DNA of 64,000 bases from Galactobacter caseinivorans (lineage in GTDB: Bacteria > Actinomycetota > Actinomycetes > Actinomycetales > Micrococcaceae): NCBI RefSeq assembly GCF_003640665.1, contig NZ_QQXL01000006.1, forward strand, positions 1-64,000. The letters run 5' to 3'. This document shows positions 1 to 64,000 of this stretch, piece by piece. The number at the start of each line of letters is the position of its first letter. Position 1 is the first letter of the stretch. The notes beneath the pieces were generated by a model. That model had not been told where the DNA came from. It ran no database searches and was given only the letters and a program-made list of their open reading frames with translations. The position numbers were made by a program, and so were the translations under genes.

Positions 1-110
1 AACACACAAACAAACACCACTTCAATAAATAAAACGGTGTCAACAAACTTGGCACACTATTGAGTTCTCAAACAACGAACACCCCACCAACTACCCCCAA
101 CCCAACGGCC
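1..110 (-). promoter_or_regulatory. Probable rRNA operon leader (boxA-like antitermination region)
   Basis: Read on the minus strand, positions 75-53 give TTGTTTGAGAACTCAATAG followed by TGTG. This closely matches the conserved leader or spacer sequence that precedes 16S or 23S rRNA in many actinobacteria, as I remember it. An AT-rich stretch follows toward the left edge. I infer an rRNA operon starting just beyond the left edge, transcribed leftward. No rRNA gene body is inside the window. The rest of 1-503 shows no convincing gene; the open frames there have no ribosome site and odd composition. Confidence 0.55.
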
Positions 111-428
111 AGGATCACTACAATGAGACCACCCAAACCCCCACAAAAACCGCGGAAATCCAGGAAAACTACGCCCCCCAACACCCTCTGAAACAACCAG
201 AACTCGTTGCGGCGACAAGAGAAAACAATACACCCCACACCACCCCACACCAAATCGGGCACACCCACCACCCCAGCCGGCCGCGCAGCGTCTCGCTTCC
301 GCGTGATCTCGCGGAATCTGCCCGCGTGACCACCCGCGTTCACCCAGCCAGGCTTGCGTTTGTGGTCCAAATGTGACGCGGGTTACTTTGCAGAAGTTAT
401 CCGGCCCGGCGCTGAGCCCCAGGCACAC

Positions 429-462
429 AGAAGGGCGGCCCGGAAACCCGGACCGCCCTTCT
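429..462 (-). terminator. Hairpin terminator after rlmB
   Basis: A 10-bp stem (429-438 with 453-462) with a GC-rich inner part lies 42 bases beyond the rlmB stop codon. It probably ends the rlmB transcript and separates it from the rRNA leader region. Confidence 0.6.
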
Positions 463-503
463 TGTGCGCTGAAGCCTCAGCACCAGTTTTCACACCAGCC
501 AGG

Positions 504-1502
504 TCAGACCCCGGCGTCGGAGCGCTTCCGCGAGATCTCGTAGAGCGCGATGCCCACGGCCATGGACGCGTTCAGCGATTCCATGGCTGAGTCGATCGGG
601 ATGGAGACAATCTGATCGCAGTTCTCTGCCACCAGGCGGGAGAGGCCCTTGCCCTCGGCACCCACGACCACAATCAGCGGCTCGGAGGCCAGCTCCAGGC
701 CGGGGAGGTCAACATCGCCGCCACCGTCAAGGCCCACCACGTAGTAGCCCATCTGCTTGGCGTGCTTGATCACGGAGGTCATGTTGCTTGCACGCGTCAC
801 GGGGATACGGGCTGCCGCGCCGGCGGAGGTCTTCCACGCGGTGGCGGTCACGCCGGCCGCGCGACGCTCGGGCACCATCAGCGCCTGCGAGCCAAAGGCG
901 GAGGCCGAGCGGATGATCGCGCCCAGGTTGCGGGGATCGGTGATGCCATCCAGCGCAATGACCAGCGGCGGGTGGGCCACGTGGCCCTTCTTGTAATCCG
1001 TCACCAGGCTGGTGAGGGTCTCATCTGCATCCGGGTACTCATACGGCGGCACCTGCAGCACCACGCCCTGGTGCACGGACTCATCCGTCATGCGATCAAG
1101 CTCGGTGCGGGACTGCTCCATCAGCGGAATGCGGCGCTCCGCAGAGATCTTCAGGATGTCGCGGACGCGATCATCCGTCTCCAGGCGCAGGGCCAGGTGA
1201 AGTGCCTTGGCGGGGATGCCGGCGCGCAGCGCCTCTAGCACCGAGTTGCGTCCGGAGACGTACTCCTCAGCGCGACGGTTGCGACCGCTGGGGCGGCGCG
1301 ACTGGGCGCCGGTGGCACCCGGACCGCCGGCACGCTTGGCCTCGGAGCGCTCCTTGAGCGTCTTGTTCTTGTGGGCCTTGTGATAGACGCGATCCTCCGC
1401 CTTGGGCGTGGGACCTCTGCCTTCCAGAGCTTTGCGGCCAAGCCCGCCCGAGCCCTTGAGGGGGCCCTTCTTGTTCCTGGGTGCCTTGTTGGGGGCGGAC
1501 AT
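504..1502 (-). CDS. rlmB: 23S rRNA (guanosine-2'-O-)-methyltransferase RlmB, SpoU/TrmH family
   Basis: A 332-residue protein of the SPOUT (TrmH) methyltransferase fold, expected to methylate a guanosine ribose in 23S rRNA using SAM. The N-terminal 80 or so residues are a basic, Lys/Arg/Gly-rich tail, common in actinobacterial members. A substrate-binding domain begins at about YVSGRNSVLEAL. The catalytic knot follows, with DGITDPRNLGAIIRSA, then VVVGAEGKGLSRLV and IPIDSAMESLNASMAVGIA near the end. The start ATG at 1502 has a GAGAGG ribosome site a few bases upstream; longer in-frame starts lack one. A TAGAAT -10 element at 1554-1549 suggests its own promoter, although cysS upstream could also read through. 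Confidence 0.93.
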   Translation of the reverse strand: MSAPNKAPRNKKGPLKGSGGLGRKALEGRGPTPKAEDRVYHKAHKNKTLKERSEAKRAGGPGATGAQSRRPSGRNRRAEEYVSGRNSVLEALRAGIPAKALHLALRLETDDRVRDILKISAERRIPLMEQSRTELDRMTDESVHQGVVLQVPPYEYPDADETLTSLVTDYKKGHVAHPPLVIALDGITDPRNLGAIIRSASAFGSQALMVPERRAAGVTATAWKTSAGAAARIPVTRASNMTSVIKHAKQMGYYVVGLDGGGDVDLPGLELASEPLIVVVGAEGKGLSRLVAENCDQIVSIPIDSAMESLNASMAVGIALYEISRKRSDAGV

Positions 1503-1690
1503 GCCTGACCTCTCGTTGGTAAAACGCTGCGCCGGTGGACGCCACTTCATTCTACCGAGCCGAGGCAAACCGAGAGTAGGGCTTGTGAGCAGTCGCACGA
1601 CAGGAAGCTGTCATAGTGCGTTCAGATGGCAAGATTCCTGCCCGACGGCGTGGGGTGCCCGGCCGCGCCGGGCGCGGGTCTGCGACGGTC

Positions 1691-1723
1691 TGGGCGGACC
1701 AGGGGCGGACCTGGGGCGGACCA
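1691..1723 (+). repeat. Short tandem repeat, three copies of about 11 bp
   Basis: Three near-identical units of the form GGGCGGACC plus A or T lie in the 247-bp gap between cysS and rlmB. No function is evident. The remainder of this gap holds the rlmB promoter-like sequence. Confidence 0.6.
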
Positions 1724-1749
1724 AAGGAGCTCGCCGCTTCAGCACCGAG

Positions 1750-3249
1750 TTAATCGCGCTTGAGCGACCAACTCACGCCGTCCGCTCCGTCCGCCACATC
1801 GATGCCTGCCACAGCCAACTCATCGCGCAGGGCATCGGAGGCGGCCCAGTCCTTGGCGGCACGTGCGGCGGCCCGCGCCTCGAGTCGCCCGCGAACCAGC
1901 ACGTCCAGCGCCGCATCAGCCGCGGAACCGGACGCCGCCGGCGCACCCGACCCGGCGTCGTCGAGCCCCAGAAGTGAGGTCATCAGCCGAACCTGCGCCA
2001 AAGCAGTGGCGCCCGCCTGCGCATCCCCCGCGTCCAGTGCCACGTTGCCCGCGCGCACCGTCTCATGCAACGAGGCCAAAGCCTGAGGCACGTTCAGGTC
2101 CTCATCCATCGCGGCGGCGAAGGCGCTGGGCACCTCAGCAGCGGGCACCTCAGCAGCCGGAACCTCAGCGGCGGGCACCTCTGCGGCGGGCTCGGCTCCA
2201 CGTGCAGCGACTACCGCCGCGGCACGCTCCACAAAACGATCGATCCTCTCCACCGCCGCGCGAGCCTCCTCAAGGGAGGACGGCGAGTAGTCCAGCTGCG
2301 AGCGGTAGTGGGCCTGGCCCAGGTAGTAACGCACCACGCGCGCCGGCGCCATGGAGAGCATTTGCGCGGGAGAGATGGTGTTGCCGATGGACTTGGACAT
2401 CTTGTCGCCCTCGTAGGTCACCATGCCGTTGTGCATCCACAGCGTCGCGAAGGCGTCCCCGGCTGCCGCAGACTGCGCCAGCTCGTTCTCGTGATGCGGG
2501 AAGCGCAGGTCAAGGCCGCCGCCATGGATATCAAACGCGGAGCCAAGGTACTTGCCAGCCATCGCGGAGCATTCCAGGTGCCAGCCGGGCCGGCCGCGGC
2601 CCCAGGGGCTGGGCCACGAAGCCGTCTCCGGCTCCCCCGCCTTGAACCCCTTCCACAGCGCGAAGTCGCGTGCATCTCGCTTGCCTCGCGGATCCGCATC
2701 CGTCGCGGCCTGCATGTCATCCACCCGCTGGTGCGTCAGGGCGCCATACTCCGGGAAGGAGCGCACATCGAAGTACACATCCCCTGAATCATCCGCGGAC
2801 GGGTAGGCGTGGCCGGCATCAATCAGGCGCTGGATCAGCGCGTGCATCTCCGTGATGTGGCCGGTGGCGCGCGGCTCGTAGGTGGGAGTCAGCACGCCCA
2901 GCTGCGCATAAGCGTCTTGGAAGGCCCGCTCAAAGCGATAAGAGAGGGCAAACCACGGTTCGGCGGCGCGGTAATCCGGACCAAGCGAAGCGGGATTCGA
3001 ATAAGACAGAGCCGATTTCTCAAGGATCTTGTCGTCAATGTCGGTGACGTTGCGCACCACCGTGACGTTGAGCCCACGGTGTTCCAACCAGCGGCGCACC
3101 AGGTCAAAGGCCACCGCCGAGCGGACGTGGCCCACGTGCGGCATGCCCTGCGTGGTGGCGCCGCAGTAGTACAGACTGGCCTGCCCTGGTACCAGCGGCT
3201 CAAAGTCGCGGACGGTCTGGGTACGGGTGTCATAGAAGCGCACGTTCAC
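1750..3249 (-). CDS. cysS: Cysteinyl-tRNA synthetase
   Basis: A 499-residue class I aminoacyl-tRNA synthetase that charges tRNA-Cys in the cytoplasm. It has the zinc-ligand cysteine in YYCG (residue 29), the HIGH-type motif PHVGH (about 37-41) and KMSKS (about residue 285). A second zinc-ligand region is [11 protein letters not shown]. The GTG start at 3249 begins VNVRFYDT, the normal N-terminus of the family; the reading frame stays open upstream but is not family-like. The C-terminal part contains four AAEVP-type units (2131-2190), an unusual low-complexity insertion in the anticodon-binding region. It lies between ispDF and rlmB, a common actinobacterial order. Confidence 0.95.
2131..2190 (-). 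repeat. In-frame 15-bp tandem repeat inside cysS
   Basis: Four 15-base units encode repeated Ala-Ala-Glu-Val-Pro. They sit in a linker within the C-terminal helical part of CysS. Copy number could vary by slippage without breaking the frame. Confidence 0.75.
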
Positions 3250-3298
3250 GCGCCCCAGGCTAGTGCACTGCGCCGCTGTGGCGCCCCATGCCGTGACG

Positions 3299-4495
3299 TC
3301 ACCTTTCGGCCGGGACCAGGAGCGCGACGGCGCGCGCCGAGATTCCCTGCCCGGCCCCCTCGAACCCGAGGCCGTCGCTCGTGGTGGCAATGACGGAGAC
3401 CGGGGCCCCCACCACGGCGCTGAGCACGCGGTCCGCCTCCTCGCGTCTCCCAGCGAACTTGGGCCTGTTTCCCACGAACTGGATGGAAATATTGCCGATC
3501 TCGAATCCGGCCTGCCGCACCACCTGGCAAGCTGCGCCCAGGAGTGTGGCCCCGGAGGCGCCCGCGTATTCCGGCCGGTCGGTGCCAAAGTGCGTTCCCA
3601 GGTCACCCACGCCGGCGGCGGAGAACAGGGCGTCGCAGGCTGCGTGCGCCACCGCGTCCCCATCGGAGTGCCCGGAGAGCCCCCGCTCCCCCGGGAAGTG
3701 AAGGCCCGCAAGCCACAGCTCCTGGGCGGGGTCATCCGAGAAGGCATGGACGTCGATGCCAAGACCCACCCGGGGCAGCACCGCCCGTGGAACGGGCACG
3801 GCTTGCTCCTGCAGCCAGCGCTCCGCCCAGGCAATGTCCGCGGGGTGGGTGATCTTCAGCGCCTGCTCCTCCCCCTCCACGACCTGGACTATGGAGCCGT
3901 TGCGCTCCATCAGCGCCGCGTCATCTGTGGCACCGGAGTCACCCGCTGCGGCGTGTGCACGGCGCAGCAGTGCGGCATCAAAACCCTGCGGGGTTTGCAC
4001 GGCGCGCAACCGCGAGCGGTCCGGGGTGGAGGTGACGCGCTCCTGCCGATCCACCTGCTTCAGTGTGTCCACCACTGCCAGCCCTGGAACGGCGGCCACC
4101 GCGCCGTTGGACAACGCCGACTGGACCCGCTGGTACTGAGCCTTACTGGTCAGGGCCCGAGCGGCGTCGTGCACCAAAACCCTGCGCGCCTGTCCGATCT
4201 GTGCCAGGCCGGCCGCGACCGACTCCTGTCTTGTCTGCCCGCCCTCCACGGCGAGCACCTCCACGCCCTCGCGGCGGGCTGCCTCGATGCTCGCGTCCAG
4301 GCGCCCGTCCCCCGGCGGGGTCACCACCACCACTCGGGACGCAAGCTCGGGATCCACCGCGACCCGCAGCGCGTGCGCCAGGATGGATTCGCCGGCCACC
4401 TTGGCCAGCGCCTTGGGGACTCCGGCGCCCAAGCGGGTGCCGGATCCGGCGGCCACAACGATGATGGCGGTGCGTTCTGCGTGGTTCTGGGTCAC
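3299..4495 (-). CDS. ispDF: Bifunctional IspD/IspF (MEP pathway)
   Basis: A 398-residue fusion of two isoprenoid-pathway enzymes. The first 230 or so residues are 2-C-methyl-D-erythritol 4-phosphate cytidylyltransferase, with the nucleotide loop [16 protein letters not shown]. The rest is MEcPP synthase, starting GLGIDVHAF with the metal ligands Asp and His and the motif [18 protein letters not shown]. One polypeptide therefore carries two non-consecutive steps (IspE works between them). The GTG start at 4495 lies 6 bases after a TAGGCT -10 element (4507-4502), so the mRNA is probably leaderless. cysS follows after 49 bp and may be co-transcribed. Confidence 0.94.
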
Positions 4496-4543
4496 GCGGT
4501 CAGCCTATCTGGCCGGCCCCGCCCACCACCCGGAACACAACGA

Positions 4544-4574
4544 TGGCCCGCACCCCTCATCGGGATACGGGCCA
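4544..4574. terminator. Weak hairpin between carD and ispDF
   Basis: TGGCCCG (4544-4550) pairs with CGGGCCA (4568-4574). No T-tract follows on either strand. It may end carD mRNA before the ispDF promoter. Confidence 0.35.
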
Positions 4575-4615
4575 CCATCAGGACCGAGCCGCTCATGCGG
4601 CGGGCGGTGCCGGGA

Positions 4616-5101
4616 CTACTTGGTCTCCAGGACCTCGTCCAGCACGGCCTCCGCCTCGGTCTCATCAAGCTTCTTGGCCAGGGCCAGCTCTGAGATGAGG
4701 ATCTGGCGCGCCTTGGCCAGCATGCGCTTCTCTCCAGCGGAGAGCCCACGATCATGCTCGCGGCGCCACAGGTCACGAACAACCTCTGCCACCTTGTTCA
4801 CATCACCCGAGGCCAACTTCTCCAAGTTTGCCTTGTAGCGACGCGACCAGTTGGTGGGCTCTTCAACGTGCTCGGCACGCAGGACCTCAAAAACGTGATC
4901 AAGGCCCTCCTGGCCCACCACGTCCCTGACGCCAACCAAATCAACGTTCTCTGCGGGAACCTCGATGGTCAGGTCGCCCTGAGCCACGCGCAGCTTCAGG
5001 TACATTTTTTCTTCGCCGCGGATGGTGCGCATCTTGATCTCTTCGATCATTGCTGCACCATGGTGGGGGTAGACCACCGTCTCGCCAACCTCAAAAACCA
5101 T
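4616..5101 (-). CDS. carD: CarD family transcription regulator
   Basis: A 161-residue protein beginning [19 protein letters not shown], the RNA-polymerase beta-binding (Tudor-like) domain of CarD. A helical DNA-contacting C-terminal domain follows ([17 protein letters not shown], then [15 protein letters not shown]). In mycobacteria CarD stabilises the open promoter complex, mainly at rRNA promoters. Ribosome site AAAGGGGA is about 8 bases before ATG. A TAAACT -10 at 5134-5129 fits its promoter. Placement upstream of ispDF and cysS is typical of actinobacteria. Confidence 0.95.
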
Positions 5102-5245
5102 GTGGATAATCCCCTTTCCAGGGTTCCCAGTTTATCACGAATGGACGCACCAGACGAGGCCCACACCACAGCCCCACCGAACATCACGCTGTTAGCTCGG
5201 CATCGCGTGGATCAACAACCGGTCCTACTCACTCGATTGGGCGAC

Positions 5246-5251
5246 TAGACT
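5246..5251 (+). promoter_or_regulatory. TAGACT -10 element upstream of the lipoprotein gene
   Basis: TAGACT is followed 7 bases later by an ATG (5259) that opens a different, 65-codon frame. That frame overlaps the lipoprotein start at 5326. If transcription starts here, the mRNA would begin at or near this ATG, so a leaderless upstream frame could influence lipoprotein translation. This is suggestive only. Confidence 0.4.
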
Positions 5252-5325
5252 CGCCTTAATGGGGTCCACTCGCACCCGCGCGGACCCGCGTACCCCGTTG
5301 CCCACCCTCTCGAGGAGCGATCCAA

Positions 5326-5886
5326 GTGAAGAACCCCGCGAAGAACCGCATCCGCCTCGCGGCCTCCGCCGCTGCGTTGGCCGTGCTGGCTCTCGGCGCG
5401 ACCGGCTGCGGTGCCATCAACGATCAGGCCACCACCATCCACTACGACGCCTCTGACGGCGTCTCCGTGTGGAGCGATGCCCTGCAGGGCCGCAACCTGC
5501 TGCTCGTCACCAACGGCGCCGACCAGCAGGCCCGATTCATCGGCCAGGTCTCCAACCCCACTACGAAGAAGGCGACCTTCACGATTGCCTTTAACGGCAA
5601 GAACATCTCCCTTCCCGTGGAGCCGCAGTCCTCCGTGAACCTGCAGGACGCCAAGTACGCCGAGCAGTTCACGGTGCCGGGCATGGACGAGGGCAAGAAC
5701 AAGACCACGAATCCGGGCCTTGCCGTCACCACGAGCATGACCCCGGGTGATGACACGGCGCAGGACATCGATGTTCCCGTCGTGAACGGCACGCTCAAGG
5801 ACTACGCCGCCTTTGTCCCGGGCGGCTCCGACAAGGACGCGCGCAAGCACCTGGAGCCGGCAACGGCAGAGGGCGCAGAGCACTGA
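5326..5886 (+). CDS. Predicted lipoprotein of unknown function
   Basis: A 186-residue protein with a lysine/arginine n-region, a hydrophobic stretch and a lipobox-like LGATGC, so the mature protein probably starts at the Cys near residue 28 and is membrane-anchored outside the cell. The remainder is soluble and beta-rich with no motif I recognise. The GTG start at 5326 has a GAGGAG ribosome site about 8 bases upstream. It is convergent with regX3 and shares a long bidirectional terminator with it. Its position next to the phosphate-sensing genes hints at a link to phosphate starvation, but this is inference. Confidence 0.75.
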   Translation: MKNPAKNRIRLAASAAALAVLALGATGCGAINDQATTIHYDASDGVSVWSDALQGRNLLLVTNGADQQARFIGQVSNPTTKKATFTIAFNGKNISLPVEPQSSVNLQDAKYAEQFTVPGMDEGKNKTTNPGLAVTTSMTPGDDTAQDIDVPVVNGTLKDYAAFVPGGSDKDARKHLEPATAEGAEH

Positions 5887-5910
5887 TCTGACCGCGAGCC
5901 TGTAGCTCAC

Positions 5911-5967
5911 AGCAACGCCGCAGGGGCGGCACCATCGTGAAGATGGTGCCGCCCCTGCGGCGTTGCT
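5911..5967. terminator. Exceptionally long bidirectional terminator (26-bp perfect stem)
   Basis: Positions 5911-5936 pair without mismatch with 5942-5967, with a 5-base loop. It lies between the convergent lipoprotein and regX3 genes. Confidence 0.85.
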
Positions 5968-5978
5968 GGCGGACCTTA

Positions 5979-6001
5979 CCGTGAGGGCCAGGCCCTCACG
6001 G
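5979..6001. terminator. Second hairpin beside the long terminator
   Basis: CCGTGAGGGCC (5979-5989) and GGCCCTCACGG (5991-6001) form a near-perfect palindrome with one central base. It probably backs up termination of regX3. Confidence 0.6.
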
Positions 6002-6003
6002 TC

Positions 6004-6038
6004 TCAGCCCTCAGCCCTCAGCCCTCAGCCCTCAGCCC
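6004..6038. repeat. Five copies of heptanucleotide TCAGCCC at the regX3 3' end
   Basis: Five exact tandem 7-base units. The last unit contains the regX3 stop codon and part of its final sense codon, so the array looks like expansion of the gene terminus into the spacer. Confidence 0.8.
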
Positions 6039-6712
6039 TCAAACTTGTACCCGAGCCCGCGCACCGTCACCAGGTGCGTGGGGCGGGCGGGGTCCACCTC
6101 GATCTTGGAGCGCAGTCGCTTCACGTGCACATCCAGCGTCTTGGTGTCCCCGACATAGTCGGAGCCCCACACGCGATCAATCAGCTGGCCGCGGGTCATG
6201 ACCCGGCCCGCGTTGCGCAGCAGCATCTCCAGCAGCTCAAATTCCTTGAGGGGAAGCGAGACTCGTTCCCCCGCCACGGTGACGACGTGGCGCTCCACGT
6301 CCATGCGCACCGGCCCTGCCTCCACGGTCGCGGACACCAGTTCCTCCGGTTCACCCTGCCTGCGCAGCACGGCACGGATGCGCGCCACCAGCTCGCGGGC
6401 CGAGTACGGCTTGGTCACGTAGTCATCCGCGCCAAGCTCCAGGCCCACGACCTTGTCGATCTCAGAGTCCTTGGCCGTCAGCATGATCACCGGGACGTTG
6501 GACCGCTGGCGCAGCTGCCGGCAGACCTCGGTGCCGGGAAGCCCCGGCAGCATCAGGTCCAACAGCACAAGGTCCGCCCCGTGCAGGTCAAACTCCCGCA
6601 CCGCGTCCTCGCCGTCGTCCACGACCTGAACGTCGAAACCCTCGCGTTCCAGGAGGAACTGCAGGGGATCGCTCAACGATTCCTCGTCCTCCACCACCAG
6701 GATGCGTGTCAA
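6032..6712 (-). CDS. regX3: Response regulator RegX3-like (OmpR/PhoB family)
   Basis: A 226-residue regulator. The receiver domain has the acidic pocket VEDEE (8-11), phospho-acceptor Asp52 in LLDLMLPG, and the conserved Lys in VTKPYS near residue 101. The C-terminal winged-helix DNA-binding domain ends in TVRGLGYKFEG. Sequence and pairing match RegX3, which controls the phosphate-starvation response in actinobacteria. Its ATG overlaps the senX3 stop by 4 bases, so kinase and regulator are one operon. phoU is divergent upstream of senX3. Confidence 0.92.
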   Translation of the reverse strand: MTRILVVEDEESLSDPLQFLLEREGFDVQVVDDGEDAVREFDLHGADLVLLDLMLPGLPGTEVCRQLRQRSNVPVIMLTAKDSEIDKVVGLELGADDYVTKPYSARELVARIRAVLRRQGEPEELVSATVEAGPVRMDVERHVVTVAGERVSLPLKEFELLEMLLRNAGRVMTRGQLIDRVWGSDYVGDTKTLDVHVKRLRSKIEVDPARPTHLVTVRGLGYKFEG

Positions 6713-7905
6713 CGTTTCTCACTTTCCCCGACGGGCTCGCCGTCGGACCTTGCTTGGAGCGCATCGACGCGCTCACCCTGCTCCTCGCTTTCGGGGAGCC
6801 GGACAGTAAAGGTGGAACCCTGACCTGGCTGCGACCAGAGCGTGACTTCGCCTCCGTGATTGGAGACCACGTGCTTCACGATGCTCAGGCCAAGCCCGGT
6901 GCCGCCGGTGGACCGCGAACGCGCCGTGTCCACCCGGTAGAAGCGCTCAAAAACGCGCTCCTGCTCATCCACGGGGATGCCCGGGCCCTGATCGGTGACA
7001 GAGACGGACACAAGCCCGTCCCGTTCCCTGATCCCGACGCCCACCGTGGTGCCCTCTGGCGAATACCGCAGTGCGTTATCGATGAGGTTACGGAAGGCGG
7101 TCATCAGCAGGTCCGGATCGCCAAAAACAAAGGCATGCGTGTCTCCGCCCACCCCGATCTTGACGCCGCGTTCCTGCGCCAAGAGTGCGGTGCGGTCCAC
7201 CGCCTCGCTCAGGATCTCGCGCAGGTCCACCACGGTGCCCTTGAGCACCACGTCGGTCCCCTGCAGGCGGGAGAGCTCAATGATGTCCTGGACCAGCTCA
7301 GCCAGGCGCCGAGCCTCCTTGTCCATGCGGCCGGCAAAACGCCGCACCGCGACCGGGTCATCCGCTGCGCTGTCGATGGCCTCTGCCAGGAGTGAGACGG
7401 CACCGACCGGCGTCTTGAGCTCATGGGACACGTTGGCAACGAAGTCGTTGCGCATTGCTGCCGTGCGGGTGAACTCGGTGCGGTCATCAGCGATGACCAG
7501 CGTGTGTTCTCCGCCCAGCGGCGCCACGCGCACGTGGACCACAATGGAACCCTGTCCAAGCGGGCCGCGAGGCAGGTCGAATTCGCCTTCCTCGATGACG
7601 CCCTCGGCGCGCACACGGCGCACCAGGTCCACCAGCTCCTGGTGAACCAGGGAGTGCCCACGCACCAGGCCGTAGGCGTAAGAGGAAGGGTTGGCGCGAA
7701 CCACGCCGTCCACGTCATCCACCAAGACAAAGGCGCGCCCAATCACGGAGAGCACGTCCGCCGCGCCGGCCGGAAGCTCCGGCTCAACGTCAGGCAGGGC
7801 CATGACCCGCCCGCGGCGGGTCATGCGGTACGCAAGCAGACCGACCACGCCCAAGGCGAGGCCGACCAAACCAGCCAGCAAAGCGGTGATCATTTGGGGG
7901 TCCAC
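6709..7905 (-). CDS. senX3: Sensor histidine kinase SenX3-like
   Basis: A 398-residue membrane kinase. One N-terminal membrane segment (about 4-26) is followed by a PAS-like region, then the H-box NVSHELKTP with phospho-accepting His161. The ATP-binding domain has the N-box LIDNALRYSPEG and the G boxes DQGPGIP and GTGLGLSIV. There is almost no extracellular loop, as in SenX3, which senses phosphate through the Pst transporter and PhoU rather than directly. The GTG start (MDPQMI) is family-like; ATG at 7893 is an alternative. Confidence 0.92.
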   Translation of the reverse strand: MDPQMITALLAGLVGLALGVVGLLAYRMTRRGRVMALPDVEPELPAGAADVLSVIGRAFVLVDDVDGVVRANPSSYAYGLVRGHSLVHQELVDLVRRVRAEGVIEEGEFDLPRGPLGQGSIVVHVRVAPLGGEHTLVIADDRTEFTRTAAMRNDFVANVSHELKTPVGAVSLLAEAIDSAADDPVAVRRFAGRMDKEARRLAELVQDIIELSRLQGTDVVLKGTVVDLREILSEAVDRTALLAQERGVKIGVGGDTHAFVFGDPDLLMTAFRNLIDNALRYSPEGTTVGVGIRERDGLVSVSVTDQGPGIPVDEQERVFERFYRVDTARSRSTGGTGLGLSIVKHVVSNHGGEVTLWSQPGQGSTFTVRLPESEEQGERVDALQARSDGEPVGESEKR

Positions 7906-8086
7906 CCTGCAAGACTAACCAGGCAATCAAGGGGGCATCCGCCCCTGAACCCTTCCCCGCGTCGTCGTTCACCTGATGTTCACCCGCCTCCTTCCTTTGC
8001 TTCACCTGCCCCTGTGAGAGTGGACGCACACGGGTTGTGCCCTGCTATCTTGGGCGCTACCAACACCGTCACGAAAGGACGCTTGC

Positions 8087-8758
8087 GTGCGCAAGGTATT
8101 TCAGGCCGAGCTGCAGTCCATCGGCGAGGAACTCGTCGAAATGACCCAGCTGGTCGGTATTGCGATGGAACAGGCCTGGGCCTCGTTCACCAACGTCGAC
8201 ACCGAGCTGGCGCAAGAGGTCATTGCGGCCGACGCCCGTATCGATTTCAAGCAGAACCAACTGGATGAGCGTGCCATCGACGTGCTGGCCCTTCAGGGTC
8301 CCGTCGCCTCGGACCTGCGCATGATCGTGGGATCACTGCGCATGTCCGCCTCGCTGGAACGCATGGGAGATCTGGCCCGCCACATCGCCCAGCTGACCCG
8401 CCTGCGCTACCCGGAGCCGGTGGTTCCGGAGGTCATCATGTCCACGTTCTCGGAGATGGCACGCCTGGACATCGCGATCGCCAAGGACCTGGGCGAGCTG
8501 CTGGAGACGCGCGATCCTGAGGTGGCTCGTCGCATCATCGAGTCCAACCGCCAGATCGACGACCTGCACGCGTCCGTGTTCCGCGTCGTCGCCAGCCCCG
8601 ACTGGACCGGGTCCGCCCCGACCACGGCTGACACCACGCTCACGAGCCGCTACCTGGAGCGCTTTGGCGATCACGGCGTCTCCGTGGCCCGCAAGGTGAC
8701 CTACCTCGTCACCGGCGAGTGGGAGCCGGGACTGGCCGGCGAAACGCCGGTCGTCTAA
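8087..8758 (+). CDS. phoU: Phosphate signalling protein PhoU
   Basis: A 223-residue all-helical protein made of two PhoU repeats, with metal-site signatures of the type LERMGDLARHI and LERFGDHGVSVA. PhoU links the PstSCAB phosphate transporter to the SenX3-type kinase and represses phosphate-starvation signalling when phosphate is plentiful. The GTG start has a GAAAGGA ribosome site at about 8073-8080. Divergent from senX3, with the shared 180-bp spacer as the likely control region. No pst transporter genes are nearby. Confidence 0.93.
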   Translation: MRKVFQAELQSIGEELVEMTQLVGIAMEQAWASFTNVDTELAQEVIAADARIDFKQNQLDERAIDVLALQGPVASDLRMIVGSLRMSASLERMGDLARHIAQLTRLRYPEPVVPEVIMSTFSEMARLDIAIAKDLGELLETRDPEVARRIIESNRQIDDLHASVFRVVASPDWTGSAPTTADTTLTSRYLERFGDHGVSVARKVTYLVTGEWEPGLAGETPVV

Positions 8759-8798
8759 CAGGCAAACGCCACGGCTCACGCAAGCGAGCCAACCAACG

Positions 8799-8835
8799 GC
8801 GAAGGCCCGCACCCTCCAGGGGTGCGGGCCTTCGC
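8799..8835. terminator. Bidirectional terminator between phoU and gpmA
   Basis: A 16-bp perfect stem (8799-8814 with 8820-8835) and a 5-base loop lie between the two convergent genes. Confidence 0.8.
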
Positions 8836-8853
8836 TGTGTTTCGGTGCAGCGA

Positions 8854-9603
8854 CTAGTGGGACTTGCCCTGGTTCGCCACGGCGGCCGCATTGGCGGCGG
8901 CTGCCTCGGGATCAAGGTAGGTGCCACCCGGGTTGAGGGGCTTGAAGTTCTCATCCAGCTGGTAGACGAGCGGGATGCCCGTGGGGATGTTCAACGCCGC
9001 GATGTCGTCATCAGAGATGCCGTCCAGGTGCTTCACCAGCGCGCGCAGCGAGTTGCCGTGGGCGGCGACCAGGACGGTTTTGCCCTGGGTCAGGTCCTCC
9101 TTGATGGAGCCCTCCCAGTACGGAAGCATGCGCTCCAGCACGTCCTTGAGGCACTCGGTGCGCGGGGCGTCATCCCCCAGCGCCTCGTAGCGCTCGTCGC
9201 CCGCCTGGGAGAACTCGTTGTCATCCGCCAGGGGCGGCGGGGCGATGTCGTAGGAGCGGCGCCACGTCATGAACTGCTCTTCGCCGAACTCCTGGCGCAC
9301 CTGCGCCTTGTCCTTGCCCTGCAGCGCGCCGTAGTGGCGCTCGTTCAGGCGCCAGCTGCGATCCACGGGGATCCAGGAGCGGCCGGCCTCCTCCAGCGCC
9401 AGGTTGGCGGTGAGGATGGCGCGGGAGAGCAGCGAGGTGTGCAGGACATCCGGCTTGAGCCCGGATTCCTTGAGCATGGCACCGCCGTTGCGGGCCTCCT
9501 CGCGGCCCTTCTCCGTGAGGGTCACGTCGACCCAGCCGGTGAACAGGTTCTTCTCGTTCCATTCGCTCTGGCCGTGGCGGAGCAAGATGAGGGTGTGCGT
9601 CAT
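8854..9603 (-). CDS. gpmA: 2,3-bisphosphoglycerate-dependent phosphoglycerate mutase
   Basis: A 249-residue histidine-phosphatase-fold enzyme that interconverts 3- and 2-phosphoglycerate in glycolysis. It has the phospho-histidine motif [10 protein letters not shown] (His about residue 10), [13 protein letters not shown], and the second catalytic His in [14 protein letters not shown]. Length and motifs are those of the cofactor-dependent mutase. Start ATG at 9603 has AGGA about 9 bases upstream; an ATG three codons earlier (9612) is possible. The frame continues open to 10326 but that extension is a shadow of the divergent methyltransferase. Confidence 0.95.
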
Positions 9604-9699
9604 GCCTGCCATCCTATCCAGCGGGCCGCTCCGGGTGGCGGAGGTGACCTGCTGCCCGACGCTCGCGGCTGGGTACGGCGCGCCGCTTAGACTGGGTGC

Positions 9700-10515
9700 G
9701 TGGTCCAGAAGGCGCGCGATTTCGCATCTCATGGCGCGCACGGCCCGCAAGGGAACGTGACGCGTGGGACCACTCACACCCAAAGAATGCGCCGTGTTGA
9801 TCGCTGGATGAGCGGGACGCGGGCCGGGCTTCTGCGCCACGGCGAGCCGCTCGTCGTGGACCTCGGCTTTGGCGCCTCTCCCTCCACCACGGTGGAGATG
9901 TTCACCAGGCTGCGCAGCCTCAACCCCGCGCTGCGGGTGCACGGGCTGGAGATTGAGCCAGAGCGCGTGGAGCGCGCGCGGGCGGCGCAGCGGGACGGGC
10001 TCAGCTTTGGCCTGGGCGGCTTTGAGCTGGACGTGTCTCCCGCGCCCACCGCGGTGCGCCTCTTCAATGTGCTGCGCCAGTACCGCGAGGAGGACGTGGA
10101 ACAGATCTGGTCGTTGCTCACCTCGCGCCTGGCTCCCGGGGGGTTTGTGGTGGAGGGGACGTGTGATGAGCTGGGCCGCCGCGCCACGTGGGTCACGCTG
10201 GAGCGCGGGGGCCCTGTGGCCTTGACGCTCTCCACCCACCTGGCCACCCTCGGAGCGCCGTCGGACCTCGCGGAGCGCCTGCCCAAGGCGCTGATCCACC
10301 GCAATGTGCCGGGAGAGCGCATCCACGCCTTCTTCCAGGCCGCGGACGCCGCCTGGGCGCAGTCAACCGCCGTGGCGCCCTTCGGGCTGCGTCAACGATG
10401 GCGATTCATGGCGGCGCGGCTCAAGGAAGGCGGTTGGAACCTGCTCGACGACGCTCACCGCTGGCGACTGGGAGAGGTCACCGTCGCGTGGGGTGACGTG
10501 GCACCGGGACGCTAG
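9700..10515 (+). CDS. Class I SAM-dependent methyltransferase, substrate unknown
   Basis: A 271-residue protein with SAM-binding motif [18 protein letters not shown], an acidic ribose-binding strand end ([13 protein letters not shown]) and a motif IV region with [12 protein letters not shown]. The N-terminal [26 protein letters not shown] is a conserved-looking cap, and I do not recognise the substrate. The GTG at 9700 lies 6 bases after TAGACT (9688-9693), which supports this start and a leaderless mRNA. It is divergent from gpmA, a pairing I recall from related actinobacteria. Confidence 0.75.
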
Positions 10516-10596
10516 GCAGCGTCGTCGGGCTGTTTCCAGCACGTCAACTCAGCGCGGACCGCTCCGCATATCCCCCTGCCTGATATAGTCCATTCG

Positions 10597-11646
10597 ATGG
10601 ATCAGATCAGCGGAACATCCGAATTACCCCCGTCAATTCACGGTAAGACTCGCGTCTCTCGAGGCGCCTTGTGGCGCACCTGGACGTGGGTCGCCTGGTT
10701 TCTCGCGCTCTTTATCCCGTTTCACTCTGTCTTTTTTGATGCAGGGTGGGAGTCACTGGTGCTCTGGGTATTCTCACCGATCCTGGTGCCGGGCTTCGCC
10801 CTGCTCAACTTGCTGCCGCGGTTCGTTCTGCGCCGTCGCGGTCACATGAACACTCCGCTGCCCATAGCGACGATCTTGCCGGTGCACTGGGCTCTGGTCT
10901 TCACTGCTGTGTTGAGCCTCGGCGGGACCACCGATGCCGGGGACCTGCCGTCAGGCCTTTCCTTGCTCGTCGGCCAGCCCCTGTGGCCTGACGTCGAGGA
11001 GAGCATCACCCTGGTGTGCGCAATCGGCGCCCTATCGATGTGGCTGGCCATGGTGATTCTGAGCTTCATCCTGAAACCGTCCACGCGATGGCGGGGCAGG
11101 GTCCTTGCCCCCGCCCTTGCTTGGAGCACGGCAGTCTCGCTCATCGTCGCCGCGCCGTTCGTCGCCGCCACTCTCACGTCCTACGTCCCTGACGGCTCGG
11201 GGATTCCACTTCGAGACGCCAAGGCGCGCTCTGCGTTGGAGGAGTCAGAGCTGGCTAGCAAGCGAGGGATCGACACCCACCAAGAGCTGGTTCGCGTGCG
11301 CCAAAAGCTCGCGCCCAACGAAAGCGACATGGACCCCCTGTACCCGGAAGGGACTTACGGGTCCGATTCCAACGATTCATACCGCATATCGCAGAGCTTT
11401 ACCTCGCCCACCCCCCTCCATACCGACGAACCAGGCTTCGCAGCCATGCTCCACGAACTGGGGTACAGCCCGGAGGGCTACTACTGGCAAAACGCTAGTG
11501 GTCAGCGACTCCGCGCAACGAATGCCGACGATGGCCGCACGAACATCGAGATCATGTCCCCTTGGTGGTGGGGAGATTCGGAGATCGCTAGTGATGCCAC
11601 ACTGGCTCTCAGGAAATCGGGGCAAGTCGGCGCGACTGCGCCATAG
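10597..11646 (+). CDS. Membrane protein of unknown function
   Basis: A 349-residue protein with four hydrophobic segments: roughly 26-47 (TWVAWFLALFIPFHSVFF), 52-72 (LVLWVFSPILVPGFALLNLL), 85-110, and 130-200 as two further spans. A soluble tail of about 150 residues with several Tyr, Ser and Asn follows. No recognised domain. ATG 10597 lies 7 bases after TATAGT (10584-10589), so it is probably leaderless. Base use in the tail is less GC-biased than neighbours, so it may be strain-specific. Confidence 0.6.
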   Translation: MDQISGTSELPPSIHGKTRVSRGALWRTWTWVAWFLALFIPFHSVFFDAGWESLVLWVFSPILVPGFALLNLLPRFVLRRRGHMNTPLPIATILPVHWALVFTAVLSLGGTTDAGDLPSGLSLLVGQPLWPDVEESITLVCAIGALSMWLAMVILSFILKPSTRWRGRVLAPALAWSTAVSLIVAAPFVAATLTSYVPDGSGIPLRDAKARSALEESELASKRGIDTHQELVRVRQKLAPNESDMDPLYPEGTYGSDSNDSYRISQSFTSPTPLHTDEPGFAAMLHELGYSPEGYYWQNASGQRLRATNADDGRTNIEIMSPWWWGDSEIASDATLALRKSGQVGATAP

Positions 11647-11684
11647 TCCCTAGCGGGCCGGTGAGCTATGCGTCGCCGTGCGGC

Positions 11685-12017
11685 TCAGGACCAGCTGCTG
11701 CCCTTGCCGGAGACGGCCGGGCGTACGTCCGCCAGGTAGACGCCTGCGGCCACGGCCGCGGCCAGCGTGAAGATGCCCACGCCGGCGGAACCGCCAAAGG
11801 CCCACACGGCCTGGAAGGCGAACCAGAAGGAGAAGAAGGTCACCACGGCGGCAACGCCGGTGATGGCCACCCAGGCCTTCTTGGTGAGCTTGCCCATGGA
11901 CTGGAAGTTCGCGGCCGGGCGGCGCACGCAATCCAGGAACGCCCAAATGCACAGCCCAGCGACGAAGAGCGTGACGGCAACAAAGATCCACGAACCGATG
12001 GCATAGGCAATGAGCAT
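11685..12017 (-). CDS. DUF2516 family small membrane protein
   Basis: A 110-residue protein with three predicted membrane spans: IAYAIGSWIFVAVTLFVAGL, AWVAITGVAAVVTFFSFWF and a final VGIFTLAAAVAAGVYLADV. The loop FLDCVRRPAANFQSMGKLTK matches DUF2516 proteins, a short actinobacterial family without known function. ATG 12017 lies 7 bases after TACACT, so this mRNA is likely leaderless. It follows the trans-sulfuration gene on the same strand but has its own promoter-like element. Confidence 0.75.
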   Translation of the reverse strand: MLIAYAIGSWIFVAVTLFVAGLCIWAFLDCVRRPAANFQSMGKLTKKAWVAITGVAAVVTFFSFWFAFQAVWAFGGSAGVGIFTLAAAVAAGVYLADVRPAVSGKGSSWS

Positions 12018-12034
12018 GAGATTCAGTGTACGGA

Positions 12035-13192
12035 TCAGCCCTGTGAGGCGGCAGCGCCACGCAGGCCGCGCTGCAGATCAGCCCATAGGTCCTCCACGTG
12101 TTCAATCCCGATGCTCAGGCGCACCAGCTCCTGCGGCACCTGCGCCGGCTCGCCCGGATGGCGCTGGCGGCGCTCCGCGAGTGACTCCACCCCGCCCAGG
12201 CTGGTGGCCGCTGTGAAGAGCTCCAGCGAGTCCACAAAGGCCTGCGCCGCCCCCTGCCCACCGGCCAGTTCCACGGAGATGATGGCCCCAAAGCCGCTCA
12301 TCTGCGCCGCGGCTCGGTCATGATGTGGGTCGCTGGGCAGCCCGGGATACCGCACCCTGCTCAGCGCCGGCTCCTCGCTGAGCCGCCGCGCCAACTCCCC
12401 AGCGCTGGCCTCCGCGCGGTCCAGGCGCAGCGCCATGGTGCGCAGCCCGCGCAAGGCCAGCCACGCGTCAAACGCTCCCGGCACCGAGCCGGCCAGCGTG
12501 CGTCGCCTCGCCAGGGCGTCGCGCAGTGCCTGGTTCTTGACCACCACCAGGCCCATCAGCACGTCCGAGTGGCCGGCGATGAACTTCGTAGCCGAGTGCA
12601 CCACCACGTCAGCACCCACCTCCAGGGGGCGCTGACGCAGCGGGGTGCTAAACGTGTTGTCCACGACCACGGTGACACCGGCGGCCTGGGCCGCCGGACG
12701 GATGGCGGGCAGATCCGCCACATCCAAGAGCGGGTTACTGGGGGACTCCAGCCAGATCAGATCCGCCCCCTCCAGCGCGCCGATCACGGCAGCCGTGTCT
12801 GCGGAATCCACCTCCCGCAGGCTCAACGCCCCGTCCGCGGCCAGCTCGCGGGCCAGGCTCGCCGTGCCGTTGTAGGCGGTGCGGGGGATCACGGCCACGC
12901 CTCCGATGGGAACCAGCGAGAAGGCGGCGGACACCGCGGCCATGCCAGAGGCGTACGCCAGGCCGGGGACGGGGCTGGATTCCAGGGCTCCGATGGCCGC
13001 CTCCAGCGGCTCCCAGGTGGGGTTGGAGTAGCGCGCATACACGCGCTCACCCGGGGCAGGCTCCCCAGCGCCCACGAACGTAGAGGTGAGGACGACGGGC
13101 GGGTTCAGCGCCGCGCCCGTGGTCCGCTCCGGGCGGCCAAGCGCCACCACGGCGGTGCTGGGGTCTAACTGATCGGGGTGCGAAGAAGTCAT
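12035..13192 (-). CDS. Cystathionine gamma-synthase/lyase-type PLP enzyme
   Basis: A 385-residue fold-type I PLP enzyme of the Cys/Met metabolism family. It has VYARYSNPTWEPLE, the substrate-binding YASGMAA, and DNTFSTPL. The PLP lysine lies in HSATKFIAGHSD, with the usual C-terminal RLSIGIEHVEDLWADL. Whether it is a synthase (MetB), gamma-lyase or homocysteine synthase cannot be decided from sequence. ATG 13192 is 6 bases from TAGGGT, so it is probably leaderless. It is divergent from tmk, whose promoter lies in the same 72-bp gap. Confidence 0.88.
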   Translation of the reverse strand: MTSSHPDQLDPSTAVVALGRPERTTGAALNPPVVLTSTFVGAGEPAPGERVYARYSNPTWEPLEAAIGALESSPVPGLAYASGMAAVSAAFSLVPIGGVAVIPRTAYNGTASLARELAADGALSLREVDSADTAAVIGALEGADLIWLESPSNPLLDVADLPAIRPAAQAAGVTVVVDNTFSTPLRQRPLEVGADVVVHSATKFIAGHSDVLMGLVVVKNQALRDALARRRTLAGSVPGAFDAWLALRGLRTMALRLDRAEASAGELARRLSEEPALSRVRYPGLPSDPHHDRAAAQMSGFGAIISVELAGGQGAAQAFVDSLELFTAATSLGGVESLAERRQRHPGEPAQVPQELVRLSIGIEHVEDLWADLQRGLRGAAASQG

Positions 13193-13264
13193 GCCACCAC
13201 CCTAGAACCGCCGTCTACCCACAGGCCCGAGCGTGACGTGGGTGCGGCCCGTTAGTCTTAAAGG

Positions 13265-13939
13265 GTGAGTTCCAGTCCCGCCTTCCTTCCGACCGCCCCC
13301 ACCTCCGGCCGCGGGTTTTTTGTGACCTTTGAAGGCGGCGATGGCTCCGGCAAATCCACGCAAACCTCCCGCCTGACCTCCTCGCTGGTTTCCGCCGGAC
13401 GCCGCGTGGTGCGCACCAGGGAACCGGGCGGCACCCCCATGGCAGAGACCCTGCGCGGCCTGGTCCTGGATCACGGGCACGGGCCGGTGGATGCCAGGAC
13501 AGAGGCCCTGCTGTACTCCACCGCGCGCGCCTCACACGTGGCGCAGGTGATCCGCCCCGCCCTGCAGCGCGGCGACGTGGTGGTCTGCGACCGCTTTGTT
13601 GATTCCTCCCTGGCCTATCAGGGCGTGGGCCGCGGGCTTGGACTGGAGGCGGTTGCGGAGCTGAATCGCTTTGCCTCCGGCGGATTGGTCCCAGATCTGA
13701 CCGTTCTTCTGGACGTGAGCGCGGAGGTGGGCCGCTCCCGCAGGCGCAACGGCCCTGGCCAAGAGGACCGGCTTGAATCCGAGCCAGATGATTTTCACGA
13801 GAGCATCCGCCAGGCCTTCCTGAGCCTGGCCGCCGCCTCCCCGGAGCGCTACGTGGTGCTGGACGCGGGGCGGCCGCAGGAGGATCTGGCCCAAGAAATC
13901 CTGGAGCTGGTTCTGCGCCGCAGCGGCGGCGACGCGTGA
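13265..13939 (+). CDS. tmk: Thymidylate kinase
   Basis: A 224-residue P-loop kinase that phosphorylates dTMP to dTDP. P-loop FEGGDGSGKSTQ, the DRX motif DRFVDSSLAYQGVGRGLG, and the lid LEXEPDDFHESI-type segment are present. The GTG start at 13265 lies 6 bases after TAGTCT (13253-13258), giving a leaderless mRNA. Its stop overlaps the holB start by 4 bases, so tmk, holB and the following peptidase form one operon. Confidence 0.94.
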   Translation: MSSSPAFLPTAPTSGRGFFVTFEGGDGSGKSTQTSRLTSSLVSAGRRVVRTREPGGTPMAETLRGLVLDHGHGPVDARTEALLYSTARASHVAQVIRPALQRGDVVVCDRFVDSSLAYQGVGRGLGLEAVAELNRFASGGLVPDLTVLLDVSAEVGRSRRRNGPGQEDRLESEPDDFHESIRQAFLSLAAASPERYVVLDAGRPQEDLAQEILELVLRRSGGDA

Positions 13940-15102
13940 GCGTCTGGCAAGACCTGCCTGGGCAGGCGGAGGTGGTCGCCACCCTGTCCCGGACCGCGCA
14001 GGAGGGAAACCCGACCCACGCCTGGCTGTTCACCGGCCCGCCCGGCTCAGGCCGCTCCAACGCCGCCCGGGCCTTCGCCGCCGCCCTGCAGTGCCAGCGC
14101 CCGGAGCCAGAGCAGCGCGGATGCGGAGAGTGTGAAGCCTGCCGTTCCGTCCTAGCCGGCACCCATCCGGACGTGTCCATGGTGACCACGGAGGCCGTCA
14201 CCTACGCCATCGCCGAGGTGCGCCAACTCATCGGCAAGGCCCAGGACCGCCCAGCCACGGGGCGCTGGCGCATCATCATCACCGAGGACGCGGACCGCAT
14301 GACGGAGCGCACCACCAACGTGCTGCTCAAAGCCATCGAGGAACCCCCGCCCCACACAGTCTGGATCCTCAGCGCCCCGTCCCCCGCGGACGTGTTGGTC
14401 ACGATCCGCTCGCGCTGCCGCGCGGTCTCTCTCAGAGTGCCCGACGTCGCTTCTGTCACCGAGCTGCTGGTGCGTCGCGACGGTCTGACGGAGGCTCAGG
14501 CGGCCTTCGCCGCCCGGGTGTCCCAGGGCCACATCGGCGTGGCACGGCGGCTGGCGCGCGACGAGGGCGCCAGGCGCCGACGCGAGGAGATTGTGTCCCT
14601 GCCGTTGCAGTTGCGCTCGCTCGCCGATGCCATGTCCGCCGCCACCCGCTTCATTGAGGTGACCACCAGCGAGGCGGAATCCAGCGCGGAGGAAAGGACC
14701 ACGGCGGACGAGGCCAGGCTGCGCACCCAGTTGGGGCTGGGCCCGGAAGAGATCATTCCCCCACAGCTACGCAGCCACTTCAAGCAGCTGGCAGAGGACT
14801 CCAAGCGCCGCGCCCGCCGCGGGACCACTGACTCCCTTGACCGCGCCCTGATTGACCTGAGCACGTTCTTCCGCGACACCCTCACCCTGCAACTGGGAAC
14901 GCAGCAGGAACTCGTGAACGCCCACCTTGGCCAGCCCCTGCACCGATACTCCGCGGGCACCGGCGCCACACATTCCCTGGCCTGCATCGACGCCATAGCC
15001 CTGGCGCGGCGCCGGCTCGCAGGCAACGTCTCCCCCGCCATGGCGGTGGAGGCACTCATGACCTCCCTCATCGCATCCCCGCCCGGCAGGAGCCAGCAGT
15101 GA
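13936..15102 (+). CDS. holB: DNA polymerase III subunit delta' (clamp loader)
   Basis: A 388-residue AAA+ protein. It has the degenerate P-loop TGPPGSGRSNAARA typical of delta' (Arg replaces the catalytic Lys of GKS/T), a four-Cys zinc module (C..C..C..C in RGCGECEACRSV), EDADRMTERTTNVLLKAIEEPPP and the SRC motif in IRSRCRAV. It helps load the beta sliding clamp. GTG start at 13936 within GTGA overlaps the tmk stop. The C-terminal 200 residues are the long collar region of actinobacterial proteins. Confidence 0.92.
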   Translation: MSVWQDLPGQAEVVATLSRTAQEGNPTHAWLFTGPPGSGRSNAARAFAAALQCQRPEPEQRGCGECEACRSVLAGTHPDVSMVTTEAVTYAIAEVRQLIGKAQDRPATGRWRIIITEDADRMTERTTNVLLKAIEEPPPHTVWILSAPSPADVLVTIRSRCRAVSLRVPDVASVTELLVRRDGLTEAQAAFAARVSQGHIGVARRLARDEGARRRREEIVSLPLQLRSLADAMSAATRFIEVTTSEAESSAEERTTADEARLRTQLGLGPEEIIPPQLRSHFKQLAEDSKRRARRGTTDSLDRALIDLSTFFRDTLTLQLGTQQELVNAHLGQPLHRYSAGTGATHSLACIDAIALARRRLAGNVSPAMAVEALMTSLIASPPGRSQQ

Positions 15103-16715
15103 CCCCGCGCAGCACGTACCAGCCCACCCAACCCACGGCATCGCGCTCCCCGCGCCGCGGCCTGGCGTTGACCGCGCTAGTGGCCTCCGCCGCACTGGTG
15201 CTCAGCGCGTGCTCGCCGGGCTCTGAAGCCGCCCCCACCAGCGGCGGGCAGGGCTCAGCGTCAGCCAGCCCCGCGTCGTCGGCCCCCGCACCGGAGCACG
15301 CGGACCAAGGCAAGGTGCCCCCGGGACTGGAAAAGATCTACTCGCAGCAGCCCCGGTGGACCGCGTGCGAGGAGACGGAGTGCGCCACCATCAAGGTGCC
15401 CCTGGACTACTCCAAGCCCACCGGCGAGACCATTGACCTGGCGCTGGCACGCACCACGGGCGGGCAGAAGAAGGGCTCGCTAGTGCTCAACCCTGGCGGC
15501 CCCGGCGGCTCCGGCATCGACATGGTGCAGCGCAGCGCCTCCGTGCTCATCTCCGACTCCGTGCGGGATCAGTACCAGATTGTGGGCTTTGACCCCCGCG
15601 GTGTGGGCAAATCCTCCGCCGTGAAATGCCTCTCCGATGCGGAGATGGACAAGGAACGCGAGACCGCCGTGGTGCCCACCAACGATGCGGGCATTGAGCG
15701 CTCCGTGGCCCAGGCCCGCACGTACGGCACCGAGTGCCATAAGAACTCCCCCGCCGGGCTGTTGTCCCATGTGGATACCACCTCCTCCGCGCGGGACCTG
15801 GACGTGGTGCGCCAGATTCTGGGGCGCGACAAGCTTGATTACCTTGGCTTCTCCTACGGAACCAAGCTGGGGGCCACGTACATGAGCCTGTTCCCCCAGA
15901 ACGCCGGGCGCATGGTGTTGGACGGCGCTGTTGATCCCTCGCTGGGCGGGGAGGAAGTGGCGCTCCAGCAGGCCAAGGCCTTTGAGAAGTCCCTGGATAA
16001 GTACCTCCAGAACTGCCTGGATTCCGACTCCTGTCCGTTCAAGGGGGACGCGGCCCAAGCCCGCACCGCCCTCACTGACTTTGTGGCCTCAGCAGATACC
16101 CGCCCGCTCAAGGCCGCTGACGGCCGCCGCGTCCCGGCCGCGGACATCGTCTCCGCGCTGATGATGCCCATGTATGAGCCACAGTTTGAGCCCATGCTCA
16201 ACTCCGCCCTGGCTCAGGCCATGGGTGATGAGAACCCCACCGAGCTCTTGGCCATGGCGGATCTCTCCGCCGAGCGCGGCGCGGATGGCGCCTACGCCAA
16301 CAACATGCAGGCCGCGTTCACCGCCATCAACTGTGCCGACTACTCCCGCGGCTCAGACCGGGTATCCAGCATCATGGCCTCCGCGAGGACCATGGAGAAG
16401 GCCGCCCCGTTCTTTGGCCGCTACATGGCCTACGACGATGGCTGCGCCACGTGGCCCGTTCCTCAGGTGAAGCAGGCGGACACCTTCCAGGTATCCCAGG
16501 ACGTGGCACCCGCCCTGGTCGTGGGCACCACCGGGGATCCGGCCACGCCCTATGCCTGGGCCCAGTCGCTGAACAAGCAACTGCCCGGCTCCGTGTTGCT
16601 GACCTACAAGGGCTGGGGGCACACCGCCTACGGCCGCTCCAACGACTGCGTGGCCAACGCGGTGGATGACTACCTGCTCCAGGACAAGCTCCCGGCCTCT
16701 GGGGCCAGTTGCTAG
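15099..16715 (+). CDS. Secreted lipoprotein alpha/beta hydrolase, tripeptidyl aminopeptidase type
   Basis: A 538-residue exported enzyme. A twin-basic n-region, hydrophobic core and lipobox VLSAC give a lipidated Cys near residue 38. A Ser/Ala/Pro-rich linker follows. The catalytic fold has LNPGGPGGSG (oxyanion region), the nucleophile Ser in GFSYGTKLG, Asp in TTGDPATPYAWA and His in GWGHTAYG. The last domain is TAP-like, as in Streptomyces tripeptidyl aminopeptidases. Its role is probably extracellular peptide trimming. The GTG overlaps the holB stop by 4 bases, so it is translationally coupled. Confidence 0.88.
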   Translation: MTPRSTYQPTQPTASRSPRRGLALTALVASAALVLSACSPGSEAAPTSGGQGSASASPASSAPAPEHADQGKVPPGLEKIYSQQPRWTACEETECATIKVPLDYSKPTGETIDLALARTTGGQKKGSLVLNPGGPGGSGIDMVQRSASVLISDSVRDQYQIVGFDPRGVGKSSAVKCLSDAEMDKERETAVVPTNDAGIERSVAQARTYGTECHKNSPAGLLSHVDTTSSARDLDVVRQILGRDKLDYLGFSYGTKLGATYMSLFPQNAGRMVLDGAVDPSLGGEEVALQQAKAFEKSLDKYLQNCLDSDSCPFKGDAAQARTALTDFVASADTRPLKAADGRRVPAADIVSALMMPMYEPQFEPMLNSALAQAMGDENPTELLAMADLSAERGADGAYANNMQAAFTAINCADYSRGSDRVSSIMASARTMEKAAPFFGRYMAYDDGCATWPVPQVKQADTFQVSQDVAPALVVGTTGDPATPYAWAQSLNKQLPGSVLLTYKGWGHTAYGRSNDCVANAVDDYLLQDKLPASGASC

Positions 16716-16844
16716 GCGCCGGCACACCCACCCGGCTAGTGCGTGCGGGTGCCGGAGCCCTCGTTTTGACCTCCGCGCCCGCCAACACGTAAGATTTTCA
16801 CTTGTTGGCCGCGAGGCCAATGCAGGTGCCCTTTGAGGGCGCCG

Positions 16845-16917
16845 GCCTCCTTAGCTCAGTCGGTAGAGCGTTTCACTCGTAATGAAAAGGTCGCCAGTTC
16901 GATTCTGGCAGGGGGCT
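16845..16917 (+). tRNA. tRNA-Thr (anticodon CGT)
   Basis: A full cloverleaf: acceptor GCCTCCT with AGGGGGC, anticodon stem TTTCA/TGAAA with loop CTCGTAA giving CGT (16878-16880), and T arm GCCAGTTCGATTCTGGC. CCA is not encoded. Confidence 0.95.
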
Positions 16918-16923
16918 CAACTA

Positions 16924-16957
16924 AAAAGGCCCGGAACCGCATGGTTCCGGGCCTTTT
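16924..16957 (+). terminator. Terminator after tRNA-Thr
   Basis: A 15-bp stem (16924-16938 with 16943-16957) and a GCAT loop, flanked by A-rich and T-rich ends. It probably works in both directions, also ending the aldo-keto reductase transcript. Confidence 0.85.
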
Positions 16958-17004
16958 CTGTGCCTGGCGCAGGTACAGACCTGACGCCAAGCGCAGGTTT
17001 TCGC

Positions 17005-17850
17005 TTAGGCGAAGTCCGCGGTGGCCGGGTCAGCGGCGATGCGCCCCTCGGGGCCACGATCCAGCCCATCCACCAGCGCCATGTCCGCGTCGGAGAGCGT
17101 GACGCCAACGGACTCGAAGTTCTCCACGATGCGTGAGGAGGTCACGGACTTGGGGATCACGACGGACCCGCGCTGCAGGTGCCAGGCCAGCACCACCTGC
17201 GCCGGGGTGGCGTCCACGCGCTGGGCGATCTCTGCCAGCACCGGCTCGTCAAGCAGGCCCGTGCCGTTACCGAGCGGGGACCAGGACTGGTGCAGGATTC
17301 CCTTGTCAGCGCAGTAGGCGCGCAGCTCGTTCTGGGGGAAGTACGGGTGGGTCTCGATCTGCAGCATGGCCGGGACCACGCCCGTGGCCTCGATCAGCTC
17401 GTCCAGCGCCTCCGCGGTGAAGTTGCAAACGCCGATGGTGCGCACGCGGCCTCGCTTCTGCAGCTCAACCAGGGCCTTCCAGGTGTCCACGTAGGTGCCG
17501 CGCTGGGGCTGCAGCCAGTGAATCAGGTAGCAATCCAGGGTCTCCAGGCCCAGCTTGTCCATGGAGACCTCAAAGGCGGCCAGCGTCTTCTCAAAGCCCT
17601 GCTCGGAGTTCCACACCTTGGTGGTCACAAAAATCTCATCCAGCGGCACGTTCGTGGCGGCCAGGGCGCGGCCCACGCCCGCCTCGTTGCCGTAGATGGC
17701 AGCGGTGTCGATGTGGCGGTAGCCGGCGTTCAGGGCCTGGCCCACCACGTCCTCTGCCACGTCATCCTTGACCTGCCATACGCCGTAGCCCAGCTGCGGG
17801 ATGGTGTGGCCATCGTTGAAAGTCAGTTCGGGGGATGTCAATGCACTCAT
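17005..17850 (-). CDS. Aldo/keto reductase (2,5-diketo-gluconate reductase type)
   Basis: A 281-residue (beta/alpha)8 NADPH-dependent oxidoreductase. The catalytic tetrad is visible: Asp and Tyr in YRHIDTAAIYGNE, Lys in TTKVWN, His in LIHWL. The C-terminal cofactor motif VVIPKSVTSSRIVEN matches the DkgA/B subgroup. The physiological carbonyl substrate is unknown. ATG 17850 is preceded by GGATGGGGGA, a close ribosome site. Its upstream neighbour starts just beyond, separated by 27 bp. Confidence 0.9.
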   Translation of the reverse strand: MSALTSPELTFNDGHTIPQLGYGVWQVKDDVAEDVVGQALNAGYRHIDTAAIYGNEAGVGRALAATNVPLDEIFVTTKVWNSEQGFEKTLAAFEVSMDKLGLETLDCYLIHWLQPQRGTYVDTWKALVELQKRGRVRTIGVCNFTAEALDELIEATGVVPAMLQIETHPYFPQNELRAYCADKGILHQSWSPLGNGTGLLDEPVLAEIAQRVDATPAQVVLAWHLQRGSVVIPKSVTSSRIVENFESVGVTLSDADMALVDGLDRGPEGRIAADPATADFA

Positions 17851-17877
17851 TCCCCCATCCTTACACCGCGTGGCGGT

Positions 17878-18312
17878 TCAGCGCGACGCTTCAAGCGCTT
17901 CGCGAACACGCTGCTCCACGATGCCGATACGCCGGGTGACGGTAGCCACCACGGCGTCCTGCTCTGTGGAGTAGCGCGCCATCGCGGCGGCCTGCGCGGC
18001 GGTGGCCGCCTCGTTAGCCGCGCGAGAGAGCGCCCTGTGCGCCGGCTCCAAAGCCCCAGGGACGTCATCCCCCTCCACCGGCGCCAGGCGCTGGCAGGCG
18101 ACGCAGGCCTCCCTGACGGAGGGAATCAAGGCTCCAAGCCGGTCCGCCTGCGGCAACAATTGTGCGTAGAGCGCATTCGATTCGGCGCCCTCGAGGACCT
18201 GATGGAAGCGATCCACTGCCCGGCGAAAGCGATCATGATCCGCCCGCCACAGGGCATGGCCAAGTTCGCGGTCGTCCGCCTTCCCGGCGCGCAACTGTGA
18301 AAACAGGCCCAT
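17878..18312 (-). CDS. Hypothetical helical protein
   Basis: A 144-residue, mostly alpha-helical protein (MGLFSQLRAG start) with Ala-rich heptads in its second half; no known motif. ATG 18312 lies 7 bases after TAGGCT, which supports this start over an upstream GTG and indicates a leaderless mRNA. It precedes the aldo-keto reductase by 27 bp and may be co-transcribed with it. Confidence 0.6.
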   Translation of the reverse strand: MGLFSQLRAGKADDRELGHALWRADHDRFRRAVDRFHQVLEGAESNALYAQLLPQADRLGALIPSVREACVACQRLAPVEGDDVPGALEPAHRALSRAANEAATAAQAAAMARYSTEQDAVVATVTRRIGIVEQRVREALEASR

Positions 18313-18389
18313 GGGAACCAGCCTACCGGTGCACAACGGGATGCTGCGCGGCGGGGGCGGGCCCTAGCCTGGCCCCGCCCCCGGCCAAC

Positions 18390-21300
18390 TCACGCCAGGC
18401 GGAAACGCAAGGTCCGCACACTAAACGGGGTCAGGCCAAGCCGCACCGCGCCGTCGGGCGCTGGCAGCTCTGGCCCCGCCGCGTCCTCCAACAGGCTGAC
18501 CTCCACCGCGCTGGCGAAGGGCACGTCAAGGCGCACTTGAGCGGCCGCGTGATGCCCGCCGGCCTCGTGCACGCGCACAATCAGGTCTCCGGAGCGGTCC
18601 TCGGACGGCTTCACCGCGTCCAGGAGCACGCCCTCACCCTCCACGGTGACCAGCGGCTGCACGGCGCGCGCCCCGGTGAAGGAGCGCTGGCGCGCATTGA
18701 GGCTGTGGCCAAGCCGGGTGGCGGCCAGTTCGGTGGAGCCGAGCTGCAGCGCGTACTCATGCGTGTGCACGCCGTGATCCGTGTCCGGGTCGGGGTAGCG
18801 CGGCGCGCGCAGCACTGACAGGCGCAGCGTGGTGATCATGCCGGTCTCATCGGTGACGTCCCTGGTCACGTCAAAGCCGTGACTGGATTCGTTGGCAAGC
18901 GCCACCCCGCCGTCGCGATCCCCGATCAGCACCCACCGCTGGGTGGAGGTCTCAAACTTGGCATTCTCCCAGGAGGTATTGGTGTGGGTGACGCGGCGGT
19001 GGAAGCCAAATTGCGTCTCAGCTACGGCGTCCTGAGCCCACACTGAGAGCGGGAAGGCCAGCTTGAGGAACTGCTCCGTCTGCTTCCACTCCGTCTCCTG
19101 CGCCACCCGCAGGGTGCGCTCCCCCGGCGCCAGACTCAGCCGCTGGCTCAGCGTGGAATCGCCAAAGGTCCGCGTCAGGAACAGGGTTGCCACGCCATCA
19201 CTCACCTCGTGGCGCAGTTCGGCGACCTCTGCCAGATCCTGGACGGAGTCGCGGTAGAAGCGATCCACGTCCCAGGCGTCCCACTGATTCGGGAAGTCCT
19301 CGTGCAGCTGGAAGAGGTTTCCTGGCCGGCCGGGAACGCTGTAGTCCCGGCCCGTGGACAGGTCCACGGCGTGCAGCAACAGGCCCTGCCGATCAAAGGT
19401 GAATTCGGCCTGGGCGTTGCTGAGCACGACGGCGTCCGCGGACTCCCGCACGGTGGCGTCAGCGGCGTCGTCGGGCGCTGTCTCACCGGTGCGCTGCGGC
19501 GCAACCGCGATGCCGCCCGGGAGCGCTCCGCGCTCCTCGAAGGAGGACGGGTTGGCGCTCAGCGCCAGCGAGCCCTCTCCGGCCAGGACCGCGAGGGACG
19601 CCTCGATGAGGCGCTCCAGACGCGAGATGACGTCCGCGTAGGTGCCGATGGCCTCGCGGTGCACCCAGGCGATGGACGTGCCCGGGAGGATGTCGTGGAA
19701 CTGGTGCGTGAGCACAATGCGCCAGAGTTCCTGCAGCTCGTCATAGGGGTACTCAGCTCCCGTGCGCAGCCACGCGGCGGTGGCCCACCACTCGGCCTCC
19801 ACCAGCAGGTGCTCCGAGCGCCGGTTGCCCTGCTTGGTCTTGTGCTGGCTGGTGGTGACGGCCCGGTGCAGCTCCAGGTACAGCTCCCCCACCCAGACCG
19901 GCGGGTGCGGCATCTCTGCCTTGGCGCGGTCAAAGAAGACGTCCGGGGACTCCCACTGAACGTGGGGGCTTCCGTCCAGATTGGACAGGCGGGCGGCGCG
20001 CGCGATCATCTCGCGGGTGGTCCCGCCGCCGCCATCTCCCCAACCCACCGGGGCAATGGAGCCACTGGCCTTGCGGTGCTCGCGGAACTGCCGGTCCGCC
20101 TTGTCCAGCTCGTCGCCGCTGAGCTCCGCGTTGTAGGTGTCCATGGGCGGGAAGTGCGTGAACACGCGGGAACCGTCAATCCCCTCCCAGTCAAAGCTGT
20201 GATGCGGGAAGGTGTTGACCTGATTCCAGGAGATTTTCTGGGTAAAGAACCACTCAAACCCGGCGCGACGAATCAGCTGAGGCAGGGCCGGTGAATAGCC
20301 AAAGGAATCCGGGAGCCACACCCCGCGAGAGCGCTTGCCAAACTCCTTCTCGAAGAAGAGCTGGCCCTGCAAGAACTGGCGCACCATGGACTCACCGGAG
20401 GGCATGACGGTGTCGGATTCCACCCACATGCCGCCCAACGGCTCAAAGCGGCCCTCTGCCACGGCGGCCTTGAGACGCTCCCACACCGCGGGGTAATTCT
20501 CCTTGACCCACGCGTACTGCTGGGCGCTAGACATGCCGTAGCGGAACTCGGGATAACGCTCAAGCAGGTCCGTCATGGAAGAGACCGTGCGCCCGGCCTT
20601 GCGCTTGGTCTCACGCAACGGCCAGAGCCAAGCCGAGTCGATGTGGGAGTGACCAATCGCGGAGATGCGGTGCGCAGAGTCCGGACCACGGGCGTCGAGC
20701 ACCGGATGCAACACCGCGCGCGCCGCAGCCGCGGTACCGGGAATGTCCCGCAGATCCAGCGCCGTCATGGCGTCATCAAGGGCCTGCAACACCAGGCCCT
20801 TGCGCTGACCCTGGGGCAAATGCGGGAGCTGATGCATCAGCAGGTCCACATCCTGGGCCAGCTCCCACACCTCGCGGCGAATCACGCGCAATTCAAGGGC
20901 GTGCACGGTGTAGATGGGATTGCTATCCGCGGTTTCGCGGTCCCCCTGCTGGGTGGGAATGAACGGCTGGTCGCCCAGAATGACGGGGTTCGAGGCCGCC
21001 TCGAGGTAGAACTCGATCTCCTCGCCGCCCTGCGCGGATTCCGTGACCGGGACCCAGTGGTTGCGGGGATTCACGGCCTTGACCGGGGTCAGGTCCGGGC
21101 GCATGACCAGCGCCTCGCACTGGAAGCCCGGGCGGTTGCCCTCAAAGCCCAGGTCCATGAGGGCCTCCACCGGCTGGCCGGCCCAGTCCTGCGGGATGGT
21201 GGCGCGCACATGGAACCAGGTGGTGGCCCACGGCGGGCCCCACTGCGTGCCGGCCGTGAAGGGCTGATAGTCCAACCCGGGGCCCTCAGAGACGGGGACG

Positions 21301-21425
21301 GGTTCCCCGGGGAGCTCGTACGCCTCGATGCTGAAGTTGACGCGGGCCCCGTAGCACTCCGGCAGAATGCGCTCAAAGAAGACGCGGCGGGCCCGCCCCA
21401 TGGTCAGCGATGTCTCGTCGTGCAC
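18390..21425 (-). CDS. Alpha-mannosidase, glycoside hydrolase family 38
   Basis: A 1011-residue GH38 enzyme that hydrolyses terminal alpha-mannose. The catalytic domain has the zinc-binding GHSHIDSAWLWPLRETKR and the probable nucleophile Asp in WLPDSFGYSPALPQL. Further on is HQFHDILPGTSIAWV, typical of the bacterial and vacuolar subgroup. C-terminal beta-sandwich domains follow. No signal peptide is seen, so it probably acts in the cytoplasm on imported mannosides. The GTG at 21425 has GAGAGGGAG upstream; ATG 21401 is an alternative. No transporter lies next to it. Confidence 0.92.
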   Translation of the reverse strand: MHDETSLTMGRARRVFFERILPECYGARVNFSIEAYELPGEPVPVSEGPGLDYQPFTAGTQWGPPWATTWFHVRATIPQDWAGQPVEALMDLGFEGNRPGFQCEALVMRPDLTPVKAVNPRNHWVPVTESAQGGEEIEFYLEAASNPVILGDQPFIPTQQGDRETADSNPIYTVHALELRVIRREVWELAQDVDLLMHQLPHLPQGQRKGLVLQALDDAMTALDLRDIPGTAAAARAVLHPVLDARGPDSAHRISAIGHSHIDSAWLWPLRETKRKAGRTVSSMTDLLERYPEFRYGMSSAQQYAWVKENYPAVWERLKAAVAEGRFEPLGGMWVESDTVMPSGESMVRQFLQGQLFFEKEFGKRSRGVWLPDSFGYSPALPQLIRRAGFEWFFTQKISWNQVNTFPHHSFDWEGIDGSRVFTHFPPMDTYNAELSGDELDKADRQFREHRKASGSIAPVGWGDGGGGTTREMIARAARLSNLDGSPHVQWESPDVFFDRAKAEMPHPPVWVGELYLELHRAVTTSQHKTKQGNRRSEHLLVEAEWWATAAWLRTGAEYPYDELQELWRIVLTHQFHDILPGTSIAWVHREAIGTYADVISRLERLIEASLAVLAGEGSLALSANPSSFEERGALPGGIAVAPQRTGETAPDDAADATVRESADAVVLSNAQAEFTFDRQGLLLHAVDLSTGRDYSVPGRPGNLFQLHEDFPNQWDAWDVDRFYRDSVQDLAEVAELRHEVSDGVATLFLTRTFGDSTLSQRLSLAPGERTLRVAQETEWKQTEQFLKLAFPLSVWAQDAVAETQFGFHRRVTHTNTSWENAKFETSTQRWVLIGDRDGGVALANESSHGFDVTRDVTDETGMITTLRLSVLRAPRYPDPDTDHGVHTHEYALQLGSTELAATRLGHSLNARQRSFTGARAVQPLVTVEGEGVLLDAVKPSEDRSGDLIVRVHEAGGHHAAAQVRLDVPFASAVEVSLLEDAAGPELPAPDGAVRLGLTPFSVRTLRFRLA

Positions 21426-21556
21426 GCGGCTCCCTCTCGTTGACAAGCAGTGGCGCCCAGTTTGCACCCCAATTAGTCAAATCTACAGGGTTGACGATCA
21501 AATCTCACGGCGTTTGGGCGGACCGGGCGTGGCCTCGCGGTGGCCTCGCGGTGGTC

Positions 21557-22576
21557 TCAGGCCGTCAAAACGATCTTGCCGCGGTGTTCCCCGGAATCAA
21601 AGTACTCATGCGCCTCACGCGCTCGCATCAAAGGGAAGGTGCGGTCCACCTCCACGGTGATACTGCCCGCCTCCACCAAGGGCCACAGACGCTGACCCAC
21701 GGAGGCCACGATCGCCGCCTTCTGCTCCTCAGGGCGGGACCTGAGAGTGGTGGCATGCACGGAGGCACGCTTGGTCAGGAGGGCGCCCAAGTCCAGCTCC
21801 GCCCGGGCGCCTCCCACCAGGCCGATGATGACGAGCCGCCCGCCCGTAGCCAGGGAGCGCACATTGGCGTCCAAGTATTTTGCTCCCACCACGTCCAGGA
21901 TCACATCTGCGCCGTGCCCCTCGGTCAGGGCGGCCACCCGTTCTGGGAAGTCCTCGCGGGTGTAATCCACGGTGTGGGTGGCTCCATGCGCCGTGGCCCA
22001 CGCGAGCTTGGCCTCAGAGGAGCCGGTGGCGATGGTCCGTGCCCCCAGCTCTCGCAGGTACTGCAGGGCCAGGCTGCCGATCCCGCCCGAGCCCCCGTGG
22101 ACCAAAACCCAATCCCCAGCGTGCACCTGCACGGTGTGGGACAGGTTCGCCACCACCGTGCACGCCGTCTCCATGAGCGCGCCTGCCTGGGCCATGTCCA
22201 GCCCGTCAGGGACATGCAACACCTGAGATACCGGCACCGCGACATACTCGGCGTAGCCGCCTCCCGTGAGCAGCGCGCACACGGCGGTTCCCTCCGGCCA
22301 CGCGGCCTCACTCACCCCGCGACCGTAGCCAGCGATGGTGCCCGCCACCTCAAGCCCAGGGATCTCGCTGGCGCCGGGCGGCGGGGCGTAGTAGCCGCGG
22401 CGCTGCTGCACATCGGCGCGATTCAGGCCTGCGGCCTCCACCCGAATCAGGACCTGCCCCGGCCCCGGCTCCGGCAGCGGACGCCGCTCCACCTCGATGA
22501 CTTCAGGGCCACCGGCGCCAACAAAGACGGCGGCGGCCATGGACTGGGGCAGGGTGGCGGCTGGAAGCAGTCTCAT
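21557..22576 (-). CDS. NAD(P)H:quinone oxidoreductase, zinc-free MDR family
   Basis: About 339 residues of a medium-chain dehydrogenase. It has the GroES-like N-terminal domain with GLNRADVQQRRGYYAPPPGASEIPGLEVAGTI split across the cofactor cleft, and the Rossmann motif HGGSGGIGSLALQY. The zinc-ligand cysteines are absent, as in quinone reductases (QOR/PIG3 type). ATG 22576 and ATG 22540 (MAAAVFVGAGGPEV) are both possible; the second matches the usual family N-terminus better, the first has a nearby GAGGG. Confidence 0.88.
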   Translation of the reverse strand: MRLLPAATLPQSMAAAVFVGAGGPEVIEVERRPLPEPGPGQVLIRVEAAGLNRADVQQRRGYYAPPPGASEIPGLEVAGTIAGYGRGVSEAAWPEGTAVCALLTGGGYAEYVAVPVSQVLHVPDGLDMAQAGALMETACTVVANLSHTVQVHAGDWVLVHGGSGGIGSLALQYLRELGARTIATGSSEAKLAWATAHGATHTVDYTREDFPERVAALTEGHGADVILDVVGAKYLDANVRSLATGGRLVIIGLVGGARAELDLGALLTKRASVHATTLRSRPEEQKAAIVASVGQRLWPLVEAGSITVEVDRTFPLMRAREAHEYFDSGEHRGKIVLTA

Positions 22577-22782
22577 ACCCTCACCGTGCCACCGCCGGGG
22601 GTGTCCGGGCCAGTGTTTGCGACAGTGCGTCGCCGCTGGTCTGCCGGGAGGGTCGGCGCTGTTCTGCCCGGGGCCACGCCGATGTTCCGTCACCACTCCA
22701 GCGCCCGACGACGTTCGGTTGCGACCGCGGTCGCGCCGGGTGGCCTGAGGCCCCGTGCGCATCCACTAGACTGTTCCGGCAG

Positions 22783-22870
22783 GGAAGGTTGTCCGAGCGG
22801 CCTAAGGAGCTGGTCTTGAAAACCAGTGTTGGGTAACCCCCAACCAAGGGTTCAAATCCCTTACCTTCCG
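22783..22870 (+). tRNA. tRNA-Ser (anticodon TGA); integration target of element 1
   Basis: An 88-base class II tRNA with acceptor GGAAGGT/ACCTTCC, anticodon loop CTTGAAA giving TGA, a long variable arm and a GGGTTCAAATCCC T arm. CCA is not encoded. A TAGACT -10 lies about 10 bases upstream (near 22767). Its 3' part from 22815 is supplied by element 1, since the same 62 bases recur at 32061. Confidence 0.95.
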
Positions 22871-22876
22871 CGTAGA
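22815..22876 (+). repeat. attL core of element 1 (62-bp direct repeat)
   Basis: Positions 22815-22876 are identical to 32061-32122. The repeat begins in the anticodon loop and ends 6 bases beyond the tRNA. Sequence diverges immediately on both sides, which is the signature of site-specific integration into a tRNA 3' half. Confidence 0.93.
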
Positions 22877-22882
22877 ACAAGG

Positions 22883-22910
22883 GAAGCGCCCGCCTCACGG
22901 CGGGCGCTTC
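22883..22910 (+). terminator. Element-supplied terminator behind tRNA-Ser(TGA)
   Basis: A 12-bp stem (22883-22894 with 22899-22910), TCAC loop. It replaces the host terminator, which has been displaced to 32128-32159. Confidence 0.75.
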
Positions 22911-22940
22911 TTGCGTTCACGAGGGCCTGAAAACCCGGAT

Positions 22941-22959
22941 CACTGTCCATTCACTGTCC
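22941..22959 (+). repeat. Paired 8-bp direct repeat, candidate integrase arm site (left end)
   Basis: CACTGTCC occurs at 22941-22948 and 22952-22959, a period of 11 bases. The integrase stop codon lies inside. The same pair recurs at 31923-31941 near the right end. Confidence 0.55.
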
Positions 22960-24243
22960 TCTTGCGCGGGAACGCTCCTTGCGCAGCACGTCCGCGCGGG
23001 CCTCCGCTGCGGCCTCCCCCACGCCGGGCAACAGGTGCGTGTATGTGTCCACCGTGAGCTTGATCGTGGAGTGGCGAAGCACCTTGGACACGATCGCTAT
23101 ATCGACGCCAGCGGCCAACATCATGGATGCCGCACCGTGGCGCAGGTCGTGCAGCTTCACCCGACGCACCGCCCTGCGCTCACCACCCGGGGTGTCGGGG
23201 TCTTTAGCCACAGTTACGCCGCCCTGCAGCTCGACGAAGCGGTGAGAGATCCACGTTGGCCGGTAGGGGTTGCCGTCCTCACGGGCGAACACAAGCCCGT
23301 GGTCAAGGTAGGCGTCTCCCCAGTCCGCGCGTTCCTCTCCCTGCGCCAGCTGTTGGGAGAGCAGCACCGCCACGGTGTCGGCATCCAGATGCACCACCCC
23401 GGCACTCTCTTTGGTCTTTGGGGTGTCGAAGCGCAGACCACCGTGTACGGCCCCGCAGTGCACGCACGGAGCTTCATCCGCACGACGGGCGGCGTGAACG
23501 ATGCTCTGCCGAATGGTGATGGTCCTTCGTACCAGGTCCACGTCATCCCAGGACAGCCCCAGGGCCTCACCACGTCGCAACCCCAGGTAAGCCACCAGGT
23601 GGAAGTACGGCGCCAGGCGGTCCCCTGCCACAGAATCCAGAAACGCCACCGTCTCGCGCGGCTCCCACGGCGTGACCCTTGAGCGTTCCTCGCGGGGCAT
23701 CTCCAAGTCTCGCGCCGGGTTCCAGGAGATCAGCCGCTCACGCACCGCAGACGCCAGCGCGCTACGCAGCGTGGCCCGCACCCGGTGCACGCTCGCCGCC
23801 GACCGGCCCTGAGCAACGACGTCCAGCATGGCGTAGATGTGTCCTGGCCTCAGCTCCTTGATACGGACGGCCCCGAGCTCGGGACGGATGAACTTTTCGA
23901 CGTGGCCTCGGTAGGTGTCCAGCGTGGTGGTCTTGAGCCCGTCCGCGCGCCGGGCTAGCCACCGGTCAAGGTACTCTCCGACTGTCGTTCGCCTGTCATC
24001 CGTCCAGGTTCCTAGGCGGATCTGCTCGCGCACCTCTGAGAGCGCCGCTTCTGCCTCTGCACGGGTCTCGAAGCCGCCGCCTGAGGGGCGGCGACGCTTG
24101 CCCGTCTCAGGGTCCGTGCCAGCCTCGAGGCGGTAAAGCCACACGCCATGGCGCTTCCGGCACGTCGCCGCCCGGCCACCCTCCACCGCGCCCAGCAATC
24201 CGGCCCGGCTGCAAGGGCACTCTTTGTAGACGAAACCCTTCAC
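22951..24243 (-). CDS. Tyrosine recombinase (integrase) of element 1
   Basis: A 430-residue site-specific recombinase. The N-terminus has Cys9, Cys11 and Cys28 around a small arm-binding fold. A SAM-like core-binding domain covers about 85-190. Catalytic residues visible are Arg223 (GLRRGEAL), Lys276 (TPKTKES), His365 and Arg368 (LHDLRHG), His391 and Tyr401 (DTYTHLL). A CVHC pair at 260-263 in the catalytic domain is an insertion. The GTG start overlaps the repressor stop (GTGA). Expected to recombine the 62-bp core in tRNA-Ser(TGA). Confidence 0.95.
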   Translation of the reverse strand: MKGFVYKECPCSRAGLLGAVEGGRAATCRKRHGVWLYRLEAGTDPETGKRRRPSGGGFETRAEAEAALSEVREQIRLGTWTDDRRTTVGEYLDRWLARRADGLKTTTLDTYRGHVEKFIRPELGAVRIKELRPGHIYAMLDVVAQGRSAASVHRVRATLRSALASAVRERLISWNPARDLEMPREERSRVTPWEPRETVAFLDSVAGDRLAPYFHLVAYLGLRRGEALGLSWDDVDLVRRTITIRQSIVHAARRADEAPCVHCGAVHGGLRFDTPKTKESAGVVHLDADTVAVLLSQQLAQGEERADWGDAYLDHGLVFAREDGNPYRPTWISHRFVELQGGVTVAKDPDTPGGERRAVRRVKLHDLRHGAASMMLAAGVDIAIVSKVLRHSTIKLTVDTYTHLLPGVGEAAAEARADVLRKERSRARGQ

Positions 24244-24944
24244 GAATCCGAGCCACCCTCGCCAAGGTACTCACGCACTTCGCCCGTGAGTCGTCGGGTC
24301 GCCTGTCCTCGTGCCGCTCGCATCGACCCAGCATCAGCAAAATCGTGTTCGCTCACCCTGGCGTCACGTTCATCCTCAAGCGGCCGCGCCCAGAGACGGT
24401 GTGCCACCACGTGGAGCGCTTGGACGGTGATGCCGAGCTGCTTCGCGATTCGTCTTGCGGACTCACTTCGACCCCACCTCACTGCGGTCTTAAATTCCTT
24501 GGATGTGGTTCCGCTGGGTAGGCCCAAGTTTTCGATGGCGGTTCGAAGCCCGGGCTCCATAGCCCGCATTTGATTCGCTATGGCCCTGCCCAGTTCAGGC
24601 CTCAAATCCAGTTCAACTGGACCGCCATCAACAGCGCGCCGAATCCCCGCCTGACTGATCCGAACCGAATCGGAAATTTCCGCCCACCCGTCCCCAGCGA
24701 ACAAGTCTGCTAGCCCAACAACCTCGCCACGGTCGGACAAAGCGAAAGCCACAGCTAAGAGCGCTTCAAAGGAAATGGGGCGCTTCCCGGTTTCGACCTC
24801 AGCAACTCGTGCACGCGACCATGAGAATCCGAACGCACCCATGTCGTCCGAGAGGTCTTGCTGCCTCAAACCGCGCTCTTCGCGTAACAACGCCAGATTT
24901 TTCCCGACGATCTCCCGGACCGTCTTCAAGTCTGTGGAATCCAT
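24240..24944 (-). CDS. XRE-family repressor of element 1
   Basis: A 234-residue protein with an N-terminal helix-turn-helix (LREERGLRQQDLSDDM, then RVAEVETGKRPISFEAL) and a helical C-terminal domain ending in an HTH-like RSESARRIAKQLGITVQAL. It is the likely master repressor, co-transcribed with the integrase. ATG 24944 lies 6 bases after TAGGCT (24956-24951), so the repressor mRNA is probably leaderless. Operator 1 covers the expected -35 region, implying autoregulation. Confidence 0.88.
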   Translation of the reverse strand: MDSTDLKTVREIVGKNLALLREERGLRQQDLSDDMGAFGFSWSRARVAEVETGKRPISFEALLAVAFALSDRGEVVGLADLFAGDGWAEISDSVRISQAGIRRAVDGGPVELDLRPELGRAIANQMRAMEPGLRTAIENLGLPSGTTSKEFKTAVRWGRSESARRIAKQLGITVQALHVVAHRLWARPLEDERDARVSEHDFADAGSMRAARGQATRRLTGEVREYLGEGGSDS

Positions 24945-24956
24945 GCGGTCAGCCTA

Positions 24957-25036
24957 TCTCACGTGTCCCGAAGTCGGGACGCTTGACAAGAACTGAGACG
25001 GCGTGATTTGCTTCTCATGTGCCCCGAAATCGGGAC
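24957..25036. promoter_or_regulatory. Two directly repeated operators between repressor and excisionase
   Basis: Operator 1 contains GTCCCGAAGTCGGGAC (24965-24980) and operator 2 contains CCCGAAATCGGG (25023-25034). Similarity extends on both sides: TCTCAYGTG before and ACGCWTGA after, so the extended units are about 29-30 bases and directly repeated, about 58 bases apart. Operator 1 overlaps the -35 region of the repressor promoter. A TTGACA (24983-24988) suggests the divergent promoter for xis; I see no good -10 for it. Confidence 0.7.
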
Positions 25037-25056
25037 GCATGAGTCGAGGAGGACCA

Positions 25057-25257
25057 GTGACTGAGATCAGTTTGAAAGCCCCGGAGGCGCGGACGACGAG
25101 TGTGCCGGCCGCTTGCGAAGGGATGGGCATTAGCCGAGCTACCGGGTACCGCCTGGTCCGGAGCGGCGATTTCCCGGTCCGGGTGCTAAAGATCGGCAAG
25201 CAGCTGCGAGTGAGCATCACGGACCTGAACCGCTACTTGGACGGCGGGGCCGGATGA
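25057..25257 (+). CDS. Excisionase/HTH_17-type DNA-binding protein of element 1
   Basis: A 66-residue protein with a winged-helix (MerR-like) fold: TSVPAACEGMGISRATGYRLVRSGDFPVRVLKIGKQLRVSITDLNRYL. The last part is the typical wing and recognition segment of excisionases. GTG 25057 has GAGGAGGA just upstream and follows operator 2, so it is the first gene of the repressed rightward operon. It overlaps the next start by 4 bases (ATGA). It probably directs excision and may also act as regulator. Confidence 0.85.
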   Translation: MTEISLKAPEARTTSVPAACEGMGISRATGYRLVRSGDFPVRVLKIGKQLRVSITDLNRYLDGGAG

Positions 25258-25649
25258 GTACCGACTCGGGTCCGGAAGTTCTCTGCGGTAGCCGCAAGGA
25301 CAGCTTGAACCGGCAAGCACACCGAGCCGCTCTCACAGGAGCCTTCGAAGCACTCGGTGACTGCAGTCGCAAGGAATCCGTGGACATGGTTTGGACACGG
25401 TTCTACGCCGATCAAACCCGCTCCTGGGTGAACCGCAATCTGGACAAGATTCGCGCGGAAGCCGCACTAGAAATTGTGCCGGATCAGTCCGTTCACATCA
25501 CGTACCTAGACCCCACGGGGACCACGGCAGTCCACCGGGCCCAGAGCCCCGGCTGCACTTGTTCCCGCTGCACTACCCACACCAACAAGAAAAACGGCCC
25601 CGAGACCCATTCCGCCAAGAACCGTCTCGAAGCCGCCTGTGGATCCTAG
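25254..25649 (+). CDS. Conserved element protein, unknown function (131 aa)
   Basis: 131 residues, same length and position as the protein at 60237. The N-terminal parts are diverged but share a VD(M/V)-x-x-(F/V)-type helix and W(V/I)NR. The C-terminal tail KNGxETHSxKNRLEAA is nearly identical in both. A CxCxxC motif (SPGCTCSRC) suggests a metal site; the relative has CDRC. No known domain. ATG overlaps the excisionase stop. Confidence 0.7.
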   Translation: MSTDSGPEVLCGSRKDSLNRQAHRAALTGAFEALGDCSRKESVDMVWTRFYADQTRSWVNRNLDKIRAEAALEIVPDQSVHITYLDPTGTTAVHRAQSPGCTCSRCTTHTNKKNGPETHSAKNRLEAACGS

Positions 25650-25660
25650 GAAGGACCACC

Positions 25661-26203
25661 ATGACTATGCAGACTATCAACACAGCTGTCCCGCTCTCTA
25701 CCCCCGAGGCCGGTGACCTTGGCGTGTTCCTCCACCGGAGCACAGACCTTGACGGCGTTCTCCGCTTCGACCTGGAGACGCAGGAGGGGCCGATGGACGC
25801 CGAGGGCCTCGCAGCGCTGCGTGACCTGATCGCGCTGATCCTGGACAAGCCGCAGCGTCGGCAACTCACTATCGCCCCAGACCCCTCAGAGACCCCCGTG
25901 GTGGTGTCCTGCGTCAACGTGGCCGGGGTGCAGGTCGCCGAGTACCAGAGCGCTAAGGAGGGCGTCACCGTCGCTCTTGAGACCGATGAGGTGGTTCCGG
26001 TGCGCCGCATCCCCGAGCTGATCGCGTTCCTGCAATCAGTCGAGAAGGACCACCGCCTCGCGGCTGCGCGTGACTTCTTCGGGTCGGAGGATGCTCTTGA
26101 CCTCAGCAAGCACACGATGCAGAGCCTCATGGAGTATGCGGAGACCCACGGCTATGACGTGCCCGCGTTCCTCACGGTGGCGTGCGAGGTGTTAGGCAAG
26201 TGA
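25661..26203 (+). CDS. Conserved element protein, unknown function (180 aa)
   Basis: 180 residues, strongly similar to the 181-residue protein at 60653. The first 120 or so residues are nearly identical, including FLHRSTD, ETQEGPMDAEGLAALRDLI, DKPQRRQL and TPVVVSCVNVAGVQV. The C-terminal third is diverged. ATG 25661 follows a GGAAGGA ribosome site. Predicted beta-rich N-terminal domain with a helical tail; no known motif. Confidence 0.75.
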   Translation: MTMQTINTAVPLSTPEAGDLGVFLHRSTDLDGVLRFDLETQEGPMDAEGLAALRDLIALILDKPQRRQLTIAPDPSETPVVVSCVNVAGVQVAEYQSAKEGVTVALETDEVVPVRRIPELIAFLQSVEKDHRLAAARDFFGSEDALDLSKHTMQSLMEYAETHGYDVPAFLTVACEVLGK

Positions 26204-26292
26204 GCGACAACTACAACCAGGTGCCTCCCGAGGTCCGCCACCGATGGGGAACCCCCGCACCGCTCCCCCAGCAAGCCCACAGGGCCCGGTGA
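26200..26292 (+). CDS. Tiny overlapping ORF (30 aa)
   Basis: GTG 26200 overlaps the previous stop (GTGA) and the frame ends at TGA 26290-26292, overlapping the next ATG by one base. The C-terminal LPxQAHRAR is shared with a 14-codon frame at 61195. It may be a translational coupler rather than a working protein. Confidence 0.4.
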   Translation: MSDNYNQVPPEVRHRWGTPAPLPQQAHRAR

Positions 26293-26462
26293 TGGGAGAT
26301 GACCACTCCCCCGAGCGCCACGCACTCGCAGAAGGTGAGGCATGGTGGCGCGGATACCAAGCAGGAGCCGCAACCCGAAGTGTGGGAGCTGCTGGACAGG
26401 GACGACGTGCAAACCTTCCTCGCGTTCGAGCGGCATTGCGCCTACTCAGACGGCAAACGTGA
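26292..26462 (+). CDS. Small conserved protein, frame A (56 aa)
   Basis: Begins MGDD and contains EAWWRGYQAGAATRSVG. Compared with element 2 (61239), differences in the upstream part fall mostly at third codon positions in this frame (gca/gcc, gag/gaa, gca/gcg), so it is translated there. Its last 25 or so codons overlap frame B and look unselected. It may be a separate small protein or the first half of a frameshift product. Confidence 0.55.
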   Translation: MGDDHSPERHALAEGEAWWRGYQAGAATRSVGAAGQGRRANLPRVRAALRLLRRQT

Positions 26463-26598
26463 CGGCGTGAACGAGGAATACCAGCGCTGGCAGCACATCC
26501 CGCTAGCCGCCTACTCCTACGCCCAAGGCTGGCACGCCTGCCGCGAACAATACGAACGCACCGGCAAACTGCCACACCACCTCAGGGCCGTGTCCTGA
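26380..26598 (+). CDS. Small conserved protein, frame B (at least 72 aa)
   Basis: From about GTG 26380, VWELLDRDDVQ to HACREQYERTGKLPHHLRAVS. Compared with 61327-61545, changes in this frame are synonymous (ctg/cta, agg/cgc, gtg/gta, caa/cag), so the frame is translated here. An ATG at 26299 would extend it, but the upstream part evolves as frame A. The true start, or a +1 frameshift from frame A, is undecided. Function unknown. Confidence 0.6.
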   Translation: MWELLDRDDVQTFLAFERHCAYSDGKRDGVNEEYQRWQHIPLAAYSYAQGWHACREQYERTGKLPHHLRAVS

Positions 26599-26623
26599 AC
26601 CAAGCAACACCACCACTTGCTGT

Positions 26624-26651
26624 GCCCCGCCCTACCTCTCAAGGGCGGGGC
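26624..26651 (+). terminator. Hairpin before the replication ATPase gene
   Basis: GCCCCGCCCT (26624-26633) pairs with AGGGCGGGGC (26642-26651). No T-tract. Element 2 has a hairpin in the equivalent place (61565-61600). Confidence 0.55.
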
Positions 26652-26681
26652 GCAGCCCTTTCAACGACGAACGGAGTCGCC

Positions 26682-27998
26682 TTGAGCGAACCCACCAACT
26701 CACTCGTCCTCACCCCCGCATCCACCATCACCCCGCGCCGGCAACGATGGGTTTGGCAGAACCTAATGCCAGCTGGCACCGCCACAACATGCGCAGGCAA
26801 GGGCGGCGAAGGCAAGACAACACTCGTGATCTCCGTCGCGGCGAAACTCACCCGAGGCACCCTCGAAGGTGATTACTACGGCAAGCCGTCAGCGGTCATC
26901 ATTGTTGGTCCCGAAGACGACTGGGGGCCAGTCATGGTTCCCCGGTTCATCGCCGCAGGCGCAGACCTCGACAAGGTATTCCAGGTTGCAATCCGCACCG
27001 TCTCCGAAAACTGGGAAGGCGAACGAGAACTGCGCTTCCCCGTGGACACTCTCATGATGGAACAGGCCATTCAGCAGACCGGCGCGAAGATGATCGTCCT
27101 CGACCCGGCCCCGGCACTCATGCAAGGAGACATGAACAAGGTCCAAGACGTACGCCAAGCAATGGGCCCGCTCATCGCCCTAGCGCAAAAGTACGACCTC
27201 GCCCTCGTACTCATCAATCACTTCGCCAAGGGACAAAGCTCCGTGTCCTCGAAGCTCTCAGGCTCGCACGCCTGGCGTGATGCCGTGCGTTCATTCTTGG
27301 CCTTCGCCAAGGACGAGGACAGCGGGGAGCGAGTCATGACCGTGGACAAGAACAACTACGCCACGGATCTGGGGTCCTACTCCTTCGAGATCGTCTCCGA
27401 GGACGTGGAAACACCCGACGGCACAGTCAGCGTCGGCCGAGCAATCTTCGGTGGCCCCACGGACACGACCGTGGGGCAGATCCTCGCCCGACAAGCAGTA
27501 GGAGGCGACGACGAGGGCGAACAGGAGGACCGCAACGCTGCCCAAGAGTTTGTCCTCGACTTCCTCAAAGGCCGCGACGATGGCGAAGCACCAGCCGGAG
27601 ACGTCATCAAAGCCGGACGCGCAGCAGGGTTCAGTGACAACGATATGAAGAACGCTCGAAAGCGGTGTCGAGAACCGAAGATCGCTAGTCGCAAAGCTGC
27701 CTTTGGAGCCGGGTGGGTATGGGCAGTCGAAGACTCGCTCGAAGGAGTCACCGAACCTCCGAAGGTGTCGAAGGAGTCGAAGGAGTCACCTCCTACGGAC
27801 ATGACCCCTTCGCGACACCTTCGAACTGTCCCCACCCAAGGAGTCACTCAAGGTGTCATCCCCGCAAACCTGACACCTTCGACACCTTCGAGCGATCCCC
27901 TGACACCTTCGACGTGTCCACTGCACAAAGAAGAAGACGTTCACGGGTGCTACACCTGCAACCAAATCGCACAGCGCCCCGACCTCTTCACCGCCTGA
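26682..27998 (+). CDS. RepA-like AAA ATPase (replicative helicase type)
   Basis: A 438-residue protein of the hexameric RepA/AAA_25 type. Walker A AGKGGEGKTTLV is near residue 45-55. VIIVGPEDDW follows, then Walker B MIVLDPAPAL and the sensor-like LVLINHFAKG. A helical domain follows, then a Thr/Pro/Ser-rich tail of about 90 residues encoded by the iteron array, ending in a Cys-containing motif (CPLHKEEDVHGCYTC). The TTG start at 26682 has CGGAG upstream. Probably unwinds the element's origin. The ATPase in the same slot of element 2 is unrelated. Confidence 0.82.
   Translation: MSEPTNSLVLTPASTITPRRQRWVWQNLMPAGTATTCAGKGGEGKTTLVISVAAKLTRGTLEGDYYGKPSAVIIVGPEDDWGPVMVPRFIAAGADLDKVFQVAIRTVSENWEGERELRFPVDTLMMEQAIQQTGAKMIVLDPAPALMQGDMNKVQDVRQAMGPLIALAQKYDLALVLINHFAKGQSSVSSKLSGSHAWRDAVRSFLAFAKDEDSGERVMTVDKNNYATDLGSYSFEIVSEDVETPDGTVSVGRAIFGGPTDTTVGQILARQAVGGDDEGEQEDRNAAQEFVLDFLKGRDDGEAPAGDVIKAGRAAGFSDNDMKNARKRCREPKIASRKAAFGAGWVWAVEDSLEGVTEPPKVSKESKESPPTDMTPSRHLRTVPTQGVTQGVIPANLTPSTPSSDPLTPSTCPLHKEEDVHGCYTCNQIAQRPDLFTA
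27741..27910 (+). repeat. Iteron-like 9-bp repeats, candidate origin of element 1
   Basis: GAAGG(T/A)GTC or its complement GACACCTTC occurs about ten times. Plus-sense GAAGG(T/A)GTC is at 27741, 27761, 27770 and 27779, with the last three in perfect tandem. GACACCTTC is at 27814, 27872, 27881 and 27902. CAAGG variants are at 27837 and 27849. All lie inside the 3' part of the ATPase gene. This is the usual place for initiator-binding iterons in plasmids and phage satellites. Confidence 0.65.
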
Positions 27999-28013
27999 AC
28001 AAACCACGCCCCC

Positions 28014-28044
28014 AGGGCCAGCATCCATCACGGGTGCTGGCCCT
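28014..28044 (+). terminator. Hairpin after the RepA-like gene
   Basis: AGGGCCAGCA (28014-28023) pairs with TGCTGGCCCT (28035-28044), just after the ATPase stop and before the next ribosome site. Confidence 0.55.
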
Positions 28045-28066
28045 GCCTCATCTCCAGGAGCACATC

Positions 28067-28279
28067 ATGAACGACCCACGCCAGGGCTACCACCGCTCAT
28101 CCATCACGCGCGTAGTCGAACAGAAATACCTCAACCCCGACGGCAGCAAAGTCCCCGGCATGACCATCCAACGCAACGGCCGCGGACTCGTCCACCTCAC
28201 CCCCACCGAGGCCCGACGCATCGCCGCAGCCCTCAACCGCACCGCCAACGACATAGCCGCCAAGGAGGCCCAGCAGTGA
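28067..28279 (+). CDS. Small element protein (70 aa)
   Basis: 70 residues: PDGSKVPGMTIQRNGRGLVHL, then a helix LTPTEARRIAAALNRTANDIAAKEAQQ. The protein at 63166 in element 2 has the same plan and the same EAQQ end. ATG has AGGAG upstream, and the stop overlaps the next GTG. Function unknown; it resembles the following small proteins in having a strand-rich half followed by one helix. Confidence 0.65.
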   Translation: MNDPRQGYHRSSITRVVEQKYLNPDGSKVPGMTIQRNGRGLVHLTPTEARRIAAALNRTANDIAAKEAQQ

Positions 28280-28476
28280 GCACCCTTCCCACCGCCGAAG
28301 CCACCTCCTACCTGGACGTGCCAGGCCAACCCCGGCGCGTGCGCATCACCTGCCCACGCTGCCACTACCCACACACCTACGCCGCACCCCGATACCGCAC
28401 CAGCCCCACCACCACGCAGCTCTGCGGACTCAGCGGCGCACTCATCCTCACCACCGGATTGGACCGCACCACATGA
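28276..28476 (+). CDS. Small single-CxxC protein (66 aa)
   Basis: Nearly identical to 63369-63575 through TLPTAEATSYLDVPGQPRRV, CPRC and RTSPTTTQLCGL. One CPRC pair plus a later Cys could bind metal. GTG 28276 overlaps the previous stop (GTGA). The strong conservation between otherwise exchanged modules suggests an important role. Not a known family to me. Confidence 0.7.
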   Translation: MSTLPTAEATSYLDVPGQPRRVRITCPRCHYPHTYAAPRYRTSPTTTQLCGLSGALILTTGLDRTT

Positions 28477-28694
28477 GCTACACAAGCCACGAAAGCCTCT
28501 ACCGCCGCCGCTGGATCGAAGGTGAAACCCTCCGCGTGGACCACGCCAACATGCTCACCGGCGACCCCACCACACCAACAACACCAGGTATCGCGCTCAT
28601 CGCCCGGGACCACCACATACTGCTCTGCATCACCACCGAACACGCCCTGCAACTCCACGAACAACTCACCGACGCTCTGGGAGAAAGCAATTGA
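28473..28694 (+). CDS. Small element protein (73 aa)
   Basis: 73 residues, strand-rich start (RRRWIEGETLRVDHANML), then IALIARDHHILLCITTEHALQLHEQLTDALGE. The tail has the A-x-x-L-x-x-x-L pattern seen in its neighbours. It overlaps both flanking genes by 4 bases. Confidence 0.6.
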   Translation: MSYTSHESLYRRRWIEGETLRVDHANMLTGDPTTPTTPGIALIARDHHILLCITTEHALQLHEQLTDALGESN

Positions 28695-28888
28695 GCGGCC
28701 CCCGCCACATCCCGACCCCGTTAATGGGCCGCGTATTCGCCCGCAACTGGATCCACGACGACGGCCAGCCCCGACCCAGCATCGTCCTCTACCGCACAGA
28801 CAACAAAGTCGCCGTCGTCCTCTCCGCCGAAGAAGCGTTCACCCTCTCCAACACCCTCGTAGACGCCGCCGAAGGCCTCACCAAATAA
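28691..28888 (+). CDS. Small element protein (65 aa), TTG start
   Basis: 65 residues; VFARNWIHDDGQPRPSIVLYRTDNKVAVVLSAEEAFTLSNTLVDAAEGLTK has the same strand-then-helix plan as its neighbours. The TTG start is inferred from the 4-base overlap (TTGA) with the previous stop and GAGAAAG upstream. Confidence 0.5.
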   Translation: MSGPRHIPTPLMGRVFARNWIHDDGQPRPSIVLYRTDNKVAVVLSAEEAFTLSNTLVDAAEGLTK

Positions 28889-29014
28889 GGACCACCATGA
28901 ACCACCGACCCAGACCACCGCCGGTTGACACGGCACCGCGTTTTCCCGCCCAACCAGGGCACCAACCAGAAACCGGCCCACACAGGGCCACCCACAGACG
29001 TCCAAGGAGGACAC

Positions 29015-29827
29015 ATGAGTACCGCACTGCATACCTACTTCGCCCAAGCCGCCAACAGCTTCAAGGCGCCGCTGCCCACACCCAGCAACATGCCCCATCC
29101 CATGCCCGACTACTCCACCAGCGGCCTCACCGCCGCAGCACGCAGCGCCTACCGAGACGGGCGCGACCCCGCCACCGACCCCGAGGTCATCCGCCAAGCC
29201 ATCGGCCACATCCTGGCCAACAACGGCGTATCCGGCGCGCTCTCCATGGACATTCGCGAGCTGGAAAACCAAGCCAAGCGAGAGGCCTACACCAAGGTGC
29301 TCCCCACCTGGCACAAGGAAGCGAGGGAAGCCGCCAAAACCGTCAACGATGCCGCCACGCAACTGCCCGCCGGCTCATCACTCAACGCGATCATGAACGG
29401 CACCGACGCATCCCTCATCGCTCTGGCTGCCCCGGCAGTCCAAGCCGCCTCCCTCCTCGAAGCGTGGGAGCGACTCATCAACGAACCCGCCGGAAACGCT
29501 GGCAACGCCGCCGGGCCAACCAATGCCCGACCGGCCCTATTCACACCGACCCTCAACCAGGTCCTCAACAACGACTCACGCCACGGTGTCCTAGACCTCG
29601 TCCAAGCCGGTTGGACGCTGGACCCCGCCAAGGACTGGCAAGAAGTCCAGGCCCGCTACACCGCACTGAACAACGTCGAAGAGAACATTCACCAGCGCAT
29701 CGAGCAAGACACCAACGCCCGAGCAAACGGCACCAGCACAGCTACCCGCGGCGGTTACCAATGGCACGCAGCAGTTTGCCGCCACGCTGCCGCCCCCGCG
29801 TTCAACACCCTGCCCAGCTACAACTAA
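29015..29827 (+). CDS. Unknown element protein (270 aa)
   Basis: 270 residues, rich in Ala, Asn and Gln and mostly helical. Recognisable stretches are MSTALHTYFAQAANSF, YRDGRDPATDPEVIRQAIGHIL and ARYTALNNVEENIHQRIEQD. No known motif. An excellent AAGGAGG precedes ATG 29015. It is the largest unexplained gene in element 1, in the region where satellites often carry helper-interfering or accessory genes; that role is speculation. Codons are markedly C- and A-rich compared with host genes. Confidence 0.65.
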   Translation: MSTALHTYFAQAANSFKAPLPTPSNMPHPMPDYSTSGLTAAARSAYRDGRDPATDPEVIRQAIGHILANNGVSGALSMDIRELENQAKREAYTKVLPTWHKEAREAAKTVNDAATQLPAGSSLNAIMNGTDASLIALAAPAVQAASLLEAWERLINEPAGNAGNAAGPTNARPALFTPTLNQVLNNDSRHGVLDLVQAGWTLDPAKDWQEVQARYTALNNVEENIHQRIEQDTNARANGTSTATRGGYQWHAAVCRHAAAPAFNTLPSYN

Positions 29828-29845
29828 CCCACACAAACCAGCCCC

Positions 29846-29880
29846 ACGCCGCCCCGCCCCTCAACCAGTCGGGGCGGCGT
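29846..29880 (+). terminator. Hairpin after the 270-aa gene
   Basis: ACGCCGCCCCG (29846-29856) pairs with CGGGGCGGCGT (29870-29880). Confidence 0.55.
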
Positions 29881-29950
29881 TCCGCTGCTCATGCCACTCC
29901 ACCCTCTGCACCCACAGACCCGAACTACTCAGAGAAGGATCAGCATTCCT

Positions 29951-30184
29951 ATGAACACTCGTAAGCAACAAGCAAACGCATTCTTCGCCACCCTCAACCA
30001 AGCAACCCAAGCCGAAGAAACCTTCAACACCATCCGCGAACAGCGAGCCAACCAACCACCCGAACCCACCACCCACACCTACACCGAACAAGACCAAGCA
30101 CAACACCACGAGGACATGCTCCAAGCCTCACTAAGCGTCTTCGACAACCTCGGGAAACGCGGGCCAAACGACCTCTGGCACTAA
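29951..30184 (+). CDS. Small element protein (77 aa)
   Basis: 77 residues, Gln/Asn/Thr-rich: ANAFFATLNQATQAEETFNTIREQRANQ, a Thr/Pro linker, and DMLQASLSVFDNLGKRGPNDLWH. Helical, no known motif. GAAGGA lies about 11 bases before ATG 29951. The partial gene at 63868 in element 2 also opens with a short Asn/Gln-rich helix and may be its positional counterpart. Confidence 0.5.
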   Translation: MNTRKQQANAFFATLNQATQAEETFNTIREQRANQPPEPTTHTYTEQDQAQHHEDMLQASLSVFDNLGKRGPNDLWH

Positions 30185-30262
30185 CAGCGAGCACCCCACC
30201 GCGACGGTGAAACACGCTGACCTGACAGCGCCCCCGGACAGGCAGAACCCGGAGCCGACCAG

Positions 30263-30304
30263 GCGACTAGGGCCCCACCCCACCCCTCCGGGGGCCCTAG
30301 TTGC
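30263..30304 (+). terminator. Hairpin closing the 29015-30184 gene block
   Basis: A 14-bp stem with one G-T pair (30263-30276 with 30291-30304). The rest of 30185-30483 shows no gene. Confidence 0.6.
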
Positions 30305-30483
30305 CCGCTACGCGTTTAGCCACCTCTCTCTCGGGGCTTTTCTCCGGCGTCGGACATTCCGCGGGGTCCCCGTGCTGGTCCCTGCATGACTACGAGCTAG
30401 ATGGGCGGCCACTACACGCGATCACGGTTCATCCGAACGATCGGCATCCGCTTCACCACCCATCGACTGTGCAAAAATGGGCC

Positions 30484-30648
30484 ATGCCTAAATACGAAGT
30501 GAATGAGATGTCAGGTACTTGCTCCAAGTGCAATAAGACCGGGGTCTTCACAGCTGTGACCGTGCATGAGAACCCCCCTCCAGCGGGCACCACCCGCGTT
30601 GGCGCGTGCCCCAACTGCGGGGACACCCAACTCTTCGCCGAGGCATAA
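30484..30648 (+). CDS. Small zinc-ribbon protein (54 aa)
   Basis: MPKYEVNEMSGTCSKCNKTGVFTAV, then GACPNCGDTQLFAEA: two CxxC knuckles about 26 residues apart, the pattern of a zinc ribbon. ATG 30484 has no strong ribosome site, so the start is tentative. Such proteins often bind nucleic acid or polymerase; role here unknown. Confidence 0.5.
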   Translation: MPKYEVNEMSGTCSKCNKTGVFTAVTVHENPPPAGTTRVGACPNCGDTQLFAEA

Positions 30649-30685
30649 TCCGCGCCGAGACTCTGCAGTCAAGTGGCCTCAGCGT

Positions 30686-30775
30686 GGACATGCTTCGTAG
30701 AGATCCCACGTCAGATTGGCTAGCCTCGACAGCCAAATCGAGCGCATCCGAAACGACGTCAAGATCGTCCTCGAA
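30686..30775 (-). pseudogene. Scar of a second integrase 3' end
   Basis: These 90 bases match 58339-58428 (the 3' end of the element 2 integrase and its flank) at 80 of 90 positions by hand alignment. On the minus strand they encode FEDDLDVVSDALDLAVEASQSD, against FEDDLDVVADALDLAVEASQSE in the intact gene, but no stop follows and the 5' part is missing. Element 1 therefore carries a remnant of an element-2-like left end. Confidence 0.75.
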
Positions 30776-31169
30776 TCTGAGTCGATGCGGCTGGCCCGTG
30801 ACGAGCGCCAAGACATGGTGCGGATGCTCGCCGATGAGGGCGTCAGCACCCGGGCCATCGCTCCGATTGTTGGCGTCCTCGGCTCAGGTGAAGCGCGACA
30901 TTCGAGACTCCTCAACTGGCTCATTTGAGCCAGTTGAACCCTGCGCTGTCATCGGCAATGACGGCCGCACCCGCCCCAGGCAGCGCGCGCCGGGCCGCGT
31001 CTACCGCAAGCGCGTCGAAGACCCCGTGCTCGGCACCGTGCTGCTCTCGTGGAAAGGCAACGAGCCGGGCCGAGCCCGCTGGTCCAACAAGACCACAGGT
31101 GTCGACGGCATGTGCTCGCCCCACCGCGACCCCAAACGTTTCCACGCGACGTTGGGGCACCTGCTGTGA
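30716..31169 (+). pseudogene. Frameshifted HTH regulator, copy 1
   Basis: An HTH segment, RQDMVRMLADEGVSTRAIAPIVGV, is followed by loss of frame. The expected continuation (SAQVKRDIRDSS, then a GNDGRTRP-type tail) is in the next frame, consistent with one extra C at about 30877-30880. The 5' part overlaps the integrase scar, so the gene may also be a fusion. The tail continues to 31169 with unrelated sequence. Confidence 0.6.
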
Positions 31170-31186
31170 CGCCTCCCAGCGTCCAG

Positions 31187-31205
31187 CGTCTCAGTATCTG
31201 AGACG
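31187..31205. promoter_or_regulatory. 19-bp perfect palindrome, operator candidate
   Basis: CGTCTCAGTATCTGAGACG: 8-bp arms around a 3-base centre, 71 bases before the gene at 31276. The same arms with the same spacing occur at 49696-49714 in the chromosome. Confidence 0.55.
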
Positions 31206-31275
31206 ATCGAAACGCCCTGGCTACTCTCATTTGCGAGGCGGCGCAATCGGCGCCGCCCCCACGAAAGGCATCATC

Positions 31276-31557
31276 ATGGCTGCGAGAAACCCAAACCACT
31301 ACCACCGCCACACCGCGCCTGAGCGCCCCGACGAACCAGTTCAAGATGGTGCACTTTTTCGGGTTATCGCCAGAGAGGCAGGCGGCACGCACGCGAAGGT
31401 AGATGTCCACTTGAAGAATCCGAGCTGCAAGGTGGACGCTGGAACCCCTGGTTGCAACTGCCCGGTAGTGAAAACCGTCGATGTGGCTACATGGAACGCA
31501 AACTGCGGCAAGCCGATGCCGAACGGCAAGAGCTCGCACGCGATCATGTACATCTAG
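31276..31557 (+). CDS. Small element protein (93 aa)
   Basis: 93 residues with a His/Asn-rich start, a central strand-rich FRVIAREAGGTHAKVDVHLKN, and four Cys (in KNPSCKVDAGTPGCNCPVV and NANCGKP) that could bind metal or form disulfides. GAAAGG lies 7 bases before ATG 31276. It is a single-gene unit with a palindrome upstream and a strong terminator downstream, the typical layout of a cargo gene expressed from the integrated state. No known family. Confidence 0.65.
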   Translation: MAARNPNHYHRHTAPERPDEPVQDGALFRVIAREAGGTHAKVDVHLKNPSCKVDAGTPGCNCPVVKTVDVATWNANCGKPMPNGKSSHAIMYI

Positions 31558-31571
31558 GAGGACTTGGAGCT

Positions 31572-31603
31572 GGGCGGGGTAACTTCGGTTGCCCCGCCCT
31601 TTT
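31572..31603 (+). terminator. Strong intrinsic terminator with UUCG tetraloop
   Basis: A 12-bp stem (31572-31583 with 31588-31599) closed as C(TTCG)G and followed by TTTT. Confidence 0.9.
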
Positions 31604-31698
31604 CGTCGTTCCACCCCTACCCCGTGGGCCTGCCACCACCGGGGACAAGGGACGCGCCCGGGGAGGCGATTTTGTTCTGTATGGGTTAGGGGATCTCT

Positions 31699-32043
31699 GA
31701 CGAGCGCCAGGACATGGTGCGGATGCTCGCCGATGAGGGCATGAGCACGCGGGCGATTGCACCGGTCGTTGGGGCTGGATTCAACACCGTGGCCCGCGAC
31801 ATCCGAGAAACGGCAACTGTATCAACTGGTACAGACGGGCCCAGCGAGCCCCGCACTGTTCTGGGCAATGAGGGTCGCACCTACACGCCCGCCTCCATCG
31901 AAGACGCCGAAGCCCATGCGATCACTGTCCATTCACTGTCCATCGGCGTGACAACCATTGGCTATCGGGTGCCACAGTTGCACACCGAGTTCCGTGTCAT
32001 TCCGGGGATTCTGATACTGAGCGACACCAGACGATCCGCGTGA
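31699..32043 (+). pseudogene. Truncated HTH regulator, copy 2
   Basis: DERQDMVRMLADEGMSTRAIAPVVGAGFNTVARDIRE is an HTH domain like copy 1, followed by NEGRTYTPAS. An in-frame stop at 31687-31689 and the lack of the N-terminal helix show 5' truncation. An internal ATG at 31714 could still start a shortened protein. The last part runs through the right arm site. Confidence 0.55.
31923..31941 (+). repeat. Paired 8-bp direct repeat, candidate integrase arm site (right end)
   Basis: CACTGTCC at 31923-31930 and 31934-31941 (period 11), within 22 bases identical to 22938-22959. It lies 119 bases before the right 62-bp core. Confidence 0.55.
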
Positions 32044-32060
32044 TTACGGGCCCGGTCAAA

Positions 32061-32122
32061 CTTGAAAACCAGTGTTGGGTAACCCCCAACCAAGGGTTCA
32101 AATCCCTTACCTTCCGCGTAGA
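32061..32122 (+). repeat. attR core of element 1 (62-bp direct repeat)
   Basis: Identical to 22815-22876. It is the displaced 3' half of the original tRNA-Ser(TGA), without its 5' half. Confidence 0.93.
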
Positions 32123-32127
32123 TACTG

Positions 32128-32159
32128 GGAAGCACGCACCTCACGGGGTGCGTGCTTCC
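32128..32159 (+). terminator. Original host terminator of tRNA-Ser(TGA)
   Basis: GGAAGCACGCACC (32128-32140) pairs with GGTGCGTGCTTCC (32147-32159), in the same position relative to the core as the element-supplied hairpin at 22883. Confidence 0.75.
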
Positions 32160-32200
32160 TGGCGTTTCGGGGGGCGATTCGGGGCCGAAACGCCTCCCCC

Positions 32201-32588
32201 GAAGCGGGCCTATCGCCCCCAAGCGCCCCTCAGGCCCGCTCCTCGTCGATAAGCCCGCTTCCCCCGCGCCGACGGACCTCACGACGCCGACGACGCCGAC
32301 GAGCCGAACACGCCGAGCGCGAGAGCCGGAGCCGGAACGTCTCCCCGAAGCAGGCCTATCGCTCCCAAGCACTCCTCAAGCCCGCTTCTCGTCGATAAGC
32401 CCGCTCGGCTCGCGCCGACGGACCTCACGACGCCCACGATGCCCGCGCCCGCGCCCGAAGCCGGCCACGGACGTCGAGCCCAGAGCCGGAACGTCTCCTC
32501 GAAGCGGGCCTATCGCTCCCAAGCACCCCTCAAGCCCGCTTCTCGTCGATAAGCCCGCTTGGCTCGCGCCGACGGACCTCACGACGCC
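32201..32588. repeat. Three copies of a folded intergenic repeat (about 88 bp each)
   Basis: Units start at 32201, 32347 and 32501. Each has a GAAGCRGGCCTATCG arm, a CAAGC(C)CGCTTCTCG middle and a CGATAAGCCCGCT arm, then CGACGGACCTCACGACGCC. The outer arms are inverted repeats, so each unit can fold. Related units lie at 57901 and 58014. The 508-bp gap otherwise holds no gene. Confidence 0.75.
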
Positions 32589-32630
32589 CACGAGCCGAAC
32601 ACGCCGAACACGCCGAGCGCTCACCACCAC

Positions 32631-34700
32631 CTACGGCAGGACCCACCCCAGGGCCACCTGACGCAGGGGAACACCCGCGCGCAGCAGGATCGTGGCGGCC
32701 ACCGCGTCGGCGTCGCCCAGCGTGCGGGCACCATCGTCTGACCCGGCGCCTGCCTCGGCCGCGATGGCGGTGCCCCACTGAATCGAGGAGAGCTGGAGCC
32801 CCAGCACATGAACGTTGTCCGCTACATGCCCGTCTTCGCCCACCAAACGATGATCCGCCCCGACCACGTCCAGGCCAGAGCCCGGCACGGTCTCGCCGTC
32901 CTCATTGGTGCGGCGGCGCGGGCGGCCCAGCCCGGATTCAAGCACGTCCCGCAGCAGCGGCGAGGCCGTCACGGCCACGCGGTTGGCGGGCATCATGGCT
33001 TCCACCATCCACCGCGACGTCACGGGGGGCGCGCTCACCCAGGGTGAGGCCGCGCTGAAAAGCCCCTCCGCGTCGTCGAACGTGTAGGTGGGTTCCGGGC
33101 CCAAAATCCGCACCACCCCGGCGCGCACCAGCGCCGCCAGCTGCTCCGTGCGTTCCAGGGGCGGCCCCGAGGCCAGCCCCTCCACAAGCGGTTCGAACCA
33201 GCCGCGCACCTGCGTCGCGACGGAGAGCTCGTCGATGAGACCCTCCGCTGCCAGGCGCTTGGTCACCAGTCGCCCGGCGTGAAGGGCGCCGATGCCCTGA
33301 TGCTCGGCCGAGCCTTCTCCCAGCGCGGCCCCGGCCGCATCCGCCTCCAGCCACTCAAGAATGGCCGCGGCGTGTCCCTCCGGCGTGGTGTGCCCCACCC
33401 CGGAAAAGGGCTTGGCCAGCGCACGAATGTTAAAGAAGGCGGCCTCCGGCGCGGCCGAGCGCAGCAGGTCCTTGGTGCGCACCGTCCAGACCTCATCGCC
33501 AATGTCATTGGGCGCGTCCAGGATCTGGGCCAGATCTTCTAGGAACGGCTCGGCGCCGCTCGGAAACAACTCCGGGGCCTGATCCGCGAGGGTGGCGTAA
33601 TAGTGCTCCACCACGTCTCGTTGCAGCAGCGGCCACACGTGCCGTTCAAAGTCCACGGTGCCCGGCGTGCGCCCCGTGGCGCCCTGCCGTGCGGCGCGCG
33701 CCACGCGCTCGTAGACCAGGTGTCGCAGCGTCACTCCTCGCGGAACAAAGGAGTCGACGGCGCTTTTGGCCCGGTAGGGCGCGCCGCGGCGGGACCCGGC
33801 GATGACCAGCGGTTCGCGCCCGGAGGGCACGTATTCCAGGGCGCGACCGGCGGGTAATCCGGTGTCCCGGAATTCCCCACCGCGGCCTTCACTTAGCACA
33901 ATCATGAGGTCAAAGAAGTTTAATCCGAGCCCGCGTACCAGCACGTTCTCCCCCGCGGGGAAAGCCTCATGATCCACATCCGCCGGCACATGCGGCGGGA
34001 GGTAACTGGCCTTGAACCCAGCGGCAGCACGCCCAGCGGCCTCCTGCGCAGGGGTCAGGCGCGCGGGGACGTGTCCCACCGCCAGCACCACATCGTGGGC
34101 GGCCAGGACCTCCCCGTCCGCTAGCACCACGCGGTAGCCGCCGGCCGGATCCGGGTCAATCGCCACGGCCGTGGCCCGCACATGATGCGGACCGTCGACG
34201 CCGGGTGTGGACTCGGCGAGCGCTGCGACTCGCGCCCACACATGGCGCAGATAGGCGCCGTAGAGCGCCCGCGGCGGGTACGAGGTGCGGCTCATGGCAC
34301 CCAACTCGGCCCGTTCCGTCTCACTCAACACAGCGCCGTCGCCCATCAACCTCCGGAACTGCTCAAAACTGAGCCCCGGCGCGCCTGAGCCCGCCGGACG
34401 CTCCGGCGTCACGGTGGGATAGAAGCAGGGGGTATTCATGAGGAACAGGCGGTTTTGCTCCGTGTTCCAGACATGGCCCGGCCCTGGTTCGTGCGAATCC
34501 ACGACCTCGATGCGCAGCCCGGAAGCAGGCACGCCGCCGGATGCTGCCGCCCTCGAAACCAGGCGTTCCACGGCGCTGGTGCCGCGCGGGCCCGCACCGA
34601 TCACAACCACCCGGCGCACAGCGGACTCGGAGCCAGGGCCGGGGCCGCCCGCGCCCCGCCCCTCTGCCTGGTTACCCTGCTGCACCGACTGCTCGCTCAC
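32631..34700 (-). CDS. FAD/NAD(P)-binding protein
   Basis: About 689 residues of a flavoprotein of the FAD-NAD(P)-binding type, distantly like lysine N-oxygenases. The dinucleotide-binding loop VVIGAGPRGTSAVERL is near the N-terminus. FLMNTPCFYPTVTPERP, VVLAVGHVPARL (second nucleotide site) and VLVRGLGLNFFDLM follow. Substrate unknown. GTG 34700 (SEQSVQQ) has GAAGGGTGG at good spacing; ATG 34730 is an alternative. It is divergent from the S9 peptidase. Confidence 0.82.
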   Translation of the reverse strand: MSEQSVQQGNQAEGRGAGGPGPGSESAVRRVVVIGAGPRGTSAVERLVSRAAASGGVPASGLRIEVVDSHEPGPGHVWNTEQNRLFLMNTPCFYPTVTPERPAGSGAPGLSFEQFRRLMGDGAVLSETERAELGAMSRTSYPPRALYGAYLRHVWARVAALAESTPGVDGPHHVRATAVAIDPDPAGGYRVVLADGEVLAAHDVVLAVGHVPARLTPAQEAAGRAAAGFKASYLPPHVPADVDHEAFPAGENVLVRGLGLNFFDLMIVLSEGRGGEFRDTGLPAGRALEYVPSGREPLVIAGSRRGAPYRAKSAVDSFVPRGVTLRHLVYERVARAARQGATGRTPGTVDFERHVWPLLQRDVVEHYYATLADQAPELFPSGAEPFLEDLAQILDAPNDIGDEVWTVRTKDLLRSAAPEAAFFNIRALAKPFSGVGHTTPEGHAAAILEWLEADAAGAALGEGSAEHQGIGALHAGRLVTKRLAAEGLIDELSVATQVRGWFEPLVEGLASGPPLERTEQLAALVRAGVVRILGPEPTYTFDDAEGLFSAASPWVSAPPVTSRWMVEAMMPANRVAVTASPLLRDVLESGLGRPRRRTNEDGETVPGSGLDVVGADHRLVGEDGHVADNVHVLGLQLSSIQWGTAIAAEAGAGSDDGARTLGDADAVAATILLRAGVPLRQVALGWVLP

Positions 34701-34771
34701 CGTCCACCCTTCTGAAGTCTTTGCCTCCATCCTCCCACCCAAGCCCCACGCGCACGTCGTAGGGTCGGAGC

Positions 34772-36898
34772 ATGAGCGTCACAGAGCAGCCCACCCCCGC
34801 CCAGACCCCCGATCCTTCCGAACAGTTCCCGTGGCTGGGCCAGGAGTACGGCGAGCGCGCACTCGGCTGGGCCGCGGAGCAGTCCGCCGCCACGGATTCA
34901 GTGATTGATTCCGCCCAACACCGCGCCGTGGTGGAGTCCATCACCGCCTCCCTTGACGCGGAGGACCGGATCGCGGCCGTGGCAAAACACGGCTCCCGCT
35001 ACGTGAATTTTTGGCAGGACGCCGCACATCCGCGAGGTCTGTGGCGCAGCACCAGCTGGGAGTCATACCGTTCCGGGAGCCCGGAGTGGGAGGTGCTGCT
35101 TGACCTGGACGAGCTGAGCGCGGCTGAGGGCGTGGAGTGGGTCTGGGCCGGGGCGTCGTGGTGCCCCATGCCGCAGGGCGGCGAGCCCACTCGGGTCCTG
35201 GTGAGCCTGTCCCCGGATGGCGGGGACGCCAAACGGGTGCGGGAGTTCGACGTCGAGCGGCGGGCTTGGGTGCCCGGCGGTTTTGATCTGCCCACGGCCA
35301 AGACGCACCTCTCCTGGTCCGGCCCCGATGAGCTGCTGGTCGGCACGGTCACCGGACCGGATGACACGACCTGTTCCTCATACGCGCGGTGCATTCGGCG
35401 ACTGCGGCGCGGGGTCGCCTTGGATGAGGCGCCGGTGGTGTTTGAGGTAGACGCGGCGCACGTCAGTGCCTGGGCGACCAAGGATCACACGCCCGGTTTT
35501 GAGCGTGAGATCGCGGAGGACAGCATCGATTTTTACCACTCGCGCCATTTCCTGGACCGCGGGCGCGGGAGCGGCTGGGAGGACGTGACCGTCCCGTTCG
35601 ACGCCCGGGTGCGCTACTTCCGCGAGTGGTTGATCGTCTGGACCATGAGTGACTGGGAGTTGGAGGGACACACTCACCCGGCCGGTTCGCTCGTGGTCGC
35701 CAAGGTGGATGACTGGCTGGACGGCCGCCGCGAAGTGCAACGCGTCTGGTCCCCTGGCGCGGGTGAGTCCCTGGAGTCGCTCGCCTTCACGCGCAGCCGC
35801 GCCATGATCGGCGTGCTCAAGGACGTGGTCTCCACCGTGTTGCTCCTGGACCCTGCGCAGGGGTGGGAGTCACAAACGGTCCCCGGTGTGCCGCCGCTCT
35901 CCAGCGTGAGCGTCTGGCCCGTGGATGACGAGGATCCGGCGTGCGCAGAGGACTACTGGATGAGCTCCTCCGGTTTCCTGGAGCCTGCCAGGCTCTGGCG
36001 CGGGGTCCTGGGGGCCCAGCCGGAGCTGATTGCGGCCGGGACTGAGCGCTTTGACGCGTCCCAGCACCAGGTCAGCCAGCACTTTGCCACGAGCCAGGAC
36101 GGGACCCGGATCCCGTACTTCCTCATCGCGCCGATCGGCGTCCCGGCGGACGGGGCCACACCCGCCTTGATCCACGCCTACGGCGGCTTCCGCTCCTCGC
36201 TGACCCCGACCTACTCCGCCGCCGTGGGCTTGGCCTGGCTGCAGCGCCGCACGGCGGATGGGCGGGCGCCCGCCTACGTGGTGGCCAACCTTCGCGGCGG
36301 TGGGGAGTACGGCCCCGAATGGCATTCAAGCGTCCTGCGCCAGAATCGCGTCAAGTCCTTCCAGGACTTGGAGGCGGTGGCGCGGCACCTGCACCAGAGC
36401 GGGCTCAGCGCCCCCGCGCTCACCAGCGTGATTGGCCGCTCCAACGGCGGGCTACTGACCGGCAACGCCCTCACGCGCTTCCCGGAGCTGTTCGGCGCCA
36501 TCAGTTGTGGGGTGCCCCTGCTGGACATGCTTCACTACACGCGCCTTTCCGCCGGGCACTCCTGGATTGCCGAGTATGGGGATCCGGATGTGGCCGGGGA
36601 TGCCGAATTCCTACGCGAGATGTCCCCGCTGCACCGGCTGGTGGATCATCCCCGAGCGGACTACCCGCCCACCCTTATCTGGTCCACGACCAGCGATGAC
36701 CGGGTGGGCCCGGTGCAGGCGCGCATGATGGCGGCCCACATGATGCACGACGGCGTGGACGACGTTTGGTACCACGAGGACAGTACCGGGGGGCACGCCG
36801 GCAGCATTGATCACGCCGATACGGCACGCATGCTGGCTCGCTCCTACAGCTTCCTGTGGGAGGCGGCTGTGGCTCCGGAGCGCCTGCACCGCGGCTGA
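34772..36898 (+). CDS. Prolyl oligopeptidase family (S9) serine peptidase
   Basis: A 708-residue protein with an N-terminal beta-propeller (about 60-420) and a C-terminal alpha/beta hydrolase domain. It has LIHAYGGFRSSLTP, VVANLRGGGEYGPEWH, and the nucleophile Ser in IGRSNGGLLTGNAL. Late Asp and His are in TSDDRVGPVQ and TGGHAGSIDH. No signal peptide, so cytoplasmic peptide hydrolysis is likely. ATG 34772 is 6 bases after TAGGGT (34760-34765), giving a leaderless mRNA. Confidence 0.9.
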   Translation: MSVTEQPTPAQTPDPSEQFPWLGQEYGERALGWAAEQSAATDSVIDSAQHRAVVESITASLDAEDRIAAVAKHGSRYVNFWQDAAHPRGLWRSTSWESYRSGSPEWEVLLDLDELSAAEGVEWVWAGASWCPMPQGGEPTRVLVSLSPDGGDAKRVREFDVERRAWVPGGFDLPTAKTHLSWSGPDELLVGTVTGPDDTTCSSYARCIRRLRRGVALDEAPVVFEVDAAHVSAWATKDHTPGFEREIAEDSIDFYHSRHFLDRGRGSGWEDVTVPFDARVRYFREWLIVWTMSDWELEGHTHPAGSLVVAKVDDWLDGRREVQRVWSPGAGESLESLAFTRSRAMIGVLKDVVSTVLLLDPAQGWESQTVPGVPPLSSVSVWPVDDEDPACAEDYWMSSSGFLEPARLWRGVLGAQPELIAAGTERFDASQHQVSQHFATSQDGTRIPYFLIAPIGVPADGATPALIHAYGGFRSSLTPTYSAAVGLAWLQRRTADGRAPAYVVANLRGGGEYGPEWHSSVLRQNRVKSFQDLEAVARHLHQSGLSAPALTSVIGRSNGGLLTGNALTRFPELFGAISCGVPLLDMLHYTRLSAGHSWIAEYGDPDVAGDAEFLREMSPLHRLVDHPRADYPPTLIWSTTSDDRVGPVQARMMAAHMMHDGVDDVWYHEDSTGGHAGSIDHADTARMLARSYSFLWEAAVAPERLHRG

Positions 36899-36972
36899 GG
36901 CCGTGCCGGGCCCCGGTTTTGGTGTCCACGCCTAGGCTCCGCTACGCTGTTGACGTTGCCTCAGGGCAATGT

Positions 36973-37061
36973 GGAGACGTGCCAGAGCGGCCGAATGGAC
37001 TTCACTGCTAATGAAGGGTCCGCTGAAAGGTGGACCGGGGGTTCAAATCCCCCCGTCTCCG
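36973..37061 (+). tRNA. tRNA-Ser (anticodon GCT)
   Basis: 89-base class II tRNA: acceptor GGAGACG/CGTCTCC, anticodon loop CTGCTAA giving GCT, long variable arm and T arm GGGGGTTCAAATCCCCC. No CCA encoded. Unlike the other two tRNA-Ser genes here, no integrase follows it. Confidence 0.95.
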
Positions 37062-37067
37062 CAGTGA

Positions 37068-37104
37068 AATGCCCCGGACTCATCAGAGTCCGGGGCATTT
37101 TTTT
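37068..37104 (+). terminator. Terminator after tRNA-Ser(GCT)
   Basis: A 14-bp stem (37068-37081 with 37086-37099), ATCA loop, then a run of T. Confidence 0.88.
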
Positions 37105-37165
37105 ATGTCTGGAGGCCTCGTGGACTGGCCAGCTGGTCGCCGTGCTGCGAGGCGCGCGTCCGGCC

Positions 37166-38359
37166 CTAACCGCGACGGCGGAAGGCGTGGAGCAGGCTCA
37201 GCGCCTGTTCCTGGGAGATGCCCGTGTGCCGCGAGACCACCTGGGCCGCGCTGACCAAATCTCCGGACTTCAACGCCTCAACAAAGGCCTGGCGCTCGCC
37301 CTCTGGCAGCTCCTGGGTGGAGAACTCCACGGCCGTGCCGTCTCCGCGATCAAAGCGGACGGCAATCCCGTCCATCCGGTCGTTGCCAGACTCGTGGTTG
37401 GAGCGCAACGCCGTCTCCACCTCGTCCCGATCAAGCCCCACCCGATTTGCGATCAGGTCCGCCGCAGAGGCCATATCGCCATCTCGCAGCTGCGACATGA
37501 GTTGGTCCCGCTCCGAATCCGGCAGGTCCTGGGTGGAGAAGCGGTGCAGATCCTCGCCATCGTGGTGCGTGAACTCCATGTGCCGCTCGCCGCGCCCGGC
37601 GTCCCCGCCGTAGACCTCACCCCATGAATCCGGGATGGTCCATTCGGGATCGTTGCGCGCCCACGGCTCCGCGGGCGGGCCGTCAGGGGAAGGCTGCCCG
37701 TCGGCATCAGCGGCGCTGTGGTCCGAGTCGTGAGCGTAAGTGGCCTCGGAGTGAGCGTCGCTAGCGCGGGTTTCGGCGGGCGTCGAGGCCGACGCCACGG
37801 CGGGTGTGGAGGCGGATTGAGGCGAATTTTTGGGGCCCGGTGAGGGGTCGGCGCCAGTTCCCCGCGGTGTGCCCGACGCCGTGTGCTCGCCTTCCGGCTT
37901 GGGTGTCCGGGTTCCGGGGTCGGCGGTTTCCGCGCCGGAAGGCGTGGACTCGTCCTGCCCGGTCGCCCCGCGTCCGTCCGTGCCCTGCCCTTCCTTGCCC
38001 TGCCCTTCCGCGCCCTGCCCGTTCACTGGCGGCGCCACGTCTTCAAAGAGTCCCTCGGGCTTCCAGGGTTGCGGGTGCAGGCGCATGGCCTGGGCATCCA
38101 ACAGGGCGCCGCGGGCGTTCTGGCCCGTGGCGTTGCGAATTTCTTGGGCGGCCGCGAGCAGGTTGCCCATGGCGAGGTAGCTGTTGACCAGGCGATGTTT
38201 TGGCTCGCTCAACCGGGCGGAGGCCTGGGCTGCACGCTCTGCCGTGGCCTCCTGAGAGAAAAGCTGGGCGTTGTTGGTGCGCACACGCCTCAGAACCGCG
38301 GAGGCACCCACCAACGCGATCACGAGTCCGCCAACCAACCACAGCCAGGTGTTATCCAT
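37166..38359 (-). CDS. Membrane-anchored protein with duplicated C-terminal domain
   Basis: 397 residues. One N-terminal membrane span (about 4-22, LWLVGGLVIALVGASAVL) is followed by a helical region and then a Ser/Pro/Gly/Ala-rich disordered linker of about 150 residues. Two copies of a roughly 50-residue domain end the protein: FSTQDLPDSERDQLMSQLRDGDMASAADLIA and FSTQELPEGERQAFVEALKSGDLVSAAQVVS. No known family. ATG 38359 lies 7 bases after TAGACT (38372-38367), so it is probably leaderless. The repeats look like a protein-binding module. Confidence 0.65.
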   Translation of the reverse strand: MDNTWLWLVGGLVIALVGASAVLRRVRTNNAQLFSQEATAERAAQASARLSEPKHRLVNSYLAMGNLLAAAQEIRNATGQNARGALLDAQAMRLHPQPWKPEGLFEDVAPPVNGQGAEGQGKEGQGTDGRGATGQDESTPSGAETADPGTRTPKPEGEHTASGTPRGTGADPSPGPKNSPQSASTPAVASASTPAETRASDAHSEATYAHDSDHSAADADGQPSPDGPPAEPWARNDPEWTIPDSWGEVYGGDAGRGERHMEFTHHDGEDLHRFSTQDLPDSERDQLMSQLRDGDMASAADLIANRVGLDRDEVETALRSNHESGNDRMDGIAVRFDRGDGTAVEFSTQELPEGERQAFVEALKSGDLVSAAQVVSRHTGISQEQALSLLHAFRRRG

Positions 38360-38430
38360 GCCCTCTAGTCTAGGCAGATCACCTGCGCGCCCACCGAGTG
38401 ATGACGCCAATTCGGCACAGAGCGAAGCAC

Positions 38431-40587
38431 TCAGCCAACCTGTGCAAGAACCAAGGGCAACACTCCGGGCGCCCCGGCCTGGCGCAGCACCCGGCTGGCC
38501 TCCGTCAGAGTCCACCGCGAGTCCGCCAGGTCGTCAACGAGCAACAATGGCCCCGGTGCACTAGCGAGCGCCTCTTCCCACTGCGCCGGGACCGCAAGCG
38601 AGCCATAGGTGTCCGCAAAGCGATACACGGAATTACCACCCGGCCCAAGCCGTGGCCCCTCGCCGGAATACTCCAGCGAACCCAAGAAGCGCAGTTGCCC
38701 CAGCTCCGCCAACCCGGCCGCGAGGGAACCCACCAGGAGGGGGCGGCGCCGCGACGGCATCGCCACTACACCCACGGGCCGCTGAGCCCATCCCCACTCA
38801 CCAAGCACCTTGGCGCAGGCCTGCAGCAGATCCGCTGGGACCGCCGCATCCGGGGCAGCAGATGCCTCGTCAAAGAGCGCCCTGAGCCGGCCACCCCACC
38901 CCAGGTCCGTGAGCCTGGCCAGGGCCCGGCCCTCCAGTGCTTGGACGGCGGGCGGGATCTTGCCCTTGACCGGCACCCCCAGCCGGTCCGCACCCGTGGG
39001 GTAGAGCTTGCGTGGCTCCACGCTCACACCCACCCGCTGCATGCCGGCACCGGCGCTGACCTGTGCTCCCTCTCCCACGGAGGTCGGGAACCACGCCCCG
39101 GCGCAGTTATCGCAGCGCCCGCAGGGGGACGCAGAGGCATCATCCAAGGCCCTGGCGAGGAACTCCATGCGGCAACCCGTGGTGCGTTCGTACTCCAACA
39201 TGGAGTGCTGTTCATCAAGCCGGGCTTGGGCCACCCGGGCATAGCGCTGCTCGTCATATGCCCACGCAACGCCGGTGCTGCGCCACCCTCCGGCCACGCG
39301 TTCCACCGCTCCGTCCACCGCAAGCACCTTGAGCAACAGCTCAAGCGGGCTGCGCCGCAGATTCACACGAACCTCCAGCGCCGGAACGCTCAGTGCCCCT
39401 CCGGCCTCAGCCAGCGCCGTCAGCACGGACTGCGCCCGGTCCTTGTCTGGCATGGAGGCGGTGGCAAAGTAGCGCCAGATCTCGCGATCCTCTTGGCCCG
39501 GCAACAGCAGGACATCCGCGGTGTCCGTGGCACGGCCGGCACGGCCCACCTGTTGGTAATAGGACACGGGTGAGCCGGGAGCGCCAAGGTGGATCACGAA
39601 TCCCAGATCCGGCTTATCGAATCCCATGCCAAGGGCGCTCGTGGCCACCAGGGCTTTGACCCTGTTCTCTTTCAGCGCCTGCTCCGCACGCTCGCGCTCA
39701 TCCGTGTCCGTGCGGCCCGTGTACGCCTGCACGTCATAGCCCGCGCGGCGCAGGGTGTCCGTGACGTCCTCAGCCGCGGAGACCGTCAACGTGTAAATGA
39801 TGCCGCTGCCTGGAAGCTGTCCCAGATGTTCCACAATCCACCCCAGCTGCGCGCGGGGCGAGGGCAGGCGCAAAACGCCCAAGCGCAGGGAGGTCCTGGC
39901 GAGCGGCCCGCGCAGCGTAAACACGTCCGTTCCGCCCACCGCCAGCTGCTCCTCGATGTCCTGAACCACGCGCGCGTTGGCGGTGGCGGTAGTGGCTAGC
40001 ACGGGGACGTTGCCCGGCAGCTCCGCGATCAAGTCACGGATGCGCCGGTAGTCCGGGCGGAAGTCGTGGCCCCAGTCGGAGACACAGTGGGCCTCATCCA
40101 CCACAAGCAGCCCCGTGCGTTCAATGAGCCGCGGAAGCTGGCTCTCCCGGAAGGACGGGTTGTTCAGCCGCTCCGGGGAAACCAGAAGCACGTCCACCTC
40201 GCCCGCTTCCAACTTGGCCTGCACCTCCCCCCACTCTGTGGCGTTGGCGGAATTAATGGCCTGCGCCCGCACGCCGGCTCGCGCCGCCGCGGACACCTGG
40301 TCACGCATCAGGGCAAGGAGCGGGGAAATGATGAGGGTGGGCCCGGCACCTCGAGCCCGCAGCAGCAGGGACGCCACAAAGTACACAGCAGACTTACCCC
40401 AACCGGTCCGCTGCACCACCAACGCCCGGCGATGCCCCTTGACCAGCGCCTCAATGGACTCGAACTGGCCCGGGTGGAAGTCAACATCAGGGCGCCCCAC
40501 GAGGCGGCGCAACACCTCGGTTGCCTCCAGCCGCAACTGATCCGATGCCGTGCCTGCTTCTGCCTGTTCTGCGTTGCTCTGGCTCAC
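38431..40587 (-). CDS. RecQ family DNA helicase with phosphoribosyltransferase-like C-terminus
   Basis: About 718 residues. Superfamily 2 helicase core: Walker A RTGWGKSAVY, DEAH box VVDEAHCVSDWGHDFRPDYRRI with the RecQ aromatic loop, TATAN, and a motif VI QQVGRAGRA. Four-Cys zinc site CRMEFL, then CGRCDNC. The C-terminus carries LLLVDDLADSRWTLTEASRVL, which looks like a PRPP-binding loop. It unwinds DNA in 3'-5' direction in repair. The GTG start (SQSNAEQ) is tentative; an upstream extension is possible. Confidence 0.88.
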   Translation of the reverse strand: MSQSNAEQAEAGTASDQLRLEATEVLRRLVGRPDVDFHPGQFESIEALVKGHRRALVVQRTGWGKSAVYFVASLLLRARGAGPTLIISPLLALMRDQVSAAARAGVRAQAINSANATEWGEVQAKLEAGEVDVLLVSPERLNNPSFRESQLPRLIERTGLLVVDEAHCVSDWGHDFRPDYRRIRDLIAELPGNVPVLATTATANARVVQDIEEQLAVGGTDVFTLRGPLARTSLRLGVLRLPSPRAQLGWIVEHLGQLPGSGIIYTLTVSAAEDVTDTLRRAGYDVQAYTGRTDTDERERAEQALKENRVKALVATSALGMGFDKPDLGFVIHLGAPGSPVSYYQQVGRAGRATDTADVLLLPGQEDREIWRYFATASMPDKDRAQSVLTALAEAGGALSVPALEVRVNLRRSPLELLLKVLAVDGAVERVAGGWRSTGVAWAYDEQRYARVAQARLDEQHSMLEYERTTGCRMEFLARALDDASASPCGRCDNCAGAWFPTSVGEGAQVSAGAGMQRVGVSVEPRKLYPTGADRLGVPVKGKIPPAVQALEGRALARLTDLGWGGRLRALFDEASAAPDAAVPADLLQACAKVLGEWGWAQRPVGVVAMPSRRRPLLVGSLAAGLAELGQLRFLGSLEYSGEGPRLGPGGNSVYRFADTYGSLAVPAQWEEALASAPGPLLLVDDLADSRWTLTEASRVLRQAGAPGVLPLVLAQVG

Positions 40588-40750
40588 CGCTTCAGTATTG
40601 CAGTGCACCCCGACGCGCCGCTTGGCGAGGCCGCGCACCTGTGGAAGAACACGCCGTCGGGCACTGATCTGTGCCGACTGTGAGGGAAGAAATCAGCCAT
40701 GCCGGTGCGGATCAGCACGCTCTGACGCGCCCGCCGCGTACTCTGGGGAC

Positions 40751-42163
40751 GTGAATACCATTGATCTTTCGGCCTCCTTTAAGGCCTATGACGTGCGCGG
40801 CATTGTTGGCGAGACCATCGACGAGAACGCCGTGCGAGCCATCGGAGCGGCCTTTGTGGACGTTCTGGGACTCGACGGCCAGCCGGTGTTGATCGGCGGC
40901 GACATGCGCCCCAGCTCCGTCCCGTTTGCCCAGGCCTTCGCGGACGGTGCCGCCTCACGCGGCGCCCGCCCGCAGATGCTTGGCCTCATCTCTACCGATG
41001 AGCTCTACTACGCCTGCGGCAGCAAGGGGGCGGCCGGCGTGACGTTTACGGCCAGCCACAACCCTGCCCAGTACAACGGCATCAAGATGGCCAAGGCCGG
41101 CGCCACCCCGGTGTCCTCTGACACCGGCCTCTTTGAGATCCGCGACGTAGCCCAGCGCTACCTGGAGCAGGGCATGCCAGCCTCCGTGGACTCCCCCGCA
41201 GCCCCCGAGTCACTGGACGTGCTCAGGGACTACTCCGAGTACCTGCGCTCGCTCGTGGACCTGAGCGGGATCCGCCCGCTCAAGGTCGTCGTGGATGCCG
41301 GCAACGGCATGGGCGGCATGACCACCCCCGCCGTCCTGGGGAATCAGCTGCTTCCGGGGCTGCCCCTGGACATTGTTCCGCTCTACTTTGAGCTGGACGG
41401 AAGCTTCCCCAACCACCCGGCCAACCCGCTGGAGCCCGCCAACCTGGTGGACCTGCAGCGCGCAGTCGTGGAGCACGGCGCTGACCTTGGCCTGGCCTTT
41501 GACGGCGACGCGGACCGCTGCTTTGTGGTGGATGAGCGCGGCGACGCCGTGACGCCCTCCGCCATCACCGCGCTGGTGGCCCGCCGCGAGATTGCCCGGG
41601 CCCAGGCTGGTGGCGAGGCGCACCCCGTCATCATCCACAACCTCATCACCTCCCGCGCCGTACCGGAGCTGGTGGAGCGAGAAGGCGGCCGTGCCATCCG
41701 CACGCGCGTGGGCCACTCCTTCATCAAGGCCGTCATGGCAGAGGAAGGTGGCGTCTTCGGTGGCGAGCACTCCGCTCACTACTACTTCCGCGATTTTTAC
41801 AATGCCGACACCGGCATGCTTGCGGCCATGCACGTCCTCGCGGCGCTGGGCGGCCAGGACCTGGTGCTCTCCGAGCTGGCTGCGGAATACGAACCGTACT
41901 TCTCCAGCGGTGAGATCAATTCAGAGGTCACCGATAAGGAGGCGGCCGTGGAGCGCGTGGTCGCCGCCGTGACCGCCGCGGGCGGTGTCACCGTGGACAG
42001 CCTGGATGGCACCACCATCAGCGCGGACAACGGCGAGTGGTGGTTCAACCTTCGCCCGTCCAATACCGAACCCTTCCTTCGCTACAACAGCGAGGCCAAG
42101 GACCAAGACACCATGGAAGAACTGCGGGACACCGTCCTTGCGGTTGTGAGGGGGCAGGCATGA
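40751..42163 (+). CDS. manB: Phosphomannomutase/phosphoglucomutase
   Basis: A 470-residue alpha-D-phosphohexomutase. Phosphoserine loop TASHNPAQYNGIKMAK, metal-binding DGDADRCF, sugar-binding GEHSAHYYFRDFY and the phosphate-binding RPSNTEPFLRY are all present. It makes mannose-1-phosphate for GDP-mannose and so for cell-envelope mannans. GTG 40751 is 6 bases after TACTCT (40739-40744), so it is leaderless. The next gene overlaps it by 4 bases. Confidence 0.94.
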   Translation: MNTIDLSASFKAYDVRGIVGETIDENAVRAIGAAFVDVLGLDGQPVLIGGDMRPSSVPFAQAFADGAASRGARPQMLGLISTDELYYACGSKGAAGVTFTASHNPAQYNGIKMAKAGATPVSSDTGLFEIRDVAQRYLEQGMPASVDSPAAPESLDVLRDYSEYLRSLVDLSGIRPLKVVVDAGNGMGGMTTPAVLGNQLLPGLPLDIVPLYFELDGSFPNHPANPLEPANLVDLQRAVVEHGADLGLAFDGDADRCFVVDERGDAVTPSAITALVARREIARAQAGGEAHPVIIHNLITSRAVPELVEREGGRAIRTRVGHSFIKAVMAEEGGVFGGEHSAHYYFRDFYNADTGMLAAMHVLAALGGQDLVLSELAAEYEPYFSSGEINSEVTDKEAAVERVVAAVTAAGGVTVDSLDGTTISADNGEWWFNLRPSNTEPFLRYNSEAKDQDTMEELRDTVLAVVRGQA

Positions 42164-42651
42164 ACCCGGATAACGAGGCCATGAGCGGCGCGCGCGAACT
42201 TGACGGAGTGCTGGGGACCGCGCTGGCCGTGGCCCAGGAACAGCTCACCGATCACGGGGGCCTGATGCCCTTCGCCGTGGTCCTGGAGAACCAGGCCGCC
42301 ACGCAGCGCCGCATTGAAGCAGGCGACGACGCCCCGGAGGACGGCGAGCCGTCGCTGCGGCTCGTGGTCGTGGCCCCCGAGGGCGACGAGGAGGACGAGG
42401 TGGACGGCGAAGAGACCGTCGCCGCGTTGATCGAGGCCGTGCGCGCCCAACGCGATGACCTCACCGCCGTCGCCATTGTTTCCGACGTGGTCCTGACCGA
42501 GGTGGACACCGATGCGGTGCACGTCGAGGCGGAGCACCTGACCGGGGACGTGGCCGCGGTCCTGATGCCGTATCAGCTCGGCGAGCACGGCCCCAGCTGG
42601 GGCGATCTTGAGGGGGACGGTGGCGCCGAGCGCCGCGTCTGGACCGACTAG
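42160..42651 (+). CDS. Acidic protein of unknown function
   Basis: 163 residues, very rich in Glu and Asp, with a strand-helix pattern: GLMPFAVVLENQ, LRLVVVAPEGDEED, VAIVSDVVL and VAAVLMPYQLGEHGPSWGDL. The N-terminal ARELDGVLGTALAVAQEQLTDHGG looks conserved. I do not recognise a family. It is translationally coupled to manB (ATGA). Confidence 0.65.
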   Translation: MNPDNEAMSGARELDGVLGTALAVAQEQLTDHGGLMPFAVVLENQAATQRRIEAGDDAPEDGEPSLRLVVVAPEGDEEDEVDGEETVAALIEAVRAQRDDLTAVAIVSDVVLTEVDTDAVHVEAEHLTGDVAAVLMPYQLGEHGPSWGDLEGDGGAERRVWTD

Positions 42652-42765
42652 CAACACGTCTCCGGGCCACGCCCGGAACCTCGATGGAGGGAACACCGAC
42701 GCCGGTGCTCCCTCCATCGTCACGTTCGGGTACAGTCGTTCTGGGGTTGGGACGGTCCAATTCCC

Positions 42766-43818
42766 ATGGCACAGATATTGGGGATATCAGTGAGCCCAAA
42801 AAATGGGGGGCAATGGTGGCGTCGAGCCACCGGCGCAGCGGGAAACTCACCCGCAAAGACAGAGAAGCTGCCCGACGCCGCGGCGTCCGTTAGCGCTGTC
42901 GAGTCCCCTGCGCGTGAGGGCGCGCCGCCAGAGTTGGCTTCGTTTTTGAGCGAGCTGCGCAGCGATAACGCCGCTGCTCCGCAGCCGCCCGCTTCCGCTC
43001 CCGCCGCCGCCTCCGTGACCACCACGACTGTGGTTGAGTCCGGTTCAGAGTCTGCGGGCACCCCCGCGGACGACGCCGCTGCCGAGCCTGCTTCGCCCGC
43101 ATCGCCCGCATCGCCCGCATCGCCGACACCGTCCGCGGCGTCGGCCGAGCCTGCCGATTCAGCCGGTTCAGCCGGTTCAGCAAGTTCAGCAAGTTCAGCA
43201 AGTTCAGCCGAGCCTGCCGACGCGACCGGCGCGCAGGTCCCTGCCTCCTCCTTGACTCGGCCCAAGCGGCCCCGCAAGCCTGCGCCCGCGCCACCGCGCC
43301 ACCGCGATGGCGGCACACCGGAGCTTGGCTCCCCCACAGACCCCCTGGACGATGCGTCCGAGACCCCGGTCGCGCCTCTCCTCCCCCCTGCTTCCCCGAC
43401 GAGCGGGCAGCTTTCCGAGACAGAACCACAGAATGGACAAGCTATGACTACCTTGAATGACGCCATCCAGAACCTGCTCAGCATCGAGGGTGCCACCGGC
43501 GCAGCCATCGTGGACATCAGCAGCGGCATGGCCCTGGCTCAGGGCGGCAACCCCGGCTTTGACTTGGGCGTTGCGGCTGCGGGTAACTCCAACGTGGTCT
43601 CCGCCAAGCTGCGCACCATGCGCGACCTTGGCCTGGGCACCGGCGACACCATCGATGACATCCTCATCACGCTGACCACGCAGTACCACCTGATCAACGT
43701 TCTCAGCACCCGCGAGACCGATGGCCTGTTTGTGTACCTGGTCCTGGATCGCAACTACGCGAACCTGGCCCTGGCGCGTCACAAGCTCAAGTCGATCTCC
43801 GCCACCGTCTCCGTCTGA
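42766..43818 (+). CDS. Roadblock/LC7-domain protein with long low-complexity N-terminus
   Basis: The C-terminal 124 residues (from ATG 43444) form a Roadblock/LC7-like domain: LLSIEGATGAAIVDISSGMALAQ, KLRTMRDLG and HLINVLSTRETDGLFVYLVLDR. Such domains regulate small GTPases or form polarity complexes in bacteria. Before it lies about 225 residues of Ala/Ser/Pro-rich sequence with tandem repeats. The frame is open throughout, so I keep the long form. GTG 42790 and ATG 43444 are alternative starts. Confidence 0.65.
   Translation: MAQILGISVSPKNGGQWWRRATGAAGNSPAKTEKLPDAAASVSAVESPAREGAPPELASFLSELRSDNAAAPQPPASAPAAASVTTTTVVESGSESAGTPADDAAAEPASPASPASPASPTPSAASAEPADSAGSAGSASSASSASSAEPADATGAQVPASSLTRPKRPRKPAPAPPRHRDGGTPELGSPTDPLDDASETPVAPLLPPASPTSGQLSETEPQNGQAMTTLNDAIQNLLSIEGATGAAIVDISSGMALAQGGNPGFDLGVAAAGNSNVVSAKLRTMRDLGLGTGDTIDDILITLTTQYHLINVLSTRETDGLFVYLVLDRNYANLALARHKLKSISATVSV
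43158..43211 (+). repeat. In-frame 9-bp tandem repeat
   Basis: Six units of TTCAGC plus CGG, AAG or CGA encode Ser-Ala-Gly/Ser triplets in the linker of the Roadblock protein. A second small array of GCATCGCCC lies just before (about 43096-43121). Confidence 0.75.
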
Positions 43819-43848
43819 GCCGGTTCGTCACTGGCTGACGAAACAAAA

Positions 43849-43888
43849 AACCGGGCCCGGCCAACACACGTGTTGGCCGGGCCCGGTT
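43849..43888. terminator. Bidirectional terminator between the Roadblock and ABC ATPase genes
   Basis: A 19-bp perfect stem (43849-43867 with 43870-43888), flanked by a run of A and a T-rich end. Confidence 0.88.
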
Positions 43889-43901
43889 GTGTTTTGCCCC
43901 T

Positions 43902-45389
43902 TTAGCGGGCCCGGCGGGCGGTGCCGGAGTAAATCTCATGCCCCAGGATGTCTGCCACCAGCGAGTCCTCATCCACGTCCTGGTTGGCGGCGTTCAGGAT
44001 GGCCTTGCCATCTCGCATGACCACGGCGCGGTCCGCCCAGTGCATGACCTCTGACATGTCCGCGGTCAGCACCACAACGCTGACCCCCGAATCCGCCAAC
44101 CGGCGCAGGAGCTTGAACACCGCACGGCGGGAGACCACGTCGATGCCGCGTGTGGGGTGCGCCAGGGCCAACACCTCATGCCCCATTTCAAAGCGGCTCA
44201 CGAGGGCCGTCTTTTGCTGGTCTCCGCCAGAGAGCGTGTCCACGTCAGCGTTGATGTCCGTGGTGCGGATGCGCAGCTCCTGGACCAGGCCGATCATGCG
44301 CCGTGCCCGGCGGATCTCGCCGCGCAGGTCCTTAGGCGCGCCCACGGCGTCCACGACCTTGTCTGAGGCGGTCTCGTTGGGCGCGCTATCTGGCAAGTAT
44401 CCTATGCCAGCGGCCTCGGCGCCGGCCAGGCCAGCAAACTGCACTGGCTTGCCCTCGCGGAGCATGGAGCCACCGTCAAGCTTCCGGGCGCCGCCCAAGA
44501 CCTGGAGCACCTCTCGCACGCCGGACTTGGGAGCACCAACAATGGCCACGATCTCGCCGCGACGGAAGGCCAGGTCAAGCCCCTCAAAGGCTCCACGCAC
44601 CGTGGCACCGACCAGCTCGATGGCGGGCACTCCAGCCGGGACCGGACGCAGCGGATCCGGACGCACGCCGGGCTCCACCGGGCTCGCGGTGAGCCGAGCC
44701 GTGAGGTCCGCGGCGGAGGTGGAACGGGCGGCCATGGTCTGCATCACGCGGCCGTCCTTCAGGATCACCACGCGGTTGGCGATGGAGAGCAGCTCATCCA
44801 TGCGGTGGGTGATGTAGAGGATGCCACGACCCTGCGCCGTGAGGCGGCGCATGACGTGGTGCAGCACGGCGATCTCGTGATCCGCGAGCGTCGCTGCCAC
44901 CTCGTCCATGAGCACAAACTGCGCTTCTTCGGCGAGCATGCGGGTGACCTCTACCAGCGCCTGCTGGCCGCGGTCCAGGTCCGCCACGATGCCGTCTGCG
45001 TCCAGCTCAACGCCGGCCTCATCGAGGAGCTCTACGGCCCGCTCACGGAGCTGTTCGTGGCTCTCTTCGGCGCGGAAGGTGTTGCGGAACAGCGCCTTGG
45101 CCACGCTCACGGCGGGGTCCTGCGCAAAGTTCTGTTCAATGACGCCGACGCCGGCGGCTTGCGCGGCCTCGCGGCTCTCCGGGGCAAAACGCTCCCCCGC
45201 GAGCACCACGTGGCCAGTGTCCAGGTTCTTTGCCCCAGACAGCACGTCCACGAGGGTGGACTTTCCGGCGCCGTTGATGCCCACCAGGCCAACGATCTCG
45301 CCGCGGCCCACGGCCAAGTCGGCGCCGTTGAGCACACGTTTCTTGCCGTAGGAAACCACCAATTCGACGGCCTTCACCACAGTGTCCAC
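43902..45389 (-). CDS. Sugar-type ABC transporter ATP-binding protein (two fused ATPase domains)
   Basis: 495 residues, RbsA/MglA-type tandem ATPase. Domain 1 has Walker A GINGAGKST, a drifted signature LDRGQQALVEV (Asp for Ser) and Walker B FVLMDEVAATL. Domain 2 has a degenerate Walker A (GAPKSGVREVL), a good signature LSGGDQQKTAL and the Walker B region VLALAHPTRGIDV. No permease or binding protein lies beside it, so its partners must be elsewhere or it has another use. GTG 45389 follows GGGGGA. Confidence 0.88.
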   Translation of the reverse strand: MDTVVKAVELVVSYGKKRVLNGADLAVGRGEIVGLVGINGAGKSTLVDVLSGAKNLDTGHVVLAGERFAPESREAAQAAGVGVIEQNFAQDPAVSVAKALFRNTFRAEESHEQLRERAVELLDEAGVELDADGIVADLDRGQQALVEVTRMLAEEAQFVLMDEVAATLADHEIAVLHHVMRRLTAQGRGILYITHRMDELLSIANRVVILKDGRVMQTMAARSTSAADLTARLTASPVEPGVRPDPLRPVPAGVPAIELVGATVRGAFEGLDLAFRRGEIVAIVGAPKSGVREVLQVLGGARKLDGGSMLREGKPVQFAGLAGAEAAGIGYLPDSAPNETASDKVVDAVGAPKDLRGEIRRARRMIGLVQELRIRTTDINADVDTLSGGDQQKTALVSRFEMGHEVLALAHPTRGIDVVSRRAVFKLLRRLADSGVSVVVLTADMSEVMHWADRAVVMRDGKAILNAANQDVDEDSLVADILGHEIYSGTARRAR

Positions 45390-45413
45390 GAATCCCCCAT
45401 TTAAGTGATGTGT

Positions 45414-45437
45414 ATCATCCCGTCCCCACGGGATCAT
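45414..45437. promoter_or_regulatory. Inverted repeat upstream of the ABC ATPase gene
   Basis: ATCATCCCGT and ACGGGATCAT are 10-bp arms with one mismatch around CCCC. A LacI- or GntR-type operator is possible; the position 25 bases before the start fits repression. Confidence 0.45.
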
Positions 45438-45483
45438 GTGAAGGCTAGCACGGTACCCGACTGCCTCGGATGATAAGACAAAG

Positions 45484-45518
45484 ACGACGCCGCCGCACGT
45501 CTTGTGCGGCGGCGTCGT
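45484..45518 (-). terminator. Terminator after pckG
   Basis: A 15-bp stem (45484-45498 with 45504-45518), 21 bases beyond the pckG stop. Confidence 0.8.
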
Positions 45519-45538
45519 GCAATGCAGTGAAGGTGAGG

Positions 45539-47377
45539 TCAGCGCGCCAGGCGCTGCGTCAATCCATCCAGCTCGGTGCGCAGGGAGGCCGGCAGCGAGT
45601 CGCCGAAGAGCTCGTACCACTCCTCGATGCCGGGCAGCTCTGCTCGCCACTCGTCGGCGTCAAAGCGCGTGGCCTCGTCCAACTCGTCCTCGCTCAGTTC
45701 CAGACCGGACAGGTCAAGCGAGCCGGTGGCCGGGATGAAGCCGATGGGGGTCTCCACCGCTTCCGCCTTGCCCTCGAGGCGCTCGATGGCCCACTTGAGC
45801 ACACGCGAGTTCTCACCGAAGCCGGGCCAGGCAAAGCCGCCCTCAGCGGTGCGGCGGAACCAGTTCACCAGGAAGATCTGGGGCAGCTGCTCCGGATCCG
45901 CCTTGGCGCTGATGCGATCCCAGTGGTTCAGGTAGTCGCCAGCGTCGTAACCGATGAACGGCAGCATGGCCATGGGGTCGCGGCGCACCAAGCCCACCTG
46001 ACCGGCGGCGGCGGCCGTGGTCTCTGAGGAGAGCGTGGAGCCCATGAAGACGCCGGAGGTCCAGGAGCGTGCCTGGGTCACCAGCGGGACGGTGGTCTTG
46101 CGACGCCCGCCAAAGAGGATGGCATCGATCTTGACGCCCTCGGGATCCGTGTAGTCATCAGAGAGCATGTCGATCTGGTCAATCGGCGTGCAGAAACGGG
46201 AGTTGGGGTGCGCCGCGGGGCGGTTGGCCTCCGGGGTCCAGTCCTGGCCCTTCCAATCGGTCAGGTGCTCCGGCGTCTCATCCGTCATGCCCTCCCACCA
46301 CACGCCGCCGTCGTCCGTCATGGCGACATTGGTGAAGATGGAGTTGCCCTTGGCGATGGCACGCATCGCGTTGGGGTTGGTGGACCAACCGGTGCCCGGG
46401 GCCACGCCAAACAGGCCGGCTTCGGGGTTCACGGCGCGCAGCTCGCCCTGGGCGCCAAAGCGCATCCACGCGATGTCGTCACCGAGCGTCTCCACCTTCC
46501 AGTCCTTGATCGTGGGATCAAGGAGGGCCAGGTTGGTCTTGCCGCAAGCAGAGGGGAACGCAGCAGCCACGTGGTAGGGCTTGTTCTCCGGGGAGGTCAG
46601 CTTCAGGATGAGCATGTGCTCCGCGAGCCAGCCCTCATCGCGAGCCATCACGGAGGCGATGCGCAGTGCAAAGCACTTCTTGCCCAGCAGCGCGTTTCCG
46701 CCGTAGCCGGAACCAAAGGAGACAATGGAGCGCTCCTCGGGGAAGTGCACAATCCACTTGTCATCGTTGCAGGGCCAGGCCACATCCTTCTGACCCTGCG
46801 CCAGGGGGGCGCCGACGGAGTGCAGGGCCGGGACAAAGAAGGCCTCGGTCTCTTCCATCTTGCGCAGCACCTCGGTGCCGATCTTGGCCATGATGCGCAT
46901 GGAGGCCACCACGTACTCGGAGTCGGTGATCTCCACGCCGAACTTGGGCTCGGCCGCGTCCAGTGACCCCATGACGAACGGGATCACGTACATGGTGCGC
47001 CCGCGCATGGCACCGTCAAAGAGGCCGTTGAGCTTGGCCTTCATCTTGACGGGATCCATCCAGTTATTGGTGAACCCGGCGTCGCGCTCCTCCACCGAGC
47101 AGATGAAGGTCTGCTCCTCCACGCGAGCCACGTCGCTGGGATCGGAGAAGGCCGCGAAGGAGTTCGGGAACGTCTCCTGGTTCAGGGGCGTCAGCGTGCC
47201 GGCGTCCACGAGCTCCTGCGTGAGACGTGCGTTCTCCTCGGCGGACCCGTCAACCCAGTAGACGCGGTCAGGCTTGGTCAGCGCGGACACTTCTTCTACC
47301 CACTGCGCCAGCTTGGCGTGTGAGGTGGGGTTGGGCTGCGCTGAGTCCTTGACCTGGCGGTCGACGGTGGTCGTCAT
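45539..47377 (-). CDS. pckG: Phosphoenolpyruvate carboxykinase (GTP)
   Basis: 612 residues. It converts oxaloacetate plus GTP to PEP, the entry step of gluconeogenesis. Kinase loop [15 protein letters not shown], metal-site [14 protein letters not shown]-binding NSRFCTP and [12 protein letters not shown] are visible. ATG 47377 has GGAGGG about 8 bases upstream. An inverted repeat at 47545-47570 lies in the promoter region and may respond to carbon status. Confidence 0.96.
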
Positions 47378-47544
47378 TGAGGAATCCCTCCATTGGGTTC
47401 GTCGGTGTCTTGATCGTAGGGTCACAGGCGCCCTGGGCGCTTGCCGGCGCGTGCGAGCGGGATCACACACCCTGGGCATCACTGCCACCCACCCCGCGCA
47501 CTTCCGCGCATTGGCGGGGATCCCCTGAGGGGCAAGGTGAGTAA

Positions 47545-47570
47545 GGTCACATAAACCGGTATATATGACC
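47545..47570. promoter_or_regulatory. Operator-like inverted repeat upstream of pckG
   Basis: GGTCACATA (47545-47553) and TATATGACC (47562-47570) are 9-bp arms with one mismatch. TGTGA/TCACA-like halves recall CRP/GlxR-family sites, but the match is loose. The rest of the 315-bp gap holds no gene. Confidence 0.45.
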
Positions 47571-47692
47571 ACCATACAACCGGGCCCACCGTCCCGGCCA
47601 CACTTCCGCACCCCTTCCCTCGTTTTGCGTCCCGACAGGCGGGCCTGTAGGATCGTTCGAGTCGTCTCGGCACTGCCTGGATGACACGCCTA

Positions 47693-47766
47693 GCGCCCAT
47701 AGCTCAGCTGGATAGAGCGCCTGTCTACGGAACAGGAGGTCGGGGGTTCGAATCCCTCTGGGCGCA
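47693..47766 (+). tRNA. tRNA-Arg (anticodon ACG), copy 1
   Basis: 74 bases: acceptor GCGCCCA/TGGGCGC, anticodon loop CTACGGA giving ACG, T arm GGGGGTTCGAATCCCTC. No CCA encoded. Confidence 0.96.
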
Positions 47767-47778
47767 CGGTCAGTAAGG

Positions 47779-47797
47779 CTCGCTTCACCGAAGCGAG
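47779..47797 (+). terminator. Hairpin between the two tRNA-Arg genes
   Basis: CTCGCTTC (47779-47786) pairs with GAAGCGAG (47790-47797), followed by a T-rich run. Confidence 0.6.
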
Positions 47798-47846
47798 TCT
47801 TCTGTTTTGACTGGCGTCAGCCGTGAAAGTTTGACCAATTACATAT

Positions 47847-47920
47847 GCGCCCATAGCTCAGCTGGATAGAGCGCCTGTCTACGGAACAGGAGGTCGGGGG
47901 TTCGAATCCCTCTGGGCGCA
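47847..47920 (+). tRNA. tRNA-Arg (anticodon ACG), copy 2
   Basis: Identical over 74 bases to copy 1, 80 bases downstream. Here CCA follows directly (47921-47923). A recent tandem duplication or gene conversion is likely. Confidence 0.96.
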
Positions 47921-47931
47921 CCATAGAGCTG

Positions 47932-47959
47932 GCCCGCTTCTCACGAAGCGGGCTTTTTT
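47932..47959 (+). terminator. Terminator after the tRNA-Arg pair
   Basis: GCCCGCTTC (47932-47940) pairs with GAAGCGGGC (47945-47953), then six T. Confidence 0.9.
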
Positions 47960-48012
47960 GCGCCCGCAGTGCCGGTCGGCCCACCAGCGCCCGCCAGCCC
48001 GCCCCGGCTCAC

Positions 48013-48540
48013 TCAGTGCTTGGGCGGAACCACAAAGCGTTCCAGCGTGGCGTCTCGGCCGTCCAGGCTGGCCCAGTCCCCCGGAACGGTGAACACGCAC
48101 AGCCCGGCGGTGGGATAGTCAGAGGCCATGTCCCACACGGCCATCTCATCCGAGTCCGCGGAGGCCAGTTGCGTGGCAGCCTCCTGGACGGCGGGCTGGT
48201 GCGCCACCAGAATCAGCGTGCGCACGGTCTCCGGCGTCTCGTTGATGACCGCGATGAGCCGGCGTGCGGGCGCGTCGTACAGGCGCTCATCCAGGTAGGC
48301 GCTCGGCGCATCCTCGCCAAGCACGGAGGCAATCCACGCATACGTGGCGCGCGTGCGCAGCGCGTCGGACACCGTCGCGCCGTCGGGCAAGAGACCCTCC
48401 CGCAGCAGGTACTCACCGATCCAGCGCGCCTGCTCGCCGCCGCGCTCCGTCAGTCCTCGATCGCGATCTGGCGCGCCCCAGGGCGTCTCCGCCTTGGCGT
48501 GCCGCAGGATCAGCAGGGTTTTGACGTCGGGGCGGTTCAT
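48013..48540 (-). CDS. sixA: SixA-type phosphohistidine phosphatase
   Basis: 175 residues, histidine-phosphatase fold with the RHG-type motif LLILRHAKAETP and a second catalytic His in LILVAHQPAVQE. SixA proteins remove phosphate from histidine in phosphorelay or phosphotransfer proteins. ATG 48540 is 6 bases after TAGACT, so it is leaderless. Convergent with the tRNA-Arg pair. Confidence 0.88.
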   Translation of the reverse strand: MNRPDVKTLLILRHAKAETPWGAPDRDRGLTERGGEQARWIGEYLLREGLLPDGATVSDALRTRATYAWIASVLGEDAPSAYLDERLYDAPARRLIAVINETPETVRTLILVAHQPAVQEAATQLASADSDEMAVWDMASDYPTAGLCVFTVPGDWASLDGRDATLERFVVPPKH

Positions 48541-48600
48541 GCCCCGAGTCTACGGATCCGGGCTCTGCGCGCGAGCACCCCGGCCCGCCCACAGACAGCG

Positions 48601-48641
48601 CGAGGCCCCGATCTCCGCTACTGCGGGGGATCGGGGCCTCG
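48601..48641 (-). terminator. Terminator after the winged-helix gene
   Basis: CGAGGCCCCGATC (48601-48613) pairs with GATCGGGGCCTCG (48629-48641). Confidence 0.8.
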
Positions 48642-48686
48642 GTGGCCGGATGCGGGAAAACCCGGCGAAAAATCAGCGGGCCAGCA

Positions 48687-49484
48687 TCAGATGGAGTATT
48701 CCGGAGCCGCCCAGACGGTGACCTCGGGGTGCTCGTAGAAGCGGTAGCCCTGGCCGCGCACGGTGCGCACGGTGTTGGAGAGGCGGCCCAGCTTGGCGCG
48801 CAGGCGGCGGATGTGAACGTCGATGGTGCGCTCGTTCGGGATCTCGTCCGCACCCTTCCAGAGGTTCTCCAGCAGCTCCTCGCGGCCCACGGTGCGCGTG
48901 CCGTTCTCTACCAGGTAGTTGAGCAGCTCAAATTCCTTGTAGGTCAGGTTCACGACCTCGCCGTCCAGCTGCACCTCGCGGCGGGAGAGATCAATCAAGA
49001 CGCCCGACGCCGCGGGGGCGTGCTGGGAGGGGCGGGCGAAGGTGCGCGGGGCGGTGCGGACGGTGGGGTCACCCAGGGCCTGGCGCACCACCTCAAGATC
49101 GGTGCCCGTGGCGGACGTGGCCGCGAGGGCGACCGCCGCGTGCGTCTGCGCCTCAGGGGCGAGGGTCTGCAAGAAGCCGCGCACCTGCGTGGCCAGCTTG
49201 GTCAGGGAGGTCCCGGAGGCGGCCGCTGCTGCCTCGTCGAGGCCCACATAAAGGACAAAGCCGCGGGCGCTGGTCTCACCGACGCGCTCCGGGCCGGGCT
49301 GCGTCTGGCTCAAGACCGCGGTCGGTGCGGGCGCCGGCGCGGGGCGGGCTGCGGCCTCACCGGTGAAGGGAGTGACGCGGCGCTGGCCGCCGGAACTCTG
49401 CCACGCGGCCTGACGACGCGCGGCTGCGGCGCGGTTCTGGGCGTTGCGTACCGAGATGTGGACGTAACCGGTGTTCGTGGTCAT
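48687..49484 (-). CDS. Winged-helix DNA-binding protein without receiver domain
   Basis: 265 residues. The C-terminal 95 residues are an OmpR/PhoB-type winged helix: LIDLSRREVQLDGEVVNLTYKEFELLNYLVEN and ERTIDVHIRRLRAKLG, ending TVRGQGYRFYEHPEV. No receiver domain precedes it. A Pro/Ala linker and a separate 90-residue domain (GFVLYVGLDEAAAAASGTSL) take its place. So it is not a normal response regulator; the N-terminal domain may sense something else. ATG has AGAGGT 6 bases upstream. Confidence 0.8.
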   Translation of the reverse strand: MTTNTGYVHISVRNAQNRAAAARRQAAWQSSGGQRRVTPFTGEAAARPAPAPAPTAVLSQTQPGPERVGETSARGFVLYVGLDEAAAAASGTSLTKLATQVRGFLQTLAPEAQTHAAVALAATSATGTDLEVVRQALGDPTVRTAPRTFARPSQHAPAASGVLIDLSRREVQLDGEVVNLTYKEFELLNYLVENGTRTVGREELLENLWKGADEIPNERTIDVHIRRLRAKLGRLSNTVRTVRGQGYRFYEHPEVTVWAAPEYSI

Positions 49485-49688
49485 GGTGCTACCTCTACAT
49501 GGCTGAAGGGTGCCGACGTGCGGCGTCGAATGGAGTGGGTGTTAGCCGCGGACATCTCGCGGCGTGAGCATTCGACGGCAACAGCCATTCACTGCGGAGC
49601 CCCTGGGGGCCCCACCGATCGATGGCATGGTGCTCTGCTTCACACCCACCATCATGCGCGTAACATTGCGTCTTCGCAAGGGGGGATT

Positions 49689-49895
49689 ATGCGGCCGTCT
49701 CACGATTTGAGACGATTGCGTCGAATTGTGACCGGCGTCACTCGCTGGCAAATTGTGAAAGATCGGCTTGATATTCCCGGCCTACGACGCGCCAGTAGGC
49801 TCCTGGTTTTGAAGCGGCGTTCCAGCCGCACCATTCGGCGCTCTCGGCGCACTCTCAGCTTGCTTCGCATATTCATGCATGCGCCCGCATACTGA
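49689..49895 (+). CDS. Possible small basic protein (68 aa)
   Basis: 68 residues, about one quarter Arg, beginning MRPSHDLRRLRRIVTGVTRW. ATG 49689 has the strong site AAGGGGGG 4 bases upstream, and a TAACAT -10 lies near 49656. No relative is recognised. The palindrome at 49696-49714 sits inside its first codons. It could instead be leader sequence of the following response regulator operon. Confidence 0.4.
   Translation: MRPSHDLRRLRRIVTGVTRWQIVKDRLDIPGLRRASRLLVLKRRSSRTIRRSRRTLSLLRIFMHAPAY
49696..49714. promoter_or_regulatory. 19-bp palindrome, same arms as the one in element 1
   Basis: CGTCTCACGATTTGAGACG: 7-bp arms CGTCTCA/TGAGACG around 5 bases, exactly as at 31187-31205; both are followed by AT. 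It lies in the 500-bp gap between the winged-helix gene and the two-component operon. Confidence 0.55.
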
Positions 49896-49950
49896 ACTAG
49901 TCACCTCTTGACTTAGGACGCGAAAACGAGGTAAAGCCAGCAACACAGCT

Positions 49951-49965
49951 GGTTCACAGCTAAGG
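49951..49965 (+). promoter_or_regulatory. GGTTCACAG motif before the response regulator gene
   Basis: GGTTCACAGCTAAGG lies 39 bases before the start at 50004. Similar GTTCACAG motifs occur at about 52573 and 52653 before the glycosyltransferase gene, so the regulator may bind its own and the downstream promoter. Confidence 0.35.
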
Positions 49966-50003
49966 GACAGTTTCGGCCTACGTCGCCCAGGGAAGGTTCA
50001 ACC

Positions 50004-50744
50004 ATGAGCACCTCACGTTTCTCTCCCCAGCAGCTTCCCCGTCTTGAACACCCCGACGGCTCCCCCATCCGCGCGCTAGTGGTGGACGACGAGCCCTCGC
50101 TGGCGGAGCTTGTCAGCATGGGCACCCGGATGCTGGGCTGGGACGTCACCGTCTCTCACGAGGGGCAGGACGCTGTGAAGCAGGCGCGGGCCACAAACCC
50201 GGACGTGCTGATCCTGGATTGGATGCTCCCCGGCATCGAGGGGCCAGAGGTGTTGCGCCGCGTCCGGGCCTTCCTCCCGGACGTGCCTGCGCTCTTCCTC
50301 ACCGCCAAGGACACCGTGGATGATCGGATCGAGGGCCTCTCCTCCGGCGGCGATGACTACGTCACCAAGCCCTTCAGCCTGGAGGAGGTGCTGCTGCGCC
50401 TACACCGCTTGGTGCAGCGCTCAGGTGCCGCCACGGCGGACGAGGCGGAGCTGGTGGTCGGGGACCTCACCCTGAACACCGACAGCCGCGAGGTGACCCG
50501 CTCCGGGGACGAGATCCAGCTGACGGCCACGGAGTTTGATCTGCTGCGCTACCTCATGGAGAACGCCCGCCGGGTGGTGTCCAAGCCGCAGATCCTGGAC
50601 GCCGTGTGGAACTACGACTTTGGCGGGCAGGCCAACATCGTTGAGCTGTACGTCTCCTATCTGCGCAAGAAGATCGATGTGGGTCACGAACCCATGATTC
50701 ACACGGTCCGCGGGGCCGGGTACGTGCTCAAGCCCGCGGCATGA
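50004..50744 (+). CDS. OmpR/PhoP-type response regulator
   Basis: 246 residues. Receiver domain: VVDDEPS acidic pocket, phospho-acceptor Asp72 in LILDWMLPG, Lys in VTKPFS. Winged-helix output domain ends TVRGAGYVLKPAA. A 20-residue N-terminal extension precedes the receiver. GGAAGG precedes ATG. The kinase start overlaps its stop (ATGA). The target genes are unknown; the glycosyltransferase operon downstream is the obvious candidate. Confidence 0.92.
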   Translation: MSTSRFSPQQLPRLEHPDGSPIRALVVDDEPSLAELVSMGTRMLGWDVTVSHEGQDAVKQARATNPDVLILDWMLPGIEGPEVLRRVRAFLPDVPALFLTAKDTVDDRIEGLSSGGDDYVTKPFSLEEVLLRLHRLVQRSGAATADEAELVVGDLTLNTDSREVTRSGDEIQLTATEFDLLRYLMENARRVVSKPQILDAVWNYDFGGQANIVELYVSYLRKKIDVGHEPMIHTVRGAGYVLKPAA

Positions 50745-52438
50745 GTCAGGAACGTCCCCCGGCACCGAACAACGAAGCACCGCTGCGCGTTCCGTTGATC
50801 AGCAGGAGCGAGGCCGGCCGCAAGCTGGTCGGCAAGCGACTGGTGGGCCAAACCCTGCGCCGGCACTGGCCGCTGAGCCTGCGCACCCGCCTGGTGGGGG
50901 TGTTGCTGATCCTCCTGGCCCTTGGCTCGCTCGCGATTGGCGGGGTGACTCACGCATCCCTATCCGCCCGGCTGGACGCGCAGCTCAAGGACGACCTGAA
51001 CAACGCCAGCCAACGCTTCTTTGCGCAGCTCTCTAGCCGCGGCCCGGACCAGGCCTCCGCCAATGGCATGCCCAACGGCTCCCTCACCGGGGTCCTGGTG
51101 GATGGTTCCTTTGCCGTGGAGCCCACGTACCAGAACCAGTCCGCCCAGGCGGTGGACCCGGTGCCCATCCCCACGGCGGATGCCACCCGGCTCCGCAAGC
51201 TCGCGGACACGACCGATGCCTCTGAGCAGGGCCTTGTCCTGGAGACGGACCTGAGCCTTGGCCGGTACCGGGTCCAGTTCCGCACTGTGGCGGTGACCTA
51301 CAAGGCCACCGGCCAGACGGTTGACGCGACCGTTGTGGTGGGCATCCCCACCACCGAGGCCAACCGGACGTTGGCGACCCTGGACATCTCCATGGTCCTG
51401 GTCTCCCTGGGTGGCGTGCTGCTGATCGGCACCCTGGGCTCGGTTCTCATTTCCCGCGCGTTGCGGCCCCTGGCCCGCGTCTCCGCCGTGGCCTCCTCCG
51501 TGGCGGAGCAGCCACTGGAGCGCGGCGAGGTGGACGTGGACCTGCGCGTGGCCCCAGAGGACTCCGTGCCGGGCACCGAGGTGGGCAACGTGGGCTTGGC
51601 CCTGAACAATCTGCTGGACAACGTGGACGCCGCCTTGGACGTCCGCGCCCATTCCGAGGCCCGCATGCGGCGCTTTGCCGCGGATGCCAGTCACGAGCTG
51701 CGCACGCCCTTGGCGGCCATTCAGGGCTACTCCGAGCTGCTGGGCGCCACCGAGGCGCTGTCCGACGATGGCGAGCGTTCGCTTGACCGGGTGCGGGAGC
51801 AAACCCGGCGCATGACCGAGCTCGTGGAGAACCTGCTGCTCCTGGCCCGCCTGGACGAGTCCAAGCCAGCCGTGTCCACGTGCGTGGACCTGAGCAGGCT
51901 CGCGGCAGAGCTGACAAGGGACTTCTCCGTGGCCGCCCCGGATCACGTCTGGCGCTTTGAACCCGTGGGCAAACAGCCCATCACGGTGCTGGGGGACGAG
52001 GCCCAACTCAACCGCGTGGTCCAGAATCTGATGTCCAACGCCCGCAAGCACACCTCCAGCGGAACCGAGGTGACCGTGCAGGTGGGGACCACACCGGATG
52101 GCAGCCAGGCGCTGCTCATCGTCAAGGACACAGGTGAGGGCATCTCCCCCGAGTTCCAGGACAAGGTCTTTGACCGTTTTGCGCGGGCCGACGCCGCTCG
52201 GTCGGGTTCCGCGCCGACCACCGGTTTGGGACTCTCCATCGTCAAGGCAATCGTGGAGGCGCATGGCGGAACCATCTCCGTGACCTCAACCCCCGGAGAC
52301 ACCCAGTTCGCTGTGCGCATCCCCGCGGTGCCAGCGGCAGAAGCGGTGCTGCAGCCGGTTCAGCCAATCCAGCCGGTCCAGCCCACGCGGCCGGAACCCG
52401 GCGACGGGACGGCCCAGGACCAGGGCCCGCGGGCCTAA
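50741..52438 (+). CDS. Sensor histidine kinase with HAMP domain
   Basis: 565 residues. Two membrane spans (about 50-70 and 217-238) enclose a periplasm-side domain of about 145 residues. A HAMP linker, the H-box DASHELRTPLAAIQGY with His318, N-box NLMSNARKHTSSG, and G boxes DTGEGISPEF and TTGLGLSIVKAIV follow. The tail is Val/Gln/Pro-rich. Partner of the response regulator it overlaps. Confidence 0.93.
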   Translation: MSQERPPAPNNEAPLRVPLISRSEAGRKLVGKRLVGQTLRRHWPLSLRTRLVGVLLILLALGSLAIGGVTHASLSARLDAQLKDDLNNASQRFFAQLSSRGPDQASANGMPNGSLTGVLVDGSFAVEPTYQNQSAQAVDPVPIPTADATRLRKLADTTDASEQGLVLETDLSLGRYRVQFRTVAVTYKATGQTVDATVVVGIPTTEANRTLATLDISMVLVSLGGVLLIGTLGSVLISRALRPLARVSAVASSVAEQPLERGEVDVDLRVAPEDSVPGTEVGNVGLALNNLLDNVDAALDVRAHSEARMRRFAADASHELRTPLAAIQGYSELLGATEALSDDGERSLDRVREQTRRMTELVENLLLLARLDESKPAVSTCVDLSRLAAELTRDFSVAAPDHVWRFEPVGKQPITVLGDEAQLNRVVQNLMSNARKHTSSGTEVTVQVGTTPDGSQALLIVKDTGEGISPEFQDKVFDRFARADAARSGSAPTTGLGLSIVKAIVEAHGGTISVTSTPGDTQFAVRIPAVPAAEAVLQPVQPIQPVQPTRPEPGDGTAQDQGPRA

Positions 52439-52499
52439 CGCGGCGCGGGGGTTCTCTCTCTTCCCCCCGGTCGCCGCTCCCACCCAGGTACTAGCTCAA

Positions 52500-52540
52500 G
52501 GCGCCCGCGCTTCCCGGATCATCCGGGGGACGCGGGCGCC
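52500..52540 (+). terminator. Terminator after the two-component operon
   Basis: GGCGCCCGCG (52500-52509) pairs with CGCGGGCGCC (52531-52540), with an inner CCGGAT/ATCCGG stem. The rest of the 328-bp gap carries the two GTTCACAG motifs. Confidence 0.75.
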
Positions 52541-52572
52541 TGGTGTTCTGCCCGCACCGCACGCCGGATCGC

Positions 52573-52662
52573 AGTTCACAGCCAACGTCCAGCAGCACTA
52601 ACCCACTCTCTTCCCCGGAACGGCGGGGTTTTTGGCGTCCAGCATCCTCCCAGGTTCACAGG
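52573..52662 (+). promoter_or_regulatory. Two GTTCACAG motifs before the glycosyltransferase operon
   Basis: AGTTCACAGCCAACG (about 52573) and GGTTCACAGGAAACG (about 52653) share GTTCACAG and a downstream AACG. One further copy precedes the response regulator. Confidence 0.35.
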
Positions 52663-52766
52663 AAACGCCTCAAGGTCACTTTAAACTCAGCGTCCCCTCA
52701 GCCACACCTCCCGGGCACCTAGCTTGGGCCCCGCCCCGCCACAGCAGCGCCGCCGACGCTCTTGTT

Positions 52767-54059
52767 ATGACTCCCACAAACACCGCCCCGGCCCCCGCTC
52801 ATCCCCGGCTCTCGTCGCGATCCAGGCGCGGCCCCGTCCTGACGATACCCGGCCAACTCCAGCTGGACGTCGTCGTTCCCGTCTTCAATGAGCAGACCGA
52901 GCTGGAGGCAAACGTGCTCCGGCTGGAGGCTTTCCTGGCCACGCTGTATCCGCCGGGCGGCGCCGCCTACCGGGTGAGCATCGCGGATAACGCCAGCACG
53001 GATTCCACCCCCCGCATCGCGGCCAAGCTCGCCGCCGCCAACCCCCGCATCCGCCACATTCGGCTGGAAGAAAAGGGTCGCGGACGCGCTCTGCGGCAGG
53101 TGTGGTTGGAGTCTGAGGCACCGGTGCTGGCGTACATGGACGTAGATCTCTCCACCGGCCTGGACGCGCTGCCCGCACTCCTTGCGCCGCTGCTCTCTGG
53201 GCACTCCGACGTGGCGATCGGCTCCCGACTGGCCGCTGGCGCCCGCACGGTGCGCGGCCCCCAGCGCGAAATCATCTCGCGCTGCTACAACCTGATCCTT
53301 CGTGGCTCGCTCGGTGCCGGATTTTCTGACGCTCAGTGCGGCTTTAAGGCCATCCGCGCGGACGTGGCACAACAGCTGCTCCCGCTGGTGAAGGACAATG
53401 CCTGGTTCTTCGACACCGAGTTGTTGGTCCTGGCGGAACAGGCCGGGCTGCGCGTCTTTGAGGTGGCGGTGGATTGGGTGGATGACCCCCGCTCCAGCGT
53501 GCACGTGGCGAGCACTGCGGCGGAGGATCTGCGCGGCGTCTGGCGCCTGGCCACCGGCCTGCTTTCCGGCCGTATCCCCCTGACCAGTGTGCGCCAAGAG
53601 CTGGGCCGGGATCTGCCACCAGACCAGCCGCGCGGGCTCTGGACTCACCTGATCCGCTTCGGCCTGATCGGCGCGGCCTCCACCCTGGCCTACCTACCCC
53701 TCTTCCTGCTGCTGCGCCCCCTGGGCGGCGCTCAACTGGCCAACCTGGCCGCGCTCCTGCTCACCGCCGTGGCCAACACGGCCGCCAACCGCTGCTTCAC
53801 CTTCGGGGTGCGCGGCCGGGCCGGCATCGTGACGCATCACCTCCAGGGCCTGGCCGTGTTCTTCCTTGGCTGGAGCCTCACCGCCGCCGCCATTGGACTC
53901 ACTCACGCGGCCGGGCTCAACGGCGGGGCGGAAATCATCGCCGTCGTCAGCGCCAACCTCCTCACCACGCTGCTCAAGTTTGTGCTTTTTCGCCACTGGG
54001 TCTTCCGCGAACGCCGCGGCAACCCGAGCCCCCTCACAGAACAGGAGGCCACGTCATGA
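52767..54059 (+). CDS. GT2 glycosyltransferase (dolichyl-phosphate mannosyltransferase type) fused to a GtrA membrane domain
   Basis: 430 residues. The N-terminal GT-A domain has LDVVVPVFNE, the DXD-like YMDVDLSTG, AIGSRLAAGA and DAQCGFKAI. The C-terminal part is a four-span GtrA domain (HLIRFGLIGAASTLAYLPLFLLL onward). It should transfer a sugar to polyprenyl phosphate and possibly flip it. ATG 52767 is chosen because upstream codons are atypical; no clear ribosome site is seen. The next gene overlaps by 4 bases and could use the product. Confidence 0.88.
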   Translation: MTPTNTAPAPAHPRLSSRSRRGPVLTIPGQLQLDVVVPVFNEQTELEANVLRLEAFLATLYPPGGAAYRVSIADNASTDSTPRIAAKLAAANPRIRHIRLEEKGRGRALRQVWLESEAPVLAYMDVDLSTGLDALPALLAPLLSGHSDVAIGSRLAAGARTVRGPQREIISRCYNLILRGSLGAGFSDAQCGFKAIRADVAQQLLPLVKDNAWFFDTELLVLAEQAGLRVFEVAVDWVDDPRSSVHVASTAAEDLRGVWRLATGLLSGRIPLTSVRQELGRDLPPDQPRGLWTHLIRFGLIGAASTLAYLPLFLLLRPLGGAQLANLAALLLTAVANTAANRCFTFGVRGRAGIVTHHLQGLAVFFLGWSLTAAAIGLTHAAGLNGGAEIIAVVSANLLTTLLKFVLFRHWVFRERRGNPSPLTEQEATS

Positions 54060-56350
54060 GCTTCACGACGGGTTCCCCAGACAGAAATTCCCTGCCCGAC
54101 GGCGCCGGCTCGGCTCCCGCGCCCGCCTCACCTTCCGCCGCTGGCGGCGGACCCGGGGGCCCGGCCACGCGGCGTCGGGCATCACGTCCCGACCGGCTCC
54201 CGACCGCTTCGCTGGCTCAACGGATCAGCCTGATCGCGCTGCTGCTGGGCACCTCGGTGCTGTACCTGTGGAATCTTGGCGCCAACGGCTGGGGCAACGC
54301 CTTCTACTCCGCGGCCATCCAGGCCGGATCGCAGGACTGGACAGCCTTCATCTTTGGTTCCTCCGACTCCGGCAACTCCATCACCGTGGACAAGCCGCCC
54401 GCGTCGCTCTGGATCCCCGCGCTCTCCGTGCGGATCTTTGGGCTGAACTCGTGGTCCATCCTGGTGCCAGAGGCGCTGATGGGGGTGGCCTCGGTATGGC
54501 TGCTCTATAGCGCGGTGTCCCGGGTGTCCGGGCGCTGGGTGGGCCTGGTGGCCGGGCTGGCGCTGGCCACCACGCCGGTGGCGCTACTGATGTTCCGCTT
54601 CAACAACCCGGAGGCCCTGCTGATTCTGCTCTCCGTCGCGGCAGTCTACGGCGTGATTCGCGCGGTGCATGCCTCCTCGCTCACCGCCTCCGGCACGGCC
54701 CTCAAGCGGGGGCGCGGGGCCTTGGCATGGATGCTGATGGTGGGCGCCATGATTGGGATGGGCTTCCTGACCAAGCAACTGCAGGCCGTGGTCATTGTGC
54801 CGACGCTGGCGTTGGCCTACTTGGTTGCCGCCCGCGGACCGTGGCTCAAGCGCGTGCTCCACCTGCTGGCCGCGGCGGCCGCGATGGTGGTTTCCGCCGG
54901 CTGGTGGGTGGCGCTGGTGCAGCTCTGGCCCGCCTCCTCCCGCCCATACATTGGCGGATCGCAAAGCAATTCCTTCCTGGAATTGACCTTTGGCTACAAC
55001 GGCCTTAGCCGACTCAACGGCGACGAGGAGGGCTCGGTGGGTAGCCGATGGGGCACCCCGTCACTGCTGCGCCTGGTGAGTGGCAACTACGTCTCCCAGA
55101 TCTCCTGGCTCATCCCCGCGGCGCTGATAGCGCTACTGGCCTGCCTGGTGCTGATCCTGCGCACCCGTGCCTGGCGCACCGACGGTGGCCGGCTGCGGAT
55201 CGCCGCCGTGATCGCCCTCGGCGGCTGGTTTGTGGTGGAGGGGCTGACCATCTCGCTGATGCAGGGCATCACGCACGAGTACTACACCGCGATCCTGGCC
55301 GCGCCCCTGGCCGCGATCGTGGCCATCGGGGCCGGCTGGCTCTGGGAGCGCTCCACCTCCTGGGCTGCGTCCCTCACGCTGGCGCTTCTGGTGGCCGTCA
55401 CCTCCATGACGGCGTTCATCGTGCTGGTGCAGGCAGACTGGGGCAGCGTCTGGGCCAGCATCGGGGTGGTCGTGGCGCTGATCGGTGCCTTTGGCCTGGC
55501 GCTGCGGCCGGTGTGGCCGGGGCGGGTTCGCGGTGGTGATGTTGGTGTCGGGGCTGGCCTGGGTGCCGGGGCGTCTGCTCCGGCGGCCGACGGCGCGCCC
55601 GTCGGCCACCGACCCAGCAGGCTGCGCCGCGGCCTCACCATCGCCGCCGTGAGCACGGTCCTGGTGGGAGGGTTGGGAGCGCAAAGCGCGTTCGCCGCCT
55701 CCACCACGACCGTGGCCAAGACCGGCTCCATCATTTACGCCGGCACCAGTAACGGCATGGGTGGCCCAGGAGGCGCAGGCGGAATGGGCGGTGGCCCCGG
55801 CGGAAACGGCGGGGGTCAGCGCGACGGACAACGAGACGGCCAACGTGACGGCCAGGCTGGTCAGGGGGGTACGGACGGTACGGGCGGGACGCCTCCAGGC
55901 GGAACCGGCCGCGGCGGCATGGGCGGCGCGGGCGGCGGCGAAGGCGGCGAAGGCGGCGGCGCGGGCGGTCTGCTCAACGCGGGCACCCCGGGCGCCGAAC
56001 TGGTGGCCCTGCTCCAAGCGGACTCCGCCAACTACCGCTGGACGGCGGCCACCACCGGGGCACAGAGCGCCGCGGGCTACCAGCTGGGATCCAACACCTC
56101 GGTGATGCCGATCGGCGGCTTCAACGGCACCGACCCCTCCCCCACCTTGGATCAATTCAAGGAGTGGGCCACCACCGGCCAGGTCCACTACTACATCGCC
56201 TCCAGCTCCGGCGGCGGAATGGGCGGCGGAATGGGTGGGGGCTCCAGTGACTCCACGGCGGCTGCCATCAGCACCTGGGTCAGCGAGAACTACACCGCCA
56301 CCACCGTGGACGGGGTGACGCTCTACGACCTGACTCAGCCCACCTCCTAA
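54056..56350 (+). CDS. ArnT-like/GT39 membrane glycosyltransferase with Gly-rich tail
   Basis: 764 residues, about 11-12 predicted membrane spans. The first extracytoplasmic loop carries YSAAIQAGSQDWTAFIFGSSDSGNSITVDKPPASLW, where the catalytic acidic residue and the DKPP motif of this family lie. It should use a polyprenyl-phosphate sugar, probably made by the preceding enzyme, to glycosylate an envelope target. After the last span is a Gly-rich region with three RDGQ units, then an extracytoplasmic domain. Coupled to the GT2 gene. Confidence 0.87.
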   Translation: MSFTTGSPDRNSLPDGAGSAPAPASPSAAGGGPGGPATRRRASRPDRLPTASLAQRISLIALLLGTSVLYLWNLGANGWGNAFYSAAIQAGSQDWTAFIFGSSDSGNSITVDKPPASLWIPALSVRIFGLNSWSILVPEALMGVASVWLLYSAVSRVSGRWVGLVAGLALATTPVALLMFRFNNPEALLILLSVAAVYGVIRAVHASSLTASGTALKRGRGALAWMLMVGAMIGMGFLTKQLQAVVIVPTLALAYLVAARGPWLKRVLHLLAAAAAMVVSAGWWVALVQLWPASSRPYIGGSQSNSFLELTFGYNGLSRLNGDEEGSVGSRWGTPSLLRLVSGNYVSQISWLIPAALIALLACLVLILRTRAWRTDGGRLRIAAVIALGGWFVVEGLTISLMQGITHEYYTAILAAPLAAIVAIGAGWLWERSTSWAASLTLALLVAVTSMTAFIVLVQADWGSVWASIGVVVALIGAFGLALRPVWPGRVRGGDVGVGAGLGAGASAPAADGAPVGHRPSRLRRGLTIAAVSTVLVGGLGAQSAFAASTTTVAKTGSIIYAGTSNGMGGPGGAGGMGGGPGGNGGGQRDGQRDGQRDGQAGQGGTDGTGGTPPGGTGRGGMGGAGGGEGGEGGGAGGLLNAGTPGAELVALLQADSANYRWTAATTGAQSAAGYQLGSNTSVMPIGGFNGTDPSPTLDQFKEWATTGQVHYYIASSSGGGMGGGMGGGSSDSTAAAISTWVSENYTATTVDGVTLYDLTQPTS

Positions 56351-56507
56351 GCGGCGGCCCGCGCAGGCTACTGCGCGCGGGCTGTCCCAGCGGGACCCGA
56401 AGGAGAGGCAAACAACACGGCGGCCCGGCGCTGCGCGCTGAACTCAAGCGCGCGGCGTCGGGCCGTGGGTGTTGCTTAAACCGTGGGGTGCTGCTGAAGC
56501 CGCGTGA

Positions 56508-57714
<1,207 letters not shown>

Positions 57715-57800
57715 GTACACAAGTGGCGATCAGGTATTTTTCAGACTCTGTCACTAACGTAGGGATCACCTCAAAGGGTGCGAGTGATGAACGAGTGATG

Positions 57801-57836
57801 AGAAACCCCCGATCGGTTCGCCGGTCGGGGGTTTCT
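57801..57836 (+). terminator. Terminator after tadA
   Basis: AGAAACCCCCGA (57801-57812) pairs with TCGGGGGTTTCT (57825-57836). Confidence 0.8.
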
Positions 57837-57900
57837 GCGTGTGCCGGGGCGGGGGCTCGTGGGCGGTCGGGGGGCCGGCCGGGGCCGCTCGGGGCCGGCC

Positions 57901-58073
57901 AAGCGGGCTTATCGCCGTCAAGCAGGGTTCAAGCCCGCTTCTCGCCGATAGCCCCGCTTCCCCTCGCCCGCGCAACGCCGACCACCCCCGGCCGGACCGA
58001 ACGCCGACCGACCAAGCAGGCTTATCGCCGTCAAGCAGGGTTCAAGCCCGCTTCTCGCCGATAGCCCCGCTTC
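57901..58073. repeat. Two copies of the folded intergenic repeat
   Basis: Units at 57901-57960 and 58014-58073 are almost identical to each other. Each begins AAGCRGGCTTATCGCCGTC and ends CGATAGCCCCGCTTCCCC. They are related to the three units at 32201-32588. Both groups lie next to a tRNA-Ser gene used for integration. No gene is seen in 57715-58165. Confidence 0.75.
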
Positions 58074-58165
58074 CCCTCGCCCGCACCACGCCGACCGCCC
58101 CCGGCCGGACCGAACGCCGTCCGGTTTGGGGCGGTGCGAGGGTGTGCCGTAGAGTGTTGGAGCCT

Positions 58166-58253
58166 GGTGACGTGTCCGAGCGGCCGAAGGTGCAACACTC
58201 GAAATGTTGTGTACGGTAATCCCGTACCGTGGGTTCAAATCCCACCGTCACCG
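58166..58253 (+). tRNA. tRNA-Ser (anticodon CGA); integration target of element 2
   Basis: 88-base class II tRNA: acceptor GGTGACG/CGTCACC, anticodon loop CTCGAAA giving CGA, long variable arm, T arm GGGTTCAAATCCC. No CCA encoded. An integrase follows on the opposite strand. Confidence 0.95.
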
Positions 58254-58260
58254 CGTTAAA

Positions 58261-58305
58261 GAAGGCCCCAAAATCCCTGAAAACTCAAGGATTTTGGGGC
58301 CTTTC
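58261..58305 (+). terminator. Terminator after tRNA-Ser(CGA)
   Basis: GAAGGCCCCAAAATCC (58261-58276) pairs with GGATTTTGGGGCCTTTC (58289-58305). Confidence 0.85.
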
Positions 58306-58324
58306 TTATGTCCAATGGGAGCCA

Positions 58325-58345
58325 TTTGGACACATTTTGGACACA
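58325..58345 (+). repeat. Paired 10-bp direct repeat, candidate integrase arm site
   Basis: TTTGGACACA at 58325-58334 and 58336-58345 (period 11), between the tRNA terminator and the integrase stop. Element 1 has a differently worded pair with the same period in the same place. Confidence 0.5.
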
Positions 58346-58356
58346 CTTCGCAGAGA

Positions 58357-59466
58357 TCACGCCTCAGATTGACTAGCCTCGACAGCCAAATCGAGGGCAT
58401 CCGCAACGACGTCTAGATCGTCCTCGAACAGGTCCGCGTACACGTCAAGAGTCATGGCCGCGGTCTTGTGGCCGAGCATCCGCTGAACCACCTTGACGTT
58501 GGCCCCAGCACTCACGGCGAAAGATGCGGCGGTGTGCCTCAGATCGTGGGGCGTGATTCGCGGAGCCCCTGCCTTCTTGATTGCCGAGGCGAACCACGAC
58601 AGATTGTGTTCGTGCACGCGGGCGTTCCTCATGTAGCCACCGTCCGGGCCCGGAAACAGCAGTTCGTTCTCCGACTTACCGAGCGCGGCAGCCTCGAGGT
58701 CCGAGGCCATAAACCGAGGGAAGGGGACAGCGCGAGCCCTGTGCGTCTTTGGCGTCCCGAGAATCATGGTTCCTGCCACGTCCACGGCATTGTTCACGAC
58801 CCTGAGACGCCGCTTCTCGAGGTCCAGGTCTTGGACACGGAGCGCCGCCATTTCCCCCCACCGCAGGCCGCAGTATGCGAGCACCCGAATCACGGTCGGA
58901 TACTTGGCTGCATTGGCGATCCGCCGCACCTGGTCGTGCGAGAGGTAAACCTTCTCCTTGGGTTTCCGCCGCGGCAGCGATACGTCGCTGGCCGGATTGG
59001 CCGCTAGCAACTTATCCGAGACGGCGTCACCCAAGATTCCGTGAAGGATTCCATACGCTCGCGTGACCACGGTGGCCGAGCGGGCAGGGTAGCCCGGCTC
59101 GTTGCCCACTGAGAGATTGGTGACCCAAGCTTGCACCTCGGTCTTGAGGATGGACGAGATGCCCCGTCTCCCCCACTTAGGGAGCACGTAGTTTCTCCAC
59201 GTGGACTCAAGCACTCGGTAGGCCGATGGCTTCAAGTGCTGTTTACGCTCCAACCACGATGGCCCCAGCTTGGCCACGGTCGTCTTGCCCGCACTGATGG
59301 GTACGAACGCCCCGCGCTGCATGGACGTGGAAACTGACGCCGCGTAGTCCTCGGCGGCGCGTTTCGTCTTGAACCCGCGCTTGCGGGTCTGCGTGTGGTC
59401 TGGAGTGCGGAAACGGATTTCCCAGCGCGTCCCGTCCGCCGTGTCGTAACGCTTGGGAGAAGGCAT
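58357..59466 (-). CDS. Tyrosine recombinase (integrase) of element 2
   Basis: 369 residues. AP2-like arm-binding N-terminus (RWEIRFRTPDHTQTRKRGFKTKRAAEDYAA), SAM-like core-binding domain (60-160), catalytic domain with Arg202 (GLRWGEM), Lys240, His307 and Arg310 (TPHDLRHTA), His333 and Tyr343 (LDVYADLF). It is only distantly like the element 1 integrase, in keeping with a different tRNA target. A scar of a related gene lies in element 1 at 30686-30775. Confidence 0.95.
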   Translation of the reverse strand: MPSPKRYDTADGTRWEIRFRTPDHTQTRKRGFKTKRAAEDYAASVSTSMQRGAFVPISAGKTTVAKLGPSWLERKQHLKPSAYRVLESTWRNYVLPKWGRRGISSILKTEVQAWVTNLSVGNEPGYPARSATVVTRAYGILHGILGDAVSDKLLAANPASDVSLPRRKPKEKVYLSHDQVRRIANAAKYPTVIRVLAYCGLRWGEMAALRVQDLDLEKRRLRVVNNAVDVAGTMILGTPKTHRARAVPFPRFMASDLEAAALGKSENELLFPGPDGGYMRNARVHEHNLSWFASAIKKAGAPRITPHDLRHTAASFAVSAGANVKVVQRMLGHKTAAMTLDVYADLFEDDLDVVADALDLAVEASQSEA

Positions 59467-59468
59467 TG

Positions 59469-59963
59469 CTAGTCACCTTCGAGCGATTTGGGCACAAAAG
59501 AAGGGTTGTGCTTCATCCTGTCCCTTGCCCGAGTGCTTGGCCCCTGCCCGCGCGGTGCCGAGCGATTCGTGTACTCGTCGTGGATCCGCTCGCGCTCCTC
59601 GAAAGTCGCAGCTTCCGGCATAGGGAGCGCCATACCCATTTGCGCCCAAGACCAAAGGTCCGCGTTTGGGTGTTCGCCTGGCAACCCCGTCACCCGGCTC
59701 TTGAGGGAGTCTGACTCGTTTTCCGGCAGGAGTAGCGCTAGAGGCGAAACCTTGAACACGGCAGCGAGGGCAGTGAGGTCATCAACGTCCACTCGGCGCT
59801 CGCCAGCCTCGATGCGACGCAACCCTAGGGGCGGAATTGGGCGCCCAACGTCACTCAACTCCTCCGCGAGTTTTTTGAACTCCTTCGCCCCTCGTAAGCG
59901 AGCTACGTTCTCGCGCACGCGCTCACCGGTCGCCCCAAGCATCATCTTCTTCTTATCGGCCAT
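59469..59963 (-). CDS. XRE-like repressor of element 2
   Basis: 164 residues. N-terminal helix-turn-helix region with RVRENVARLRGAKEFKKLAEELSDVGRPIPPLGLRRIEAGERRVDVDDLTALAAVF, then a disordered, Arg-rich tail. Unrelated in detail to the element 1 repressor, so the two elements should not cross-repress. ATG 59963 is 6 bases after TAGGCT, the same leaderless design as element 1. It precedes the integrase by 2 bases. Confidence 0.85.
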   Translation of the reverse strand: MADKKKMMLGATGERVRENVARLRGAKEFKKLAEELSDVGRPIPPLGLRRIEAGERRVDVDDLTALAAVFKVSPLALLLPENESDSLKSRVTGLPGEHPNADLWSWAQMGMALPMPEAATFEERERIHDEYTNRSAPRGQGPSTRARDRMKHNPSFVPKSLEGD

Positions 59964-60004
59964 GAGCAGAGCCTAGCGCCCATAATGTTCCCTCACGACC
60001 AGTC

Positions 60005-60033
60005 TTGCACGCTGAACGTTCGATATGTATGCT
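60005..60033 (+). promoter_or_regulatory. Promoter of the rightward operon of element 2, with internal palindrome
   Basis: TTGCAC (60005-60010), 17-base spacer, TATGCT (60028-60033). GAACGTTC (60014-60021), an 8-bp palindrome, lies in the spacer and is a natural repressor site. Confidence 0.65.
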
Positions 60034-60079
60034 GATGCCCAGGAGATCAAAACGATCCCCAGGGAATCAAGGGAGCAGC

Positions 60080-60265
60080 ATGAACGAGAAGCTCTACACA
60101 CCACAAGAGTTGGCCGACTGGCGCGGGACCACCGTGGCAGCGCTGGCCCAGGAGCGTTACAAGGGAACTGGCCCAAGGTTCATCAAGCTTGGCAAGACGG
60201 TCCGGTACTCCGAGACCCACGTGAAGGAGTGGCTTGATGCCAACACCCACCAGCGCACTGCCTGA
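60080..60265 (+). CDS. Excisionase/HTH_17-type protein of element 2
   Basis: 61 residues: LYTPQELADWRGTTVAALAQERYKGTGPRFIKLGKTVRYSETHVKEWLDA, a winged-helix excisionase-like fold. AAGGGAGC precedes ATG 60080. It holds the same slot as 25057 but is diverged in sequence. The next gene starts inside its 3' end. Confidence 0.85.
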   Translation: MNEKLYTPQELADWRGTTVAALAQERYKGTGPRFIKLGKTVRYSETHVKEWLDANTHQRTA

Positions 60266-60632
60266 CCGGCGCGAGCACACCCATTCCGACGGTCTGGTTA
60301 TCGCGGGAAGAACGAACCGAGTTGCGATGCGCCACCGTCTCACCGAGTCGACGCGACTGATCAAGCATCACGGGCTCCAGCGCAAGGAAGCCGTGGACGT
60401 GCTGGGTCAAGTGCTCACCCACCAATCGCTCCGGTGGATCAATCGCCACTTCCAGCAGCTCATGGAAGACGATCCCGCGGTTGCCCGTGAGATTCAGTAT
60501 GCAGACCCGACGGGTGAGCAAGCCGTTCACCGTCTGCTCTGCGTCGCTGAAGAGTGCGACCGTTGCGGTCGCTCCACAGAGAAAAACGGCTCCGAGACCC
60601 ATTCCACCAAGAACCGTCTCGAAGCCGCCTGA
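60237..60632 (+). CDS. Conserved element protein, unknown function (131 aa)
   Basis: 131 residues, the counterpart of 25254-25649, with the same length and shared C-terminal KNGSETHSTKNRLEAA. It has CDRC instead of CTCSRC. ATG 60237 has AAGGAG about 8 bases upstream and overlaps the excisionase by 29 bases. A TTG three bases earlier is an alternative. Confidence 0.7.
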   Translation: MPTPTSALPDRREHTHSDGLVIAGRTNRVAMRHRLTESTRLIKHHGLQRKEAVDVLGQVLTHQSLRWINRHFQQLMEDDPAVAREIQYADPTGEQAVHRLLCVAEECDRCGRSTEKNGSETHSTKNRLEAA

Positions 60633-60652
60633 AGATCCTAGAAAGGACCACC

Positions 60653-61198
60653 ATGACTATGCAGATTACCAACAACACTTGCCCACTCTCTACCCCCGAG
60701 GCCGCAGACCTGGGCCTGTTCCTCCACCGGAGCACCGACCGTGACGGCATTCTCCGCTACGAGTTGGAGACACAAGAGGGGCCCATGGACGCCGAGGGCC
60801 TCGCAGCACTGCGTGACCTGATCGCGTCGATCCTGGACAAGCCGCAGCGTCGGCAACTCACCTTCGCCCCTGACCCCAGCGACACCCCCGTGGTGGTGTC
60901 CTGCGTGAACGTGGCCGGTGTGCAGGTCTCCAAGTACCAGAGCACCGAGGATGGCGTCACTGTGGCCCTGGAGACCGATGAGGTGGTGCCGGTGGCGCAG
61001 CTCGTACACCTGGTGGACCACTTGCAGGGCATCCTGCGTGAGCACGCACCACGGGCGCAGGCGGAGCACTACTTCTCCAAGCCCGACGCGATGGACGCTA
61101 AAGCGCAGACCGTGAACTCCGTGATCGCCTTCGCCGTGTCCAACGGGTACGACGTCGCCAAGTTCACCGGCCTTGCCAGTGAGAGGGCAGGCAAGTGA
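60653..61198 (+). CDS. Conserved element protein, unknown function (181 aa)
   Basis: 181 residues, the counterpart of 25661-26203. The first two thirds are nearly identical, including the ribosome site and MTMQ start. The C-terminal third differs (LVHLVDHLQGILREHAPRAQAEHYF), so that part may carry element-specific binding. Confidence 0.75.
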   Translation: MTMQITNNTCPLSTPEAADLGLFLHRSTDRDGILRYELETQEGPMDAEGLAALRDLIASILDKPQRRQLTFAPDPSDTPVVVSCVNVAGVQVSKYQSTEDGVTVALETDEVVPVAQLVHLVDHLQGILREHAPRAQAEHYFSKPDAMDAKAQTVNSVIAFAVSNGYDVAKFTGLASERAGK

Positions 61199-61239
61199 GC
61201 GTGGCCGCCCTCCCCTGGCAAGCGCACAGGGCGCGGTGA
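61195..61239 (+). CDS. Tiny overlapping ORF (14 aa)
   Basis: GTG 61195 overlaps the previous stop, and the frame ends with TGA overlapping the next ATG. LPWQAHRAR matches LPQQAHRAR at 26200-26292. Likely a translational bridge. Confidence 0.35.
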   Translation: MSVAALPWQAHRAR

Positions 61240-61409
61240 TGGGAGATGGCCTCGAACCCGAACGCCAGGCCCTCGCCGTTGCCGAGGCGTGGTGGCGCGG
61301 ATACCAAGCAGGAGCCGCAACCCGAAGTGTGGGAGCTACTGGACCGCGAGGACGTACAGCTGCAAATCGCGTTCGAGCGGCATTGCGCCTACTCAGACGG
61401 CAAACGTGA
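61239..61409 (+). CDS. Small conserved protein, frame A (56 aa)
   Basis: MGDGLEPERQALAVAEAWWRGYQAGAATRSVG and a short overlap tail; the counterpart of 26292-26462. Third-position differences support this frame in its first half. Confidence 0.55.
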   Translation: MGDGLEPERQALAVAEAWWRGYQAGAATRSVGATGPRGRTAANRVRAALRLLRRQT

Positions 61410-61545
61410 CGGCGTGAACGAGGAGTACCAGCGCTGGCAGAACATCCCGCTAGCCGCCTACTCCTACGCCCAAGGCTGGCACGCCTGCCGCGAGCAATAC
61501 GAGCGCACAGGCAAACTGCCACACCACCTCAGGGCCGTGTCCTGA
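61327..61545 (+). CDS. Small conserved protein, frame B (at least 72 aa)
   Basis: VWELLDREDVQLQIAFERHC to HLRAVS; the counterpart of 26380-26598, identical over the last 60 or so residues except N for H. Its start, or a frameshift link to frame A, is unresolved. Confidence 0.6.
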   Translation: MWELLDREDVQLQIAFERHCAYSDGKRDGVNEEYQRWQNIPLAAYSYAQGWHACREQYERTGKLPHHLRAVS

Positions 61546-61564
61546 ACCCACACACACTCAACCA

Positions 61565-61600
61565 GAGGCCGTGCTCTCCACACCAGGAGAGCGCGGCCTC
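61565..61600 (+). terminator. Hairpin before the replication ATPase gene of element 2
   Basis: GAGGCCG plus GCTCTCC (61565-61579) pairs with GGAGAGC plus CGGCCTC (61586-61600), with one mismatched pair. Confidence 0.6.
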
Positions 61601-61619
61601 ACCCATTCACAAGGAGACC

Positions 61620-62984
61620 ATGAACACCACCGATACCGTGCAGGTGCCCGCAGCAGATTCACCGCTCCCCGAGAGCGGCGCGGCCCTCATGGACGAGATT
61701 GCCAACTACTGGCGGCCCTATGTGCACGCGGCCACACCTAACGCTGTGGAACTGATGTGTCTTTGGGCTGGGCATACCTGGCTCCTGAACATCCCCGATC
61801 CAGAAGGTCCCGAACGTGAGGCTCTGCGCCTCTGGCGGACCGAGTATCGCAAGCGTGCCGCGGCACGGGTCAAAGAGTCCGAGATCATCGCTCAGATTGG
61901 CCCTGAGCCGCTTATACCCGATGATCCGCGCATGGACAAAGTGAAGGCCCCCCTGGGGCTGTTCACCTCCCCGATCCTGGCCATCAACGCGGAGGGCCCC
62001 GGGCTGGGGAAGTCTAAAGCCATGCAGGCCCTGCGCGGGCTCGGGTTCTCCTCCATGCCTATCCAGTACGCCACGACCGTTGCAGCCATGCGAGAGTTCC
62101 TGGCCGCCGGAGGCACGTTCCTGGTGGACGAGGCGCACCGTGTGTTCCGTTACGACCATCCTCAACGCTCAGAAGTAGAGGCCCTGATCAATGCTTCCTT
62201 TGACCTCGAAGGCGGCGGCATCTCCAAGATGGTTCAGAAGAAGAGCGGAGAACACGAACTACAGACCTCGCAAGTCTTCGCACCGTGGGCCGTCGCGGGA
62301 ATCAATATGCACATGCCCGCAGATGTTGAGTCCCGCATGATCTGGGTCAACATGACAAGAGGCGATGTGGCGCGGTGGGATGACCGCACAACACCTACAC
62401 CATTCCATTCCTATGGGATCCGGCTACGGGAGCTGTTGCGGCCGCAACTTGCGCTGGCGTTCGAGCACGACGCGGCCATGCCACCCGAACTCACAGGAAG
62501 GCTTGGCGACAAGTGGAGACCGCTCATCATCACCGCCGATCTGATCGGCGGGCGGTGGCCTCAAGTCGCTCGTGAACTCGCCGTGGACGCCATCAACGAC
62601 GAACGAGACGAGCAAGACGAGGTTCCTGAACAGGCGTTGCTCTACCGGGATTGCTTGGCGGTGTTCGAACCAGAGGAAGACAGACTCACCGGCGCAGTAC
62701 TGATCGAACGCCTACGTCCGCTCCAAGACGGAGGGCTGTGGGGGGATCGTTCAGGGCGGCCACTGAACACCACGCACGACCTCGCCAGACGTCTCAACTC
62801 CCGTAGCTTCCACCCGGCCCGGCCCAAGTCCAATGGCTCTAACCGGGCGTATCCAGCGGCTGCCTTTCATGCTGGATTGGAGCACTACAGAGAAGTGCTC
62901 CTGACTTCCCTGTCAGAAGTGTCAGAAGTGTCAGAATCCGCGCCAACACTGGGATTGGGGCCTGACACTTTGCCCCGGCCCTGA
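61620..62984 (+). CDS. DUF3631-type ATPase (replication-associated)
   Basis: 454 residues. Walker A EGPGLGKSKAMQAL (about residue 125), Walker B TFLVDEAHRVF, VAGINMHMPADVESRMIWV, and the DUF3631 signature DKWRPLIITADLIGGRWPQVAREL. Proteins of this type are found in plasmids and phages with helicase or primase roles. It replaces the RepA-like ATPase of element 1 without sequence similarity. ATG 61620 has AAGGAGA. The stop codon is the first three bases of an iteron. Confidence 0.8.
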   Translation: MNTTDTVQVPAADSPLPESGAALMDEIANYWRPYVHAATPNAVELMCLWAGHTWLLNIPDPEGPEREALRLWRTEYRKRAAARVKESEIIAQIGPEPLIPDDPRMDKVKAPLGLFTSPILAINAEGPGLGKSKAMQALRGLGFSSMPIQYATTVAAMREFLAAGGTFLVDEAHRVFRYDHPQRSEVEALINASFDLEGGGISKMVQKKSGEHELQTSQVFAPWAVAGINMHMPADVESRMIWVNMTRGDVARWDDRTTPTPFHSYGIRLRELLRPQLALAFEHDAAMPPELTGRLGDKWRPLIITADLIGGRWPQVARELAVDAINDERDEQDEVPEQALLYRDCLAVFEPEEDRLTGAVLIERLRPLQDGGLWGDRSGRPLNTTHDLARRLNSRSFHPARPKSNGSNRAYPAAAFHAGLEHYREVLLTSLSEVSEVSESAPTLGLGPDTLPRP

Positions 62985-63073
62985 CACTTACCAAGTGTCA
63001 GGGCACCAGCAAGTGTCAGCCAATATTCCCCGTGATCCCGGGGAAATTGACACTACTGACACTTCTGACACTT
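62917..63073 (+). repeat. Iteron array, candidate origin of element 2
   Basis: TGACACTT or its complement AAGTGTCA occurs at 62917, 62926, 62963, 62982, 62993, 63011, 63057 and 63066, with TGACACTA at 63048. Tandem members are spaced exactly 9 bases. Between the two halves lies AATATT and the inverted repeat TTCCCCG-N6-CGGGGAA (about 63026-63046). The array starts in the end of the ATPase gene and fills the gap behind it. Confidence 0.75.
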
Positions 63074-63104
63074 ACCTGATGCCCCTGCTCCTTCGACTAC
63101 CTCA

Positions 63105-63138
63105 GACGGCCCTCGTCCCCACGCGGACGAGGGCCGTC
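63105..63138 (+). terminator. Hairpin after the iteron array
   Basis: GACGGCCCTCGTCC (63105-63118) pairs with GGACGAGGGCCGTC (63125-63138). Confidence 0.65.
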
Positions 63139-63165
63139 CCCTTCCCCTGAAAGGACTCAAAACAC

Positions 63166-63372
63166 ATGGCCAACACAGTTTTCCGCACACCATCCTCCGT
63201 CACCGCCTACCCCAGCGACTGGAGGCAACCAGACGGAACCCGAGTCCCCGGCCTCACCCTCGTCCGCCGTGGCAAATCACTAGCGCACCTGGACGCCGCA
63301 GAAGCCACGGAGCTAGCCGCCTCACTCACCAGGCTCCTAGACCACCTACACGAGCAGGAGGCCCAGCAGTGA
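63166..63372 (+). CDS. Small element protein (68 aa)
   Basis: 68 residues: PDGTRVPGLTLVRRGKSLAHLDAAEATELAASLTRLLDHLHEQEAQQ, the counterpart of 28067-28279. GAAAGGA lies 11 bases before ATG, and the stop overlaps the next start. Confidence 0.65.
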   Translation: MANTVFRTPSSVTAYPSDWRQPDGTRVPGLTLVRRGKSLAHLDAAEATELAASLTRLLDHLHEQEAQQ

Positions 63373-63575
63373 ACACCCTTCCCACCGCCGAAGCCACTTC
63401 CTACCTGGACGTGCCAGGCCAACCCCGACGGGTGCGCATCACCTGCCCACGCTGCAACTACCCCCACACCTACGCCGCCCCCAGATACCGCACCAGCCCC
63501 ACCACCACACAGCTCTGCGGACTCACCGGCGCACTCATCCTCATCACCGGCCTCCAGCCACTACGACAGGACTAA
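63369..63575 (+). CDS. Small single-CxxC protein (68 aa)
   Basis: Almost identical to 28276-28476; differs at the C-terminus (TGLQPLRQD). CPRC and a later Cys are kept. The start overlaps the previous stop; here it is GTG. Confidence 0.7.
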   Translation: MNTLPTAEATSYLDVPGQPRRVRITCPRCNYPHTYAAPRYRTSPTTTQLCGLTGALILITGLQPLRQD

Positions 63576-63578
63576 CCC

Positions 63579-63851
63579 ATGTACCTTCGCCCAACCGACC
63601 CAGACGCCACGAGCTTCGAGATCTCCCACGGCGGCGTAATTCTCGCTCAGATCACACGATCCCAAGCCATGGCCCTCCAAGAACAACTAGAGGTGACTCT
63701 CGCCGCAACCCGCATGCCGCCACCCGCACCAAACCAAACCCCCGGGGACCTCAAACCCCGAGCCAACTGGGGACCAACACCCTCCAAACCCAAAAACACG
63801 ACGCCCATAGCGGGCATCATCGGCCACCTCAACGGCAACCGCACCAACTAA
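63579..63851 (+). CDS. Small element protein (90 aa)
   Basis: 90 residues. The first 45 follow the strand-then-helix plan (FEISHGGVILAQITRSQAMALQEQLEVTLAA). A Pro-rich tail follows (PPPAPNQTPGDLKPRANWGPTPSKPK) and ends HLNGNRTN. No known family. Confidence 0.6.
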   Translation: MYLRPTDPDATSFEISHGGVILAQITRSQAMALQEQLEVTLAATRMPPPAPNQTPGDLKPRANWGPTPSKPKNTTPIAGIIGHLNGNRTN

Positions 63852-63867
63852 CAGCAAGGACAGCACC

Positions 63868-64000
63868 ATGAACCAGAACACGTTAGAAATCCAGGCCGCC
63901 ATCCAAGGCGTTCGCAGCGCCGCCCGACAGCTCGACCTTCCATTCAACGAGTACCCCGCCCAACCCGACACCATGCCCACCCCGGCCAAAGCTGACATCA
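63868..64000 (+). CDS. Start of an element gene, cut by the window edge
   Basis: 44 codons visible: MNQNTLEIQAAIQGVRSAARQL, then FNEYPAQPDTMPTPAKADI, with no stop. AAGGA lies 9 bases before the ATG. Function cannot be judged. Confidence 0.55.
   Translation, partial: MNQNTLEIQAAIQGVRSAARQLDLPFNEYPAQPDTMPTPAKADI

Follow-up and report, generated by a model that had tools for sequence, protein, structure and literature searches.

Across the 3′ end of a gene for a DUF3631 ATPase, in the window analysed here (a 64,000-bp stretch of the Galactobacter caseinivorans genome), lies a dense array of short repeats, which raises the question of whether the array is a replication origin and the ATPase its initiator. 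We favour this reading with a probability of about 80%: the array would be the cognate origin of a 10.6-kb element, and the DUF3631 (RepAM-type) AAA+ ATPase would recognise it and be exchanged together with it as a cassette.

The element, termed element 2, resides in a tRNA-Ser(cga) gene and is bounded by a 24-bp direct repeat (Table 1). A second direct repeat of 22 bp is found by both attachment sites (window 58327-58348 and contig 68772-68793) and possibly represents integrase arm sites. Between the excisionase-like gene and the DUF3631 gene, the plus strand carries two genes without assigned function. Downstream of the array, several small plus-strand genes are followed by one for a 276-aa protein of unassigned function, and a 169-aa protein, likewise encoded on the plus strand 3′ of the array, matches the 'DNA polymerase/primase' family phrog_8643 (E = 1.3e-56). 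Two overlapping frames beyond this primase-like gene, outside the window (contig 66474-67666; 9475-10667 of locus L004), look like an IS3-type transposase. Among ten element 2 proteins, a set that leaves aside the IS3-like frames, several small frames and the antisense frames, Pfam (E 0.1) returned no FtsK/SpoIIIE-type transfer protein; neither a terminase nor a capsid match was obtained for the ten, several of which had no match at all. PADLOC recognised no defence gene in eight proteins, and the only RNA family match in 58000-64000 is the tRNA.

Table 1. Features of element 2 and the corresponding cassette of element 1 (window coordinates unless marked as contig)
Feature	Position	Strand	Remarks
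Left attachment repeat	58234-58257	+	24 bp, over tRNA-Ser(cga) 3′ end
Tyrosine integrase	58357-59466	-	
HTH regulator	59469-59963	-	phrog_11503
Excisionase-like HTH protein	60077-60265	+	phrog_66
99-aa gene	61246-61545	+	Function unassigned; last before cassette; conserved in element 1
Exchanged cassette, element 2	61549-63355	+	Hairpin, DUF3631 gene, array, hairpin, most of 68-aa gene
Hairpin ahead of ATPase gene	61565-61600		15-nt arms, 93% complementary
DUF3631 (PF12307) ATPase gene, RepAM-type initiator	61620-62984	+	Pfam, alignment, predicted model
Iteron array, proposed origin	62917-63073		Nine 9-bp copies, over DUF3631 gene 3′ end
Block 1	62917-62934	+	Two tandem copies (62917-62925, 62926-62934)
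Block 2	62962-62989	-	Copies 62962-62970 and 62981-62989, 19 bp apart
Block 3	62993-63019	+	Copies 62993-63001 and 63011-63019, 18 bp apart
Block 4	63047-63073	-	Three tandem copies, 9-bp spacing (63047, 63056, 63065)
AATATT	63022-63027		
7-bp inverted repeat	63026-63032/63039-63045		TTCCCCG/CGGGGAA around TGATCC
Hairpin beyond array	63105-63138		Perfect 14-nt arms
68-aa gene past array	63166-63372	+	DUF6907 match below its cut-off
Right attachment repeat copy	contig 68876-68899		Beyond window
Cassette of element 1, same slot	26602-28262	+	AAA_25 ATPase gene, AAGGTGT(CG) array, hairpins 26619-26656 and 28013-28045
Array of element 1	27742-27909		Word AAGGTGT(CG); ++++ -- ++ ---

A preliminary description of the locus had counted nine TGACACT copies, several at exact 9-base spacing. 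Indeed, the exact word occurs nine times on the two strands of the window, and all nine copies fall within 62918-63072, with exact 9-bp steps at 62918/62927 and 63048/63057/63066; the shuffle mean of 4.92 for the whole window corresponds to about 0.012 expected per 157 bp. With 8 copies, TGACACT forms the strongest 7-mer cluster in any 160-bp window; GCCCTCA ranks second, with seven copies in the 160 bp from 5981 to 6140. Extended by one base on each side, the unit measures 9 bp and reads AAGTGTCAG in eight copies and TAGTGTCAA in the remaining one (63047-63055), and a degenerate tenth copy, CCCTGTCAG, is present at 62908-62916. Across all 19 contigs of the genome (2.95 Mb), TGACACT-N1-2-TGACACT, the tandem form, is confined to the array (three matches; reversed-pattern control 0) and is thus absent beside unrelated genes, where its discovery, according to the preliminary description, would have spoken against the proposal. 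Allowing one mismatch, TGACACTT matches 13 times over 20 kb against a shuffle mean of 9.1, so that the clustering is striking and the total number is not.

Taking the strand of its first copies as plus, the array is oriented ++ -- ++ --- with start-to-start gaps of 9, 36, 19, 12, 18, 36, 9 and 9. A perfect 12-bp inverted repeat whose loop is 3 nt long (62978-63004) is made up of the inner copies of block 2 and block 3, and the mirror structure as a whole comprises two 60-nt arms that are 77% complementary; folded as single-stranded DNA, the array yields z = -10.6 relative to 200 shuffles. AATATT and the 7-bp inverted repeat, around which the copies had been described as grouped, are both present, but they are sited between copies 6 and 7, off the array centre. 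A clear AT-rich stretch is missing, the 60-bp window lowest in GC still having 48%. Of the nine copies, three fall within the DUF3631 frame, the fourth spans the stop and five follow it, and the first copies encode the C-terminal tail SEVSEVSES of the ATPase. A repeat at the protein level, that is, this low-complexity tail as the cause of the array, was considered and rejected, because five of the nine copies lie past the stop and both strands are used.

The ATPase scores 82.1 bits against PF12307, for which the curated cut-off is 24, and hence belongs to DUF3631. PMC3218068 equates this domain with RepAM, a replication initiator family of actinomycete integrative and conjugative elements (AICEs) that is linked to the autonomous replication of the AICE pMEA300, and mentions that the RepAM gene occasionally adjoins a prim-pol gene. 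The protein is divergent: aligned locally with 79 others, it mostly shares 22-33% identity. Residues invariant in an alignment of 20 DUF3631 proteins include G130-K131 of the Walker A motif (GPGLGKS), D170-E171 of the Walker B motif (DE), N191 and R239, the motif names being our own assignment. Since a PDB sequence search with the 20 aligned proteins gave a best E of only 0.96, we turned to a fold search. The predicted model, built with 50 of 65 full-length viral-contig proteins, has a mean pLDDT of 84.3, which drops below 50 over most of the iteron-coded tail (438-453). Its best structural match is to MCM helicases (Z 16.5, 238 residues, 3.7 Å, 10% identity), and the 50 matches listed by VIA-align are MCM-type entries only; Foldseek matches include RuvB, ORC, PriRep1, AAV Rep and papillomavirus E1. 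The predicted protein thus looks like an MCM-like, helicase-type AAA+ fold, and judging by the secondary structure of the model, residues 337-438 look winged-helix-like.

A scan with the single protein found neither close relatives in the genome-contig and viral-contig sets nor any phage match; distant DUF3631 relatives were instead recovered by an alignment-based search. In 295 genomes of the same bacterial family there are ten other matches, 28-30% identical. A DUF3631 protein from Nonomuraea matched a single phage record, PV029746.1 31455-32369 (Pseudomonas phage Phipami28), at 37% identity.

Whether ATPase and array belong together can be judged from element 1, a second small integrative element (window 22815-32122) in tRNA-Ser(tga), with an integrase at 22951-24243 and, over the tRNA gene, a 62-bp attachment repeat whose copies lie at 22815 and 32061. 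Several gene blocks are common to the two elements at 88-94% identity. They are 88-90% identical in two stretches up to 61548 in element 2 and 26601 in element 1, give no blastn match over the next 1.8 and 1.7 kb, respectively, and are again 94% identical from 63356/28263 to 63550/28457. The dissimilar segments hold the DUF3631 ATPase with its array in element 2 and an unrelated AAA_25 ATPase with another array in element 1. Because the elements are alike on both flanks and unlike inside the ATPase-array block, the sequences suggest that initiator and array behave as one cassette and are exchanged together, in support of the earlier proposal that they travel as a unit. The 99-aa neighbour has no relative in the genome-contig or viral-contig sets, and element 1, in the same genome, is the sole place where its DNA recurs at high identity (four other genomes contain matches of 31-55 bp, E 4e-4 to 8e-4); the exchange is therefore documented by one pair of elements.

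As had been noted, the iteron word changes along with the ATPase, from AAGGTGT(CG) with AAA_25 to TGACACT with DUF3631, while GTGTC is contained in both words. The arrays had been called different; this applies to words and ATPases, but their mirror layouts are similar, albeit with different gaps (the element 1 orientation in Table 1 counts copies with at most one mismatch and leaves out a one-mismatch copy at 27952). Both cassettes start with a 15-nt-arm hairpin and have a 14-nt-arm hairpin past the array, the hairpin sequences being different. Among other AAA_25-type relatives, 8 of 13 have at least five word copies at the 3′ end, compared with at most four elsewhere at the same loci; two of the eight array-bearing genes are stop-interrupted, and the count omits L194, an identical-looking second copy within one genome. 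Ending in CPLH...GCYTC, the element 1 ATPase resembles several DUF3631 proteins in its tail, a hint of cassette recombination at the array as well. This zinc-finger-like C-terminal tail (CPLH...CYTC type) directly follows the iterons at window 27914-27998 and at loci L021, L022, L023 and L025, and is hence common to two unrelated ATPase families; other DUF3631 tails end in CxxC...HxxC.

We then compared the 3′ ends of DUF3631 genes in 80 loci, comprising that of element 2, the ten family relatives, three plasmid records and 66 loci from the order and class, and separately in 74 viral-contig loci, 72 of which were usable (one frameshift and one gene running off the end were dropped). From the 80-locus set L039 (same as L028), L050 (gene of L043) and L047 (below the family cut-off) had been removed, whereas L071, whose frame runs off the contig, was retained; of the matches without a locus, 18 were fetched. 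At 54 of the 80 loci the stop has the strongest repeated-word cluster nearby, at 16 there is a tie and at 10 the strongest is elsewhere (viral loci: 34, 24 and 16 of 74). Clusters of at least six 7-mer copies within 300 bp of the stop occur at 38/80 genome and plasmid loci, as against 0/29 in equal-sized downstream and 4/80 in upstream controls, and at 23/72 viral loci (controls 0/68 and 2/70); the remaining 42/80 and 49/72 loci have fewer than six copies there. Two of the array-bearing genes, with 13 and 11 copies, are located on circular Streptomyces plasmids of 13.5 and 14.3 kb. Since arrays recur at DUF3631 3′ ends, DUF3631 corresponds to RepAM and array-bearing plasmids exist, the array qualifies as a candidate origin, and its position and build, likened to those of an origin in the preliminary description, gain support from these comparisons.

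The word itself is not retained. A search for the same iteron beside other DUF3631 genes, proposed at the outset, found AGTGTCA/TGACACT as top word at 0/79 other loci, and the top words vary (CCGCTAC, AGCCGTA, CCGTCCC, CGTGACA and others). For 52 loci with at least five copies, similarity of iteron words correlates with that of the proteins (r = 0.55, reached in 0/2000 permutations), in a set whose loci share descent and include four pairs above 90% protein identity; word pairs agree at six or more of seven bases in 1-5% of cases below 50% protein identity and in 67% above 80%. This fits co-evolution of initiator and word, and shared descent alone would also produce it. A CTGACC(A/T)GC box is found near the stop in 35/80 loci (controls 2/80 and 1/37) and in 11/72 viral loci (controls 3/70 and 4/68). 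In element 2 the place that this box occupies in many other arrays is taken by the TGATCC segment, which is no exact match, and we do not claim the box there. Some loci have clusters near the start of the DUF3631 gene: L022 (G157:C16) carries a 12-copy CCGACGG array there and three exact copies at the 3′ end, and the N terminus of its DUF3631 protein reads VGSTGSVGSVGS repeats; L021 and L119 have clusters near the gene start as well.

The mirrored arrangement of element 2 is rarely reached by chance, with 17 of 1,000,000 permutations of its own gaps and signs fitting the plan. A strict core of this plan, in either sign and with tolerances set once the element 2 layout was known, is present in 17 of 65 arrays with at least four copies (permutation mean 0.58, maximum 3 in 300); a looser core test also yields 17, out of 80, in part at other loci. 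In the viral set, 2/45 arrays have the strict core (permutation mean 0.19, maximum 2), an unconvincing result. With 17/65 on one side and 2/45 on the other, the mirror layout belongs to part of the DUF3631 family plus element 2. Loci L056 (-70+ -61+ / -30- -12- / 1+ 18+ / 50- 59-) and L067 (-54+ -45+ / -10- 8- / 17+ 34+ / 70- 79-), with positions counted from the gene end, combine the same layout with other words. More tentatively, and with the odds somewhat against it, actinobacterial mobile elements with two unrelated ATPases, DUF3631 (MCM-like AAA+) and AAA_25 (RecA/KaiC-like), may share a mirror plan in which a run of tandem 9-bp iterons, two inverted pairs and a second run of tandem 9-bp iterons are written into the initiator gene at its 3′ end. 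Initiator and array, with the hairpins on either side, would then travel as a plug-in cassette that alters the replication specificity of an element at a single stroke, and the layout would be kept by the need of two helicase rings to load face to face.

On the origin reading, we propose that the element would excise to form a circle, whereupon the ATPase may bind the 9-bp iterons via its C-terminal winged-helix region. The mirror layout together with the MCM-like fold suggests that two initiator assemblies would form face to face on the array, and perhaps the MCM-like initiator loads as two facing rings. These assemblies would melt the array or adjoining DNA and either act as helicases or load them, and the primase-like protein of the element and host enzymes could then complete copying, presumably in both directions. 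Exchange of the cassette between elements would change replication specificity in one step.

The main rival to an iteron origin is a rolling-circle origin, with the long hairpin as double-strand origin nicked by the DUF3631 protein. PMC3218068 predicts RepAM proteins to be rolling-circle initiators and describes putative nick sites resembling those of the pC194 family, and the array is able to fold as one long single-strand hairpin. Motifs and predicted fold, however, indicate an AAA+ ATPase, and the H-x-H string HMH of the element 2 protein is absent at that place from the other 19 aligned proteins and is hence not a conserved HUH signature. Furthermore, we know of no rolling-circle origin featuring mirrored iteron blocks at 9-bp spacing, and we regard this mode of replication as unlikely. 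Less probable still is an operator or copy-control array, at which a repressor or the ATPase binds the repeats to govern transcription or copy number while the origin lies elsewhere. Regulator clusters, too, typically have repeated 9-bp sites on the two strands, and iterons often serve control as well; yet the array sits where the initiator gene ends, recurs with the initiator in many hosts and was exchanged along with the ATPase and not with the genes directly upstream. A clt-like transfer locus or a recombination hot spot merely adjoining the initiator is highly improbable: double-stranded DNA transfer in actinomycetes does employ an FtsK-type protein that binds to short direct repeats, but no FtsK/SpoIIIE-type protein was found among the ten element 2 proteins scanned.

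Element 2 shares with RepAM-bearing AICEs of the pMEA300 type the initiator family, a tyrosine integrase and a tRNA-gene attachment site, and AICE-like genes for integrase, prim-pol and FtsK/TraB-type proteins are present on the two circular DUF3631 plasmids; element 2 differs in having no detected FtsK/Tra transfer gene. As in theta-type iteron plasmids, several short repeats adjoin the gene of the initiator, but those of element 2 are mirrored, 9 bp long and reach into that gene. The initiators of iteron plasmids are of the winged-helix Rep_3 type, whereas that of element 2 is predicted to be AAA+. Its predicted fold resembles MCM/SF3-type AAA+ helicases (Z of about 16 for MCM; E1 among the Foldseek matches), and origins of the papillomavirus E1 type also have mirrored binding sites; identity to MCM is nevertheless only about 10%, the protein is that of a bacterial mobile element, and double rings are at most conjectural here. 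With phage-inducible chromosomal islands (PICIs, including SaPIs; PMC6092414), element 2 has in common an iteron origin directly 3′ of the initiator gene and the order of Gram-positive PICIs, with int and repressor on one strand and xis and rep-ori on the other. PICI origins, however, have an AT-rich region between two iteron sets instead of four mirrored blocks, the primase-like gene precedes rep in PICIs and lies downstream of the array in element 2, and none of the ten scanned proteins of the latter gave a terminase or capsid hit. As transfer, terminase and capsid genes went undetected and a two-set AT-rich origin is missing, we file element 2 under neither AICEs nor PICIs, even though it works like both.

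Iteron-bearing origins 3′ of initiators in PICIs and RepAM in AICEs are known already. In the literature searched, which includes PMC3218068, PMC6092414 and PMC9513070 and does not extend to the original pMEA300 papers, we found no report of iteron arrays at DUF3631/RepAM 3′ ends. Pfam names DUF3631 a 'protein of unknown function', yet in a class of actinomycete elements the domain is the hallmark of the initiator, and for many of its genes there is now a candidate origin whose binding word can be read. An MCM-like fold, as predicted by modelling, is offered in place of the published rolling-circle prediction. The two elements of one genome display a natural exchange of initiator plus array, and since the layout is kept while the word changes, it becomes testable which of the two sets the specificity of the initiator. 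Small orthogonal replicons for actinobacteria could result.
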